Shown here piece after piece: positions 1 through 64,000 of a stretch of 64,000 nt of DNA. The position numbers and the translations under genes are program-made. The notes under the pieces were generated by a model. It saw only the letters and a list, made by a program, of their open reading frames with translations, was not told the origin of the DNA and did not search any database. Source of the stretch: Mya arenaria (lineage: Eukaryota; Mollusca; Bivalvia; Myida; Myidae); assembly GCF_026914265.1 (NCBI RefSeq), contig NC_069131.1, positions 2,887,501-2,951,500 of the forward strand, read 5' to 3'. Every line of letters starts with the position of its first letter. Positions within the stretch are counted from its first letter, which is position 1.

Positions 1-3000
1 ACTATACGTAACTCGTTAATATGTATAAAACAGAATTTACAAACAAAAAACTCATTCTTATTTCAGCTCTGTTGCAACTGACATAAATTATTTCTTACAA
101 GTTGTTAGAATTAGTATGTTTACCTCCAAAAAAATCCAAACTGCAGAAGGCACGTATGTGTTTCTTGTATCGTTTTGTTTGCCCAAAATGAGCGATATCT
201 TGTCTTAAAGATTAAAAGTGAGCTAACACGATTACAGACTTTTTGTAAACGTGTACATGAGACATAAAAATGCGTAACGAGTCCGTTTATTAAACGTCAA
301 AGTAAAACATAGTTTAAATACTTCGTGGATATGCATCGCAAGCTTTAACAATTTGATGTATGTCGTTCAAATACTAAATTAAATGTTTTAAAGACTTATT
401 TCTAAAATTATATATTTTAATAATTGGTGTTTAAGAATTTCGTTATTAACTTATTCAAATGCTATGATATTTCCATCCGGATAGGGAAATAAACTGTCTG
501 CATTCGGATTATAGGATTTGTTTTGATCATGCAATTATACATTGGGTATGTATTCATTCTCATTCATCAGTGGTTTTATAATGATATTTCTAACGCATAG
601 AATCATCACTCGAGTGGAGAGATAAGGTTGGTTTAAGCCGATTAAGAATAGTTCGTTCTCAAGAGGTTTAACACGTTCTCAAAGGCAGATAAACAAATAT
701 CTGCTATTGATATCTACTGTATAAACATACACTTGGTCGTATCCTTTTAATCTTTAAGATGCTGGTACAGATAGGTAGACACATTTAGCAGTTAGTTTCC
801 TGCTTCGAGAGTTATTGCAAATATCAGGATAATTATATTGTATTAATTTTGATTTACTGTTATAGTATTATTGATGGCATTTTTAAATAAACCAAATTGA
901 CAATACTATTATCATATGCTATATTAAAGGGGTTATTTTTGTCTATAATAACAAAGTGTTTTTCCTTAAATAAGAAAATGTCTGTATAATAATGCTTTAA
1001 GTAAAGTCTTTAACAATAACGCATTAAATTTCACTGAACTAGTCGCAACTTTTGCATCAGCCAAGCCTGGTCTGGCCTGGCATTTAAAGATGAATGGTTA
1101 AAGGATATATATACAAGCGCCACATGTAACAAGTTTCTTCGAAATCCTCAAGACAACTAAAGCAGTAATTCAAACTAAATTCATGATGCACGTACATTAC
1201 GTATCTGCAATAAACTAAGTCGACAACACATAAGAATCAATTATTACTAATATCTTCTTTAAATCAACTTGAGTGTTTCGTTGCTTGTTCCAAAATCATA
1301 TTTCCATTTAAGTTTTATAATTACTTAGCATCGCATGAAAGTGAGTATCTGAAGAATGTTTTAAAAATGCAGTCAACTAGTTAATCAAAGTGTCTGAAGT
1401 ACCCTCCATGTGTGAACGACATCAACCTTAAATAGGCTCTATTTTAATCAAGTGAAGATAACTGCTAAACATGTAAAAGATAATAACCTCAACAAGAAGC
1501 CAATAACTAGAATGGATAAGCCGAAATACAAAGTATAACCACGGTATTAGGAAGTAATATCACCGTAGCAGCTAATCAGAAAAAATGCACTTAGACTGTT
1601 AAATGGTGAAATGCTAAATAACATTTAAAATATTAGATATCTCTGCTTAATTTGTTTACGCCCATGTCATTTTTCAGAAATAGCGATACGGGTAACGGTG
1701 TAAGTTCATGTTTTACATAATTAAACGAAAAAGGTCTTTATATGCAAAGTTTAAGATTAAAACTACTAAACGAAGGTGATGTGACGCACAATGACCAAGT
1801 TCTGGTACAAAGGGGACACTTAGGGCTACAATCTGATACAAGCCAAGCTATTATGCAAGTATGTGGACTCTGTGGGGGGGGGGGAGCGGATTAAATAATA
1901 CTCGGGTATAGTAATACTATAAGTCAGAAAGTAAGTAAGTAAGTTTGACATTGACATGTGCACAACACAAATGATATTCACAAAACAATAAGTCACCTTA
2001 ATGTTAACATTTCTCAAGCATTGGTACATATATTAACTTATATAAGTATGTTAGTCGCGGTCCTGTTTCTCTTAAGCAAATAGTGTGTACTATTAAAAAT
2101 TAAAAGTACTCATAAAGATTTCCAGAATACCGAACAGTTAATGTGTTAATCTAACTTCCTTCAGTAAATGAGGATACTTGGTCGGTTATACAATGTTAAA
2201 ACATATACATGTTTGATACAAAATTAAATGACACAAGACATACTAATACAAGTATAAATGCTATGCATACAGTGTACTTTTTCTTAGAGCATAAGCTTTC
2301 ACATTATTTCAATAACTACCTCATTTTTTTAATTCACTAAAAACGCTAATTTTTCGATGTCAGTAAGATAAATGAAATGATCTTCAGAAAGCACAGGACC
2401 GATGCATGAAATTATTGTATTAGTATACAATGAGCACTTTAATACAGAATAACACTCATTTTCAACCTCTTGGGCTTCGCCTAGTCTACAAAATCTTGCA
2501 TCCAAAGGTTCACCTAGATAGATACCGCCCAGTTTCTATTCTTAAAGGTAACATACCAGTACGTGTTTGGGCCAGCAAAGAACGTTCATTTTTGGTCAGG
2601 CCTAAGTCCAAATAGCTTTCGTATTTAAAGTATCGCTTTAATACCGTATACGTTCTTAATTTCGACATAGATTAGACCCCTCTTGACAAAATGTTTATAT
2701 AGTGGTTTGTTATTGAAACTGTCTATATGCCCTATGTGTGTCACGATCTTCTGAAACTCGCTTTACCAATTACAAGTTCACCTGTTATAGTCCATTTAAA
2801 ACACCTGGGTGCACAGTCCGTTTAGGTTCATGAGCACGAGCCTATTCCAGAGGCGCAACATGTTAATCCAACGTCTATTACGGGTTAGGATATAAGCCAG
2901 TGTTGCCAGTAAGCGCAATTTCCACTAAATTGTTAACGGGTGATATGTCTCGAAAGCAGAAGACCATTCATTTGAAGTGAGTGTGCCTTATCACACTCAA

Positions 3001-3364
3001 ACTGCTGTTTGTGAATACATGTATATTAAAATGAGAAAGGGTTGAATGTTATATAACCATGACTTAGAACATTATCATTTTGAGTTTGGTTGAATTTTGA
3101 CAATATAAGTGCATTAACTCCGTACAGAAACTTCCTAATGACTTTTTGTTATCCTGGTACGGATATTGACATAGCAATGCTCAGTTTTCAGAGCGAACAA
3201 TGCATTTTGGCCAGGTGTTTACATAGACCCGTACCGTTTTGATAAACAGCCTATTCACAACACATTGTATTACATTGTCAAGAGTGTGTGGAAATTATTG
3301 GATACGTGCAAAGATGCGCCCTAAAGTGCAACCATTCTAAGGTCTCTCCCTGCTAGTAATATGC
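1..3364. other. AT-rich stretch without supported genes
   Basis: No exon-like frame with splice signals, no RNA gene and no clear repeat. There is a short G run at about 1875. The frames at 1826-2029 and 2430-2615 are within chance expectation. Confidence 0.6.
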
Positions 3365-3792
3365 TTTTCTAATTGCTGGACATTAATTAATTTGTATTTA
3401 TTTAGTAATAGATGACCGCATTACGACCATGCCTTGATGTCTTATTATAGTTCCTGTACACATTCAAGTACCCTTGATTCCACCGGATGATCATGTGCTG
3501 ATCAAGTTTTTATCTAACTTGTACAGTTTTATGTACACTTGATAAGATTGTTTGCATTTCTAATATCAACATGTGCGAACAAGCCTAGTAGCTAAATCTA
3601 TAACATTTGCCTTCTTAAGCTAGAGACACAATGTTAAGGATGTACAGTTTCTAGTACAAGTGATCCAATGTTTACATTAAATAATCAGATATGTGTACGA
3701 GTCCAGGAGTCCCTGAAGGGACGCAAAGTCCAAGACCAAACCAAGCACAAAACGAAACACAGACAACCGTAAAAAAATCATCATCATCATTG

Positions 3793-3834
<42 letters not shown>

Positions 3835-3862
3835 GCATCAGCATCATCATCAGCATCATCAG
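3365..3862 (+). mobile_element. Dispersed repeat with (TCA)n tail, copy 1
   Basis: Shares TTTGTATTTATTTAGTAAT, GATCATGTGCTGAT, AACAAGCC.AGTAGC and GAGACACAATGTT with copies at 12 and 14 kb, in the same order, and ends in (TCA)n with some GCA units (3777-3862). The most diverged of the three. Poly-Ser and poly-Met frames across it are artefacts. Confidence 0.6.
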
Positions 3863-6800
3863 ACCAATTTAAGTTTATATGGTTATTTTTAATTAGTTCT
3901 GTAATTATTTTTTTAGCTCATGTTGAATTGATTTTTATCTACGAAATTATTTAGTTTTATATTCGCTGCGGTAATTGTGCCATTTCAAAGAGAAGATGAA
4001 AGTCAAATCACATTTTTGGTTTTTATTAATTGTATGTACTGTTTGAATTGTTGTTGTGCGCATGAATATGAGGAATTATTATAGTACAATTCTGTTAATC
4101 TTTAGTTTTATTCTCGAAAATAATAAATACTTTTATTTTGAGTAAATATGTTGAAAGGGAATTCGTGAAATATATTTTAGCGACTAGTTCACTTTGTTGT
4201 TTTATGAGTTTCATTGAAATCAACATTTAGGTAGAATGTGCACACAAAAGCAAAGTATTACATTGATGATTTGGTTGAGTTTAAACGATTAATTTATCTG
4301 CTTCCATTGTAGACAAATTTAAAAAGAAGATTTGGTTATCAATTACGAACCATAATTGACACATTTTAATTCACAGTATCGTATATTGTGGAAAGATCGA
4401 AGTTGCAGAGAGCGGACAACTGCAAATTGAGACCCTTAAAATGAGGAATAAAGGCGATAATAGGGGAGGAATTTTTTTATGCCCCAATGTAACCATTTAT
4501 ATTGAATTTATTCATACTATTTTGGTTACAATCAGTCTGTCAGGATGGTGTGCATTTATATAAGTTTTATGAAGCAAAGTAATTTATGATACATCTGTTC
4601 ATGAATTATGATCGAAAGCAGGTGGTTAAGGCTATTTCACTCTTAAGGAAAAGCAGGTTGACTATGCCAGCCTTTAAATTTACCTAAAGCTGAGAAATAA
4701 TCAGGATAATCGGTTAATGCATTTGTCATTGTAACATAATGTGATGCATTTTCAGCGGAAGAGTGTTTAAATCAGATGAGGATAAATAAATGTAAGTGGC
4801 AACACCACAAGGCATTTGAAGGTGACAGTGACAATGGCAGGACTGTTCTGCAAGCATCACAACAATTACTACAATATACAATATCCCCCAACAGTTGCAC
4901 CATCTCTACAGGTATACACCATTCTTAACCTTTGTTTACAAGCATAGTTCAAGTATATAATCCCCCAGGAATATGCGAAGGGATGTAGGCAAATTTTATA
5001 CAAACAACAGAAAAATAATTCACATTTAACAAAAACCCAATTAAAAATTAATAATAACAAATTCCTTGTAAATGCATTTTGTAAATACCCATATCCTGAA
5101 AAAACTTATCTCTACCTACGTATTGATAGTACATGCACTTATTTCAGAGGCTGTCCTGAAATTCCGTCGTTTCTCACGACACAGGTACAAGAGATATAAA
5201 CCGCCTGGATGGGGAGTGGATCGGACAGAGATGGTGGAAGGGAAATGAGGAGGGAAATGAGGCAGGCACCGGGATGAAAAATACAAAACAGTATTATGTT
5301 AAAAACCCTTAATTGTTAATGCAGGAGCTTTAACTAAAGTATTGTTCAATGATATAACTCTTATTTCAAGTCGTATTTTGTTTGTTCATTTATACAGTGA
5401 CAGTCTGTGTGTATTATGACATGTCTATGAATTATAACAACATTTTGATAATACTGTTCAGGGGTATTATCCAAATTCCGTGATAACCCCTTCGTTTAAA
5501 TATTAAAAGGACTAATAATAAAAAAATGTAATATCAAATGGCTTATTTTCTTATGTAGGAATTTGTCAATATATAATATGCCTGTAGGTTTACGGTATAT
5601 TTTCTCTGCATTTTGTTTTATCTCTGAAGACAAACCAAGACCAAATCTTTTGTTTACCTATCATGTTCTGTTGTCATTGAGCATGACAATCCAGCTGAAT
5701 GAGAATAGGGACGAAAGATGATCTCGGCACCAAGCTGGTTAAATGTCGGCTATTAAAAATATGCCGACATCGGCCCGAGGTCGAACCGTGTTGCACATCC
5801 GACATCGGCCCGATGTAAATGCTAATGTCGGGCCGATGAAGTGTTCCATATCGGCCCGACATCGGGAATATATAAAATGTTTACTTTGTAGCTATTTCTA
5901 AACCTACGTCTGAGTCCATATCGATAGATGGCGTAGCAATAGTGTCAGTGTCCTTGGATCGTCACAGAAATGTTACGGCTGATTTTGCAACGTTAAACAT
6001 TCCGGGACTGTACTGGTATTTTCAAGAACTGATTCAAATTGCAAAGTGTATACAGTTTCTATAACACGTTTTAATATGATCGACTCGATTTCATTTTGAT
6101 GCATAGAGTACATGTATTTAAGTTAAAAAAGACATGAAATGTAAGTTTGACGTTTATTGTAGACTGGAAATAAGAACGAAGATGGGTAAATATCAAACAT
6201 TAGTTTGTATTTGCGCCTAGAAAGCAAATCAAGGAAAAAATAAGGATTTTATAAATGAATGAAAAATGAGCTGTGTAAAGATCAATTTAGGAATTATACT
6301 TAAGAGTAAGGACTGCTGATTATGGTAGTATTAGAAAGGTTGGATCTTGATCATATTAGCTATTGGGCTTAACAAATTGAATAGGTCATATTTTTTATTG
6401 TATGGAGTTTGGGGAATAAAGAGATTTTTTACGAGATACGGTCACAGTGAAAGTCGACGTTATTTTATAAAGACAAAGTCAAGCTGCCCGCATCAGGCAG
6501 TATCAAATTCGTAAATGAATATATGTGTAAGGTTTGTAATTCGGAAATCAAACCTTTAAGTAATAGTTATTGTATCCATTTACCGAGTTATTGAATTTAT
6601 ACGCAAGCGCGTCAGTGGCAGTGTTAATTACAACGACTAATAAATACTGTGTTTTTATGTAAAAATCATTGTCAGCACACTATATTTTTTATATAACGCG
6701 GCTAAGTTACGCCTTCTTGTTAACAAGTGAGCATTACCGTACAATAGTATGACGATGTTATCCGTACAACGATAGATTTATCATTATCAAATCTCTGATG

Positions 6801-7199
6801 TTTGTGAATGCCGTGTGAGTTAGTGATAAGAAGAAAGCAAAGTAAACACTCTCAAACGCGGTACAAAAGGGCAGTCATAATCTTGAATGTATCAAGAGGC
6901 AGGCGCGGATTCTTTTACGCTATGGCATGCAAATGGAAATTTAAGTTCCGTAAGTATTAATCTCATTTATGGATCTATAATTTAGGTTTGGAATTCGGCG
7001 ATGAACATTTTAAAAGGTAATTCCTGATCTAAAATCGTTATAAAATCATTTATTTGTATAATAAGTTAACGGGAGGCTCAAAACAGCATGCACTACAAGG
7101 CCTGATGTAGTAGACCAGGCAAGCTGTTGCCTGATTGGGTGGCTTTTATATTTAAGGTCTTAGTCACAGCTTTGTCATAGAGTGAAGCTAAGGGCTCAC
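3863..7199. other. AT-rich stretch, only the 5.74-5.87 kb cluster noted
   Basis: Apart from the GACATCGGCCCGA cluster I see no coding or RNA feature. Short frames are unsupported. Confidence 0.55.
5740..5868. repeat. Cluster of GACATCGGCCCGA words in both orientations
   Basis: CCGACATCGGCCCGAGG (5763), CCGACATCGGCCCGATGT (5799), ATGTCGGGCCGATG (5825) and ATCGGCCCGACATCGGG (5850) alternate in direction over 130 bases. GC-rich in an AT-rich setting, probably the core of an inverted-repeat element. Confidence 0.75.
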
Positions 7200-9010
7200 T
7201 AATCGCAGAACCAATGGTCAAATTGACAGAGACAATCATTGAAAAGACAATGAAAGACAAATAATTAACTGATTTAGTAGAAAAATTCCCCGTCCCAGCC
7301 GACGTCCCAAATTTGAATCATCCAAAAGTAATCCTGAAATATCGAGGATTTGGAAGCCAAAACGCATTCTGTTTTCGATTTCAAAAGATATAGCAATTTT
7401 CACTTATACCTATGGTACCTATCGCGCAGGTCATTGATGGTTTGGTTGCTTGACAAGATTGCCAAGAAAAAAAACATTTAGATGCTCTTATGACAACATT
7501 AGTTGATATTGTGGAAAATGCAGATGCAAATGCATACAGGCGTGAATCTATCAAGAGCAACTTGAACGATGAAAATCAGGCAATATATTCAAATACCAAT
7601 CATGTCACTCAGATGTTATTCGCGGACAATAATACTGGCCAGTTAAAATCGATTACTGAGTTGCTCAAAATTTGAATAAATTTCCGTGTAGGGAAATATA
7701 GACATACACCCTACATGAAAGACCGTGCTTTCCATAAATCAGGTCCTTTTAGGACACCGCCCATAACCACCAGGATTCCCTCAGACACAGAGGGGAGGGC
7801 ACATCATCGACGAGGATAGGCCACGGGAGAGTCCAATGTGAATCCCAAACAAAATACAAGACATTAACCTAAATCTGCGATGCGACCGACGTGAGTCACT
7901 CTTACATTGTTTTCATTCATTAACAAGGAGGCAGACTAAATCAGTTTGGTACAAAATGGAAAAAACTGACCACTGACAAGCTGTTAGACACTGTCCATGG
8001 CTGTACCATTTAATTTACTGAAATGCCAAATCAGACACATGTACGTGAATCCAAATTAAATTCAGAAGAGTCAGTAGTGCTGGATGGTAAAATAAAGAAT
8101 AATATTTACTTAACGGAGTCATTTAGCCGCCAGAACATTGTGATCGAGAATTCATTTCGACAGTGTTTTAGGCCCAAATCTAATGGTACTTATAAAGTGA
8201 TATTTAGTTTAAAATACCTTAATGAGAATGTCGAGTACAAACATTTTAAATTTGCTCTCGGCTTATAACACCTTGTTGTTTCACGGCGTCAATATTGAAT
8301 TTTAAAGCTGCAAATTACACTGTGAACGTATCTAAACAATTTTGGAAATACATACGATTACCATTATAAGGTAAGCCCTACCATTAAACTTTTCAGGCGG
8401 TTTAGCCTGTGCACCACGGAGGCCTACCAAACTTCTCAAGCATCTATTTTCATGTTTACGTATGAAAAGTTTTCAGTCTGTGGTGTATTTTGATGACTTG
8501 AATCTACAAGCTACTACTTACGCCGAAATACGCAAGAATTGCTTGCAAAGATAGGCTTCATTATGAACCATGAGAAATCAGAGTTTATACCGAGACAGCA
8601 ACTTGTCTTTTTTTGAATTAATTCTTCATTCAATGACTATGACCATTTCACTTTCAAAACAGAAAGTGCAAACTAATACGATAGCTATACAAACATTATT
8701 TAGAAATTAACGCTGAATTACTTGGGTTAAAAGCCGAAAAACACATCAAAGTAAGAGTTGACAAGTCCACGGTAGTCGCATATATAAATCATTTGGGTGG
8801 TACTCGCTCAAACCAATACAATGCTATGTAACGTGCACTTTAGTAATATGCTTGTCAGCATGATATAAGGCTAACTGCGGAGCATGTACCAGAAAAATTC
8901 AATTACCTTGCATATAAACTAGCAGAGTATTTCACGGCAATACAAGGATTTCACAACAGTTTATTTTTCAGACTGATATACCTTTTTGCTGTTAGGCTGA
9001 ATCACCAGAA
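7200..9010 (+). mobile_element. DIRS-like (tyrosine-recombinase type) retroelement fossil
   Basis: Scattered frames match the order of a DIRS-type element: a possible gag-like part at about 7.2-7.7 kb, the region before and at the start of reverse transcriptase around 7.9-8.3 kb (peptide YLNENVEYKHFKF), RT palm words near 8.40-8.52 kb, and RNase H-like sequence at about 8.74-8.99 kb. No recombinase and no recognisable terminal repeats are visible. It is heavily broken, with on the order of ten or more disruptions, and looks old. The family assignment comes from recalled similarity to bivalve DIRS elements. Confidence 0.6.
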
Positions 9011-12000
9011 AGGCTATTACTTTTCCTGGATATAGATCCAGGATCTGTATGTGTAGATGCATTTCATGTTGACTGGTCCAAATATGGATTTTATGCTTTC
9101 ACTACTCACTTTTCAGTCTGATAGACTGAAAGCTATTATTTGCCCACGACAAGGCAGAAGGATTGCTAGCTGTCCGTTGCTGATGGAAATGTGTTTCGAG
9201 TCAATGTAGCGAATTCCAACACAAAAACTCCTTCTGATACTGGCATATACAAAAGACAAACAACACCCTTTATACCAGAAAACAAAAGGTGTAAGTACGC
9301 AGTGTGTCGAGGATTATTACCAAATTCAAGGTCTTTCAGACAATGCAATTGCTGTTGTTATAACTGAGGAATTCAGCAGAAAAGCAAAATAAAACGTTTA
9401 TCAATAAGTTGAACATTTATTGCAGTGTAAATAATGTTTCAGTTTCCTAATATGTTGTTTCACATTTTATTAATTTCCTTAAAATTTAAACCTATAGTCA
9501 TGCGCGTAGACTGTACGCAAATACAAAAGTGCGTAATAATTTTTGTCATACCAAAAAACAACAACCCGCATTTGAAATCAACACCGAATGAGGATAGGAG
9601 GTGAATGGGTTAAAATGCTCTTCGTCAATGAACTAATTTCGAACTGCGTAATCCCAAATCGGCCCTAGCTACGCATATGAGAGCGATTGACAAACAATGT
9701 GATTTAGTTATTCGAGTATGTTATTTCCTCCTTTGTTGTTTTACAAAACAGTTAATGCTCGGTGGGTAAGTTCTGGATTGATGAAAGGAGCATTTAGCGT
9801 GCCCCGGCCCTGCTTCGCTTTGTACACAAATGGGATGTCTCTGTGGTCATAAGATATCTCAAAAATCAGTAAACAACAGATAAGCTGATTTCTTTAAAAC
9901 TCTGTATGCTAATGGCTCTTTTTTCTGGCGAAAGAGCCAAGGCCTTACAGCTGTTAAATATTAAAAACATACGGTGGATACGGTTCCAATAAATCAATCA
10001 AATAAGTAAAAAAGATCGGTCAATCATAGCCAGCCAATTATATCTAGAAAAAATGTGCATGATCTTCAAAATGTAAATTCAATAAGTTTTATAATAAGCA
10101 GTTTTTGACTGATAGCTGATGGACTCAAGTGCAACACCCATAATGATCCCTACCGTGTCAAAATGTAACTAAAGCACTTTCGCGAATATAGTAATAATTA
10201 ATGACCGGTGTCCGCTCACGTAAAACTTTTAAAAAATGAACAGTGGTGATCCTTTGGAGAATCTCAGTGAAACTTCACCCTACAGGTTAATCTTATTTAA
10301 GGGTCTGCAGCGTTGCAAAAGTTGATTGAGGGACCAAAAGTTTAAGTGTTTTAAATAATCAACTTCTATCTAGTTTTGACGTTCAATTTTTAACAAAAAT
10401 GACTTATATATCCGATGCAACATAAAAAGCTGTAATTAGGAGCTAATAATTTTTTTACAAAAGAATATTTTATCAGATTTCCAATCAAAAAGCATTTACG
10501 CTTTCCTGGAAATGTCTTAATACAAAGAGAAAATGTGTGTGATTAAAAATGATCGGAACAGCTCAGTCAACAATGTCGTGTGGCTATGTGTTGACTGCAG
10601 CTACTTTTAAAAAGATACTTGCATTTTTGTAATCCGGAAAAGAATATTATCCTCGAAATTTCATTATTATTCTGAATAACTTTCTTATTTGACAAGACGT
10701 CATCAAGATCTCTCAAGACATTGTTCAATTAGTAGTCTGGGGCATTTTGACATAAAAACGATGTACTTATGTTGAGAGACATTTTCGTAATAATGTGAAT
10801 GCTTTTTAGTCCAAAATCTGTTAAAATCTTCTTTTGTAAAAAATGTTGAACTCGAGGCCTACCCGAAACATGTGACCAAGAATAAGAGTCTCACCCAAAA
10901 AAGATTGTTCCTCGAAACTTATTTAAAAATGTATTTGTAAAACGTTTTAGTTTTTGACCTTCCCACCCACTTTTGCATCGCTACCGGCCCTTAATCTATC
11001 AACATAATTGTCTAACTCGATAGCTCGCTGGAGATAGCCGAATTCTTTTACGATTGATGTTACTCATTCAATTTTTTTAATGAAACTCGCATCGCACAAC
11101 TACTCAGTTGTGCATATGCGCCAAAGAGCATGGAGTAATTCAAAAATCAGTTTGATCAAGTTTACTTTCGCAATACTATTTGTGCTAGTCAAATAGATAT
11201 ATCAAATAGCTGATATGCTATTTTAATAGTTTTAAGACTGTATTTAGCGACATTGGCCTATCTGAAATGTATGAATTGCATGATGGCACTTGCTTCACAG
11301 TCATATAATACACCATAAAAAGAAGCAAGAAAACACCATACAAGGAAGTGGCAAGCAATAAACAAGCAGCGCTCAGACAAGGATGTGGCAAGCAATAAAC
11401 AAGCAGCGCTGGGGAATGTGAAACAGGTCACTAAGTATTATGATAGGGCTACCAAAAAAACTAAATATGCCAGTTGTGGCGAATATTGTGCGATTTTCGG
11501 CTTTCATTATTCAAGACAACACACAAAGTAAAGTGAAATGTGTCAAGCATGATCGTGACGGTGTCATAATTAATGCAAATGGTAAATTGAAAAAGGGTTA
11601 AACTTCTTAAGATAACAGATGTATGGATATCGTTGGTAAACTTAGGCAAGTGTTTGTTAAAGTCTTAAAGACTGGGAACACTTTCTATGTTAAGCATAGA
11701 ATCTTGGGCGTACCCACAGGAATTTGATTCAGTGTTTAGTCTAAAATGATATATTATGGTCATTTTATAACCAAATACTGACAAACATAATACTTTCGAA
11801 CAAAGCCTGGTCACTCATACTATCCTTTAAATGTAATACCAACTACTACGTCAAATACCTGTTGGCGTACCTAGACATATTCAGGTATGCACGAGCGTTC
11901 AAATCTATTAAGCCTCCCCTTAAATAGCAAATGCTTAAACTTAAATCAGGATTAAATATCATAGAGAAATGAGACATTTATACATGAAACCTTTAACAGT

Positions 12001-12049
12001 TTAATTTTACAGAAAATTCATTTTTTATTGGTGTTCAAATTACTTCAGC
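9011..12049. other. No supported gene
   Basis: Right flank of the retroelement fossil, then unique AT-rich DNA with one short tandem duplication at 11.35 kb. Nothing coding is supported. Confidence 0.55.
11337..11415 (+). repeat. Short tandem duplication
   Basis: GTGGCAAGCAATAAACAAGC then AGCGCT occurs at about 11347 and again at about 11389. Confidence 0.85.
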
Positions 12050-12399
12050 CTACTACGTAATGAATGGCCATGCGCTGATAATTTATTATCTTGCATGTTC
12101 AGATTCAAGTTCACATGATACGATTGAAAGATCAAGTGCTGATAAATAATTATTTAACAGGTTCAGTTTCTTGTTCACTTAATATGAATGTTTGTATATA
12201 ATATAATGTTAGAACATGCCCAGTAGCCCAAACTGTAACGATGACCCATTTAAGAGACACAATGTTCAGCATGTTTATTTCCTATAAAATTTTGATCATT
12301 ATTTCCATCAGTTTTTAAAATGTGTGTACAAGCCTTATACGATGGGTCTCTTAATATCAGTATCATCATCATCAACATTGTCATCATCATAATCATCAT

Positions 12400-12430
<31 letters not shown>

Positions 12431-12510
12431 AGCAGCAGAAGCAGCATAATCATCATCATCATTATCATCATCATCATCACCATCATCATCACCTCCACCA
12501 CCAACAACAA
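12050..12510 (+). mobile_element. Dispersed repeat with (ATC)n tail, copy 2
   Basis: GCGCTGATAATTTATTATCT, GATTCAAGTTCACATGATAC and GAGACACAATGTTCAGCAT align with copy 3 at about 80% by eye. The tail is (ATC)n, (CAG)n, (ATC)n, then (CCA)n/(CAA)n (12357-12515). Confidence 0.7.
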
Positions 12511-12515
12511 CAACA

Positions 12516-14239
12516 AAAATGCCATAACAACTACCACAGTAGTGCATACAATTAGTAGAGGTAGCACAGATTTTAATAATTGTTGTCCAATTGTAACTGT
12601 AAATGAGATATAGCCCCATCCCGTCTTCTATATACGCCCTCTTTATTGGAAAGCTTATGGAAACGCCTGATGCATTGCTATTTCGAGCCCGGCAGCAGTA
12701 TTACTACTGAATATGACATTGAATTTGGGTTGAGTGGGCAAACAAGTACTCGATTAAGAAAGATACCCTTGGTTAGTAGTTTGTGCAACAAGTGCCTCCC
12801 ATCAAGAAGCTTTAATTTCATCCACCTTTTACTTAGATTTCTTCCCAAACTTAAGTGAGAGTATATAAGATTTGATTAAGTAACATTTGTTTGGATCCTG
12901 TAGTATTTCCTTTAATATTTGCAATACGTTTAAAATATTATAAATGGGTTTAAAAGTGGTTTTAGTAACTTTCACTTTGTATCGAGGATTTAGCCCATTT
13001 ATTGTAACGCCATATTATGTAGCCAATATGACGGTGATAACAACATTTATATATAAAACGTGTCGTTCTACGTAACTTGGTTAAGTAATCTATTGTTCAT
13101 ATATCGGTCTGCCTTCTGCGCATGCGCGGAGTTATAATGGTTGACAATTAAGACTGAGGTTGTCTATAAAGCTTACGTCATGAGCTAAAATTTAAACTAG
13201 ATGTGTAAACAAAACAGCTATTAAATCATGTTGGTTCACAATTAAAAGTTTATTATTAAAAGTTTGTGGCAATATTAAAAACAAAATGTTATTTACTTTC
13301 TTTTTTAATATGCATTTTTATAATATAAACAGCCAAGCCAATCAAACGATTTCAGTTGATCATCATGAAGAAGAAAACTAACAAAGTTCATCCCAGTACA
13401 GTATGAAAATATACCTAGGTAATCATAATAATCTAAGTATCAACATTTTGTTTATTTTAAACGAAAAGAGCCATAAACGTTCATGGTTCAGTAATTTTCC
13501 ATTTTCGGTACAAACTTCTATCATTTTTATTTGCTTTTTAACCTATTCTCAAAGCCTTGAGAATTTACCATCGCCCGACACTCGTTAATTCAGGCTCATG
13601 CAATAGCGGTTTAATTTCGCTCCGAAAAACATTGTGACTACGCAAACGATTTTGGGTTATATGCGAACACCAAATAAGTTCATTTTGACATAATCTGGTG
13701 AAAGGATTCACGGCCTGCGGCCTCACTACGCTCGCTCCATTTTTTGTTGATTGCCAAAATTATGTCTTACATAGATGAAGCACTTTTGTTATATTGCTGT
13801 GTATTCAAAACAGTTTAAATGCGTTACCACAACGCGATCCTTATTTGTATGTTATCATACGCAGGAGACAAAAGAGTTAACAATTACAACAGTTACAACA
13901 TACAATTCAGTATTAATGCGACATTGCATCCCATTTATTAATCACATGATCAGTATTTAAGTATAAGGAGAAGTAGAAGTAGAAGTATAATTATAAATAC
14001 AACTATAAACATACCTGTAATTAGATGTACCGGATAAAGACTGGGGAGGACCCTCAACCGACATTGCTATAAGTTTCCAAGTGAACTTTCATGTCAATAT
14101 GGTATACGGAAATATCAATAACACTAAAAAGCACGCATTTAGTCTAGCATTTGCTGAAATGTTTCCGAACCATCACATCACGTTTTTAAGGACTTTGGCG
14201 AGGAGGAGCACTAGCTAAGTTGCCTCCTAAAGAGCAAAT
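12516..14239. other. No supported gene
   Basis: AT-rich sequence between two copies of the (TCA)n-tailed repeat. A GC-richer palindromic word, TTCTGCGCATGCGCGGAG, occurs at about 13112. Confidence 0.5.
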
Positions 14240-14635
14240 ACTCTTTAAGTTTCTCCCTGCTTAACACAGGTTATTTTAATCGCTGAGAATGTTTGTATTT
14301 ATTTAGTGATAATATTACACCATCATATGAGTATCATGTGCTGATAACTTATTATCTTACATGTACAGATTCAAGTTCACCTGATACGATTGAATGATCA
14401 TGTGCTTATAGGTTATTATCGTATAAGGTCAGTTTCTAGTAAACTTTATATGAATGTTTGCATATAATAAAATGTTAGAACAAGCCCAGTAGCCAAAACA
14501 GTAACGATGACCCTCTTACGAGACACAATGTTCAGCATTTATATCTTGTATTACACTTGTATCATTGTTTCAATCAATTTATTAAATGTCTGTACAAGCC
14601 CAATACGATAGACCTCTTAAGATCATCATTATCAT

Positions 14636-14687
<52 letters not shown>

Positions 14688-14688
14688 G

Positions 14689-14721
<33 letters not shown>

Positions 14722-14722
14722 T
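14240..14722 (+). mobile_element. Dispersed repeat with (ATC)n(CAG)n tail, copy 3
   Basis: GTGCTGATAACTTATTATCT, TTCAAGTTCACCTGATACGA and GAGACACAATGTTCAGCATT match copy 2. The tail runs ATC to a long CAG tract (14646-14722). Overlapping poly-Ala, poly-Gln and poly-Leu frames come from the tract. Confidence 0.7.
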
Positions 14723-15349
14723 TTTCAATGATATTATGCGCTTGTCTAAAAGAAAAAAGGAAACATGAAGGCAAAACACAAATCGATAAAGGACCGTAAT
14801 TTTCAATTAAGCTCAAATGGACTAATGTAACACAATTGTATGATGACCTCCAACCATCGTGTAAAATATACGGTCCACCGTACGAAGGGTATATCATCTA
14901 TAACAGAAAATCAAAACTTGCCATAAAACTTTTACCAAACTTTCATATACGGTCAAGAGTGATAATTTGTAATGAGGATATTAAGGAGTTATAAATCATA
15001 ATTGAGTGATGGCCTTGGACAACTATAAGAAGTTTGATATCCGTTGAATAAACGTTATTAGAGCTAACTTTGCCTTAAAACCTGAACCAAATGTTCGATC
15101 GAGGGCCTTAAATTGTATATAGGATAACATAGTGTTATTTAATATAATCGCTCGATGGCCATCAACCATTGTAAGAAGTATGAAGGAAATTGAATAAAGG
15201 GTATAGAAGTCATAAGTAAAGTCCCAACCTGCCCTAAATCTTTTTCCTGATAAAATTGCCCTTAAACTTTAATCTAATTTCCCAAGTCAATCAGATGTCG
15301 CCCACAAACAAAATGTTCCCGACTTCAACTTGCAAATTTGGATTGAATT

Positions 15350-15382
15350 GATTGATTGATTGATTGATTGATCGATCGATTT
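15350..15382 (+). repeat. (ATTG)n microsatellite
   Basis: About six ATTG units followed by GATCGATCGATT. Confidence 0.9.
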
Positions 15383-15475
15383 TTTTATTTTGTAAGTGAA
15401 TTGCTTTGAACAACTTAATGAGTGTTAGGGTGTGAATGTGTGTGTACGTGCATGCAGCTGCACATTTTTTCCGTG

Positions 15476-15900
15476 GAGTATCAGACCTATTTCAGACATT
15501 CTGCCACGAATGTGACGGGGTAAAAGGCCATTTTATATTTCCCTCTGTTACTTTGGTGATGTTTGGTTAAATTGCCTCCGCCGTGTTACTATGCCACGCT
15601 TTTTGGCCTACATCATCAAGATGGCCCTTGGCATTTTCTTTTACATAATTCTACAAGAGTTCCTTCCTTCTGCATATGTTCCTGCATCAAGTTAAAGCTT
15701 TTTGCGGTATTAAACATTGTTATGATACTTCTTGTGACGTTTAGCTCTTCTTGAGGCTTCTGTCGAGTAAGAAGATACTCCGTGTTTGCACTGGGTGACA
15801 CAGGCTTCCCAGTAATAGTTGTTAACGTCAGACTCATTTAACACGGCTGTAGGATTCTGTGAATATTCCAAGGCTCGTAAACACTGCCAGAAGTCCGGCA
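15476..15900. repeat. Old repeat shared with 35700-36110, with a minus-strand peptide
   Basis: CTGCCACGAATGTGACGGGG, CCGTGTTACTATG and CACTGGGTGACACAGGCTTC are paralleled at 35738, 35820 and 36066. On the minus strand 15901-15710 reads PDFWQCLRALEYSQNPTA, then NNYYWEACVTQC; the 36 kb copy reads NNQYWVAFVTQ in the matching place. It may be a decayed exon of a repeat-encoded protein that I do not recognise. Confidence 0.5.
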
Positions 15901-17008
15901 ATTTATTTTTAGTTTTACATACTTAGGTACAGAGTTCACTTATACAAGCAATTTTAGTTTTAAATGAACAATATTCAACTGGAAAAGGACTGAAGGCGTA
16001 ACATGTATTATTAAATACTGTATAAAGTTAAACTTTACACCCAACACATTATGTCAATTGTGTGATGCCTTTTTTAGCTCTTTCTATGTTACCCATCAGA
16101 ATTGTTGAGTTTTAAAACATATTAGCAAATTGAGAGACTGCAAATCTTAATTTGAGCAATGCATTAATGGTGTATAAAATTGTTAATCATATCTTGACTA
16201 TGAAATTTATTTAAATATTCTTTCAGATAATCTGAGGACATAATTATATAACTAAATTAAGAATATCCGCCCACTCATTACAAATACATACTGGCAGATA
16301 TGCACGTATTCGAATTTCCCACGAATAACGATATTGTCAATGCTTTGATAAAAGAGATTTAAAAGATAAATACAATTACTAATTTGCCCATGTTTTAATA
16401 AATATAGAGCAAGATATCGAAAGAGGTATTATAGGGTTAGACCAAGTATGTTGATATTAATGGAACTGTTGAAGACAGAAAATAATACCGTGTTAAGGAA
16501 CCTTAGTCTGTATTGTTAACGTGCAATGAATATAGAAATACTATCTTAAACAATATTGTTCATTAATATTTATGCGAAAAGCTACAGTAACAAGCTCAGT
16601 AGCAAAAATTTAAACATAAACCCGGTTTAATGGCACTGGTTAAACGCCAAAGACATAGAACATAAAATCAAAAACAAGAAACATGGAAGAACAGCACAAA
16701 ACTCCACAAACAGCACAGTGAAGACATACTTTATATAAAAAAAACTAGGTATGTTTATCAAGAATTGTTAGGTACCGCCTTGGAACGGTCTGTAAAATGT
16801 AAATTTACTGGGGGTTTAAACCAGTGTATGTGCACAAACCTCACAATCCAAACAATCCTTAATAAAGATAAAACGCAAAAGGTTAAATTTATCAAAGTAT
16901 GCATTAACTTGAGGAAACTTAACAATAAAACAAATATAGGTTAACCCTAAGTACTTCTATGATTAGAGATCCCAACTCTATCTGTAAAAGTGCGTAAATA
17001 TGTATATT
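15901..17008. other. No supported gene
   Basis: AT-rich sequence with no repeat or exon signal that I can support. Confidence 0.5.
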
Positions 17009-17240
17009 CTAAATGTATAAAGTGCGTAATGGGTGTAAACTATATGTATAATGTGCCTAATTAGGTGCGATCTAAATGTATAAATTGCGTAAATTGGTGT
17101 GGAGTAAATGTATAAAGTGCGTAATTGCTGTGATCTTAATGTATAAAGTGCATAAATAGGTGTGGTCTAAATGTATAAAGTGTGTTATGGATGTGAACTA
17201 AATGTATAGAGTTCGAAATGGGGGCAGGTTAAAACGCGTG
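17009..17240 (+). repeat. About 33-bp minisatellite, seven units
   Basis: Repeated CTAAATGTATAAAGTGCGTA followed by a variable ATNGGTGTG part, with substitutions in each unit. It directly precedes a (TA)n array. Confidence 0.85.
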
Positions 17241-17285
17241 ATATGGGGATTAAACCTAATGTATTACCATAACATGCAAACTAAG

Positions 17286-17338
<53 letters not shown>
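17286..17338 (+). repeat. (TA)n array 1
   Basis: About 53 bases of uninterrupted TA, followed by words (AAGGTGACC, GGCATTATGGGGACC) that recur inverted next to the array at 48.1 kb. Confidence 0.95.
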
Positions 17339-17339
<1 letters not shown>

Positions 17340-17640
17340 CTACAGATATTAAGGTGACCATATATATATTAATCTAGGCATTATGGGGACCGTTGGATTA
17401 AGGCGACAAAAATTGGTCTCCTTAATAATTTCAGTCCAGATTTGATGTATCAAATGTCAATAAAAATGTCCATTGACAGTAAGTTGATAAGCTTGAATGT
17501 TTATTTACGAGATCATTTCATTGTTTTAAATATTATTCTCTTTTAATATTAAAAAAAATATTCTTAAACTTTTGTGTTAGTATATTTGTGTATCCATAAA
17601 AATAGCTATTAAGGCGACCAGGGAAAAAATCATAATTTTG
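17339..17640 (-). repeat. AAGGTGACC/GGGGACC repeat flanking (TA)n
   Basis: ATTAAGGTGACC, GGCATTATGGGGACC and ATTAAGGCGACC are reverse complements of GGTCACCTTAAT, GGTCCCCTTAATGCC and similar words at 47810-48135. Both copies end at a (TA)n array. Confidence 0.55.
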
Positions 17641-18390
17641 GTCAAAAATAGCTATATACTAAGCATTTTTTATTTGTTTTACTTTATTTAAAGCTTATTG
17701 TATATTATCCCGAAGTTTCATTCCATAAAAAACAGAAATGAGGAAATTCGATATTTCGTGTACCATCAGCATCCAAATTTTCAAGTATACAGAAATTTAA
17801 CTTTCCGGAATATAACGGAAATTTTCGGGTATCTCCGTGGTACCATCTCCGTGCAATTATGCAGTATGGCGTTCATCTCTTACAGAAAGAGAATGGTAAC
17901 TTGGTAAGTGTTTAAAATACATATTCAACGTTTTTTCGTTTATTTTTATGACTTTTGTACAGTTGTATAAATCGTCCACCCTTTGGATGAAAAGCAAATG
18001 ATTTATCCGGATTTTGTTCATCCGAAACTAAATCACTAGTATCAACATCCGGTGTAATTTTTGCTTGTATTTTGGAGAAACTAGATTGATTTCTAGCAAA
18101 CTTGGTTTACCACTACTGTACATCGTCGCTTATTATTATTTGGTATGTTCCAATCTAAAAAATGATTTGCTCCCATAACATCTCAGATTTTAATAAATAA
18201 AAGACGAAAGGATACAAATGCCTTACATTTTGTTTGTCAATGTCATGTCATTAGTCAGTCTCATCACCTTTGAATAGCAGAACAGAACGAACACTATCAC
18301 CAATTCGTATTGTGGCTTTTTGCATGTGTCTTAAATTCTCATATTTGATAATAAATGCAACAATAAAATATTTCCCTTATTCTGCCACAG
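17641..18390. other. Mostly featureless; weak exon-like frame
   Basis: A 69-codon frame at 17698-17907 ends next to a good donor word (TTGGTAAGTG), but no acceptor, partner exon or known motif supports it. Confidence 0.4.
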
Positions 18391-18572
18391 TTATGCACCA
18401 GTCAATTGTAACAATGGCGCCCAGGTCTTGTTTATACCGGGGATAGCAAGGGAAATGGGCCATGTTTTTACCTTCCAGGTGGACCGGCAGTGCTGAGTGA
18501 ATGCGGTGTTATTGTTTTTGCGCTGATAACAGGGAATGGGCCTAACCTAGGATGTCCCCAGGGGCATTTGAC
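18391..18572 (+). mobile_element. Left half of a split 0.3 kb inverted-repeat element
   Basis: It starts with ATGCACCAGTCAATTGTAAC and carries ATACCGGGGATAG, TTTTTACCTTCCAGGTGG and GTGAATGCGGTG, all in the same order as in the complete copy at 53279-53603. It stops inside the counterpart of GGGGCATTTGG. The missing right half is found at 32615-32748. Confidence 0.8.
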
Positions 18573-18582
18573 GGGGATCTGG

Positions 18583-18678
18583 TCATTTCGTAACCTTACC
18601 ATTTCGTAACTGCTGATCTTGGTTATTTCGTAACCATTCTGTTAGTCAATTCGTAACCGTCAAGTAATCAATTGACCT
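18583..18678 (+). repeat. Left inverted end of the 14 kb insertion
   Basis: Four copies of [T/C]NATTTCGTAAC[C/T] or TCAATTCGTAACC spaced 16, 24 and 23 bases apart, followed by CAATTGACCTTTCGACAG. The last word recurs inverted at about 21628-21645. Confidence 0.75.
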
Positions 18679-18759
18679 TTCGACAGCGGCTTCTAAGCCA
18701 CGCCCCCTGATATCAAGGGAGCGAACTCTGTCTATGTCCGTCAAACAAACGAGGAAGTA

Positions 18760-20085
18760 ATGGCGTCTCGCGTCGTTTCGCTTTCCGATATTCCTGACAA
18801 ATTATCATAAATGTGACATTACAATGCGAAAAAAATAGAAGTCAAAGGAATTTGTAACTGGCTGCTACATCGGAAGGCTCGATATATCTTTAGAAAATGA
18901 CGATATCTAACATTTACGAGGTGAAATCTATCCAAGTCAGAGAAAATCGGATAGCCGCCAGGTTGTCAACATTGACATCGATACAAAGGAAAAGCGTGTG
19001 TGTGACGCATACTGTAAATGCAAACAAGGGTAAGTTTAACTTTTAATAACACCGGTCTTTCTTACAGTATTGTTGAAACAAAGATTAAATCATCGCACAA
19101 TATGAGTAAATCATAAATGGCCCGAATGGGGAACCCGGAAGTGACATTAAATAACAGTTACTTGCCAGCTATACAGTATAACCTTGTATTCTATAGTATG
19201 AGCAGAAATGGTTTATTGGGGTTATGCATAAAAAGTTTCAGTTCTAAGCGATTGAACACTCCCCCTTATGAATAATAAGGTAATAGTTGACAAGTGACAA
19301 TCGTGGGTGATACCAATCTGTAACTTTTGCATTGCTCAAACATTCATATGCTTTGATTTTTGTTCTTACAGAAATTGTGGAACATGTTCACACACTCTGG
19401 CTGAAAAGTGCCCCCGGTGTGGGGCTCGAACTCACAACCACCAGAACACTAGCCCGGCGCTCTAACCAACTAAGCTGACTGGGCAGCTGGTTCTAACCCA
19501 CACACACTACCCTCCCCCCATTTACCGGTTAAGGCTGGTGGAGGGTCTCCTGCTATTTACCGTTGACACCATTAAAGTATTCTGATTGATGGAGATAAGG
19601 AAGTCCCCTTATTATTGTCTTCAACAAGCCTACCGCCACAGGGGACCTAGCATAAGACCGGAAACCGCCCCCCCCCCACACACACACATGATATTTGCCA
19701 GTCCAGGCAATGTCAACCGCAAGAGAAAACCAGTGATGACAAGTTTTACAAATAAACGGTAGGACCTATTTTAAAGCTTTTTATAACATTTAGTTTTTAC
19801 TTTGCTGTACAAAAGTAATGGACTATTTGTCCAGAGAAAAACAACAACCACAAAACATTAGCTAGTATCTTGTCAATATTTCATTATGATATACATGTAG
19901 AAAGCAAACATCAAAGGCAGTAGCATTTACAGCTAGTATTAAAATATTTAACAATACATGTAACTGATTTATTTTAATATTGGCATCTTTTATTTATTTC
20001 AGGAAAGTGTGGTCTTTTGAAGAGAGTTCTTGAAGTTGTTCAGCATGTTGTTTTGATGGATTCTTGGAAGGATGTACCTCTATGA
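18760..20085 (+). pseudogene. Decayed gene with a SWIM zinc finger (transposon- or host-derived)
   Basis: An ATG at 18760 opens MASRVVSLSDIPDKLS and then a stop. A second frame from about 18838 gives GCYIGRLDISLEN, one stop, then VVNIDIDTKEKRVCDAYCKC, ending at a GTAAGT donor at 19030. Splicing to the acceptor at 19371 (TTCTTACAG) continues the frame as QGNCGTCSHTLA. The SWIM signature CxC...CxH is therefore seen as CKC and CSH, split by an intron. A SINE then interrupts the locus. A possible last exon (20003-20085, acceptor TTTCAG) reads KCGLLKRVLEVVQHVVLMDS and ends at TGA. SWIM fingers bind DNA or protein and occur in Mutator-like transposases and in many invertebrate repeat-encoded proteins. 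The start sits just inside the left end of the 14 kb insertion, convergent with the THAP gene. Confidence 0.6.
19402..19690 (-). mobile_element. tRNA-derived SINE inserted at the SWIM gene
   Basis: The minus strand has an A-box-like TTAGTTGGTTAGAGCGC and a B-box-like TTGTGAGTTCGAGCCCC, followed by ACACCGGGGGCAC. The body has a C-rich run at about 19666 and a (CA)n. It is related to the copy at 62262-62470. It begins about a dozen bases after the second half of the SWIM motif, so it disrupts that exon or the adjoining intron. Confidence 0.55.
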
Positions 20086-20279
20086 TGTTAGCTTCAGTAT
20101 AACACCAGTTGTTGCATATTTAATATCAGATTTATTAAATACATTGTTGTTTTGCAAACATTACTTAAACTTTGATATTTCTTTGATGTTTATGTATGAT
20201 ATTGTAGGTGAATATCTCTTTATTGCAATGGCAAATATATTTTAAAATATATAGCATTAGCAGAAGTTATTTTTCACTG

Positions 20280-20468
20280 TTAAAGCTGCACTTTCACAGA
20301 TTGATCACTTTGACAACTTACACAGGATTCGATTGCATTTATCATGTTTTGGCTCGGAGAAGTTTGCTTTGTGATTTATATATTAGGTCTTAATTTAAAG
20401 AATGCCAAAATAAGCCGATTCTGAGACAAAAAGTGTCAAACTAGAATTCTGTGAGAGTGCAACTTTAA
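20280..20468 (+). mobile_element. Small inverted-repeat element (AAAGCTGCACT family), copy 1
   Basis: TTAAAGCTGCACTTTCACAG at the left and CTGTGAGAGTGCAACTTTAA at the right form near-perfect terminal inverted repeats around a 150-base interior. No coding capacity. It lies between the 3' ends of the SWIM and THAP genes. Confidence 0.8.
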
Positions 20469-20602
20469 GAATACTGTTAATCGAGTGTGCATGTGATCCG
20501 GACTCTGAACATTGGATGAACTATCATTAAATATTGTAGATTTACGTAAATGGCCCAAAATATAAGAATAACAATGAAAATACATGCATGTTTGACTTGT
20601 TC

Positions 20603-20608
20603 TTTATT
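20603..20608 (-). terminator. Polyadenylation signal of the THAP gene
   Basis: AATAAA on the minus strand about 165 bases after the THAP stop codon, in the context TATGAATAAAGAAC. It is the most plausible 3' end signal for that transcript. Confidence 0.5.
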
Positions 20609-20771
20609 CATAATAAGTCTAAGTCTTTACAACACATGTTTGGCAGAATCAAGTTCTAATGAACATAATAATTGATTTAAATGTACAGTGAAATAAATTG
20701 TTTTATACAGAAAATAAAACCTTAACGATTCAGACCGATCTGTTCTCGTTTTGTTTTGGTGGCTCAAATAT

Positions 20772-21492
20772 TTATCTGAGTTTTGGAGGAGGCCTAGCTG
20801 GTGTGAGCTGGTCAAATACAGTAGCTGCTTGAGGGTCAGTGTTTTCTTGATTGGATTTCCCGTCGACAAAGTGCTGATATAAAAATAAGAAATCTATGAA
20901 ATGTGTCGGAATGACAGCTACAAAAGCCATTGTTTACATAGGAACCATACGAGTATATGAGATTCGGAAGCATGCGATGGTTCGGACAAAAATCTAGTTG
21001 TACGATATTTCCTGATTTACTTTGAAAGCAAAGCAGTTTATAAAAACTACATAACGGTATCAACAAAAATACCTCTATCTTGAATGAAATCAATCGTGTC
21101 CATGTTGAACCTGATATTAAATGGCCATTAATGCCGATTTGACAACACAAGCCAAAGCATAAATGTACGATGTTTATAGTTTAAAAATAGTAACACTTAT
21201 TTAGGTCATGCACGGACAATTTCAGTATTAAATAAATTTTGAGCGGATTGAAATAAGTAGTTTTGTTCAAAAAATACTTTTGTACAGACGTATAGATGTT
21301 TCGCCTTTGAACGATCTTTCAAAATTTCCAAGTTCAGCTGTTGATGAGGTCTTCCACAGAGTCTGATACAGCACTTGCATTTTTCTAAATAACTCACTGG
21401 TTTCGAATACAGAACGAATTGTAAGCCATCTTTAGTCGGCCTGGCTACCTTGTATCCGAATTACAAGTGCCATGACAACACCTTTTTACCAT
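20772..21492 (-). pseudogene. Two-exon THAP zinc-finger gene, decayed
   Basis: Minus-strand exon 1 (21492-21278) starts MVKRCCHGTCNSDTR and, after one in-frame stop and a one-base frame change, continues DGLQFVLYSKPVSYLEKC, IRLCGRPHQQLN and KHLYVCTK. The GTATTT donor is in phase 0. Exon 2 (20873-20772, acceptor TATCAG) gives HFVDG, then DPQAATVFDQLTPARPPPK and TAA. Together these show the THAP C2CH zinc ligands (CxxxC, then C..H in YVCTKHF), the DPxA region and the trailing proline motif. The usual tryptophan before IRLCGRP is cysteine. The THAP domain would be nearly the whole product, about 105 residues. THAP domains bind DNA and are the DNA-binding part of P-element transposases. An AATAAA lies downstream at 20608-20603. 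It is convergent with the SWIM gene. Confidence 0.75.
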
Positions 21493-22104
21493 AATACTTA
21501 AAAAGGCGAGGAATTGCCAGCGCATGTATATGACGGACTCTGGTCAGTTTGACGGACAAAATGGCGGATAGCAACACGGCTTACCAGCCCTACATTCTGA
21601 TTGGCTGATAGGACCTGTCAATCAAATCCTGTCGTAAGGTCAATTGCTCATATAATAACCACCATTTAACAAGGTGATAAATAGTACACTTAGCACCTCG
21701 TTAAGTGTATTGTTCGAACCTGGATGTATATTGCACAGCAACCAAGACACCAATTGGGAGACATTACTCGAATTCTCACTAGTAACAAGCCAATAATTTA
21801 TGTTACTCAATAGTTATTAGATATATATATATCATGCTAAAGTAGAAATGATTTGTTATACTACCAAAATATGTTAATTATTTTCTTACATTTTGCTTAC
21901 TTATAAACAATAATTAAAGACTGATCGCGATGTATTTTTGAGTAAAATTACGTTTACATAAATGATCATTCTTGACCTATTTCATTGACTATATTTGTTT
22001 GAATTGTTTAAAACGAACAAAATTTTGTTCTGTTTTTTTCTCAATTGATTCATATTCTGCATACTTTATATCCGAAACCGACAAAAAACAACCTTAAATT
22101 ATTT

Positions 22105-22190
22105 GTTAGGCCAAATAAAAAAATAGGTCTGTTTCAGGTTACCCGACCGACCCTATTTTTCCCGCCGACCCTAACCTATTTTTCCCTGAA
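22105..22190 (+). repeat. Repeat word shared in inverted orientation with 31937-32030
   Basis: GGCCAAATAAAAAAATAGGT and TGTTTCAGGTTACC here match, reverse complemented, AGGTAACACTGC-type and AAATAGGTGTGTTTCAGGTA sequence near 32025. It looks like the end of an A-tailed dispersed repeat present in two orientations inside the 14 kb insertion. Confidence 0.5.
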
Positions 22191-22287
22191 AAAAATGTGA
22201 TTTGGGTACGAAAAGCATTTGTTACGAAATGTATGTACGTAAAGTTGACAATATTAGAGTTGGATTTTTCGAATGTATTTACCGTAC

Positions 22288-22318
22288 TTCACCTTAGAGT
22301 TCGGACACCTTAAAATAA
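22288..22318 (+). repeat. Inverted partner of 25688-25708
   Basis: TTCACCTTAGAGTTCGGACA here and TGTCCGAACTCTTAAGGTGA at 25689 are reverse complements with one base of difference in length, 3.4 kb apart. They could be the ends of an element or two copies of a short one (25622-25708 has an internal GTGTCCGAAAATT as well). Confidence 0.5.
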
Positions 22319-23321
22319 TTAATTTTTCGCTCTACGAATTCATAGAAAATAACCATTTTTACATTTTATTTACATGTATGGTAAACCTGCCTTTTTTCTT
22401 CATGTCTGCATTTTACCACTTATTAATTTATCCGTAGTTATCAATGGTTATTACGCCTATAAGTCACTGTAGCTCCTTCATCAAGATGGTTAAAATCCCA
22501 TTCAACACCATTTTATACATGCATTGAAATGAATAAACACCTTTTATCGGCTTCAGATCAAACAGTCCCATTGTGTGACGTCACATAACTCAGTTATACC
22601 CACGAGGATCTCATGGAGAGCATGGATATTGTTATGCAGGATTAATGTGTCTGGCGTTTTTTTATTGTAACTTGAGTATTGCATTTATAACTTTAATTCA
22701 TCACATTTAATAGTTACCTGTATCATTGAATGTGTTGACTTTATTGTTTTCATGCCAAGAAATCTTATCCAATTTTCAATTAAGAAGGAAACCCCTGTAT
22801 GCCAGCATATACCTGGATTTTAGCAGCATATGCATTATGTTCCATTCAGTGGTTTTGTGCTAAGGGTTAAAGGACTGACTTGGTTCTCCATGAAATTTTT
22901 ATCAGTTATCTGCTGTTACAGCTAATTCATTTCATTTAATGGCCATTACGACCATCATGAAATTCAGGGGAGCAATAATTTTGGTCATTTTTCGGAAAAA
23001 TCTTTCTATAGTGCATGGTTCTTAGATTTAACGCTTCATCTCATTTTGTTGATTACGACACTTGTCAAAAATAAAAATAAAAATTCAATAATAGTTTATT
23101 ATTAAGTATTGACATGATTTTCTTAACTATAAAAAGTATAATTATTAATTAACTAAGCTAAGCATTACATCTTTGATATTGTTTATGAACAATCTCCTTG
23201 ATAACAATATTTAACTATCTAAACCACACTCTTGTTATTATGTTTAATTATGTTTAAAGATTGAAAACATCAAGTACAAATGTACTAACTATATTTCTTA
23301 GTTCCCCGACAGCTAAATATT

Positions 23322-23447
23322 TTCCTCACGCCGGCCAAATCCTAATAGCCTCTTATAGAACAATACCGTAATCAAGTCGTTTAATTTAACAACTTGAGTA
23401 CGGTATTGTTCTATAAGAGGCTCTTAGGATTTGGCCGGCGTGAGGAA
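23322..23447. mobile_element. 126-base foldback element
   Basis: 56-base arms beginning TTCCTCACGCCGGCCAAATC pair with the right arm with two mismatches around a 14-base loop (CGTTTAATTTAACA). No clear target duplication. It lies in the nested part of the 14 kb insertion. Confidence 0.85.
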
Positions 23448-23577
23448 GTTTTTTGAAACAAATAGAATCACAAACCCCAGTCAAACTTATCAACTTCCGG
23501 CTCAAAATTGTATGACTCATGTATATTTAATAAAATGATACCGGGGAGTTGTTTATCTGTGGATGCCGAAAATCTGC

Positions 23578-23841
23578 TTAAAGGGGCTATACTCCGTATG
23601 ATAAAATAGCGGAAAAAAAGAGAAAATTTTCGAAAACTGACATAAACTTGGCATCGATGTGTACACTGCATTGAAACTTACTAACTGAAGAACCCGGTCT
23701 CCGAAACAGTTTTTATTTACATTTTGGTACTTTTATTTTTACAATTATGATAAAGCGTAACACAGTCCATTAGATAATTGTCCTGAGATTCGTTACAGAA
23801 GAAAACTTTTTTGGTGCGAATCTGGTGTACAGTCCCTTTAA
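23578..23841. mobile_element. 264-base MITE with TTAAAGGGNCT ends
   Basis: The left end TTAAAGGGGCTATACTCCG and the right end GGTGTACAGTCCCTTTAA are imperfect inverted repeats. The interior is AT-rich, and the minus-strand frame across it (to 23468) is not a gene. Confidence 0.65.
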
Positions 23842-24072
23842 GGGTTCATTGTACTTTGCGCTCATTATAAATAGATAAATGAAGGGTCTTCGCATTGATA
23901 CAAAAAGCTTAGTTCCTTCATTCACAGCAACATATAATTGATTAACGCAAGATTAGCAGCATCAGTAGAAGTTATATTATAGTTAGTAGAAGGAATAGTA
24001 GTAGCTGTTGTTGTAGAAGTGGCAACAACAACAACAACAACAATTCAGCAGGAGCGGCAGTAGTTTAGGGGT

Positions 24073-24190
24073 ATCATCATCATCATTATCATCATCATTA
24101 TCATCATCATCATCATCATCATCGGTGGTGGTGGTGGTGGTGGTGGTGGTTGTGGTGGTGCTGACGGTGGTGTTGTGGCGGTGGTGTTGA
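24073..24190 (+). repeat. (ATC)n followed by (GGT)n microsatellite
   Basis: About 50 bases of ATC repeats then about 40 bases of GGT repeats, flanked by (ACA)n at about 24020. The proline/methionine frame on the minus strand is an artefact. Confidence 0.9.
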
Positions 24191-25753
24191 CATTGGCAAT
24201 AGCAGAAGCAGTAGTGGCAGTATCAACAACAATAGCTGCAGCATTACCACCTGTATTACTAAGACTTAAGAGCACACATATTAAATGACCAACATAGTCG
24301 GTTCTGTTCGGTGGGGTTAAATACCTATTTACAGTAACGTTCTGAGTCATGTTATTATTTGGAGTGGGGGTGGGTCAATATTTTACAGAAAAGGAGTCAC
24401 TCAAGGACAGCGACCATTGTTGTGAGTTTATGTCGGTCAAAACATGTTCTTTCACAGGTCACGGTATGAAGACAATGCCAGATGAACACAAAACTAAGCA
24501 ATTTTTTAGATTGAAACATTGCAAAAACAAATCCCAATCAGTTATACGAAAATGCATTTTAACCGCCTCATGTGTTCATGATAATATGAACAAAATTGAA
24601 GTAAATTTAACATTCGGAGATTCAGTTTTGCCAATGTGATATATTTTTTCAAGTTTCGTTTGTATTTCCCATTTTCCATGGTGTATACGTATACTTACGA
24701 ACTCAATATTTTTTACAGTGAAATAAAAACAACAAAGCTTTAAAAATGAACAATAAGAGTGTGTGTTTTTGTTAAAAAATGTGAACCCAATAAATCTGAC
24801 ATTTTAAAATCAATACCCATACGCTTAGTAAAGCATACCCTTAAATATAATTCGACCTACGAGACGGCCAGATTCATATATAATGTAATATAGGTTACAT
24901 TTTCATTCCAAATAAAACGGTTGGTTAAGCATACCATTTTCATTAACATCTGTCATACACATGTATGTCTAAAACGATAATGTTACTCATTAAAAACATC
25001 ATATTTTTGTTTAAGAATAAGTAAATAATAAGTTTTACTAAATTAAGTACTCTGTAATTTTAATTAATTGTAGTTAACACTTGATACTTCTTCACGTCTT
25101 TCTGGGCAAAATTAAATACATTCTTCCAAATCTTGACCCAAACTACAGCAACTCCCTAGATATGAAAACATGATTAAACACATGGTCAGATTCTCGGTCA
25201 ATTAGGGGTTAATGTGTAGCTGAAATTGGCTCTTGTGTAGAAATGAAAAGTGGAAAAATTGGCTGGTATTTCTTGGCATGATTGATGTTTCAATGAGTAT
25301 TACTGTACGATTATTGCTTCATAAAGTCTATATTAAAAGTGTGATACAAGTTTCAAAGTTAATTGGCGGATCGTTTTACAAACATGTCATGTCTGTGTTT
25401 TAATCTCTGCATTGCCCTTGTTGTTTCTTTAATCCTCCATTGAATATATCACACATCCTTTTCACCAGGCAATAAATCGTTTAGGATGGGTAGTAACCAA
25501 CTAACTTATCACAGTGATGTATACGGTTAGGTAATCTAGCCAGGCATTGTAACGATAAAGATCAATAATTTTTGTCTGTGAGACTTAGTTACTGTAAAAG
25601 TTCAGTCGATGTCCTTTGGGTGTCCGAAAATTAGGTACCTAAAATAAATTATTTTTGAAAATAATAATGGATGTCGGAATTTATAGAATGTCCGAACTCT
25701 TAAGGTGAATTACGTTTGTGCTTGTGTGGCAGGTATGTTTCAATTCTTGAACT

Positions 25754-26034
25754 TTATTGGTATACTTAAGATCAGAGGCAGAGCAGCAACAAGGGTGAGC
25801 ACGTAGTGGATATTCTATTACCCATCATTAGATTCAAGAAAAGCATAGCCCTTTCAATATTTATTTCATTTTTATTATCTTTATCTTATGTTTGGGAAAT
25901 AATGGGCAAGGCTCGGACGAAATGTCGGTAAAATATCAACGGTTCTGTCACGGTATATCTATGATCAGATCCGACCAATCTATATAAATACCACAAATTG
26001 TCCATTAAATGTTATTTGAGAGTTGCCAATCGCC
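25754..26034 (+). repeat. 281-base direct repeat R1, copy 1
   Basis: TTATTGGTATACTTAAGATC to GAGAGTTGCCAATCGCC recurs at 26663-26943 with about four substitutions. No open frame. Confidence 0.9.
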
Positions 26035-26239
26035 GAGCAACGAATATGCTGAGAAAGCGGTATACTACTCCCTCTGAATACTTAGCTGCTAGGTATGATT
26101 GCTATTTAATCGTCAGAGCCTTACCAGTGAAAAAAAACACAACACAAACCAACATCGAAATAATGGAATGTTAAAAAAAACAAAACAAATTAACACAATA
26201 GGTTTGCAGCACATCTAGTATTGAAATCATCAGCTGGAC

Positions 26240-26330
26240 TTCGGCGTGAGGTGGAAAGCCTAATGGTTAGCGAGATGTGCAGAACGATTGGATCGTAACC
26301 TCGAGTCAATCTCCGGATTTACTGAAAATA
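26240..26330 (+). mobile_element. Possible tRNA-like SINE remnant
   Basis: AAAGCCTAATGGTTAGCGAG is A-box-like, and GGATCGTAACCTCGAGTC stands where a B box would be. It is short and decayed, lying inside the nested part of the 14 kb insertion. Confidence 0.3.
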
Positions 26331-26429
26331 TATATAGAAAGCAAGCAGAACACATATATCGAAACCAGTATCATTCATTAAGTATATATGCCTGTATGTA
26401 GACGAAGTTTGGGGTTTTGGGAGGGTGGG

Positions 26430-26662
26430 AAAATAAAACAAAAAATAATAGAGCTGCAAAAGGCTGACCTTTCTCATACGATGGTCGGAGCAAAAAGGCC
26501 TGTATAACCATGTGCTTTGTAGAGGGCGCGCACTGCGGCCAATCAGATCAGTATAATATGTTACGTCATGCAATTGCTCGCAATATGGTTATAGAGCACC
26601 ATTAATTAAATGCATTACAAAGATACCAATAACGAAAGTTATCCTTAAAGGAATAACTTGAA
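26430..26662 (+). repeat. 233-base repeat R2, copy 1
   Basis: Identical by eye to 31237-31469. It contains GAGGGCGCGCACTGCGGCC, GC-rich against its surroundings, and ends with a small hairpin (AGTTATCCTT/AAGGAATAACT). Confidence 0.9.
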
Positions 26663-26943
26663 TTATTGGTATACTTAAGATCAGAGGCAGAGCAGCAACA
26701 AGGATGAGCACGTAGTGGATATTCTATTAATCATCATTAGATTCAAGAAAAGCATAGCCCTTTCAATATTTATTTCATTTATATTATCTTTATCTTATGT
26801 TTGGGAAATAATGGGCAAGGCTCGGACGAAATGTCGGTAAAATATCAACGGTTCTGTCACGGTATATCTATGATCAGATCCGACCAATCTATATAAATAC
26901 CACAAATTGTCCATTAAATGTTATTTGAGAGTTGCCAATCGCC
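26663..26943 (+). repeat. 281-base direct repeat R1, copy 2
   Basis: Second copy of 25754-26034. It starts exactly where the 233-base repeat R2 (26430-26662) ends. Confidence 0.9.
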
Positions 26944-27244
26944 AATGAGAGGCTGAGGTAGCGGAAGCCGATCTGCCCCCAAAAAAACACGCAGAAAATA
27001 ATAAACCTAAATGAGATGGTCAAATATTTTGGATTTTTTTATTTATTTTTTTTTATTTTTTTTATTTATTTTTTTTAATTTTTTTTTGGCTTGGCAACAC
27101 GAAATGTTACAAAAAAAGAACTTGCAGTTATCAAATGCGCCAATCAATGTGTTATGCACATAATAAAATGACTTTATGACGGCTTTTCCAAGACGAGCAT
27201 AGCAATTGGCAAACATATATGAATATATGATAGCATATATGAAT

Positions 27245-28530
27245 CTAATTTACGTTATGAAGCATTTGTAAGATTTAAGGCTGAATTTCGCATTTCTATT
27301 ATGTGCCAATCGTTATCATACATTGCAATTCGTGAGCAAGGGCCGGACCAATGTAGCCTCAGGAAAGTTTTACTAAATGTTTCACCTGCCAATAATGTGG
27401 TTGGTGTTTTCATGGTAAAGCGATATATACGCAGTAATATTATTTATAACATATACAAATGTAGCGTACAATGGGTGTTGTTGCAATACATAGCATGGCA
27501 AACTTAGATAGCGTTCTGAATTTCGCATTTCTGTTTTACACCCATCTTCATCACATATTGCAAAGAGCTAAGGCCGGGCCAAAGTAGCCTTAGAATTTTT
27601 TTAGTAAATGTGTCACCTGCCAATAATTTGGTTGGCGTTTTCATGGCGACGCGATAGATTTGCAGCAATATGATTTATTACATATACAAATATAGCGAAT
27701 AGTTGTTGTTGTTGCATAGCATAGCATAGCAAACATAGCATAGCGTACTGAATTTCGCATTTCTGTTTTACACCCATCTTCATCATATATTGCAAAGAGC
27801 TAAAGCCGGGCCAAAGTAGCTTTAGAATTTATTTAGTAAATGTGTCACCTGCCAATAATTTGGTTGGCGTTTTCATGGCGACGCGATAGATTTGCAGCAA
27901 TATGATTTATTACATATACAAATATAGCGAATAGTGGTTGTTGTTGCATAGCATAGCACAGCAAACATAGCATAGCGTACTGAATTTCGCATTTCTGTTT
28001 TACACCCATCTTCATCATATATTGCAACGAGCTAAAGCCGGGCCAATGTAGCTTTAGAATTTATTTAGTAAATGTGTCACCTGCCAATAATTTGGTTGGC
28101 GTTTTCATGGCGACGCGATAGATTTGCAGCAATATGATTTATTACATATACAAATATAGCGAATAGTGGTTGTTGATGCATAGCATAGCATGACAAACCT
28201 AGCATAGCATATATAATGACAATTCAAGTCTTGAAGCTTTCCGGCATGCAAACATAGCATTGCATACTGAATTTAGCATTTCTGCTTTATACCCAACTTC
28301 ATCATATATTGCAAAGAGCTAAGGCACTGCTAATGTAGCGTCAGAAAAGTTATAAGTTTTAATTTGGTTGGCGTTTTCATGGCGACGCGATAGATTTGCA
28401 GCAATATGATTTATTACTTATACAAATATAGCGTACATTGGTTGTTGACATAGCATAGCACGACAAACCTTGCATGGCGTATATAGTGACAATACAAGTC
28501 TTGAAGCGTTTCGGCCTTAATAATTACCAT
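27245..28530 (+). repeat. About 232-bp tandem satellite, five units
   Basis: Unit starts (AATTTCGCATTTCT or a variant) lie at 27284, 27519, 27751, 27983 and 28270, so periods are 235, 232, 232 and 287. Each unit has GTCACCTGCCAATAAT, TTGGTTGGCGTTTTCATGG and a nested (TAGCA)n. Units 3 and 4 are nearly identical and the outer ones diverge. Minus-strand frames of 60 codons repeat with the unit and are not genes. Confidence 0.92.
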
Positions 28531-28859
28531 TGTATATATGTAGTTAAAACAACTAGTATTTTATTGATTTCAAATCTGTTTTTTGCATGATTATTATTGT
28601 GTTTGTTTCTTGCACAAAAATGTTTCAATACAAGGCACTTTAAAGTAAAATAATTCAATCATGGCTATAGTATAAATATATGAAGCTGGCGTCACAGTAA
28701 GTAATTTGCAACACGCAATATAATGTACTACGTAGTTGATGATATATGTCTATAAGTTGGTACATGGTAAAATGCCCAGGAAGAAATTCCGATTGATTTT
28801 AAAAATAGGTTTGTTTCTTACTAAATGGTTACAAATATACTTGAGTACTGTCCGTTCTA

Positions 28860-29094
28860 AAACAGCATATTAATGATCTTGATCTGTAGTTGGATGCCGT
28901 TGATTTGTCTTGATTTCGGAGTATTTCTTAGTATAAAGTGGCTTATTTCAATCTCGTTCAGCTGCTTTTTTACATCTAGATTACTGAGTTTATCGGTTAT
29001 ATCTGGTTCTGTTATTTTGGAATTGCTAACAGTTTCAGCAGACCATAATTCGAACGGAGGTAACCCCACTTCATTTAATTTTGTCAATTGTTAA
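28860..29094 (-). pseudogene. Possible LINE reverse-transcriptase fragment
   Basis: The minus-strand frame reads EVGLPPFELWSAETVSNSKI and then EPDITDKLSNLDVKKQ, NEIEISHFILRNTPKS. The second part resembles the start of a non-LTR RT domain (a form such as I.D..IxxKLxxLxxxKxPGPDGI...LK), with the GPDG core replaced. It is short, and the opposite strand is also open. Low confidence. Confidence 0.3.
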
Positions 29095-31236
29095 ATTATG
29101 CCAAATATTCATTAGGGGCTTATCTTTATCGGTAAATAATAAATAATTTGAGATATTTTGTCGTAATTGTCAAAGTGATTTTATTATATCTAGTTAAGAC
29201 ATTTCATTCAAAGTACCGACTATTACTAATCGTGAGGAAATTTCAAGGGCTCTTTATAGGCTAGTTTCAAATATGTCCTGAAATGTTATCCCACCAGAGA
29301 AGGTGTTTTTCAGTTTAGTCTAAAACTTCATTTGAAAGCTGGGTTTCAGTAAAACATGATACATGTATATTAATCTCCTTTTTGTTCATTAATGCATTAA
29401 TGTATTTTAGTTTATTTCGTATACTGCGAATATTTTGAACCACTTCCTTCTTCAGATATCGGCCAAGGATCCTGTACAACTCGTTAAAACGATAAATAAT
29501 ATAGTAACGAACATAAACTTATGGATACATAATATCGACAAAGTACTGTCTACCCAATAAGTTCTTCAACTAAAATACGTTTCTTTGAAGTCACTCGAGA
29601 TTTGTATAAAAGAAATAATTAGAAAAAACTGTTGAAACAAGACAATTTGGTCAACAATACGCACAGCTTTTTGACAACGATTTAAGATAGATAAATTAAT
29701 AAAGGAATGAATAGGTAGAAAACAAGTAATAAACTAGTCATAAATAAACTAAATATCAGATATGTAGTGTTGCATTATCATAGATGTATAACGATTTAAA
29801 GACACTCGTAATTTGATGAAGACATAATTAGTCCATCTACATAATTATTTAGATACCATGACAAGTATTTTAGGAGCAGAACATTTATCATATCGACAAT
29901 TTTCAAACAGCTTACATTTGTGATTAATATGAATAGTACAACAGTGCTATTCTCTAAAAAAAAAAAAGACAAATCATGTCAATACCAACTTTTAAAGTTT
30001 TAGGAACATTAACATGTGTGGGTTTGTCTAAACCTTTGAAAAATGATGAATCCTTTTTAATGAACCACCTGTTAACACCCTCAGTTTACCCCAACTGTTC
30101 TGATTTTGAAATTTAAAAAGATCGTGCAAATCGCTTTTTTGACAAAAACAATGAGAAAGTGTATCAGATGTCAAGCTGGATTAAACTGGAATGTGCATAT
30201 CGATTATAACTTTAAGTTCAATACAGACACATATATACATGAATAATAATAAATAACTGTACTTTGCGTATGTACGTTGATATTGAAACGGTGCCGGGTT
30301 GTTTACATAATTGTTTACAACAAGAATGATACAAGATATTCAATATTATTTATAGTGGGTATGTTATTACTTAACCAAAGAAGAGTTTAAAGTGTTGTGC
30401 TATATTGCAAATAAACTCTTTCTTGGATAACATTAAATGACGGATATATATTAACAAACTGGACTATATATAAAAAGGTAATTTTTCATTATTATTGTAA
30501 AATACGAGTTAACACTATATGCTTTAGTACGCAGATCACTGACATAACAATATGGTTTCATCGTATCATAATTACATATTTTATTCTTGTATTAACGAGT
30601 GAATATGCTGGACTAATATAACACAGTCATTGGTGTTTCTACATAAGAGTCACTCGACACTAGCTGTTAAACTGAGTTACAAATCAAGCACGTAGTTGCA
30701 ATGATATCGTGTGCACTGTCTAAAATTAAACTAATTGCATTTTTGGGCAAGGTTCTCGCTAAATTTGCTGATGACTGATTCATAATCGATTTTTGAGAAG
30801 CCCCAAGCCGAATGTCTCTGCCATTTCAAGTATATCTTGCGTTATATCTGGATGGGTAACTAAAAAGATAGCCGCGTAATTAAAGAAAGCGTCAGTCGAT
30901 GACCCTTGAGGGGATATTTTAATGATTGACGGACATTATTTTGTTTTCATTAAACGCTACGTAGCATAATTGGCACATTAAAACAGAAACAAAGATAAAC
31001 ATTTAATACACTTAAAACAATGGAGGAATAAATAAGTTCATTTTGATTAAGTCTAGAATTTGAAGCAAAAGAGCTACTACCAGTACGCGAAAAAAATACA
31101 CTTTCTGTACTAAAATTCAATTGCATGATGACTCGTAAAAAAAGTATTTATTATCGCTGACTATAAGATAAAAGTGCCACTATAAAACTAAATTATGTAT
31201 TTGCCAGATTGTTAAAGATGAAATTCAAAACAAATA

Positions 31237-31469
31237 AAAATAAAACAAAAAATAATAGAGCTGCAAAAGGCTGACCTTTCTCATACGATGGTCGGAGCAA
31301 AAAGGCCTGTATAACCATGTGCTTTGTAGAGGGCGCGCACTGCGGCCAATCAGATCAGTATAATATGTTACGTCATGCAATTGCTCGCAATATGGTTATA
31401 GAGCACCATTAATTAAATGCATTACAAAGATACCAATAACGAAAGTTATCCTTAAAGGAATAACTTGAA
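31237..31469 (+). repeat. 233-base repeat R2, copy 2
   Basis: Identical by eye to 26430-26662 across its whole length, so the duplication is recent or maintained by conversion. Confidence 0.9.
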
Positions 31470-31936
31470 ATATTTTCTTGTCAGATACAAATGTGTCAGA
31501 TACTGACTTTCGGTTTGATATGTCAGACTTAAGTGTGCAATTTTGGCTATAAAACCTGCATGTTACTTGTTCTTCAAACCTGAACCCCCAGGTCCTCTTG
31601 ACAGCATTGAGGTTTCCTTGGCTAATGGCTTATATGGTAAATTTGCTGTCCCACTCTTCATGTAATTATGTTTCAGGGAGGTTAGTATTCTACAGAGGGT
31701 GATTGAAAGCAAACGGGTGCATAAAGAAAAGTAAAACCGTTCCTGGAAAGTCTCAAATAATAGCAGAGTGGTGTACCATAAATCCAACCACCATTGTCAA
31801 AAGTATTTAACCAGACAAATAAAGAATGTTTCCTTTGAAGCATGTAACATGTTTAAAAACTACTGATAAACCTGAAAATTGATGACTTTTATTTTTGTTA
31901 CTTTCTGAGTCAACAGTTACTGAAATCAATATATCA

Positions 31937-32030
31937 AAAAAAAAAAAAAAAAAAAAAATATTCCGACCTACCTACCTTATTTTTTTTAGCAGTGTTACCT
32001 GAAACACACCTATTTTTTATTTGGCCTTAT
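31937..32030 (-). repeat. Second copy of the GGCCAAATAAAAAATAGGT repeat, with poly(A)
   Basis: On the minus strand it reads GGCCAAATAAAAAATAGGTG and then GTTTCAGGTAACACTGC; on the plus strand it follows a 24-base A run beginning at about 31936. Confidence 0.5.
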
Positions 32031-32516
32031 GGTATTAATTTCCAATAACAAGATACAAAATTAAACATATCGGCACATTTTTAATACAATAAGCATATAA
32101 AAAGCGCATAATCTCATTCGGCAAACTCACTACATTTTACAATACTTCTATGCAATTTAACAAAAAAGAAATTCTAAAGTAATATGGTCTATATATTTAA
32201 AAAATATTGGCTTAAGGTCACAATTCCTCTCAATGGTAGAACATCTATGAATTAAAAAATTATTACATTTAATATTCAGCCTGCTTATAATATTTCCTTC
32301 GCAACATAAAAAAAATAGCTAGTGTGAATGTTTCTATTTGTCATAGTTTCAGAGTTTATTGGCAAATCGCACTACACTATTAGGAATAAAGAAGGAATAC
32401 AACTACTAGATTTAACTTTGTTTATGTTGTTATTTTTATGTTTTATACTTACAGTAAACTTATTTTGTAAATTCAAATGGTATTAATTTAATTCCTCATA
32501 ATTATAGGAGTCAACG

Positions 32517-32606
32517 GTTAAGATATGACCATTCGATTTCTTAACGGTTACGAATTGACTAACACAATGGTTACGAAATGACCAACAATGAGCGGTTACG
32601 AAATGA
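32517..32606 (-). repeat. Right inverted end of the 14 kb insertion
   Basis: GGTTACGAAATGA at 32594 and 32569 and GGTTACGAATTGA at 32546 are reverse complements of the left-end motifs, at the same spacing of about 23-25 bases. A more degenerate GGTTAAGATATGACC follows at about 32517. Confidence 0.75.
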
Positions 32607-32614
32607 TCATAATT

Positions 32615-32748
32615 CATTTGACAGGGCTTTTACCAGCTGTTTGTCTGTGCAGAGCGGGAATTTTACCTGGGATTGGCTGGACCGAAAGTCAAAGTCCCCG
32701 CTATTAGCAGGACCTTGGGGGCCCATGCTGCAATTTACTGTTGCATTA
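32615..32748 (+). mobile_element. Right half of the split 0.3 kb inverted-repeat element
   Basis: It resumes at CATTTGACAGGGC, continues with TTTTACCAGC, GGCTGGACCGAAAGTCAAAG and CCCCGCTATT, and ends with the terminal word AATTTACTGTTGCATTA, in the same order as the right half of the copy at 53279-53603. The two halves sum to about the full length of that copy. Confidence 0.8.
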
Positions 32749-35699
32749 TTTGGATTTTTTCTTAACTTTACGACACGCCCCCCTACAGTATTTTATAGTC
32801 AAGTTTAGTAATATTTTTTTACAGAAATTGGATAACTTAACAAGTAAAGTAAACTGTACTGAGCTTTTAAAACAAACCTACATACTTATAAATCAAAATT
32901 GATATTTTAGGGTCTACACTGAATAAACCCAAAATGTTAGTTTTGATTTGCTAAATTCGAACAGTATTTAGTCAATCCACACAAAATTTACAGGATCATC
33001 AGATAACAAATTTTCTAAAAATTCTCTGTTTGCCAAATAGGGAAGACAGGTTTAAGTGGGATTAAAAGGTTGCTATCTGTGACCAAAAAAAATACTGTTC
33101 AAAATTGTGAGTATTCATTTATCTTTTGTTCAGTAAAGAGCATGCAATGGCATAGTGGTTGGATTAGATAATCTGACAGCGGTGCTGGACGTCAGGAGTT
33201 CAAATATTGTTGTGAGTTCAATGTACCAAAAGAATACCTTTGGAATACACTACCGGGTATTATCTATAAAAATGGCAGAGCAAATTGCCCATATTGTAGT
33301 AATGTCTTAGATCCAGCTTGGATAACTTGGACACAGTAAGCGGTTCACACCCAAGGAAATTCTCAGATAAAACAGCGCCTATAAACTTGAACATTACATT
33401 TTTCATTGAGACAATTAAAGAAAAAACATTATTGCTGATCTTCTGAAAACAAATCCTCTAACATTCAAATATTTAATTTGTTGGATGAACTAAGGGTTAT
33501 ATTGATAAGAGATTGCTTCAGTTGGATTTAAACTAATCACCAACAAAAATATATGCATTTAAATCACACAATGTAAACAACTGCGCCACATATCTTATCT
33601 GTATGTTTTGGGTTTTTAAAATTTAGCAGTTAAATATAGATTAGCATACTGGTAGGTCTGGTTGATCTGTTGCTTTAGTTGCTAAGTAAACATAATGTCA
33701 GTGATTTCATCACTATTTCTATTAAAATATCAGTTTTCTTCTTCAGGGCTTCTCACATTTGCACCATTTTTTTACCATTTGAATCATAAAAAGATAACAA
33801 ACACAAGAACTTAACACTTTGTGAATATTTAAGGAATGTAAGGGGTCAGATTTCAGATTGCTCATTATTGCTGGAACACTAAATACTTTATTTGATTGTG
33901 TACACTGCACTTTCTTGTTAAGCATTCATCCAAATCATTTGGGTAAATTTTGGCAGAAAAACTGCTTTTGGATTTATACTGGTCATCAAAACCGGCACTG
34001 ACAAAACATAAGACGTGTTTAATTAATGTGCGGGAAAGAGGTTTAAAGGTGTCGACCCACAATGAAAGGCTTGCGGGTTGCAGTACCCCTTTAAGTAGTT
34101 CTTGAAAAAAATGATTCTCTGAGGTAGCATTTGATTATGTGTACATTGTATTCTTGTATGTATTTTTCAAGTTAACACATGATTTATATAAGTTTTGTAT
34201 AATTTTAGTTTTATTTAAGTTTTAAAATTTTGATTTTTTTTAAGATTTGCCTGCCCCTGTCTGAACACTTAAATTCTTGGTCTTTGGACTATTGTCTGCA
34301 ACTTCAAAACACACTTTTTGGAACAGGACACATTTTCCTGATATTTTATCCAGTTTGACTGCAATATAAGTTGTATTTTTCAATAATTTAAGTAAAAAAT
34401 GACATTTATATTTCCATAATTACCTGGTAGTTATTTGTTAATTTGTTTTAATTCATGGATAGGTTTATTGCGAGTGTCATGGAAAGCTGGAACTTTTCAG
34501 TACACAACATGCAAACTGAGAATGAACTGTGTGTGCCGGCTTTGTGAACAAAAATGCAAGGCGGCTACTGAATTTATTGTGTTAAATCTGACTTGGGAGT
34601 AAGCGTGCATCTTTAACAATTAAAGAAATGTTGTAAAGAAATATTCCGTTTATGATTATGTCATCACATATTGAATATAAATGAATTTGCATTAGCATCA
34701 AATACTACAACTACAAACTTTTAGAGAAAATGTCATTTTTGTACTATGACCTTTAAATGTCATTGACTTGACCTTGAGGTATAGGAATGCGACATATTCA
34801 TTTAAGAAACATTAAAACACATGAGCAATTTACATTGCGGCCATTTCCAATAATTTTTAGCATTATGACCCGACTATATATGATATACTTAGATTAATAT
34901 GAATTCATTGTACAACGATTGTGAAGAAATTAATTTACATTATTATGCCTGTTACTTTCGAATTCGTCTAGATATTTTCAACAATATATAATGTTATTCA
35001 TGCAAGAACTAGTTGAACAAGATATTATTTAGATTTTAAGGTCAAATGGTTATATTTGCCAGAAAAAGTCGGGCAACCTACATGATAACAAAACATTATT
35101 TACATTTGTAAAGGTTTCGTACCATTTTATTCGACAAAAGAGTTCAATAGCATGCCCTTACTTTTAAAATGTTGATGTAGCGGTACTGTGACGGTGTTCG
35201 AAAAAAAAACCACCGTACTCGTGCTAGGGAGAAGGGATTTTTTTCAATGGACTACACGTTAAATTATTTGGCCAGTAATATCATTCAGTTCGACAAAGAA
35301 TAATAATGAATATTGGATTGAAAATGGTCCAATGTTGAAAACACTTGTGTTGTATTCAAATATTTTAAATCACAAGTGTATTGTTTCTTGAAATTAATTA
35401 TACGACTTTACCTAGAACATTGAGGAACACTACACAATTTCCGATATTCGTGAAAAAACACTACAAGTGCGAAGTGGTCGCATGTGTTGTGAAGTACTAA
35501 TCTAAAGTGTTCTAATTCATACATGATAGAAACATATTCACATCTCATATTTTATAAATATACTATCTAATCAATCATAAAACAATATTCAAGATATCCT
35601 TGGGACCCCCCCCCCCCCCCTGGACACGCAATACAATTCGTGTTTCGCTGATCTGTTGGCTGGGATCAGATCATCCATTTAGGGATTTAGATATGTTAT
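32749..35699. other. No supported gene
   Basis: Contains the weak SINE at 33.15 kb, a C run at 35607-35620 and a cysteine-rich open stretch at 34465-34602 (CKLRMNCVCRLCEQKCK) that I cannot assign. Confidence 0.45.
33147..33350 (+). mobile_element. Possible old tRNA-derived SINE
   Basis: A-box-like TGGCATAGTGGTTGGAT, then CAGGAGTTCAAAT as a weak B box 45 bases later, with no open frame. The 3' limit is uncertain. Confidence 0.35.
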
Positions 35700-36110
35700 C
35701 CCAGCCACCAGGCTGAATGTTTAACCGTCACCAGACACTCTGCCATGAATGTGAGAGAGTTTAAAGCTATTTCTTATTTTCCTGTGTAACTATATTGATG
35801 TTTGATAAAATTTACGCCGTCGTGTTACTGAGTAACAATTTGAAATTGGGCCAAAATCATCAAGCTAGAGCTTTGCATAATCTTTTTCAAACTTCTGGGA
35901 GATTTCTGCCCTTGAAAGTATTTGCTCGCAGCCCGCCTAAAAGTTACACTTCGTTCAGTATTTAAAGCTTTCAGATACACTTTTTTGTTAATTTGAGATC
36001 TTAATGACGCTACATTGTACTTCTAAGTAAATAGATGCTCAAAGTAACTAGATGCTCTGGGTGTTCACTGGGTGACAAAGGCTACCCAGTATTGGTTGTT
36101 TCTTTTTTCT
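35700..36110. repeat. Second copy of the 15.5 kb old repeat
   Basis: CTCTGCCATGAATGTGAGAG, GTCGTGTTACTGAGTAAC and TTCACTGGGTGACAAAGGCT follow the order of the 15476-15900 copy. The neighbouring 36072-36260 region is open on both strands, which is uninformative. Confidence 0.5.
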
Positions 36111-36327
36111 GAAAAGATGTTTCTAGTGAATTGCCAAGTTGCAGTGGTTTTGACGCCACAGAACCAGCACAGCTCCATGACAGATATATATGTTTTCGTC
36201 ATTGATGTCAGTACTGCTGTATTGGTGGCCTCACAATTTCTGTGTGGAAATGTCATCTGATACACTCATAACGGCGTATTTCTAGCATAGCTTTCATAAG
36301 TGCATGGCCATTCTCTGTCATTTTCAG

Positions 36328-38979
36328 ATACACTGTGTTGTGTGTGGATAAGAAATGCAGAGTGGTACCACCAATCACCTGAGCCACCATTCCCCTAACA
36401 GACAAAAGGCTCATGGGGACAGTTCCTGCAGTTTACAGCAAATTGTAGCCCTACAAACTTCAGGTAAGTGATAAATCTGGGCTTCAAGATATCTCTGTAC
36501 TCACTTTAAGTTTATACTTCATTTGAACAAAACTTACAATTTCAGCATCAAAATCCAGGTTTAGATCCCAGACCGAACCTTGTCTCCTTTATTAAACTTC
36601 ATTTCAGATAATCTATAAGCCACATACATGTTCACTACTTATGGCGTATAAGAACTTTCGCAAATTGATTATAAATGCGTTTTCCCAGATATACACCCTC
36701 CTCTTGCAGATACTGCCAAGCTTGGGTGCACTGGGCCGGTTATCCAGCCGTGTGGAATCAACATCTCCAGCTGAACTTGGGCCGGGAATTATATAAGAAT
36801 CCTTAGCAGCATGGTGAGCTTTTGTGTATTTATTTCCAGGCTCGTATACCCGTCCAGACTTCTGCGTTTAAGCTTTCCTTTCGTCATTTTTTTAAATAAG
36901 GTATCTCAAGTCTTTCAATGAAATCACAACTTTGGAGGCTGGATTTAAATTAAGGAACCATTATGTGTAGAAAGCCTTTTGGGTGATTTAAAATCAAATT
37001 AGTAAACAGGATTCTCATGGTTCATGGTTTATAATTGGCCTTGTGGACCTTTCATTCTTTACTTTGGTAAGAGCCGCTTAGGTATGTAAGAAGGGGGGAG
37101 GGGGGGGGGGTACAGATGTGATAGTAAACAGTGTTTAATAAGGTATATTTGTTTTTATTTTATCACCATTTTGAAGGTAATGATTGTGTTATCAGGGATA
37201 AGTAACAAGTTTAACATAAACACTGTAACATGTTCTTTATTTCAAATAAAGCTATAAATTATCTCTGGAGAATTTAGTCTGATCTCCATTTCTCAGAAAA
37301 TGTAGCTGTCTAAGTGCCTATTCCATCAATGAGTATCACTGTCTTTAAATTGCTGTTGTGGTACAGTTTAAATGGCAAAAGTTTTATGGCCCTGCTTGTT
37401 TGCAACTCCTCATTCATTTTTGTACAGCGAGAAAAGTAAGGGAATTCTAGAGGTTTACTAGAATTATGGATTGTTTTTACTAGAATTATGAATTGTTTTT
37501 CTTGAGTTACACAGTACATAAGGAGGAATTAGTGTGTACACAACTCCTCATTTTATTCCTGTTTATTATTTATATATGTAACATAGATGTGTACAAGACC
37601 TACGGTACTGTAGAAACATGACATAAAAGAGCTCACTTTGATTAATTTCCTCAAAAAAAGATATCTTTACTGTTAAAGTAAGAACTTTTACTGCATAGTA
37701 AGTAATGTCTTCTGCTCATCTTTATGACATCATTACATGGAATGATGTCAACTTCCCAAGACACATTTCCACATGGCGCAGCTCATTTATATATATTGCT
37801 GATGGATTGTTTAGAATGGGACAGTTTTAATTGGACATAATGTTTTAATCGCCATTTTACAGAGTGCCAGCCAGTCATTGCTGTTCTTTGCATTGCTGAG
37901 GAGGACAGTCCTGCCAACATAATAGTTTGTTCAATAACAGGTAAAAAAACTGGTCTCACTTTACATTTTCAACCACTGTTCGATCGTAACAATTATCAAA
38001 GAACCGGCTAGTCTCGATCATGAAGCCGCTCTAATTAGAGTCAATGAACGATATAGATCTGGATACAAGCGTCTAGATGATCGAGACTAAATTGGCAACA
38101 TGAGAACATTTATTTCCTTTCCTGATTCTTGAAAATTACATGAACAAATGACAATTCTACTACCATTTAAAGCTTGATTAATTTTCGGACAAATGTGTTT
38201 GTTTTAATTTGCCTTCCGCTTAAAGTGAACGTATATATACTGGGCAAGAAGTGCTGAATTTCATCGTGAATCACAGTGATTATCCAAAGTTTGAATTTGG
38301 TTCGGACATGTTTGACGGGAATTCAAAGACATTTTTTGTCAGCCGTCTTATATCACAGGTTTCCATGCATTTTGCATACATTAGTTCATTCCAAGATAAA
38401 AATTATAACCTTTTTTCAAAACGTTCAATCTGTGAGAGTGCAGCTTTAATAGACCTGTAAAGACTTGTCGATGTGAAACTTAACTCTCAATCAAACTATG
38501 GTAAAAGATCAAATGCGGGGCTCCGTGTACGACATAGACTGCTAATTTTTATTTAATATGATGAAGAGCTAGTTAAGTTATCTTTTTTAAAAGTCTTCAT
38601 TTGAAGAAAAAAAATGTTTCAATACCCTGTATGAATTTTCTTCACCGGATATTGATTCATAAAAATCATTGCTCCAGGGTGCGGAGCTACTTTTTGTTAT
38701 ATGTCTATATGGAAAAATATTCTCCTCAGAAGTCAACTTTGTTCCCCAATGTGCAAGGCACAATCGGTGAAAATAATTTCAGTAAAAGTCACTGATTATT
38801 ATTATTGTGATTATTATTAATAAACTTTTACTATTTCAGGAGACAAACAGAAACACAGAGGTGCTATACATTCCGATGGAAAATACAACAAAAGAAGAAT
38901 TTTAAGAAAGGTAATAACTGAGCAACTAAGAACATGCATGTTGCACTGGTCAGAGTGTAAGACCCATCTCGCTTCATAA
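36328..38979 (+). pseudogene. Decayed four-exon gene of unknown function, possible BED-like finger
   Basis: Four candidate exons have compatible phases: 36328-36463 (acceptor TTTTCAG, ends phase 1, GTAAGT), 36710-36813 (acceptor CTTGCAG, ends phase 0, GTGAGC), 37865-37940 (acceptor TTACAGAG, ends phase 1, GTAAAA) and 38840-38979 (acceptor TTTCAG, ends at TAA). The peptides are CVVCG, a stop, EMQSGTTNHLSHH in exon 1 (spacing of cysteines and histidines like a BED finger), TAKLGCTGPVIQPCG in exon 2 with one stop, CQPVIAVLCIAEEDSPANII in exon 3, and KHRGAIHSDGKYNKRRILRK in exon 4. I do not recognise the family. Splice signals and phases are better than chance, but two internal stops argue for decay. 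A GTAATA within exon 4 could be an alternative donor. Confidence 0.4.
38336..38450 (+). mobile_element. AAAGCTGCACT-family element, right-end fragment (copy 2)
   Basis: Carries GTCAGCCGTCTTATATCACA and ends CAATCTGTGAGAGTGCAGC followed by TTTAA. It is the conserved right half of this family, and the left end is missing or unrecognisable. Confidence 0.65.
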
Positions 38980-39170
38980 GAATTGATAATCATCAATGTA
39001 TTAAATCAAGAAATTGAAACGTAAGTGTCTTGTCTTTTGCAGTGTTTTTGAAATAGAATATAATTTTAAAAAAAAACTAAATTATTTTTTAATATGATTG
39101 TGAATGTGTGATGTTTTCTTCCGATCATTCTCTCTCAAAAACCAGATACAAAAAACATATTTGTAGATTT

Positions 39171-39585
39171 TTATACGCCCGAAGGGTCGTATTATGTTAT
39201 GGCCTCCATCGTCTGTCCGTCTGTCTGTCTGTCCGTCCGTCTGTCCGTCCGTTAGCAATTCCGTGTCCGGGCCATAACTTGGTAACTAATAAAGCAATTT
39301 TCAAATAACTTTATACAAATCATCACTACATTAAAAGGGTGTGTCGCGAGCAATTTCCAGGTCCATACCTCAAAGACTAGAATCACCATGGGGGGGCGTT
39401 AGCAATTCTGTGTCCGGGCCACATCTTTGTTACTCGTCCGTTAGCAATTCCGTTTCCGGGCCATAACTTGGTAACTAATAAAGCGATTTTCAAATAACTT
39501 TATACAAAACATCACTACATTAAAAGGACCTCGAGCCGAATCTTCTTCGGGCGTATAATGCTCCGTTTCGCGGTGCTCTTGTTTT
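39171..39585 (+). mobile_element. 0.4 kb element with TTATACGCCCGAAG inverted ends
   Basis: TTATACGCCCGAAG at the left and CTTCGGGCGTATAA at the right (ends 39558) are inverted repeats, followed by the GCTCCGTTTCGCGGTGCTC tail. Inside is a (GTCC/GTCT)n stretch and an internal direct duplication of about 90 bases beginning CGTCCGTTAGCAATTCCG. The frame starting at 39108 that crosses it is chance. Confidence 0.75.
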
Positions 39586-40215
39586 GTTTTACTTGTAAAT
39601 ATAGTTTTAAGTTTGTATTTTAGGCAAAGCCTTTTATTCTGCTCAATACAAACTTAAATATTGTAAGAGTTATGGCCCTTTGTAATTTTTAAACAAATAC
39701 ATTTTATTTCATGTTTTTGTAAGCCCATTATTTAGGGACTTTTAATATTTTCACCAGCAGCATTATAAAGTCAGACCAAAAGTGTCCAGTTAGTGTCCAA
39801 ACAATAACTAAGTTAGAATCCTTTCTCAAATCAGGTGAGCGATATAGGGCCATCTCTGTGTTTGTCTGACAAAAAAACAATAATCAATCTTTGAGTTAAA
39901 TTGACAAAATATTGTTGTAGAATGTTTTGTGAAGACATACTATTGGATTACTTATGTGTCAATAGGATTAAGGTTTCTGCACATAAAAATTATTTAGAAT
40001 AGCATTTGGGTCAGTCGGTTCACGTTCAATATTACTGATAGTATAAGTGGAAGCAGTGACTTAAAATTAATTACCAAACAGTTTCTGCTCAATTGCTTTG
40101 AGTTAACATACGAGTTATGAAACTTGGAATACTAGTTCTTGGTGGCATAAATGAAAGACCTTGTTTTGTCACATTGACTTGTAATCAAGCACTAACTTCC
40201 TCTAAAGAAATTCAG

Positions 40216-40530
40216 GTGATGGTTGGGCACACACAAGAAGACATAGATCACATGTGTCCAGGCATATGAGTAGACAGGAGTTTCACACTCTGCCAAACTT
40301 ACTTCATCAGAGGAGCAGAAAGCTTCTCAAGATCCCGCACTGCACACTTAGATATAGTCTTTGACTACAACAAGGGGATGGAAGTACAGAGAGGTCCAAT
40401 TGAAATCAATTCTGTGCTGCGTCATTTCTTCATTCTGGAAGTCGATGGACATGATTTATCATGGCATCAGGTGTGCAGTTTGTCGACTATCAGCAGTCTT
40501 GTTCACCAGTTGTGCAACTTGAGCTGGTAG
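40216..40530 (+). pseudogene. Relic of a DUF7869-like (VGHTHEDID) protein
   Basis: After an ATTCAG acceptor the frame reads VMVGHTQEDIDHMCPGI. This is close to the VGHTHEDIDxMFSRIS signature of the large family of repeat-encoded invertebrate proteins carrying DUF7869. Further on, in this and a shifted frame, come EFHTLPNLLH and IVFDYNKGMEVQ, which fit the sequence after the signature. The copy is decayed (internal stop and frame change). No function is established for the domain; an integrase-like fold has been suggested to me by the motif only. Confidence 0.45.
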
Positions 40531-41063
40531 CTTTATTGCTTGAAGCCACAGCATAAGAGGGGGAAGGTGCAGGCTCATCAAAAAGTCTCAAAAGTTGAAA
40601 CTAGGAAAAGAAGTTTGTCAAGAGTGTGAATATTTGCTTTGAAAACCATCGTTACGATGATTTGGTTTCCTTTGAAACTTGATACATACTATGTGTATGT
40701 TGAATGAATTGAGATGCTTAAATAAAGAACCGCTATTCAAATATCAGGAAACTGCATTTTTCATACTAAAGGGTAAATGATGTCGCCATTTCCTGTATGT
40801 ATTTAAATGAGATATGTTTCCACAATTAATATTTTTAGGGAATTTTTCTCATCCTAATGAATGAGATTAAATTGTACAGCGTTATATGAGCTTAATATGT
40901 GTTTTCTGTTTCTTTAAAATTGGTGAAAAATTGTCAGAAGATAATTAGACCAGTATCCATTACTGCAATCATACAATCAAATATACAGGGACAAACCCAC
41001 TGGGCATATAATATAATTAAACCCTGTTTAGGGGCACGAGGCAAACAGAGTTACTTTAAAACG

Positions 41064-41320
41064 TTAAAGCTGCACTCTCACATTTTGGACGTTTTGACAA
41101 CTTTTCTCATTTTATGTCTTGGATTGGAACCATCCAATTTTTGCGAAAAATTAAATGGCAGATTTTTCTATTTAAGTTAAAACATTGATGTTTTATGCAC
41201 TTTTCTTAAACCGTTAGTAACATTAATTTTTGAACGGAAATATGAAATCTGTGATCTGATCTTTTGTCAGCAATCTTTTATCATTGGTTTGCAGATAATT
41301 ACGCAAAGTGCAGCTCTAAA
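41064..41320 (+). mobile_element. AAAGCTGCACT-family element (copy 3)
   Basis: The left end is TTAAAGCTGCACTCTCACA. Family words ATTTTTGCGAAAAATTA, TTTCTTAAACCGTTAGTAAC and TGATCTTTTGTCAGCAATC follow, and the right end is AAGTGCAGCTCTAA. Length 257 bases, no coding capacity. Confidence 0.75.
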
Positions 41321-41772
41321 TGTTTAATTTCTTGATTTTACTACTGTATTAGAAATTACAGGGGTTGGGGCATATTTTTAGTGTTTTTATTGCTTTTTAT
41401 TTTCATACAGTCATACTTTATTCCTCAGGGCATAACTTACAAATAGACAAAACTGGAAAATGGTCGTTTCAAAAGGCCAAAGATAATGCAAGTTGAACAA
41501 TCATATTGTTCATGGCTTGTATTTTTGGTGTATTTTGTTGCATATGCTATAGAAAAGTTGAAAGTTAAAAATAAATTCATAGTTGAAATGATGGCTTTGA
41601 ATGGTATTGTCAGATGAGAAACGGCACTTTTAAGAAATAGGTATAATGGTACTTTATTTATTTTGATCAATTTTAGATATTGTATGAAAATTATTATCTT
41701 ATTTAGTACATGAGACCTTTTAAACAGTTATTGACAATATAACAATGTGTATATGAAGCTTTAGATCAACAC

Positions 41773-42122
41773 TTAAAGCTGCACTCTTACAGATTGTCAG
41801 TTAAGACACAAAATTGTCTCAAAATCTGCTGATTTGGTTATCATTCCTTTAATTCAGTCATATTAGATAATTCACAATAGAACCCATCAGAAATGTAAAA
41901 GTGCCGAAAATTTCATTTACATTAAATTGTTCGTAATGCTTTTAGCCATAAAACATCATTTTTTAACATAAATATGATAAACTGCTATCTGATCTTTTTT
42001 CAGCAGTCTTATATCACTTAAAATTGGGTCTAGACATTTATGCAAAAAAATTGTCCATTTATAGACAAACAATAAAAGAGTACCGGTAGTCAAAACGATC
42101 AATCGGTGAGATTGCAGCTAAA
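41773..42122 (+). mobile_element. AAAGCTGCACT-family element (copy 4)
   Basis: The left end is TTAAAGCTGCACTCTTACAG. The interior has TCAGCAGTCTTATATCACTT, and the right end is AATCGGTGAGATTGCAGCTAA. It is the longest copy here (350 bases), with a more complete interior than copy 3. Confidence 0.75.
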
Positions 42123-43895
42123 TCTTTAAAGCTTGCATACTGTTTAATTAACAACCATACTTATTGTTTAAAAGTGTCATGATATCTTTATACAATGTTT
42201 TTATATAATTCATTAAAGAAGTCAAAACAAATTTGTTTATCTTGTAAATTGTTTTCTATTATTTAAATGACCCAGACAAAAATGGGAACGTCAGTGCTAG
42301 TTCTTTTACTATTAACATCCCATGAAGTTTCTATTGGTGTAGCAGCAAGGAGGTGTTATATTAAGGATGCATCATTTAAACCAAATTATACATTTGGCAC
42401 CGTGCACCCCAGTTAAGTCGTGCAGCGTCGGGAACGGGCCAGTATATACACTCCGGTATAGTAGGGGTGGTCACCGAGCCCGAGCCACACTGTCTAAGGG
42501 GCACGTGCAATTGGCCATTAATTTGGGGAATTAGCTGGCACAACTGTGAGTTACCGTTTAAGTTCAGATCACGTTTAATGGTTCACTTTGATTAACAACT
42601 CAAGTCCAATTAAGATGTTTAAAAGTTGGTTCTTTATTAATTCCACATTTGAGTTGAATAGTTAACAAAGATAAATCCAAAGACTTATTTAACAAGAAAC
42701 ATTCAATAGTCCATGTGATATATTAAGTTATGAAAGTAAGTGAATTAATTATATAGTCACAAAAAAAGTAGTTCAAAGATATTTCCTTAGTAAAAGAAGA
42801 AGTACAAAGTTCCTAGTCTATATGTATATCTAATGTATATATTTCTCCTTCTCCTTAAATGAAAAATGTACATACTTATATACTAACTTAAAGAGTAGAA
42901 GTTACCAATCAGAATTAAGTGATAAAAAGATAATGATCGAAGATTTTAGAAAGTGTCACTCAAAAATAATTATTGTCAAAAATAAAATTTACAATTAGAT
43001 TAAGTCTGAGATAATTGAGAAGTGTCAAAGTCTCAAAGAGTAAGGTTTATGATTATGATCTGAGATAATTAACTGATAATAATTAAGAAGAGGAAGCAGG
43101 AAAATCTTATCAGAAATGTCAAAACACTCAATTGCAATTAGAATGACTGACAAAAGTCTCTTTAGGAAATTATGAAAGTAAATATCATAGAAAAATAAGA
43201 TGTAACCAAAAAAAAAGAACAATAAATTTTCTAACAGAATTTGAAAGAGAAAGTCACATGGTGACACATTCATATGCACAACATACAGGCGTGTAGCCGC
43301 CTATACGTGAATACGCGGCTGAATCCACATGATTCTGACAAAAAAATCAACCAAAGTTGCAGTATGCGAACTTGACTACATGAATCTAAAACTGGTTATT
43401 TTCCAGTACTAAATAATGCACATCGGAACGCCCAGAATGCACTAGATTGCACCATGGTTTTTAAAATTTTCAAGTTTGCCCCGAACCCCCAGCACATTTA
43501 TGAATCCTCATGAATAGAGGAGTAGCTACGCCCCTGACATAATTGAAACCACAGTGTGGCTAAACAACACTTGTATGTTTATCCTACGCAGTGATCTCCC
43601 ATGGAAATGCAATCGTCAAAGAATCTGAAGGGGATGTTTATATGGACTACATTTGAAATGCACCAAGTGTTTAAAAAAGTTGATTTCAGTCACGAAGAGA
43701 ATCAACCATACCCCACACTTGTTGGAGTAAGATGAAATGTCCACTTTCTGCGAGAATGAAAGTACATTGAAAATGTTCATTTGATTCAAGTGACTATTTT
43801 TTATAAATATGTTACAATACATAAAATACGTTATTTTTTTATAATTGTTTACCCATGTTGAATTTTATTTGGCAAATTTATAAGAGATTTATATA
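42123..43895. other. No supported gene; one GC-richer block at 42.40-42.56 kb
   Basis: The block near 42400-42520 has words that recall 5S rRNA box A (AGTTAAG, then CAGCGTCGGG) but is not a 5S gene. The rest is AT-rich without features. Confidence 0.45.
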
Positions 43896-44277
43896 CAAGG
43901 GCATAGCCAGAAGTTCGTGGAAAAGCTTGATAAAATGAAAACAATATGCAGCATATCTTTTAAACTTTCATACAATAATAATCAGGTAATTTGAAATTAA
44001 GAATGCGAGATTCATCGTAAAGCATGTTATAACGACAACGTAGTGATCACTATGGAAACAGGTGGTCGCGCATTCCTCCGCAGTTGCTAAAATAACCCAT
44101 GACAATATCTTGTTTTGTTGACCACTCACATTGAAACCAATAAAACGGCGCGAAGGTTTGCACATTTGACGTGACGTTAATAACGTGTGATGAAGTGAAG
44201 TTTTAAGTCAGTGCGTTTGTTTGTTTATTTCAAAGGAAACATTTTAGCTTGAACGGAATAGTTAAATTTTGTTTAAA

Positions 44278-45540
44278 ATGACGCCAGAAGACAGATTGAT
44301 AAAACGGGCAGTGATACAGTTCTGTGTAAACCTAGGGAAAACTCCATCGCAAACACTTAAACTGATGAATGAAGCATCGAGTGAAACTCAAGTGAAGCGA
44401 ATGCTCGTTTACAAGTGGCACAAGCGGTTCAGTGAGGGGCGGGAAAGCATTTGTGACGACGTGAGGTCTGGGCGACCGGTTTCACAAACTACAGTGTGTG
44501 ACGTCGAGGCCGTGAATAACATCGTTGACGCTGATCGTCGAGTCACTCTTTATGAAATATGCAAGATGTTGGACATGAGTTATGGGTCGGTACGGAGGAT
44601 AATGAAAGACAGTTTGAAAATGAGTCGAGTGAGTGCGCGTTGGGTTCCACGGCTGCTGACAGAAGATGAGATGAGCAAAAGAGTACGGGGATCACGCCGA
44701 TCCTTAGCTCGGTACTAAAAGGAAGGAAACCGTTTTCTTGAGAAAATAGTCACTTGCGATGAAACCTGACTGTTTTATTTCGACCCTGAGACAATACAGC
44801 AAAGCAGTCAATGGAAGACTACCAGTTCCCCGCCTCCGAAGAAGGCACGACCATCCTGCTCGATAGGAAAGTATATGTTCATTTTCTTCTTTGATGTGCA
44901 CGGTGTTATCCTACTCCATGCAGTTCCGCAGAGCCAATCTGTGACGGGTGCTTCCTACTAAAAGGTAAAGTGATATATAACAAAATTCATTTTTATCAAT
45001 ATTTAGGACTTGATAAAATCTGCATAAAACAATGTTTTAAAAAGTTTATGATTAAAAATATGGGATTGAATAAGTGTTAGTTTTAATTATATTTGATGAA
45101 GTACGCAAAACGCGACAAATGTTATAAGCCTCAGTTATGTTCTCCATTTAAGGTTTTGAGGCGTGACTTGTAGAGGGCGATGGCATTTAAGAGACCACTG
45201 GCGTTGCATGATGGGTGGATTCTTCACCAGGAAAATGCATCAGCGCATAGATCGGAGGAGGCACCGACTACCGCGACAATCCAGCTTGAAGCGGAGATCC
45301 TTCCCCCCCCCCCCCACCCCCTTTTTCGCCAGACCTACCACCATGCGATTTTGCCCTATTTCCGAAACTTAAATGTGAACTAAAGGTAAACGCTTCAATG
45401 ACTTTCAGGCACTACAGAGTGAAGCTCAGACACGCCTGTATTTTTACAAGTCAGAGTGGTTCAGTGACATTTAGCGGCAGTGGGTAGAGAGACTTCGACG
45501 TTGTATTGCGGCGAACGGCTCTTACTTTGATAAGTTATGA
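44278..45540 (+). pseudogene. mariner transposase pseudogene
   Basis: ATG 44278 opens MTPEDRLIKRAVIQFCV. The open N-terminal part (to 44718) holds the paired helix-turn-helix DNA-binding region: YKWHKRFSEGRE, the GRPVS hook and SYGSVRRIMKD. WVPRLLT and, after a stop, VTCDET (first catalytic Asp) follow, then FDPETIQQSSQWK, ILHQENASAHRSE and SPDLPPCDFALFPKLK (third Asp). The residue at the second catalytic position is Glu in QEN where mariners have Asp. Visible damage: a TAA at 44716, a TGA at the usual tryptophan after VTCDET, a TAA just before KVLRRD, a frame change at the C-run near 45303, another near 45385, and a TAG at the W/R region near the end. An alternative start in a weaker context (TTG 44269) is not needed. 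Confidence 0.9.
44965..45152 (+). other. Intron-like 188-base insert in the mariner transposase
   Basis: It begins GTAAAGTG and ends TTCTCCATTTAAG. Removing GT...AG joins AAG to GTTTTGAGG in frame, giving KVLRRDL, the motif expected at this point in mariner transposases. It is AT-rich with no repeats at its ends. Either it is a real phase-0 intron or an insertion that happens to mimic one. Confidence 0.6.
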
Positions 45541-46149
45541 CGGTGACGTCAGATTCTGACGTTCGAACAACGCGGGCTATACTGATCTCATGTTAATGAA
45601 AAAGCTGTAGTTTCCTTTATATTTTATGTATCAGTTTGAAGTTTTCTATGTCATTTACAGCTGAAATAGATTTTATAGCGAACTGACGTTCGTTGAAAAA
45701 TATTAAAATGTGTTGATTGTATTAAGGAATTCCACGAACTTCTGGCTATACCCTCGTATTAAGAAACTCGGAAAGTATGTGAATGGTTTGGACCGGCTTC
45801 CTCAGCCGCTAAAGAGGGTATAATTATGACATACTTTTTTTTAATCTTTCGATCATGAGTTTTTGAGTGAATATAAGCGAAGCGTTAAGGGTTTTAAAAA
45901 TGCATCTTTTACTTGGATTTTATAGATTGTTATTACGAAATAAAGTATGGCGTATCAAACGAAGTGTTAAAGCTAAGCTGTTGATGGCTGAAACCCTTCA
46001 ATAAATGTTGATATGTGCTAACATATAGTCTTTGAAGTCCAATATTTGGAAATGCGTTACTAACCCGATTCAACAAAAGGCTGTTGCACAATCAGTTGAT
46101 TGACATAATCACGTGATAAACCAATAACTTCCATTAAGGTTAAAATATT

Positions 46150-46990
46150 CAACACCTTAGTATGAGTCCCTGTGGGCGAGTGGATAAGAGATCCGTTTTT
46201 TATTCTATGTGTTATCTGCACCCCTATGTGCTTGCTCCCAACTTGAACAAGATTAATTTTTAATACTTCAATCGTTTTTTAAAAATGCAATTGAAGTAAG
46301 AAAATCAACCTGGTTACTATTATTTCTGCAATTTCAGTACCAAGGAGTAAAATAAATATACATGTAAGTGTTTTCAGATGCATTACGAGAAAAAATATGT
46401 TTGGTGCCAAAACATGAGAGAGTCTCTTTAACGGAAAAGTTTTGGCAGTTACTCAGTCAGTCAGATGGTGATAAATATAATGCATAGCATCATCGCTCTG
46501 GAGTACGAGAACGTTGTATACAGAGCATTTTGTTAATGAACATGCGTCTGTTTATGTTGATGACATAAAAGGTTTAAACTGTTTAAAGGAACAATAACAT
46601 TATGAAACAACAAATCTGATTACAGATATCAGTGGCAGATCCTGGAATTGACTTAAGAAGGGGTACGTGAAACTCATGGGCTTAATCTTTCCACATCCGT
46701 CCCTCCCTCAGAACAGAAATTGAATGGCTTAAAATGTTGGACCGGGGTGGGGGTTAGACTCCCCCAATTTATAGTCCGAAATAGTGCATTTTTATCTTAA
46801 TATTGTATTTTTCCCGATATTGACTAAGAACATATTATAAACGGACGATCAAAGGGGGTGGGGGACGGCGCGCGCGCTGGGACCGATTCCCCCCACCCCA
46901 ACCCACCCCCTGAATCTGCAATTGAGTACATGCATTAAAACCGTCTCCGTAGCCTATTGGTTAAGGCGTTCTATACCCTTCATTAAATTG
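46150..46990 (+). other. Two tRNA-like A-box words around a C/G-rich inverted element
   Basis: GTGGGCGAGTGGATAAGAGA at about 46166 and TAGCCTATTGGTTAAGGCG at about 46950 look like SINE heads without a clear B box. Between them 46628-46925 starts CAGTGGCAGATCCTGGAATT and ends with C-rich CACCCCCTGAATCTGC, imperfectly inverted, like a GC-tipped MITE. A related tip, AATTCCTGGATCCGCCCCTG, occurs at 47553. Confidence 0.3.
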
Positions 46991-47342
46991 ACTTAATACT
47001 TCACACAATTGTTCAGGACCATAAGCCAATGAGGTTACATAACTCCATATCCTTAATACAAGTTATGGCCCCTGATTGACTTAGGTTAAACTTTTAGGCA
47101 AGTAAAATTTAAGGGGAAGTTGGAATTTAATAAAAAAAACTTCCATGGGTCACAATGAACCCAATGAACAATGTTCTTTAATCATGAGCTATATAACTGT
47201 TCAAGCGTTAACAGACACATTCGTGTGCAGACGAAACTTTTATTGTTTTTGTAAGCACAGAACTTGTATTTAGCATTTACAGTTTCTATATAATTCAACT
47301 GAAAGTTCTATTTAACCATAATATATCAAATATTAAGTCACC

Positions 47343-47575
47343 ATTCACTAGCGGATTGAGAAGGGGTGCAGTTGGCGTGCGCTCCCTCTAAAATCGTCCA
47401 AGTTTACTTTTTGTGTCAATATATGAGAAGAAAATAATAAAATATACACATATAAATGCATCATTTCCGACTACAAATTGTTAAAAATTACTTGATTGAG
47501 TAACCCTCAATCCTCCTGCAAACGCCCCTAAGTAACGCCCCCTTCTAACGAGAATTCCTGGATCCGCCCCTGGTC
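47343..47575 (-). mobile_element. Possible MITE with GGATCCAGGAATT-type end
   Basis: The right end GAGAATTCCTGGATCCGCCC matches, inverted, the tip of the element at 46628. The left end near CACTAGCGGATTGAGAAGG is weaker. No coding capacity. Confidence 0.35.
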
Positions 47576-47799
47576 ATTATATATTTTGTTTATCAAACAG
47601 TACAGAGACCAAGTGACTGAATCTGACTTGCATTTAATGAATGAGATGGTCTGTAAAAGATTTCCGATGAATATCCTATGAAATTTGCAGTCCTCCCGTT
47701 TCGACTGGTCATTGTTTGTGGATTTATTATAGTACACAATTATAAAAAATACTATTACCAAGTTGTCTCTTAAGGTTACGGGAGCCTATACTGTCAAAA

Positions 47800-48138
47800 G
47801 TTAAATATATATAATTTGTCCCCCTAATGCCATAAAATATGGATGGTCCCCTTAATGCCTCAAAAATAATATTATATATACACTGGTCTCCATAAACCCT
47901 TCTACATATATACCTGTCCCCTTAAAACCTGCAACATACTTACAAATTATTAAAGAGACCCCAAATTACGTATATTTTTTGTTAATTAATTTAAGAAGCC
48001 TAAATTTTGTACTCATAATAAATGATCATTTCAATACTAAATTATCAACAAAAAAGCAAAATAAAGTATAAAACAAAAAATATACAAATTGTCTCCTTAA
48101 TGCCGTAAAAAATATACGGTCACCTTAATGCCCTAAGT

Positions 48139-48140
<2 letters not shown>
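47800..48140 (+). repeat. GGTCCCCTTAATGCC repeat flanking (TA)n
   Basis: Five or so spaced variants of GTCCCCTTAATGCC (47818, 47848, 47884, 47926, 48088, 48118), then the (TA)n array. Inverted counterpart of 17339-17640. Confidence 0.55.

Positions 48141-48230
<90 letters not shown>
48141..48230 (+). repeat. (AT)n array 2
   Basis: Ninety bases of uninterrupted AT dinucleotide. Confidence 0.97.
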
Positions 48231-48232
<2 letters not shown>

Positions 48233-48469
48233 AGTGTCACACTTTTATGTCCGCTCTCTATATCTTTTCCAAATTTGCTCACATTGTTTATTGGCATGCC
48301 ATATGGGCATATTTGCGTATTGTTTCAAATATCTTCTGGAGGTGTTTACAATGATGAACAGTGATTTGAGACTTTGCTTATCGTTGTTGTAATCTGTTTT
48401 ATGTGATTTGCAAAGAAGTCCTATGTGAAAATAAACAAATAACAATGTAAATATTTTTGTGTTCATTAC

Positions 48470-48880
48470 TCACCTGAAAGCTAATCTCTGTGCCCTTAAG
48501 CATTCTTCAGTCACTGATTGGAAGTATATTTTCAACTCAAGGTCACCATGACATTGACCTCTGACCAAGTGGTCTCATAGTTAAATGTGTTCTTCTACTA
48601 GGCCAGGTCATTACAACCCTGTCTACCAAGTTTGAGGTTCTGAGGCCCTTGCATTCATAACTTATTTATCGGAAACAGATTTTTAGCTCAAGGTCACCAC
48701 AACCTTGACCTTGGATTCACTGATCTCCAAAACAGTATCTGTGTTGTATGGACAAGACAAACCTACTTACCAAGTTTGAGGTCCTTGCAACTGTATTGTT
48801 CAAGTTTATGATAAGAAACCATGTGGATGGATGGACAGACGGTCTGGATACCTATTAGCCATTTAAGGGCATAAAAATTC
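48470..48880 (+). repeat. Dispersed repeat with AAGGTCACCATGACATTGAC words
   Basis: It carries CTCAAGGTCACC twice (48537, 48688), ACCAAGTTTGAGGT twice (48627, 48768) and ends GGATGGACAGACGG. This is a repeat type I associate with bivalve genomes. It has no coding potential. Confidence 0.5.
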
Positions 48881-49164
48881 TTACAAGATTCACCTGCCAC
48901 ACCGCTGAGCTTTGAGTACTCCCATGAACTTCAAAGCATACCCTTTCATGTAATCAAGGGTTTTCTACAAGTTTACTTAGCTATAAAAGTCCAGGATGTT
49001 CCATATTCAAGCACCTTAATGAAAGTATACCACAAACATTCTTGCCAAGTTCCATAAGGGTTGAAGGACAAATGCAGCATACTTGGTAATATCAGATGAA
49101 AAAACAGCCTCATTAGAGTGAACATGGTATTTTCTGATATTTGAACTAGTGACCTAGTTTTTGA

Positions 49165-49270
<106 letters not shown>

Positions 49271-49558
49271 CGTAAAATAAAGGCTGCAAACTTCAATCGC
49301 AAGAAGATTAATAGTGATAATCTAAGGTCGGCTTATATGCTACTAACGATTTACTAAAAACAATGACCCTTTGTCTTGGATTTCAAACAATGGTTTACAT
49401 AATCAACTATCAACTTCTTATACGAATGAGCGGTTATCAAAAAAGAAACGTCTATTGTCATCTCAATCAGATCAAGGTATAATATGTCAAGAATGCCAAT
49501 GCTATTGTTTATATCCCTTCTATTGAAATTAATACTGTCAATCAATGGAGACCCTGTT

Positions 49559-49672
49559 AAACATGGCCGCTAAAGCGCGATAAACCGTCGGAACCATCCA
49601 ATATGGCCGCTTACGCGGGAAATCGCCAAACATGGCCGCTAACGCGGGAAATCGCCAAACATGGCCGCGGGA
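49559..49672 (+). repeat. 29-bp GC-rich tandem repeat
   Basis: Units begin at 49559 (diverged), 49600, 49629 and 49658 (partial), each with CATGGCCGC and, in the middle two, GCGGGAAATCGCC. It is the only GC-rich block in several kilobases. Confidence 0.85.
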
Positions 49673-49699
49673 GTCCCCTTTTTACCCTACTCATACAAT

Positions 49700-49950
49700 G
49701 CAAGTCCAATTCGATACAAAAGCATTCTTGAATTATTAACATGGTAAAAGGAGTGCTCTACCCTATCAAATTTCAGTAATAATGACAGTAATGTACACCA
49801 ACTATATCTATTCAAAATATTTTAAACGTAAACCTTTTAAGTATCGTATTTCAATTTATTACAGTATATGGTAAAACTTGACGTCACAATAAGTTCCTTA
49901 TATCATTTAGACAAAAGACATGTTTATACTTCTACATACGTTTTTGGCAG
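49700..49950 (+). repeat. Third, older partial copy of the duplication's left edge
   Basis: The words TTCGATACAAAAGCATTCTT, ATGGTAAAAGGAGTGCTC, ATGTACACCAACTATATCTA and AAGTATCGTATTTCA parallel 49964-50220 and 56150-56400 in the same order, but with many more differences. The first 250 bases of the unit are therefore present three times. Confidence 0.6.
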
Positions 49951-50404
49951 TGTCTTTACCAGACAAAGCAAGTCGATACAAAAGCATTATTCCGTTATTT
50001 CATGGTTAAAGGATTGCCTATCCAATTAAACTTGTTTTGAATTTAAAATTCAGAAATAAAGACTGTCATGTACACGAACTTTATCCATTCAAATGATTTT
50101 AAGCGTAAATCTTGCAGGTATCGTATTTCATTTTCCTACACTTTATGAAAAAGTATATATATGTCGTCATTAATTTCCTCCAACGAAAGACAAGTTGATT
50201 CTTGAGTTTACTTGACAAAAAGTTGTTCAATATATTAAACCCTGTAATAGTGTAAAAAACCTTAATATGAGAAAATTTAAAAACAATATATACTAAAGGA
50301 AAATAACGAGCTTAGCTTAATCCCGTTATAAGGGTTCGATAATTTGTTGCAAATAAACATAAACAAATAAGACATGTATATGGGGAAAAATATAGAAAAT
50401 TAGA

Positions 50405-51612
50405 ACATATATATAGAGGATATTTGTTTATTTCAGTGTAAGATCGTATTTTATTTCACGAGTGTCATAGAAAAACATATTTTCATGAGTGGCGAAGCCA
50501 CGAGTGAAAATGTAGTTTTTTTATGATCACGAGTGAAATTAAATACGATCTTACACTGAAATAAACAAATTTTCTGTTTCTTTTATGCTTATTTTCGGAG
50601 TTTTATTTGTTTTTTTATTTATTTCTGAATTACCCCCTTTTTTGAAAAGGGTGGGCTTTACGCTGCTACCCGTGGGGCGCCCCTCATGCATAATTATAGC
50701 TGTCAAATTTTCTACTTTCGGTTTGCTGAGAAATAGTTCTCTGCTATTCATTCTTATTGCTTAATATTCGCTCGTTTTTTATTGCAAAGCTTTATGAATA
50801 GTAAACATGAAGTATTATTAGTGCACTAATGTTCCAAAAAATAATGAAAACACTTTTTATTTTAACCAAATTACTACGCCGCTATTTATAGAATGAAAAT
50901 TTGGAAGGTCAAATGTGTTAGCAAAACAAATGTGGATACTCATTGGATTTTAACCATTCTTCTTAGTTTAAGACTGCATATACGCGTGTTTTTAAAGTAA
51001 GTTAATATTCAGTCATCTTACTGTCAGAGACCAGTCTGTTTCGCTTTAAAATGTTTGTTTTCCGGAAGAGTAAATGCCACGCTAGTTTGTTGACACATTT
51101 TGAGATGTGGGTGGGGTAAAAAATATCGGATCTATCTGTAAATTGTTGTGTGAATTCTCCAGGAAGCTCATTTTACGTACTACAACGGTTAACAGTTCAA
51201 AATACATTTGAACGATGCTGTAAAATTTTATTTATGTTCGAACAGTTGTTTTTGCCTGTAATTTGTTTGGAATGAAAGCAAATGTTCGGACATTCAGCTT
51301 CAAAGATCAGTAAAATGTTTGATAAACGGGATAACCGGTAATAAACGGTAAGTTGTTAATTTCCAATTATATATTTATTTAAATTTATAAAATATTTCTT
51401 TATTTTTTTAAACATTTTTTGACATAATTTACTGAAGTCCAGTGTTCTGTTTTGACCAAGGCAAGTACATGTAACAACAAAGGATTTTAAAAGTAGTTCT
51501 GAAAATTGATATTTTCACTCCTTATTTTGCAGTGAAAATATCAAATTGATATTTTCACTGTTGTTATTTCACTGTTAAAACCCCATATTTCATCGTAAAG
51601 CATGAAAGAAAT
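50405..51612. mobile_element. 1.2 kb block present only in duplication unit 1
   Basis: Unit 2 joins AAATTAGAACATA directly to TTGTTTTATGAG; unit 1 has 1.2 kb between. The block opens with a 149-base hairpin (50422-50570) and ends with shorter inverted words around TGATATTTTCACT/AGTGAAAATATCA (51507-51571). No open frame of note, so probably a non-autonomous element. A deletion from unit 2 is the alternative. Confidence 0.5.
50422..50570. repeat. 149-base imperfect palindrome
   Basis: ATTTGTTTATTTCAGTGTAA at the left is the reverse complement of TTACACTGAAATAAACAAAT at the right, and pairing continues inward with a few mismatches to GTGGCGAAGCCAC at the centre. It marks the left end of the 1.2 kb block. 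Confidence 0.85.
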
Positions 51613-53158
51613 GGTATTGTTTTATGAGATAATACTATGAAAATATTATTAAAATTAGTTAACCACTGTATCGTTAAAATATCAACTTTAAAAGCATTTA
51701 TTAAATGATGAATGGCTAAAATTACCTTTCAATCAGGAATAACCTTCCATTGAAGAAGTATGGAATAGTACACTCAGCATGTGACTACATACAACTAGTA
51801 AACTCGATATCCGCAAGTAGTACGGTGATCGAACTGTGTGACAATCCTGCAATGCACGCAGAGATGGTACTATAATTCCATGTATTGTTACAGTACTCTG
51901 ACTTAATACTCAACAGTGTACAAAGTGATAATTGGTGTGTATCTATTCAACTTGACTTTATGAAAAATGCACTCGTATGCTCCCAAATAAGATTTATCAC
52001 AACTAATATTATTGTTTTAATATTCCAAAAACGATGATTAAATGTCGCAAACAATGGTTATTATGAAGGAAACCGAGTTTAATTTGAATGAAATGTGCAT
52101 AAAACACACATATGAGACTATAGAAGATCACAGTAAATCTTTTAGCATTCACCAATCATTTAATATATGTGTGTTTACAGCTATTAAATACACGGTTACA
52201 ATCTTATCAGTATATAAAATTTTCCATAAATGCATTATTTATTCAGTAAGTAGTTAAAGGTTTATCAGTCAAAACTTATGTTCGCAATACATGTGTATGT
52301 TTTAATTTTGAATAAGAGTGTCACTTTAATATAATAAAGAGCATGTTAATTCAAATGTCAAGTTCAAACTCCCAGCAATACATTGGACCCTTTCAAATTC
52401 AAAGTTACCGTACAATTTATGTTCATAGTGAAATCCAACTTGTTTTCCACAAGACATGTTTCTGTCTTGCTTACATCTTGTCTGACAATGTTTATGAAAA
52501 CTCCGGGAGACTCTATTCTCGACAAAAATAATTATTTAGATGTTGTTAGTAGTATTGAAAGTACGCGTTTTGTCGCTTCTTAACTATATTATGACTTTTT
52601 CACACTTTTTTATGAATAAATTGGCACCTCTAAAAAAACATGTGTTCGGAAAAACTTTAGTATTTTATGATTTTCATTGCATGACACAAATATTACAATG
52701 CCAAAATAATTGCAAAATTTAACACAATATTAAAAAAACGCATGAAAAAATAAAATATGAAAGAGAAATGAACACGATGTTTGCCAACATCAGTAACTGC
52801 CTATCCCAAAACGCTACATAAGGTTACCAGGCAAAAGTTTTTTTTATAAACCAAAACTTGTAAGAGTAAAATCTAATGTATGTTGCATTGTTTAAATGAA
52901 AACATAAAATAATAGAAGGTATAGAGAAAGATGTGTAAGGAGGAGAAGAAAGATCGAGAGAAGATGGGCTCCTGATACCGATTGTCAAATTAGTTGAAAG
53001 GTCTTAATAAAACCTTGAACTCTACTGATAATCGATACATTATCCTCCACTGAAAAATTGTCAAAACTGAATAGAAGCGTATTCGTACTAAGTGGATGGA
53101 ATTTTCGTGTGCTACTGAAGAGATTTTTCCAAAACCGTTGGTAAGTGTCTTATATAAG

Positions 53159-53215
53159 CGGCCCCGTAGCACAGTCCGTAGAGCACTCGCCCTGTCAACG
53201 AGGGATAGTGACTGT
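53159..53215 (+). mobile_element. tRNA-like SINE head fragment
   Basis: GGCCCCGTAGCACAGTCC then GTAGAGCACTCGCC resembles a tRNA 5' half with an A box. The B box is not recognisable (GTGACTGTATATGTACTC), and no acceptor-stem closure is seen. It abuts the GC-rich element. Confidence 0.4.
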
Positions 53216-53278
53216 ATATGTACTCAATATTCGGGATTCTAAGTTTGTTACAGAGTGTAATGCTTTGTTGCACCCTTG

Positions 53279-53603
53279 TAATGCACCAGTCGAATGTAAC
53301 CACGCCCCTACCCCCACCCCAGGTCCGGGGGTATACCGGGGATAGCCGGGGAAAAGGGCCGTGTTTTTACCTTCCAGGTGGCCCCGCAGTGCCGGGTGAA
53401 TGCGGTGGTTTTGTTTTCGCACCAAATATAGCGGGGAATGGGCCTTACCTAGAGTCCCTGGGGTGTGGGGGCATTTGGCGGGGGGGTTACCAGCAGTTCG
53501 TCCCCGCGGGCGGGGATTGTGCTCGGGCTTGGCTGAACCGAAAGTCAAAGGCCCCGCTATTCCTCGGACCTGGGGCACGTGGTTATAATTGACTGGTGCA
53601 TTA
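53279..53603 (+). mobile_element. Complete 325-bp GC-rich inverted-repeat element
   Basis: The terminal words TAATGCACCAGTCGAATGTA and TATAATTGACTGGTGCATTA are inverted repeats with two or three mismatches. The interior is GC-rich (CCCCGCGGGCGGGG) in an AT-rich setting. Overlapping open frames of about 125 codons on both strands come from base composition, not from a gene. It is the full-length reference for the split copy at 18.4/32.6 kb, and it is absent from the matching place in the second duplicated unit. Confidence 0.8.
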
Positions 53604-53659
53604 CGTTATTTTAAATTAACTTATTTTGATTATAAAGCAAGTTATAACAACAGTATATT

Positions 53660-53850
53660 AATTACTCTTGTAAGCACGATGTAACGCGAGAGTGTGGTCT
53701 TGTGTTGTGGGGGAAACCGGAGTACTCGGAGGAAACCCACTTGTCCGGTTTGGTGACCAAAAACCAAACTCACGTGCGCCCAGGCCGGGAATCGAACCCG
53801 GGTCGCTTAGGTGAGAAACGAATGCGCTAACCACTGCGCTACCCGGACAA
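53660..53850 (-). mobile_element. tRNA-derived SINE with Nin-DC-like segment (unit 1 copy)
   Basis: The minus strand begins GTTGTCCGGGTAGCGC with A box TAGCGCAGTGGTTAGCGC and B box GGGTTCGATTCCCGG. GCACGTGAGTTTGG follows, then GGTTTCCTCCGAGTACTCCG. The last word resembles the Nin-DC central domain of eumetazoan SINEs. The tail reads ACACAAGACCACACTCTCGC. Confidence 0.75.
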
Positions 53851-54902
53851 CATTTTTACGTTGATGATACAAATGTTTTGAGAGCGAAAAAAGACGCCTC
53901 GACTTGCATCTAAACGAAATACTAAAATGGATTTTAAAATACCATCGTGTTACAATTTTCCGCTATGTTACAGTAACATTATCACCCCAGGGTTTGAAAA
54001 AGTTGCACCAATCTTGTGCCCTAATTGATGGCTAAATGTTAATTTTGCTCGGTGCAAAAATAATCCTTTCGTTGAATGGTTAAGAATGCAGGTCTCCAAG
54101 TCACTTCAAATTAGGTTTTTGTATTAATTGTATGTATGTTTATGCATACTGCAATGTTATTTACCGCATAATATAGTCTGTTGTTGTTTTTCTCTGTTCC
54201 TAATGTTAAATGATCTGGAAGTGAGTTCCAAAGTATTGAGGCCGAGAAGCTATTTAGTGCGGTTTTTTTGTGACCAAATGTTGTTTTTCTTATTTGAGGT
54301 ATCTGTAAATATTTATGTTATTATTATATGTTTTTAAGTTCATTTGGGCAATCTATAGAAAATAGAGCGACCTTAGCTTAACTTCTTGTTCTACGCGCTT
54401 ATTTGACCGACTAGCTCCACCCTGTCTCGTCACGTGATATTTTGCCGCGAGAGTAAAACCACACAGGAGTAAGTTTCATTAAATGAGTGTCGGTCGTTGG
54501 CATTCTCATTCATCAGAGATTGGATAATTATATATATATATGTTGTACGCATAAGGCGATGGGAATGGTCGATGGCAAATTGATGATTTGATGATTGATG
54601 CTTGACCCAAAAATGGAAAAGCACCGAAACACATGAACTTTTATGGTACTTTTCGTTTAAATATGAACATATTGTTGATATTTGAATTATTAGAATAATC
54701 TAGGTATGTTTGCGTATTACATAACTTGACTGGGATGGCCTCGCTAAGTTTTTTATTCATGCTGATCAACAAAAGGTTGTACATTTGGTATTGAATTCCC
54801 TTGATTTATGGTATATTTTATTATTAGAAAGAGCCTCATTAAGGAAGGAATGCAACTGCTTATTTTTTAATATTGATACATAAATATTTTAATTGTATAC
54901 TG

Positions 54903-56144
54903 AATAGTTGTCAATGCGATTTCCTAGCTATTCAAACATTGATTTTAATTTCAGGTTCAGGTTCATACAACGAACACATTGTTGACAATTATACAGCCTG
55001 AATGGGTTGATCAATTACTCATATAGCTCAAATATATTCTGTAGTGATTATATTTAATTCAATTGTCCTGTTTATCATACATAATAACCATAAAAAGAGC
55101 ATTTAATTTTGTTTATATAAAATATTCGGGCTAGTAGGGATTATGTTTTAGAAATAGCAGGTTCATAAATAAAAATATAAACATCAACAACCATATTTAT
55201 AACGTTAATACACAACTACGAAGCAGAGAAGTTCATTATCATGCACTAATTCTATACGATTTGTATAAAAACTGACCTAAAAACTTTTCCTATGAATTAT
55301 GTGGAGTAAAATATGACGGTGCCTCCACATAGTAGCTCTGCGTTCGCCTAAAAGGTCAAGGTCACAGAATCGTACATCGGAATGTGAAAGTGTGTCTCGC
55401 ATAGCATTCGTGCTTAGGCTGTATATGTCAATGTCAGACTTATAGGTTATTTAAAAAAAAAATATGATTTCGATAAAAAACAATAGTGTTGAACAGTTCG
55501 GGGAGCATTCATGCTCAATATTACACTTAGCGGTTAATGGTGTCTGAAGAAACGTTAAGCTTACATGTTTGTCTCATCTGTAACCTTAACTTTGTTGCCT
55601 TAATCTCAAACAAACGTAGCAAGCGTGTTGCTCAAAGCATTGGAATATATCACACTTAGAACTTAATTGAGTGCAATACGTAATTTTGACAACACATTGC
55701 TCATGTCACAGGTAACATATTGGAAAAGGTCTTCTACACATCTTTCCGGGACTTAAATTCATGGCCTGCTGTACGGATCAGTGTCAGTATATATCATTGC
55801 GTTCGGGCATTGGCACGGGCACGGGCACGGGTACTGCCAACCTCAGCAAGATACTGTGTTCCGTGCATGAGTGGTTATCCTAAGGTAAAGGACGGATTTT
55901 AAGTTTTAACTGTATTTCTCTTTAAAATGTGCACATAAAGAGGTCGTCTTTTTACGTTCGTTAGTATTGTTGTAAAGACGCACTATGGTAATTACTATGA
56001 TAACAAATGTCAATGTACATTTGAGCGCGGATAAGTCCATGAAAATAGGAACGGTTCAATCTTGAAAAAGGCGACTATTTAGACATGATTGAATGATCAA
56101 TTCATAGATCAATCAAACATAAGTAGTCCCTGGTTTATAAAATG
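54903..56144. other. Spacer between the two duplicated units
   Basis: About 1.24 kb of AT-rich sequence not shared with either unit. A short (GGCAC/GGGCAC)n run at about 55810 and nothing else supported. Confidence 0.5.
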
Positions 56145-56411
56145 CAAATCGAAGTCGATACAAAATCATTCTTCCGTTAGCTCATGGTAAAAGGATTGCC
56201 GATCCTTTCAAACTTGTTTTGAATTCAAACTTCAATAATAAAGACTGTCATGTACACGAACTTTATCCATTCAAACTATGTTAAGCGCAAATCTTTCAAG
56301 TATCATATTTCATTTTACTACAGTATATGAAAAAGTAAATGTATCGTCCTTAATTTCATTCAGACGAAAGACATGTTGATTCTTGATTTTACTTGACAAA
56401 AGGTTGTTCAA

Positions 56412-58610
56412 TATAATAATCTTAAAAATTAAACCCTGTAATAGCCTAAAAAAACTTAAAATGAGAAAATTTAAAAAGAATATTTACTAAAGAATAAAAA
56501 CAAGCCTAGCTTAATCCCGTTATAAGGGTTCGATAATTTGTTGCAAATAAACATTTCGCTTTGTAAGACATGTATATGGGGAAAACTGTAGAAAATTAGA
56601 ACATAAATGTATTGTTTTATGAGATAATACTATAAAAATATTACTAAAATTAGTTAACCATTATTTCGTTAAAAATATCAACTTTAAAAAGCGTTTATTA
56701 AGTTTTGAATTGCTAGGATTACCTTTCAATCAAGAATAACCTTCCATTGAAATATGGAATAGTACACTCAGCATGTGACTGCGAAAGGCTACATACAACT
56801 AGTAATCTCGATATCCGCAAGTAGTACGGTGATCGAACTGTGTGACAATCCTGCAATGCACGCAGAGATGACACCATACACCCTGCACGTAGATTAAATA
56901 ATCACCAAACTTGCTTTGTTTAAAATAATACTAAATTTTGTGTGTTTTAATAGTTATTAGTTTTCATTGCATTTCTGGGTCATTTAACTTTTTCAAGAAA
57001 AAGATGTAGGCCCAGGCCTACAAGGCCTTTATGTGGCTACGCCACTGACTCGTAGGCTCCCAAATAAGATTTATCACAATTAATAATATTGTTTTATTAT
57101 TCCAAAAACGATGACAAATGTCGAAAACAATGCTTATTATAAAGGATACCCAGTTTAATTTGAAAGAAATGTGCATAAAACACTGTATATGTATGTACCT
57201 TATGGCACCATAGAAGATCACAGTAAATTTTTTAGCATTCACCAATCATTTAATATATGTGTGTTTTCAGCTATTAAATACACGGTTACAGTCTTGATAT
57301 CAGTATTTAAAATTTTCCATAAATGCATTATTTAAATTTATTTAGTAAGTAGTTAAAGGTTAATCAGTCAAAACTTATGTTCGCAATACATGTGTATGTT
57401 TTGATTTTGAATAAGAGTGTCACTTTAATATAATAAAGAGCATGTTAATTCAAATGTAAAATTCAAGGAAGTGTTGAAGGAAGATAAAAACTCCCAACAA
57501 TGCATTGGACCTTTTTAAATTCAAATTTACCGTACAATTTATGTTCATAGTGAAATCCAACTTGTTTTCCACAAGACATGTTTCTGTCTTGCTTACATCT
57601 TGTCTGGCAAGGTTTATGAAAACTCCGGGAGACTCTATTCTCGACAAAAATAATTATTTAGATGTTGTTAGTAGTATTGAAAGTACGCGTTTTGTCGTAT
57701 CTTAGCTATTAACTATACTTTGACTTGGCACCTCTAATTTAAAAAACACACATTTGTACGAAAAAACATTAGTATTTTATGATATTTCATTGCATGAAAC
57801 AAATATATTTTCAATGACAATATAAGTGCAAATCTTAACACAATAATAGAAACAAACTTGATAAAATCAAGTATGAAAGGGGAATGGGCCACGATGTTTG
57901 CACAATTAGTAACTGCCCTATCCCAAAACGTTACAAAAGATTACCAAGCAAAAGTTTTTTTATAAACCAATACTTATAAGAGTAAAATCTAATATATGTC
58001 GCGTTGTTTATGTGAAAACATAAAATATTAATGGAAGTTGTAGAGAAAGATGTGTAAGGAGAAGAAGAAAGATCGAGAGAAGAGTGGCTCCTGATACCGA
58101 TTGTCAAATTAGTTGATAGGTCTTAATAAAACCTTGAGCTTTACTTATGATTGCAATACTATCCCCCACTGAAAGTTTATCAAAACCGAATAGCAGCGTA
58201 TTCGTACTAAGCGGATGGAATGTTCGTTTGTTACTGAAGAAATTACTCCGTTGGTCGACGAAAAGTGTACACCCAAATAAGAATTGTTCAGCATCTTTGT
58301 CTGCATTATGCATAACGTGGAATCTCGAAGGTGGTTTATAAACAAGTCCGAATTGAGATCTATGCAACAGTTTCGTAGCAGCGCATGATGTAACGAGAAG
58401 CGACGTTCTCCACAAATAATAAACATATTGGACGAAGGTTTGTTTAAATTGATCGTTAAGTTTATGCTTGAAAATAAAAAAGGTTGGTAAGTGATTTGTT
58501 TTTATAACTAGTGAATTTTACTTTTTTACATGGTATATATTCTTTTTTAAATTTTCTCATTTTAAGTTGTTTTTTAGGCTATCACAGGGTTTAATTTTTA
58601 AGATTATTAT
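56412..58610. mobile_element. Region bounded by about 80-base inverted repeats in unit 2
   Basis: TTGTTCAATATAATAATC at about 56401 and TTAAACCCTGTAATAGCCTA nearby are matched inverted at 58530-58622 (TAGGCTATCACAGGGTTTAA, GATTATTATATTGAACAA). The pairing continues into GAGAAAATTTAAAAA. The bounded 2.2 kb has no clear transposase. The right repeat has no counterpart in unit 1. Confidence 0.5.
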
Positions 58611-59023
58611 ATTGAACAAGGACGACGGTTACGTTGGACGAGTGTATATTTACAAGTGTTTATTCATTGATGTAAAATTGTCGTTGCTTTTCAGATTTCA
58701 GGATTAGAATCATTGACTGTTTGTGGAAAGTGTGCTGATAAGTTCGAAGGCAGACACTGTTAGTATGTTTACTTAAAATAAACGTTTGCCTTTTTCATTT
58801 ATCTGACCGTGAACTCCAGCCAATTTCTTTAAATAATCTAGCAATTTAAACTGGACGTGTGAGTCTGGTAACAATTATGTCTGCTTCGTATTTCAGTTCT
58901 TCAAAGGTTTCTTTCGCAAATTATTCAAATATCCATATTTGATAAAGAGTTTTTCTCTGAATCAGTCGTTATTTAAACTTATTTATTTTACAACGATTAT
59001 GAAGCAAGTATTAACAACAGTAT

Positions 59024-59176
59024 ATTAATCACTCTGGTTGGCACGATGCAACGCGAGAGTGTGGTCTTGTGTTGTGTGTTGTGTTTTGGTGACCACATAC
59101 CAAACTCACGTGCGCCCAGGCCGGGAATCGAACCCTGGTCGCTTAAGTAAGAAGCCATTGTGCTACCCGTATAGCC
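59024..59176 (-). mobile_element. Same SINE in unit 2, internally deleted
   Basis: Same position within the duplicated unit as 53660-53850. It keeps the B box GGGTTCGATTCCCGG, the GTGAGTTTGG word and the ACCACACTCTCGC tail, but has lost most of the A-box region and the Nin-DC-like segment. The SINE therefore entered before the duplication. Confidence 0.7.
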
Positions 59177-59885
59177 TTTTCACGTTGATGATACAAATGT
59201 TTTGAGAGCGAAAAACAGACGCCTCGACTTACATCAAAACGAAATGCTAAAAAGGATTTAAAAATATCATCGTGTTACAATTTTCCGCTATGTTACAGGA
59301 ACATTATCACCCCAGGGTTTGAAAAAGTTGCACCAATCTCGTGCACTAATTGATGGCTTAGTGTTAATTTTGCTCGGTGCAAAAATAATCCTTTCGTTGA
59401 ATGGTTAAGAATGCAGGTATCCAAGTCACTTCAAATTAGGTTTTTTTTTGTATTAATTGTATGTATGTTTATGCATACTGCAATGTTATTTACCGCATAA
59501 TATAGTCTGTTGTTGTTTTTTCTCTGTTCCTAATGTTAAATGATCTGGAAGCGAGTTCCATAGTATTGAGGCCGAGAAGCTATTTAGTGCGTTTTTTGTG
59601 ACCAAATGTTTTTTTTTCTTATTTGAGGTATCTGTAAATATAAAATTTAAGTTATGATTATTATTATTATGTTTTTAAGTTCATTTTGGGCAATCTACAG
59701 AAAATAGAGCGACCTTAGCTTAACTTGTTTGTTGTTCGCGCTTATTTGACATATTAGCTCCATCCTGTCTCGTCACGTGGTATTTTGCCGTGAGAGTAAA
59801 ACCACACAGGAGTTAGTTTCGTTAAATGAGTGTCAGTTATTGGCATTCTCATTCATCAGAGATTCGATAATGATATATCTGTTGT

Positions 59886-59957
59886 CATCCTCGGCACCCA
59901 GTGTATTATAACCTATACAATATTATATAGGTTATAATACACTGGGTGCCGAGGATG
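59886..59957. mobile_element. 72-base perfect palindrome with 9-base target duplication
   Basis: Arms CATCCTCGGCACCCAGTG... and ...CACTGGGTGCCGAGGATG pair perfectly (33 paired bases at 59885-59917/59926-59958 if one flanking base is counted) around the 8-base loop CAATATTA. ATCTGTTGT flanks it on both sides (59877-59885 and 59958-59966). The same place in unit 1 (near 54541) has a single TATGTTGT and no insert. Confidence 0.85.
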
Positions 59958-60347
59958 ATCTGTTGTATGCACATGGCGATCGCTCTGGTGTACGGGAATG
60001 GTCGATGGTAAATTGATGCGGCATGATGGTTTGATGATTAATGCTTGACCCAAAAATGGAAAAGCACCGAAGCACATGAACGTTTGTGGTATTTTTCGTT
60101 TAAATATGAACATATTGTTGATATTTGAATCATTAGAATAGTCTAGGTATGTTTGCATATTACATAACTTGACTGGGATGGCCTCGATAAGTTTTTTATT
60201 CATGATGATCAACAAAAGGTTGTACATTTGGTATCGAATTCCCTTGAGTTGTTGTATATTTTATTATTAGAAAGAGCCTCATTATGGAAGAAATGTAAAT
60301 GCTTATTTTTTAATATTGTCACATAAATATTTTAATTGTGTACTGGC

Positions 60348-60539
60348 GCTGACTGTAAAGAGAAGTAACCGCTGCGTGACAATAAGAATTATTATAGTAA
60401 TATGTAGCCTGTGGTTCGTTTCTTGCAGTTAATTTACTTGGTGTTCAAATTAATTACAATATATTTCCGGTATTTACGGAAAACAATTTTTGCAATGAAT
60501 TTTTCGAAGAATTTTCATATATGCAATTAATCTGCAAAC
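60348..60539 (+). other. Probable 5' leader/proximal promoter of the ASAP gene
   Basis: The 192 bases between the end of the duplicated block and the ASAP start codon are single-copy in this window. I see no TATA box at a convincing position and no upstream ATG in a strong context. The assignment rests only on position, and a further upstream non-coding exon is possible. Confidence 0.35.
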
Positions 60540-63386
60540 ATGCCTGAGTCTATTTCTGTGGCAGATTTTATAGACCAAACATGGGAGGATTACAACTCGC
60601 CCACAACCTCCACATTCGACAAGAAAATGACAACTTGTCGAAACACTGTATCACAAATTGAGGAAGTGAGTTATGTTTAAGTTTTTCTGAGTACTAACGG
60701 GCTCGGCGAATATCATGATCTGATTATTACTATTGATTGAAAGCTTGTGTTTTATATGCAAGATTTGATAAATGACTGTACATTAGACAATTTAAGGGTC
60801 TATTGTCTTTAAGACGGTTTACAGGCCTATTGTCATTTTTTTACTGTTATAACCTGACATACAAGTTAGAGTTAACCAACAACTGCCAGAACCCTTGCAC
60901 AGTGCTTTATCTCACCCCCACTCACTTCATTCCCCCAATTATTGAATAAACCTTTCAGGTCAATCCAGGCACTCTTGCCTTTTACTTCTGACACCAGTAA
61001 AGCTAGGTTTCCGCGGTTCCAAATAATTGTACAAATACAGATTTTTTACGTTTTTTGATATGGCAGATCCTTCACATACAAATTGTTTAGTATCAAAAGT
61101 GGGTAGTTATTTCGATTGGGATTCCGGGGTAAAGCATTTAACATCTAAAACATGTCATAAAAACAAGAAATATTACCAGATTATGTTATTTTATATCAGT
61201 TTGCATACATAATAATGTCATATCCTACGAATAATTATGAGTTTGACATGTTTTTTTCATTTCTTGCTGTCAAAACATAGCGATATATACATGAAGGGCA
61301 CCTGCATGCAAGGCTTCAGGGCATAATTTTTAAACAATCGGAACATTTCGGCCATGGTCGAGTGGTAACGATTGTATTTACGAGGTCTATCTCGAAGCTT
61401 GTCCGAGGTGGCCGAGTTATTACAATCAGGTCGAGTTGTTCCGCTTGGCATAATTGTTGTCTGTGTCAGTCAACTTTCGTTTTATTGGAAAGGTAAATAA
61501 TGTGTTTTAATGCATTAAATGCTTGTTTTGTGCAAAATAACTTTTCACTTACATGGTAAAATATGAATATAAACCTTTATGATCAATTTAAACCATAAAA
61601 TACCTCACTTAATATAATTTCAATATTTTTCAAAACATCCCCGGTTTTTGCACAAATCCGTTTAGACGTTAGGGATTGGAAGAATCCTGTATAACACGTC
61701 TATAATTTTAGACTAGGTTTCCTCTAGAAATTTCAGAACACATATCTGGAGCAGAGGGTTTGGAGAGATTTTTTTTTTATTTTAGGTATCAATATGGTTC
61801 AATTTCCTGTATTTTAAACACGTTGACAATTCTGCTGCGTTTGTTTCTCTTCATTTATTTTTGATATTTGTCAAGTATTCCAACCATATATTATTGACTC
61901 ATAGGTAATTGTTTATATTCAAACCATTGACATCATACCAAACTGTGTAAAACAGTGTGTCTTCATGCCTGAATACAAAAGAGCACATGAATTATGAGAT
62001 CTAGGTGATTGCCAGTAACAGGTTAGGTAAAAATATCAAGATTAAAGCAACGATACTATGACCTTTACCGTTTCAAAGGCAGCCAGGTCAGCTAAATAAT
62101 AAGAGAATGCAAATGTGTCTTTTCAGATTGATTTATTTTATTCAAAATAAATAGAAGGATAATATGTGTCATCTTTTTTTCTCCCATGCTTCTTTTCAAT
62201 GAATAATTGGTAATCAAAAGGATAATTGCGAAATAAAGGCCTGGCGGAACCCTGAGTAAAGTCAACCTCGGTGGAAAAGTGCGCCCAGTGTGGGGCTTGA
62301 ACCCACAACTTCCAGAACACTAGCACTGCACTCTGACCAACTGGGTTCTGACCAACTGGCTGGGTGTTTGACAACATACAAAACACTACTCCCCCCACTA
62401 AACTGTCAGGCTCATCCAGGCACTTTTGCATCTGTCATACTTAAAACAATGGGCTGATTTCAACCCACACACTACAAACTTTTCTGAAACATATTAATTT
62501 CATTTTGGTTAACAGTTAATACATAAAGTGAGTTTAATAGAATAATGGTAAAAAGTAAATGCACTTTTCTGTATGAAAATCCTTCAGCATCCGAAAAGCA
62601 ATACTGGGTTTATGCTAAAAATAGTCAACTTTTCTTTTTAAGCCATTCAGTTGTTGAAATGAGAAAAAGCTCTGCACTGGTAAAATGCTTTCTTGGCTTG
62701 TATATCTAAAGCAAAGTCTTTTTTAATGCCAAGTACTAAATATAAGAATTGGAACTTATTCATCAATCTTTCCTGGCATTTTTTTTCAAATTCTATTTTA
62801 TTCCTTAAACTAAGTTAGAACATTCTTATTCTTTCAGGAGCTTGATACAGACAGAAGCGAGTTGACAAAGTTGAAAAAATCTGTGCGAGCATTGTACAAT
62901 TCTACTAGCAGTAAGTGTAAAAAGATACTTTTTGTTAATAAATTACTAACATTTAATGTATGATTTAAACACAGCTACATGTCGACCTTAATTACTGTTA
63001 ACTAACCCTTTGCAGCGCCTCATTAAGCGTTGCCTGGACACAGGGATGCCCAGGTCAAATAGTAGTAATGAACATGTCCTGCGATGTGCTTAAATTGTGG
63101 GGTATCATGAAAAATTTATTAAAAAGATAACATCTGCTGTAAAAAAATATCATAGTAAAATCTGCAAAAAAAAGACATGGTTGGTAGTGTAAAGGTATAA
63201 TTACTTTAATGAAAGCATTGTCATATATGGTGACAATTTTATATTCATTAATTTAACTAGTTTCTGAATATGAATACTTAACATTTGCATTTCTTTTATA
63301 TTTAGAATATGCACAAAATGAGATGGATATTGCTGACAATTTGGACAGAATCGGAAAAAGTGCCAGTAATAGCCACCGTGAAATAA
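60540..63386 (+). CDS. ASAP: ASAP-family Arf-GAP, first three coding exons (gene continues past the right edge)
   Basis: Three exons with consistent phases encode the N-terminus of a BAR-domain Arf-GAP of the ASAP1/2 type: 60540-60665 (ATG, 42 codons, phase 0, donor GTGAGT), 62838-62910 (acceptor TTTCAG, ends phase 1, donor GTAAGT) and 63306-63386 (acceptor TTTAG, ends phase 1, donor GTATGT). Exon 1 begins MPESISVADF, against MPDQISVSEF in vertebrate ASAPs, then has DYNSPTTS and CRNTV. Exon 2 has DxDRSxLxKLKKSVRALYNS and exon 3 YAQNE, matching the start of the ASAP BAR domain. ASAPs are GTPase-activating proteins for Arf1/5/6 at focal adhesions, podosomes and endocytic membranes; the BAR helix bundle seen here dimerises and binds curved membrane. 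PH, ArfGAP, ankyrin and SH3 domains should lie downstream. No disruption is visible. ASAP1 versus ASAP2 cannot be decided, and in invertebrates one gene often covers both. Confidence 0.88.
60666..62837 (+). other. ASAP intron 1
   Basis: A 2.17 kb intron with GTGAGT donor and TTTCAG acceptor. It holds a partial tail of the same SINE family found at 62.3 kb (around 60885-61010, with the shared words CCAATTATT and TCCAGGCACT) and a fuller SINE copy at 62262-62470. The rest is AT-rich single-copy sequence with no conserved-looking block. Confidence 0.75.
62262..62470 (-). mobile_element. tRNA-derived SINE, copy in ASAP intron 1
   Basis: The minus strand carries an A-box-like CAGTTGGTCAGAGTG, duplicated in part, and a B-box-like GTGGGTTCAAGCCCC, followed by ACACTGGGCGCAC. 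The flanking part has a C-rich stretch and the word CAGGCTCATCCAGGCAC. The same arrangement occurs at 19.4-19.7 kb. It is an old copy and its exact ends are unclear. Confidence 0.5.
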
Positions 63387-63436
63387 GTATGTTTTTTTTA
63401 TTATATGATTTTAAGGAAAAGATAAGATTAATACTA

Positions 63437-63990
63437 ATGCCATGTAGGGTCTATGTTGTTATGCCAGCTTGGGGTCTAGGTTGTTATGTCAGAGTTTGGT
63501 CTAGGTTACCGTGAAATAGGTTGTCAAGACAGGGTGGGGTCTAGGTTACCGTGAAGTAGGTTGTCAAGCTAGGGTGGGGTCTAGGTTACCGTGAAGTAGG
63601 TTGTCATGTCCGGGTGGGGTCTGGGTTGTCATGCCAATGTTGGGTTTAGGTTGGCATGTTAGGGTGGAGTCTAGGTTGTCATGCCAATGTGGGGTTTAGG
63701 TTGTCATGTTAGGGTGCAATCTAGGTTGTCATGCCAATGTGGGGTTTAGGTTGTCATGTTAGGGTGCAATCTAGGTTGTCATGTTAGGGTGGAGTCTAGG
63801 TTGTCATGCCAATGTTGGGTTTAGGTTGGCATGTTAGGGTGGAGTCTAGGTTGTCATGCCAATGTGGGGTTTAGGTTGTCATGTTAGGGTGGAGTCTAGG
63901 TTGTCATGCCAATGTGGGGTTTAGGTTGTCATGTTAGGGTGCAATCTAGGTTGTCATGCTAGGTTGGGGTCTAGGTTGTCATGTTCAAGG
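63437..63990 (+). repeat. Minisatellite in ASAP intron 3
   Basis: Tandem array of about 24-base half-units, each built around CTAGGTTGTCATG or TTAGGTTGTCATG. They alternate between a CCAATGTGGGG type and a TTAGGGTGGAG type, so the higher-order period is about 48 bases. The left edge carries more diverged units (ACCGTGAAGTAGG variants). The array runs almost to the end of the window and lies just downstream of exon 3, inside the following intron. Confidence 0.9.
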
Positions 63991-64000
63991 CATCAAATAA

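Follow-up and report, generated by a model that had tools for sequence, protein, structure and literature searches.

Mutator-like elements combine a SWIM-type zinc-binding motif with a MULE transposase and a target duplication of about 9 bp, and P elements combine a THAP zinc-binding motif with a P-type transposase and an 8-bp target duplication. According to the available parts of the published description, ISL2EU elements encode a transposase with DDE, HTH and THAP domains in one open reading frame (ORF) and a YqaJ protein in the other (PMC4482050). Their target is A|AT|T (PMC4482050, PMC9179366; available parts). Their inverted ends comprise 6-259 bp and usually start with GG, and the role of the second ORF is called unknown in the same sections (PMC4482050).

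The window analysed here is a stretch of 64,000 nucleotides from Mya arenaria (contig NC_069131.1). We assign, with a probability of about 93%, the module of two facing gene starts within it to a non-autonomous ISL2EU-type DNA transposon (PHIS superfamily), one copy of which is nested in a larger element. An ATG at 18760 (plus strand) and an ATG at 21492 (minus strand) face each other, and both the SWIM and the THAP start lie inside a 2,970-bp element (18673-21642) with 14-bp inverted ends TGACCTTnCGACAG and the target duplication AT. The element and its surroundings contain the following features; L045 is a longer relative described below.

18671..18672, no strand: left AT of the target site duplication (site A|AT|T)
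18673..21642, no strand: very probably a non-autonomous ISL2EU-type element, 2,970 bp (three empty sites; ends and target site duplication)
18673..18686, plus strand: left terminal inverted repeat TGACCTTTCGACAG
18736..18746, plus strand: subterminal word GTCCGTCAAAC, left; also at both L045 ends
18760..19029, plus strand: first-exon relic, SWIM-YqaJ gene, with GTAAGT after it; lesions compared to L045
19372..19409, plus strand: what remains of SWIM exon 2 (NCGTCSHTLA), preceded by an AG acceptor; end approximate
19410..19616, minus strand: SINE-like insertion, tRNA-like at 19411-19484, missing in copy L027
21272..21492, minus strand: THAP exon relic of the transposase gene
21547..21557, minus strand: subterminal word GTCCGTCAAAC, right; also at both L045 ends
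21629..21642, minus strand: right terminal inverted repeat, minus strand reads TGACCTTACGACAG
21643..21644, no strand: target site duplication AT, right copy

The boundaries of the element are fixed by three empty sites in the same genome (L033-L035), which span the joined positions 18672/21645 with a single AT. Compared to the joined flanks, 557 of 563, 557 of 559 and 570 of 574 aligned bases are identical, with 4, 4 and 0 gap bases, respectively. The A|AT|T target and the AT duplication of ISL2EU were found at these three empty sites, in six copies elsewhere and in L045. In the six copies A precedes AT in five cases and T follows in all six, the AT itself having been demanded by the search pattern. 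The initial annotation had described the same pair of words in opposite orientation outside each start. Both pairs exist, CAATTGACCTTTCGACAG corresponding to 18669-18686 and its inverted partner (A at N) to 21629-21646, but two of the positions given, 18737 and 21628, were each off by one. A search of 17.5-34 kb for inverted 18-mer pairs (≤1 mismatch, 0.5-6 kb apart) revealed ten pairs, nine of them AAC- or T-rich low complexity and the tenth the element-end pair; 40 shuffles gave a mean of 0.475 and a maximum of 5.

The facing SWIM and THAP starts with their inverted words are indeed present, but neither frame is intact: in the window, 16 codons of the SWIM frame and 15 of the THAP frame are open before a stop. 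Of the transposase ORF this 3-kb copy retains just the THAP exon relic, and YqaJ is absent. Pfam detected no THAP, SWIM or YqaJ domain in the six frames of 18.55-32.62 kb (stops as X), and short peptide pieces from the window relics gave none of the three either. A comparison of the THAP piece to viral contigs resulted in 30 pattern matches with no relative among them.

The genome searched (G000; 1.216 Gb, 18 contigs) harbours the longer relative L045 on C17, which comprises 5,624 bp (5.6 kb) and has both ends identical at 14 of 14 positions. One strand carries a SWIM-type frame and YqaJ (1.7e-13), and the facing strand carries THAP (7.3e-5, a score exactly at the Pfam cut-off), HTH_Tnp_4 (7.5e-14) and DDE_Tnp_4 (7.2e-31), the DDE frame being interrupted by a stop. 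L045 possesses both the DDE, HTH and THAP transposase ORF and the YqaJ second ORF of ISL2EU, neither of which the window copy has. As this gene content equals that published for ISL2EU in the available part of PMC4482050, the kind has a name, whereas the initial annotation knew of no named family with such a layout. Among the copies found, none has both genes open.

In three other loci an open YqaJ frame is convergent with an open DDE_Tnp_4/HTH_Tnp_4 frame. These were drawn from 150 scored YqaJ matches (311 candidates) and chosen for frame lengths that occur repeatedly; no THAP was observed in the three, the stretches compared ending near the transposase start. Seven other YqaJ loci (L023-L026, L036-L038) all lack the 14-bp ends, even with ≤2 mismatches allowed. 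At least 150 YqaJ matches in the genome exceed the cut-off, and many of them, on several chromosomes, have equal frame lengths (394, 487, 551 aa), which suggests a recent spread of ISL2EU. The label SWIM refers to a CxC...CxH motif; Pfam SWIM gave no match in the family of the 3-kb element and L045, and a weak one in L037 (0.0047, below the cut-off).

It is rather unlikely that these elements form an ISL2EU-like lineage meriting its own name by virtue of TG ends and an N-terminal SWIM-type motif. The 14-bp ends fall inside the 6-259 bp range of ISL2EU but start with TG rather than GG, and SWIM is unmentioned for ISL2EU in the available parts of PMC4482050 and PMC9179366, a literature search also yielding no co-mention. 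Nevertheless GG is only "usually" present (PMC4482050, available part), the SWIM-type motif also occurs in other YqaJ families of the same genome, and the four named domains as well as the A|AT|T site all agree with ISL2EU.

The ISL2EU-type element of the window belongs to a dispersed family. Its end word ATTGACCTTnCGACAG has 206 + 213 = 419 exact matches in the genome, compared to 0 + 2 = 2 for a reversed-pattern control. Among the first 100 matches listed, 82 make 41 inward-facing inverted pairs, and none of these 100 pair in other orientations within 10 kb. The 41 listed pairs span 506 to 3,636 bp, 35 of them lying within 2.7-3.1 kb, and one is a composite copy, that is, an element within the array repeat described below. 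A scored THAP relic is located inside 29 of the 41 pairs (12 without one), which is a lower bound because 150 of 592 THAP candidates were scored; all 29 relics point inward and keep a constant distance to an end. The proposal of a multi-copy DNA transposon with two genes, both of whose starts are linked to inverted ends spaced by about 3 kb, is borne out, and the opposite case named by the initial annotation, ends that never flank THAP or SWIM frames, does not apply. Nine of the 38 THAP matches on C1-C5 are outside the listed end pairs: two near one listed end, six beyond the range of the listed ends, and the ninth (C5:25514489) with no listed end. Copies recovered by their ends (L027-L032, the smallest with 506 bp) kept both gene starts in all six cases. 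This non-autonomous family numbers about 200 copies, and its exact empty sites and the longer two-gene relative that has identical ends make it useful material on the role of the second ORF.

The initial annotation had regarded the neighbouring iterated 13-base motif as an end of the transposon. The features of this array are:

18583..18658, plus strand: four TCATTTCGTAACC-like motif copies, left end of the host repeat, outside the element
21648..21660, plus strand: degenerate fifth host-motif copy, severed from the others by the element
32516..32606, minus strand: inverted right end of the host repeat

All four left TCATTTCGTAACC sites exist, but only the copy at 18583 is exact, while those at 18599, 18623 and 18646 have 2, 1 and 1 mismatches. 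As had been noted, the set recurs inverted at 32.5-32.6 kb (32606, 32581, 32558 and 32528, with 0, 0, 1 and 2 mismatches). The TCATTTCGTAACC array is part of the sequence into which the 3-kb element inserted.

According to the initial annotation a single two-gene transposon would own all of these ends, including the 13-base motif, and its THAP protein would bind them. The array does abut the left end of the element here and in 14 composite copies. However, of 734 candidate genome copies of 18573-18760, 40 were scored; 25 of these have the array without the element, and the other 15, window included, match over the full length. The array-only copies match to base 102 (18674), two bases into the element, as the empty site likewise goes on with TG, and the three of the 25 that were compared each read cleanly across the join with one AT. 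Furthermore, the six element copies elsewhere (L027-L032) have unrelated flanks without the array, and the array resumes beyond the far side of the element. With 18673-21642 and one AT removed, the sequence from 21645 continues the array, agreeing with the inverted right array at 13 of 16 positions, an ungapped level met at 7 of 127,970 positions; five of the other six are motif copies in the two arrays. The gapped score of the interrupted array separates only weakly (best 116 over the scanned boundaries, random best 114 in 2,970 trials). The empty sites refute a single transposon with the iterated motif as its end. That the two starts belong to facing host genes sharing promoter words, with no transposon involved, is the least credible explanation: the words do occupy a promoter-like position immediately before each start, but copy number (about 200 dispersed copies) and empty sites refute it, and fixed ends, 2-bp duplications and broken frames also speak against it. 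Within the ISL2EU-type element the inverted words may double as promoter elements. The facing SWIM and THAP starts are a trait of ISL2EU and their tie to the iterated motif is a single insertion event, which removes a false lead.

A 14-kb array-to-array unit (direct repeat CATTTGACrGGG, flank paralogue at 53.3 kb) was also considered as a moving unit. Its independent movement was not seen, since all three array-only copies checked have a common left flank; it is plausibly an older insertion. Two repeat halves (18433-18550 and 32615-32768) are split by the array-bearing insertion, and an uninterrupted relative of the split repeat lies at 53332-53622, with CATTTGACrGGG on either side.

In all 16 copies of a set comprising the window, 11 composites and L027-L030, the SWIM frame shows the same 11-nt deletion and the THAP frame the same break. 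One SWIM stop is present in 16 and another in 15 of these 16 copies; the 11-nt deletion is missing from L031 and L032, two smaller and more divergent copies with another stop. From the common lesions we infer that the 3-kb family spread after the death of its genes, moved by a transposase made elsewhere. The 3-kb form would accordingly be non-autonomous and mobilised in trans. Compared to the inner element of the window, the 14 composites show 0.34-0.71% substitutions, and five copies from other places show 1.8-2.5%. The array repeat received one copy, and the composite so formed spread in turn.

In our reading the fuller element consists of the 14-bp ends TGACCTTnCGACAG and two convergent genes, the first for a protein with the SWIM-type motif and a YqaJ exonuclease domain and the second for a protein with THAP, HTH and DDE domains. 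The 3-kb form retains the ends, the subterminal GTCCGTCAAAC and both gene starts, which survive because they are adjacent to the ends, while the YqaJ and DDE parts are gone. It would enter A|AT|T sites by means of the transposase of another copy, and one 3-kb copy hit the iterated-motif end of an older repeat within a larger mobile element, which then ferried it to new places. The THAP-bearing transposase presumably binds the ends, movement would be by cut-and-paste, and any role of YqaJ is likewise putative.

The larger element appears as one further feature:

17339..48140, no strand: large carrier element flanked on either side by (TA)n, with iterated CATTAAGGnGACC at its ends

In the window the carrier comprises 30.8 kb between (TA)n at 17287-17338 and 48141-48230 and includes both the array repeat and the 3-kb element; its CATTAAGGnGACC 13-mer copies are inverted between the two ends. 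Agreement between the window and the 14 composites begins at the left edge (about 17.3 kb) and reaches 19.07 kb or further in every one of them. In eleven it goes on past the inner right end, whereas in L010, L014 and L017 it ceases at 21.18-21.24 kb, within the stretch compared. A copy on C7 (three pieces) is colinear with the window to 48.2 kb, except for local insertions. The left end CTACAGATATTAAGGTGACC comes after (TA)n, with 9 distinct outside flanks in 15 copies, and TA runs, some of them short, precede 18 of 18 further left ends. All 33 left ends read thus adjoin a TA run, although not all sites are independent because a few outside flanks resemble each other. Exact genome matches number 163 for a left-end 20-mer and 52 for a right-end 22-mer (controls 0). 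Within the range of 100 listed left ends, 25 of 31 right ends pair with a correctly oriented left end at 16.0-39.9 kb, one left end being used twice (wrong-strand control 1).

In 33-48 kb of the carrier Pfam revealed nothing but mariner-type remnants, the stop-to-stop frames of a 16-kb copy all fall short of 95 aa, and no gene of the carrier's own was detected. A mariner-type transposase remnant (Transposase_1, 6.2e-7) is located at 44266-45000 (end approximate) inside the carrier. A foldback form of the carrier (L064, G000:C6:50586944-50593380) consists of two inverted arms of about 2.7 kb and lacks the ISL2EU element and window positions 22109-32026. It is quite conceivable, if not yet the favoured view, that the carrier represents an undescribed family of very large (at least 16 kb), apparently gene-less elements with CATTAAGGnGACC-iterated inverted ends, whose insertions are confined to (TA)n and which, mobilised in trans, brought the ISL2EU passenger to new chromosomes. 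No similar large elements were evident from a limited literature search, a thin basis for novelty. The carrier looks less familiar and more unusual than the nested ISL2EU pairing; if new, it would show that non-coding DNA of at least 16 kb is moved into microsatellites.

Additional insertions were observed in the window. A Harbinger-like insertion at 22109-32026, missing in L064, has inverted ends GGCCAAATAAAAAA(A)TAGG and is flanked by TTA on either side. Another at 25758-31464, missing in most composite copies reaching that far, consists of two head-to-tail units with the first 281 and last 238 bases in common and 232-bp tandem repeats within, and we take it to be reminiscent of Helitron-like elements. 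A duplicated block is present at 49.7-54.9 kb and 56.1-60.3 kb, its pieces mostly 84-91% identical.

The precedents named by the initial annotation, THAP in P elements and SWIM in Mutator-like elements, hold for the domain resemblance but not for transposase and target duplication. Unlike Mutator-like elements (MULE), the family has a 2-bp duplication and a DDE_Tnp_4 transposase domain, and the same two traits set it apart from P elements; it belongs to neither group. PIF/Harbinger, of the same superfamily, shares a DDE_Tnp_4-type transposase with HTH and two ORFs, whereas its second ORF is Myb/SANT and its duplication TWA, compared to YqaJ and AT here (PMC4482050, available part). From ISL2EU the window copy differs by its internal deletion to 3 kb and two dead genes, and the family differs by TG ends instead of the usual GG (PMC4482050, available part) and by a SWIM-type motif unmentioned in the available parts of PMC4482050 and PMC9179366. 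The DDE, HTH and THAP ORF, the YqaJ ORF, the AT duplication, the short inverted ends and the animal host are the same as in ISL2EU as described in those parts (PMC4482050, PMC9179366).
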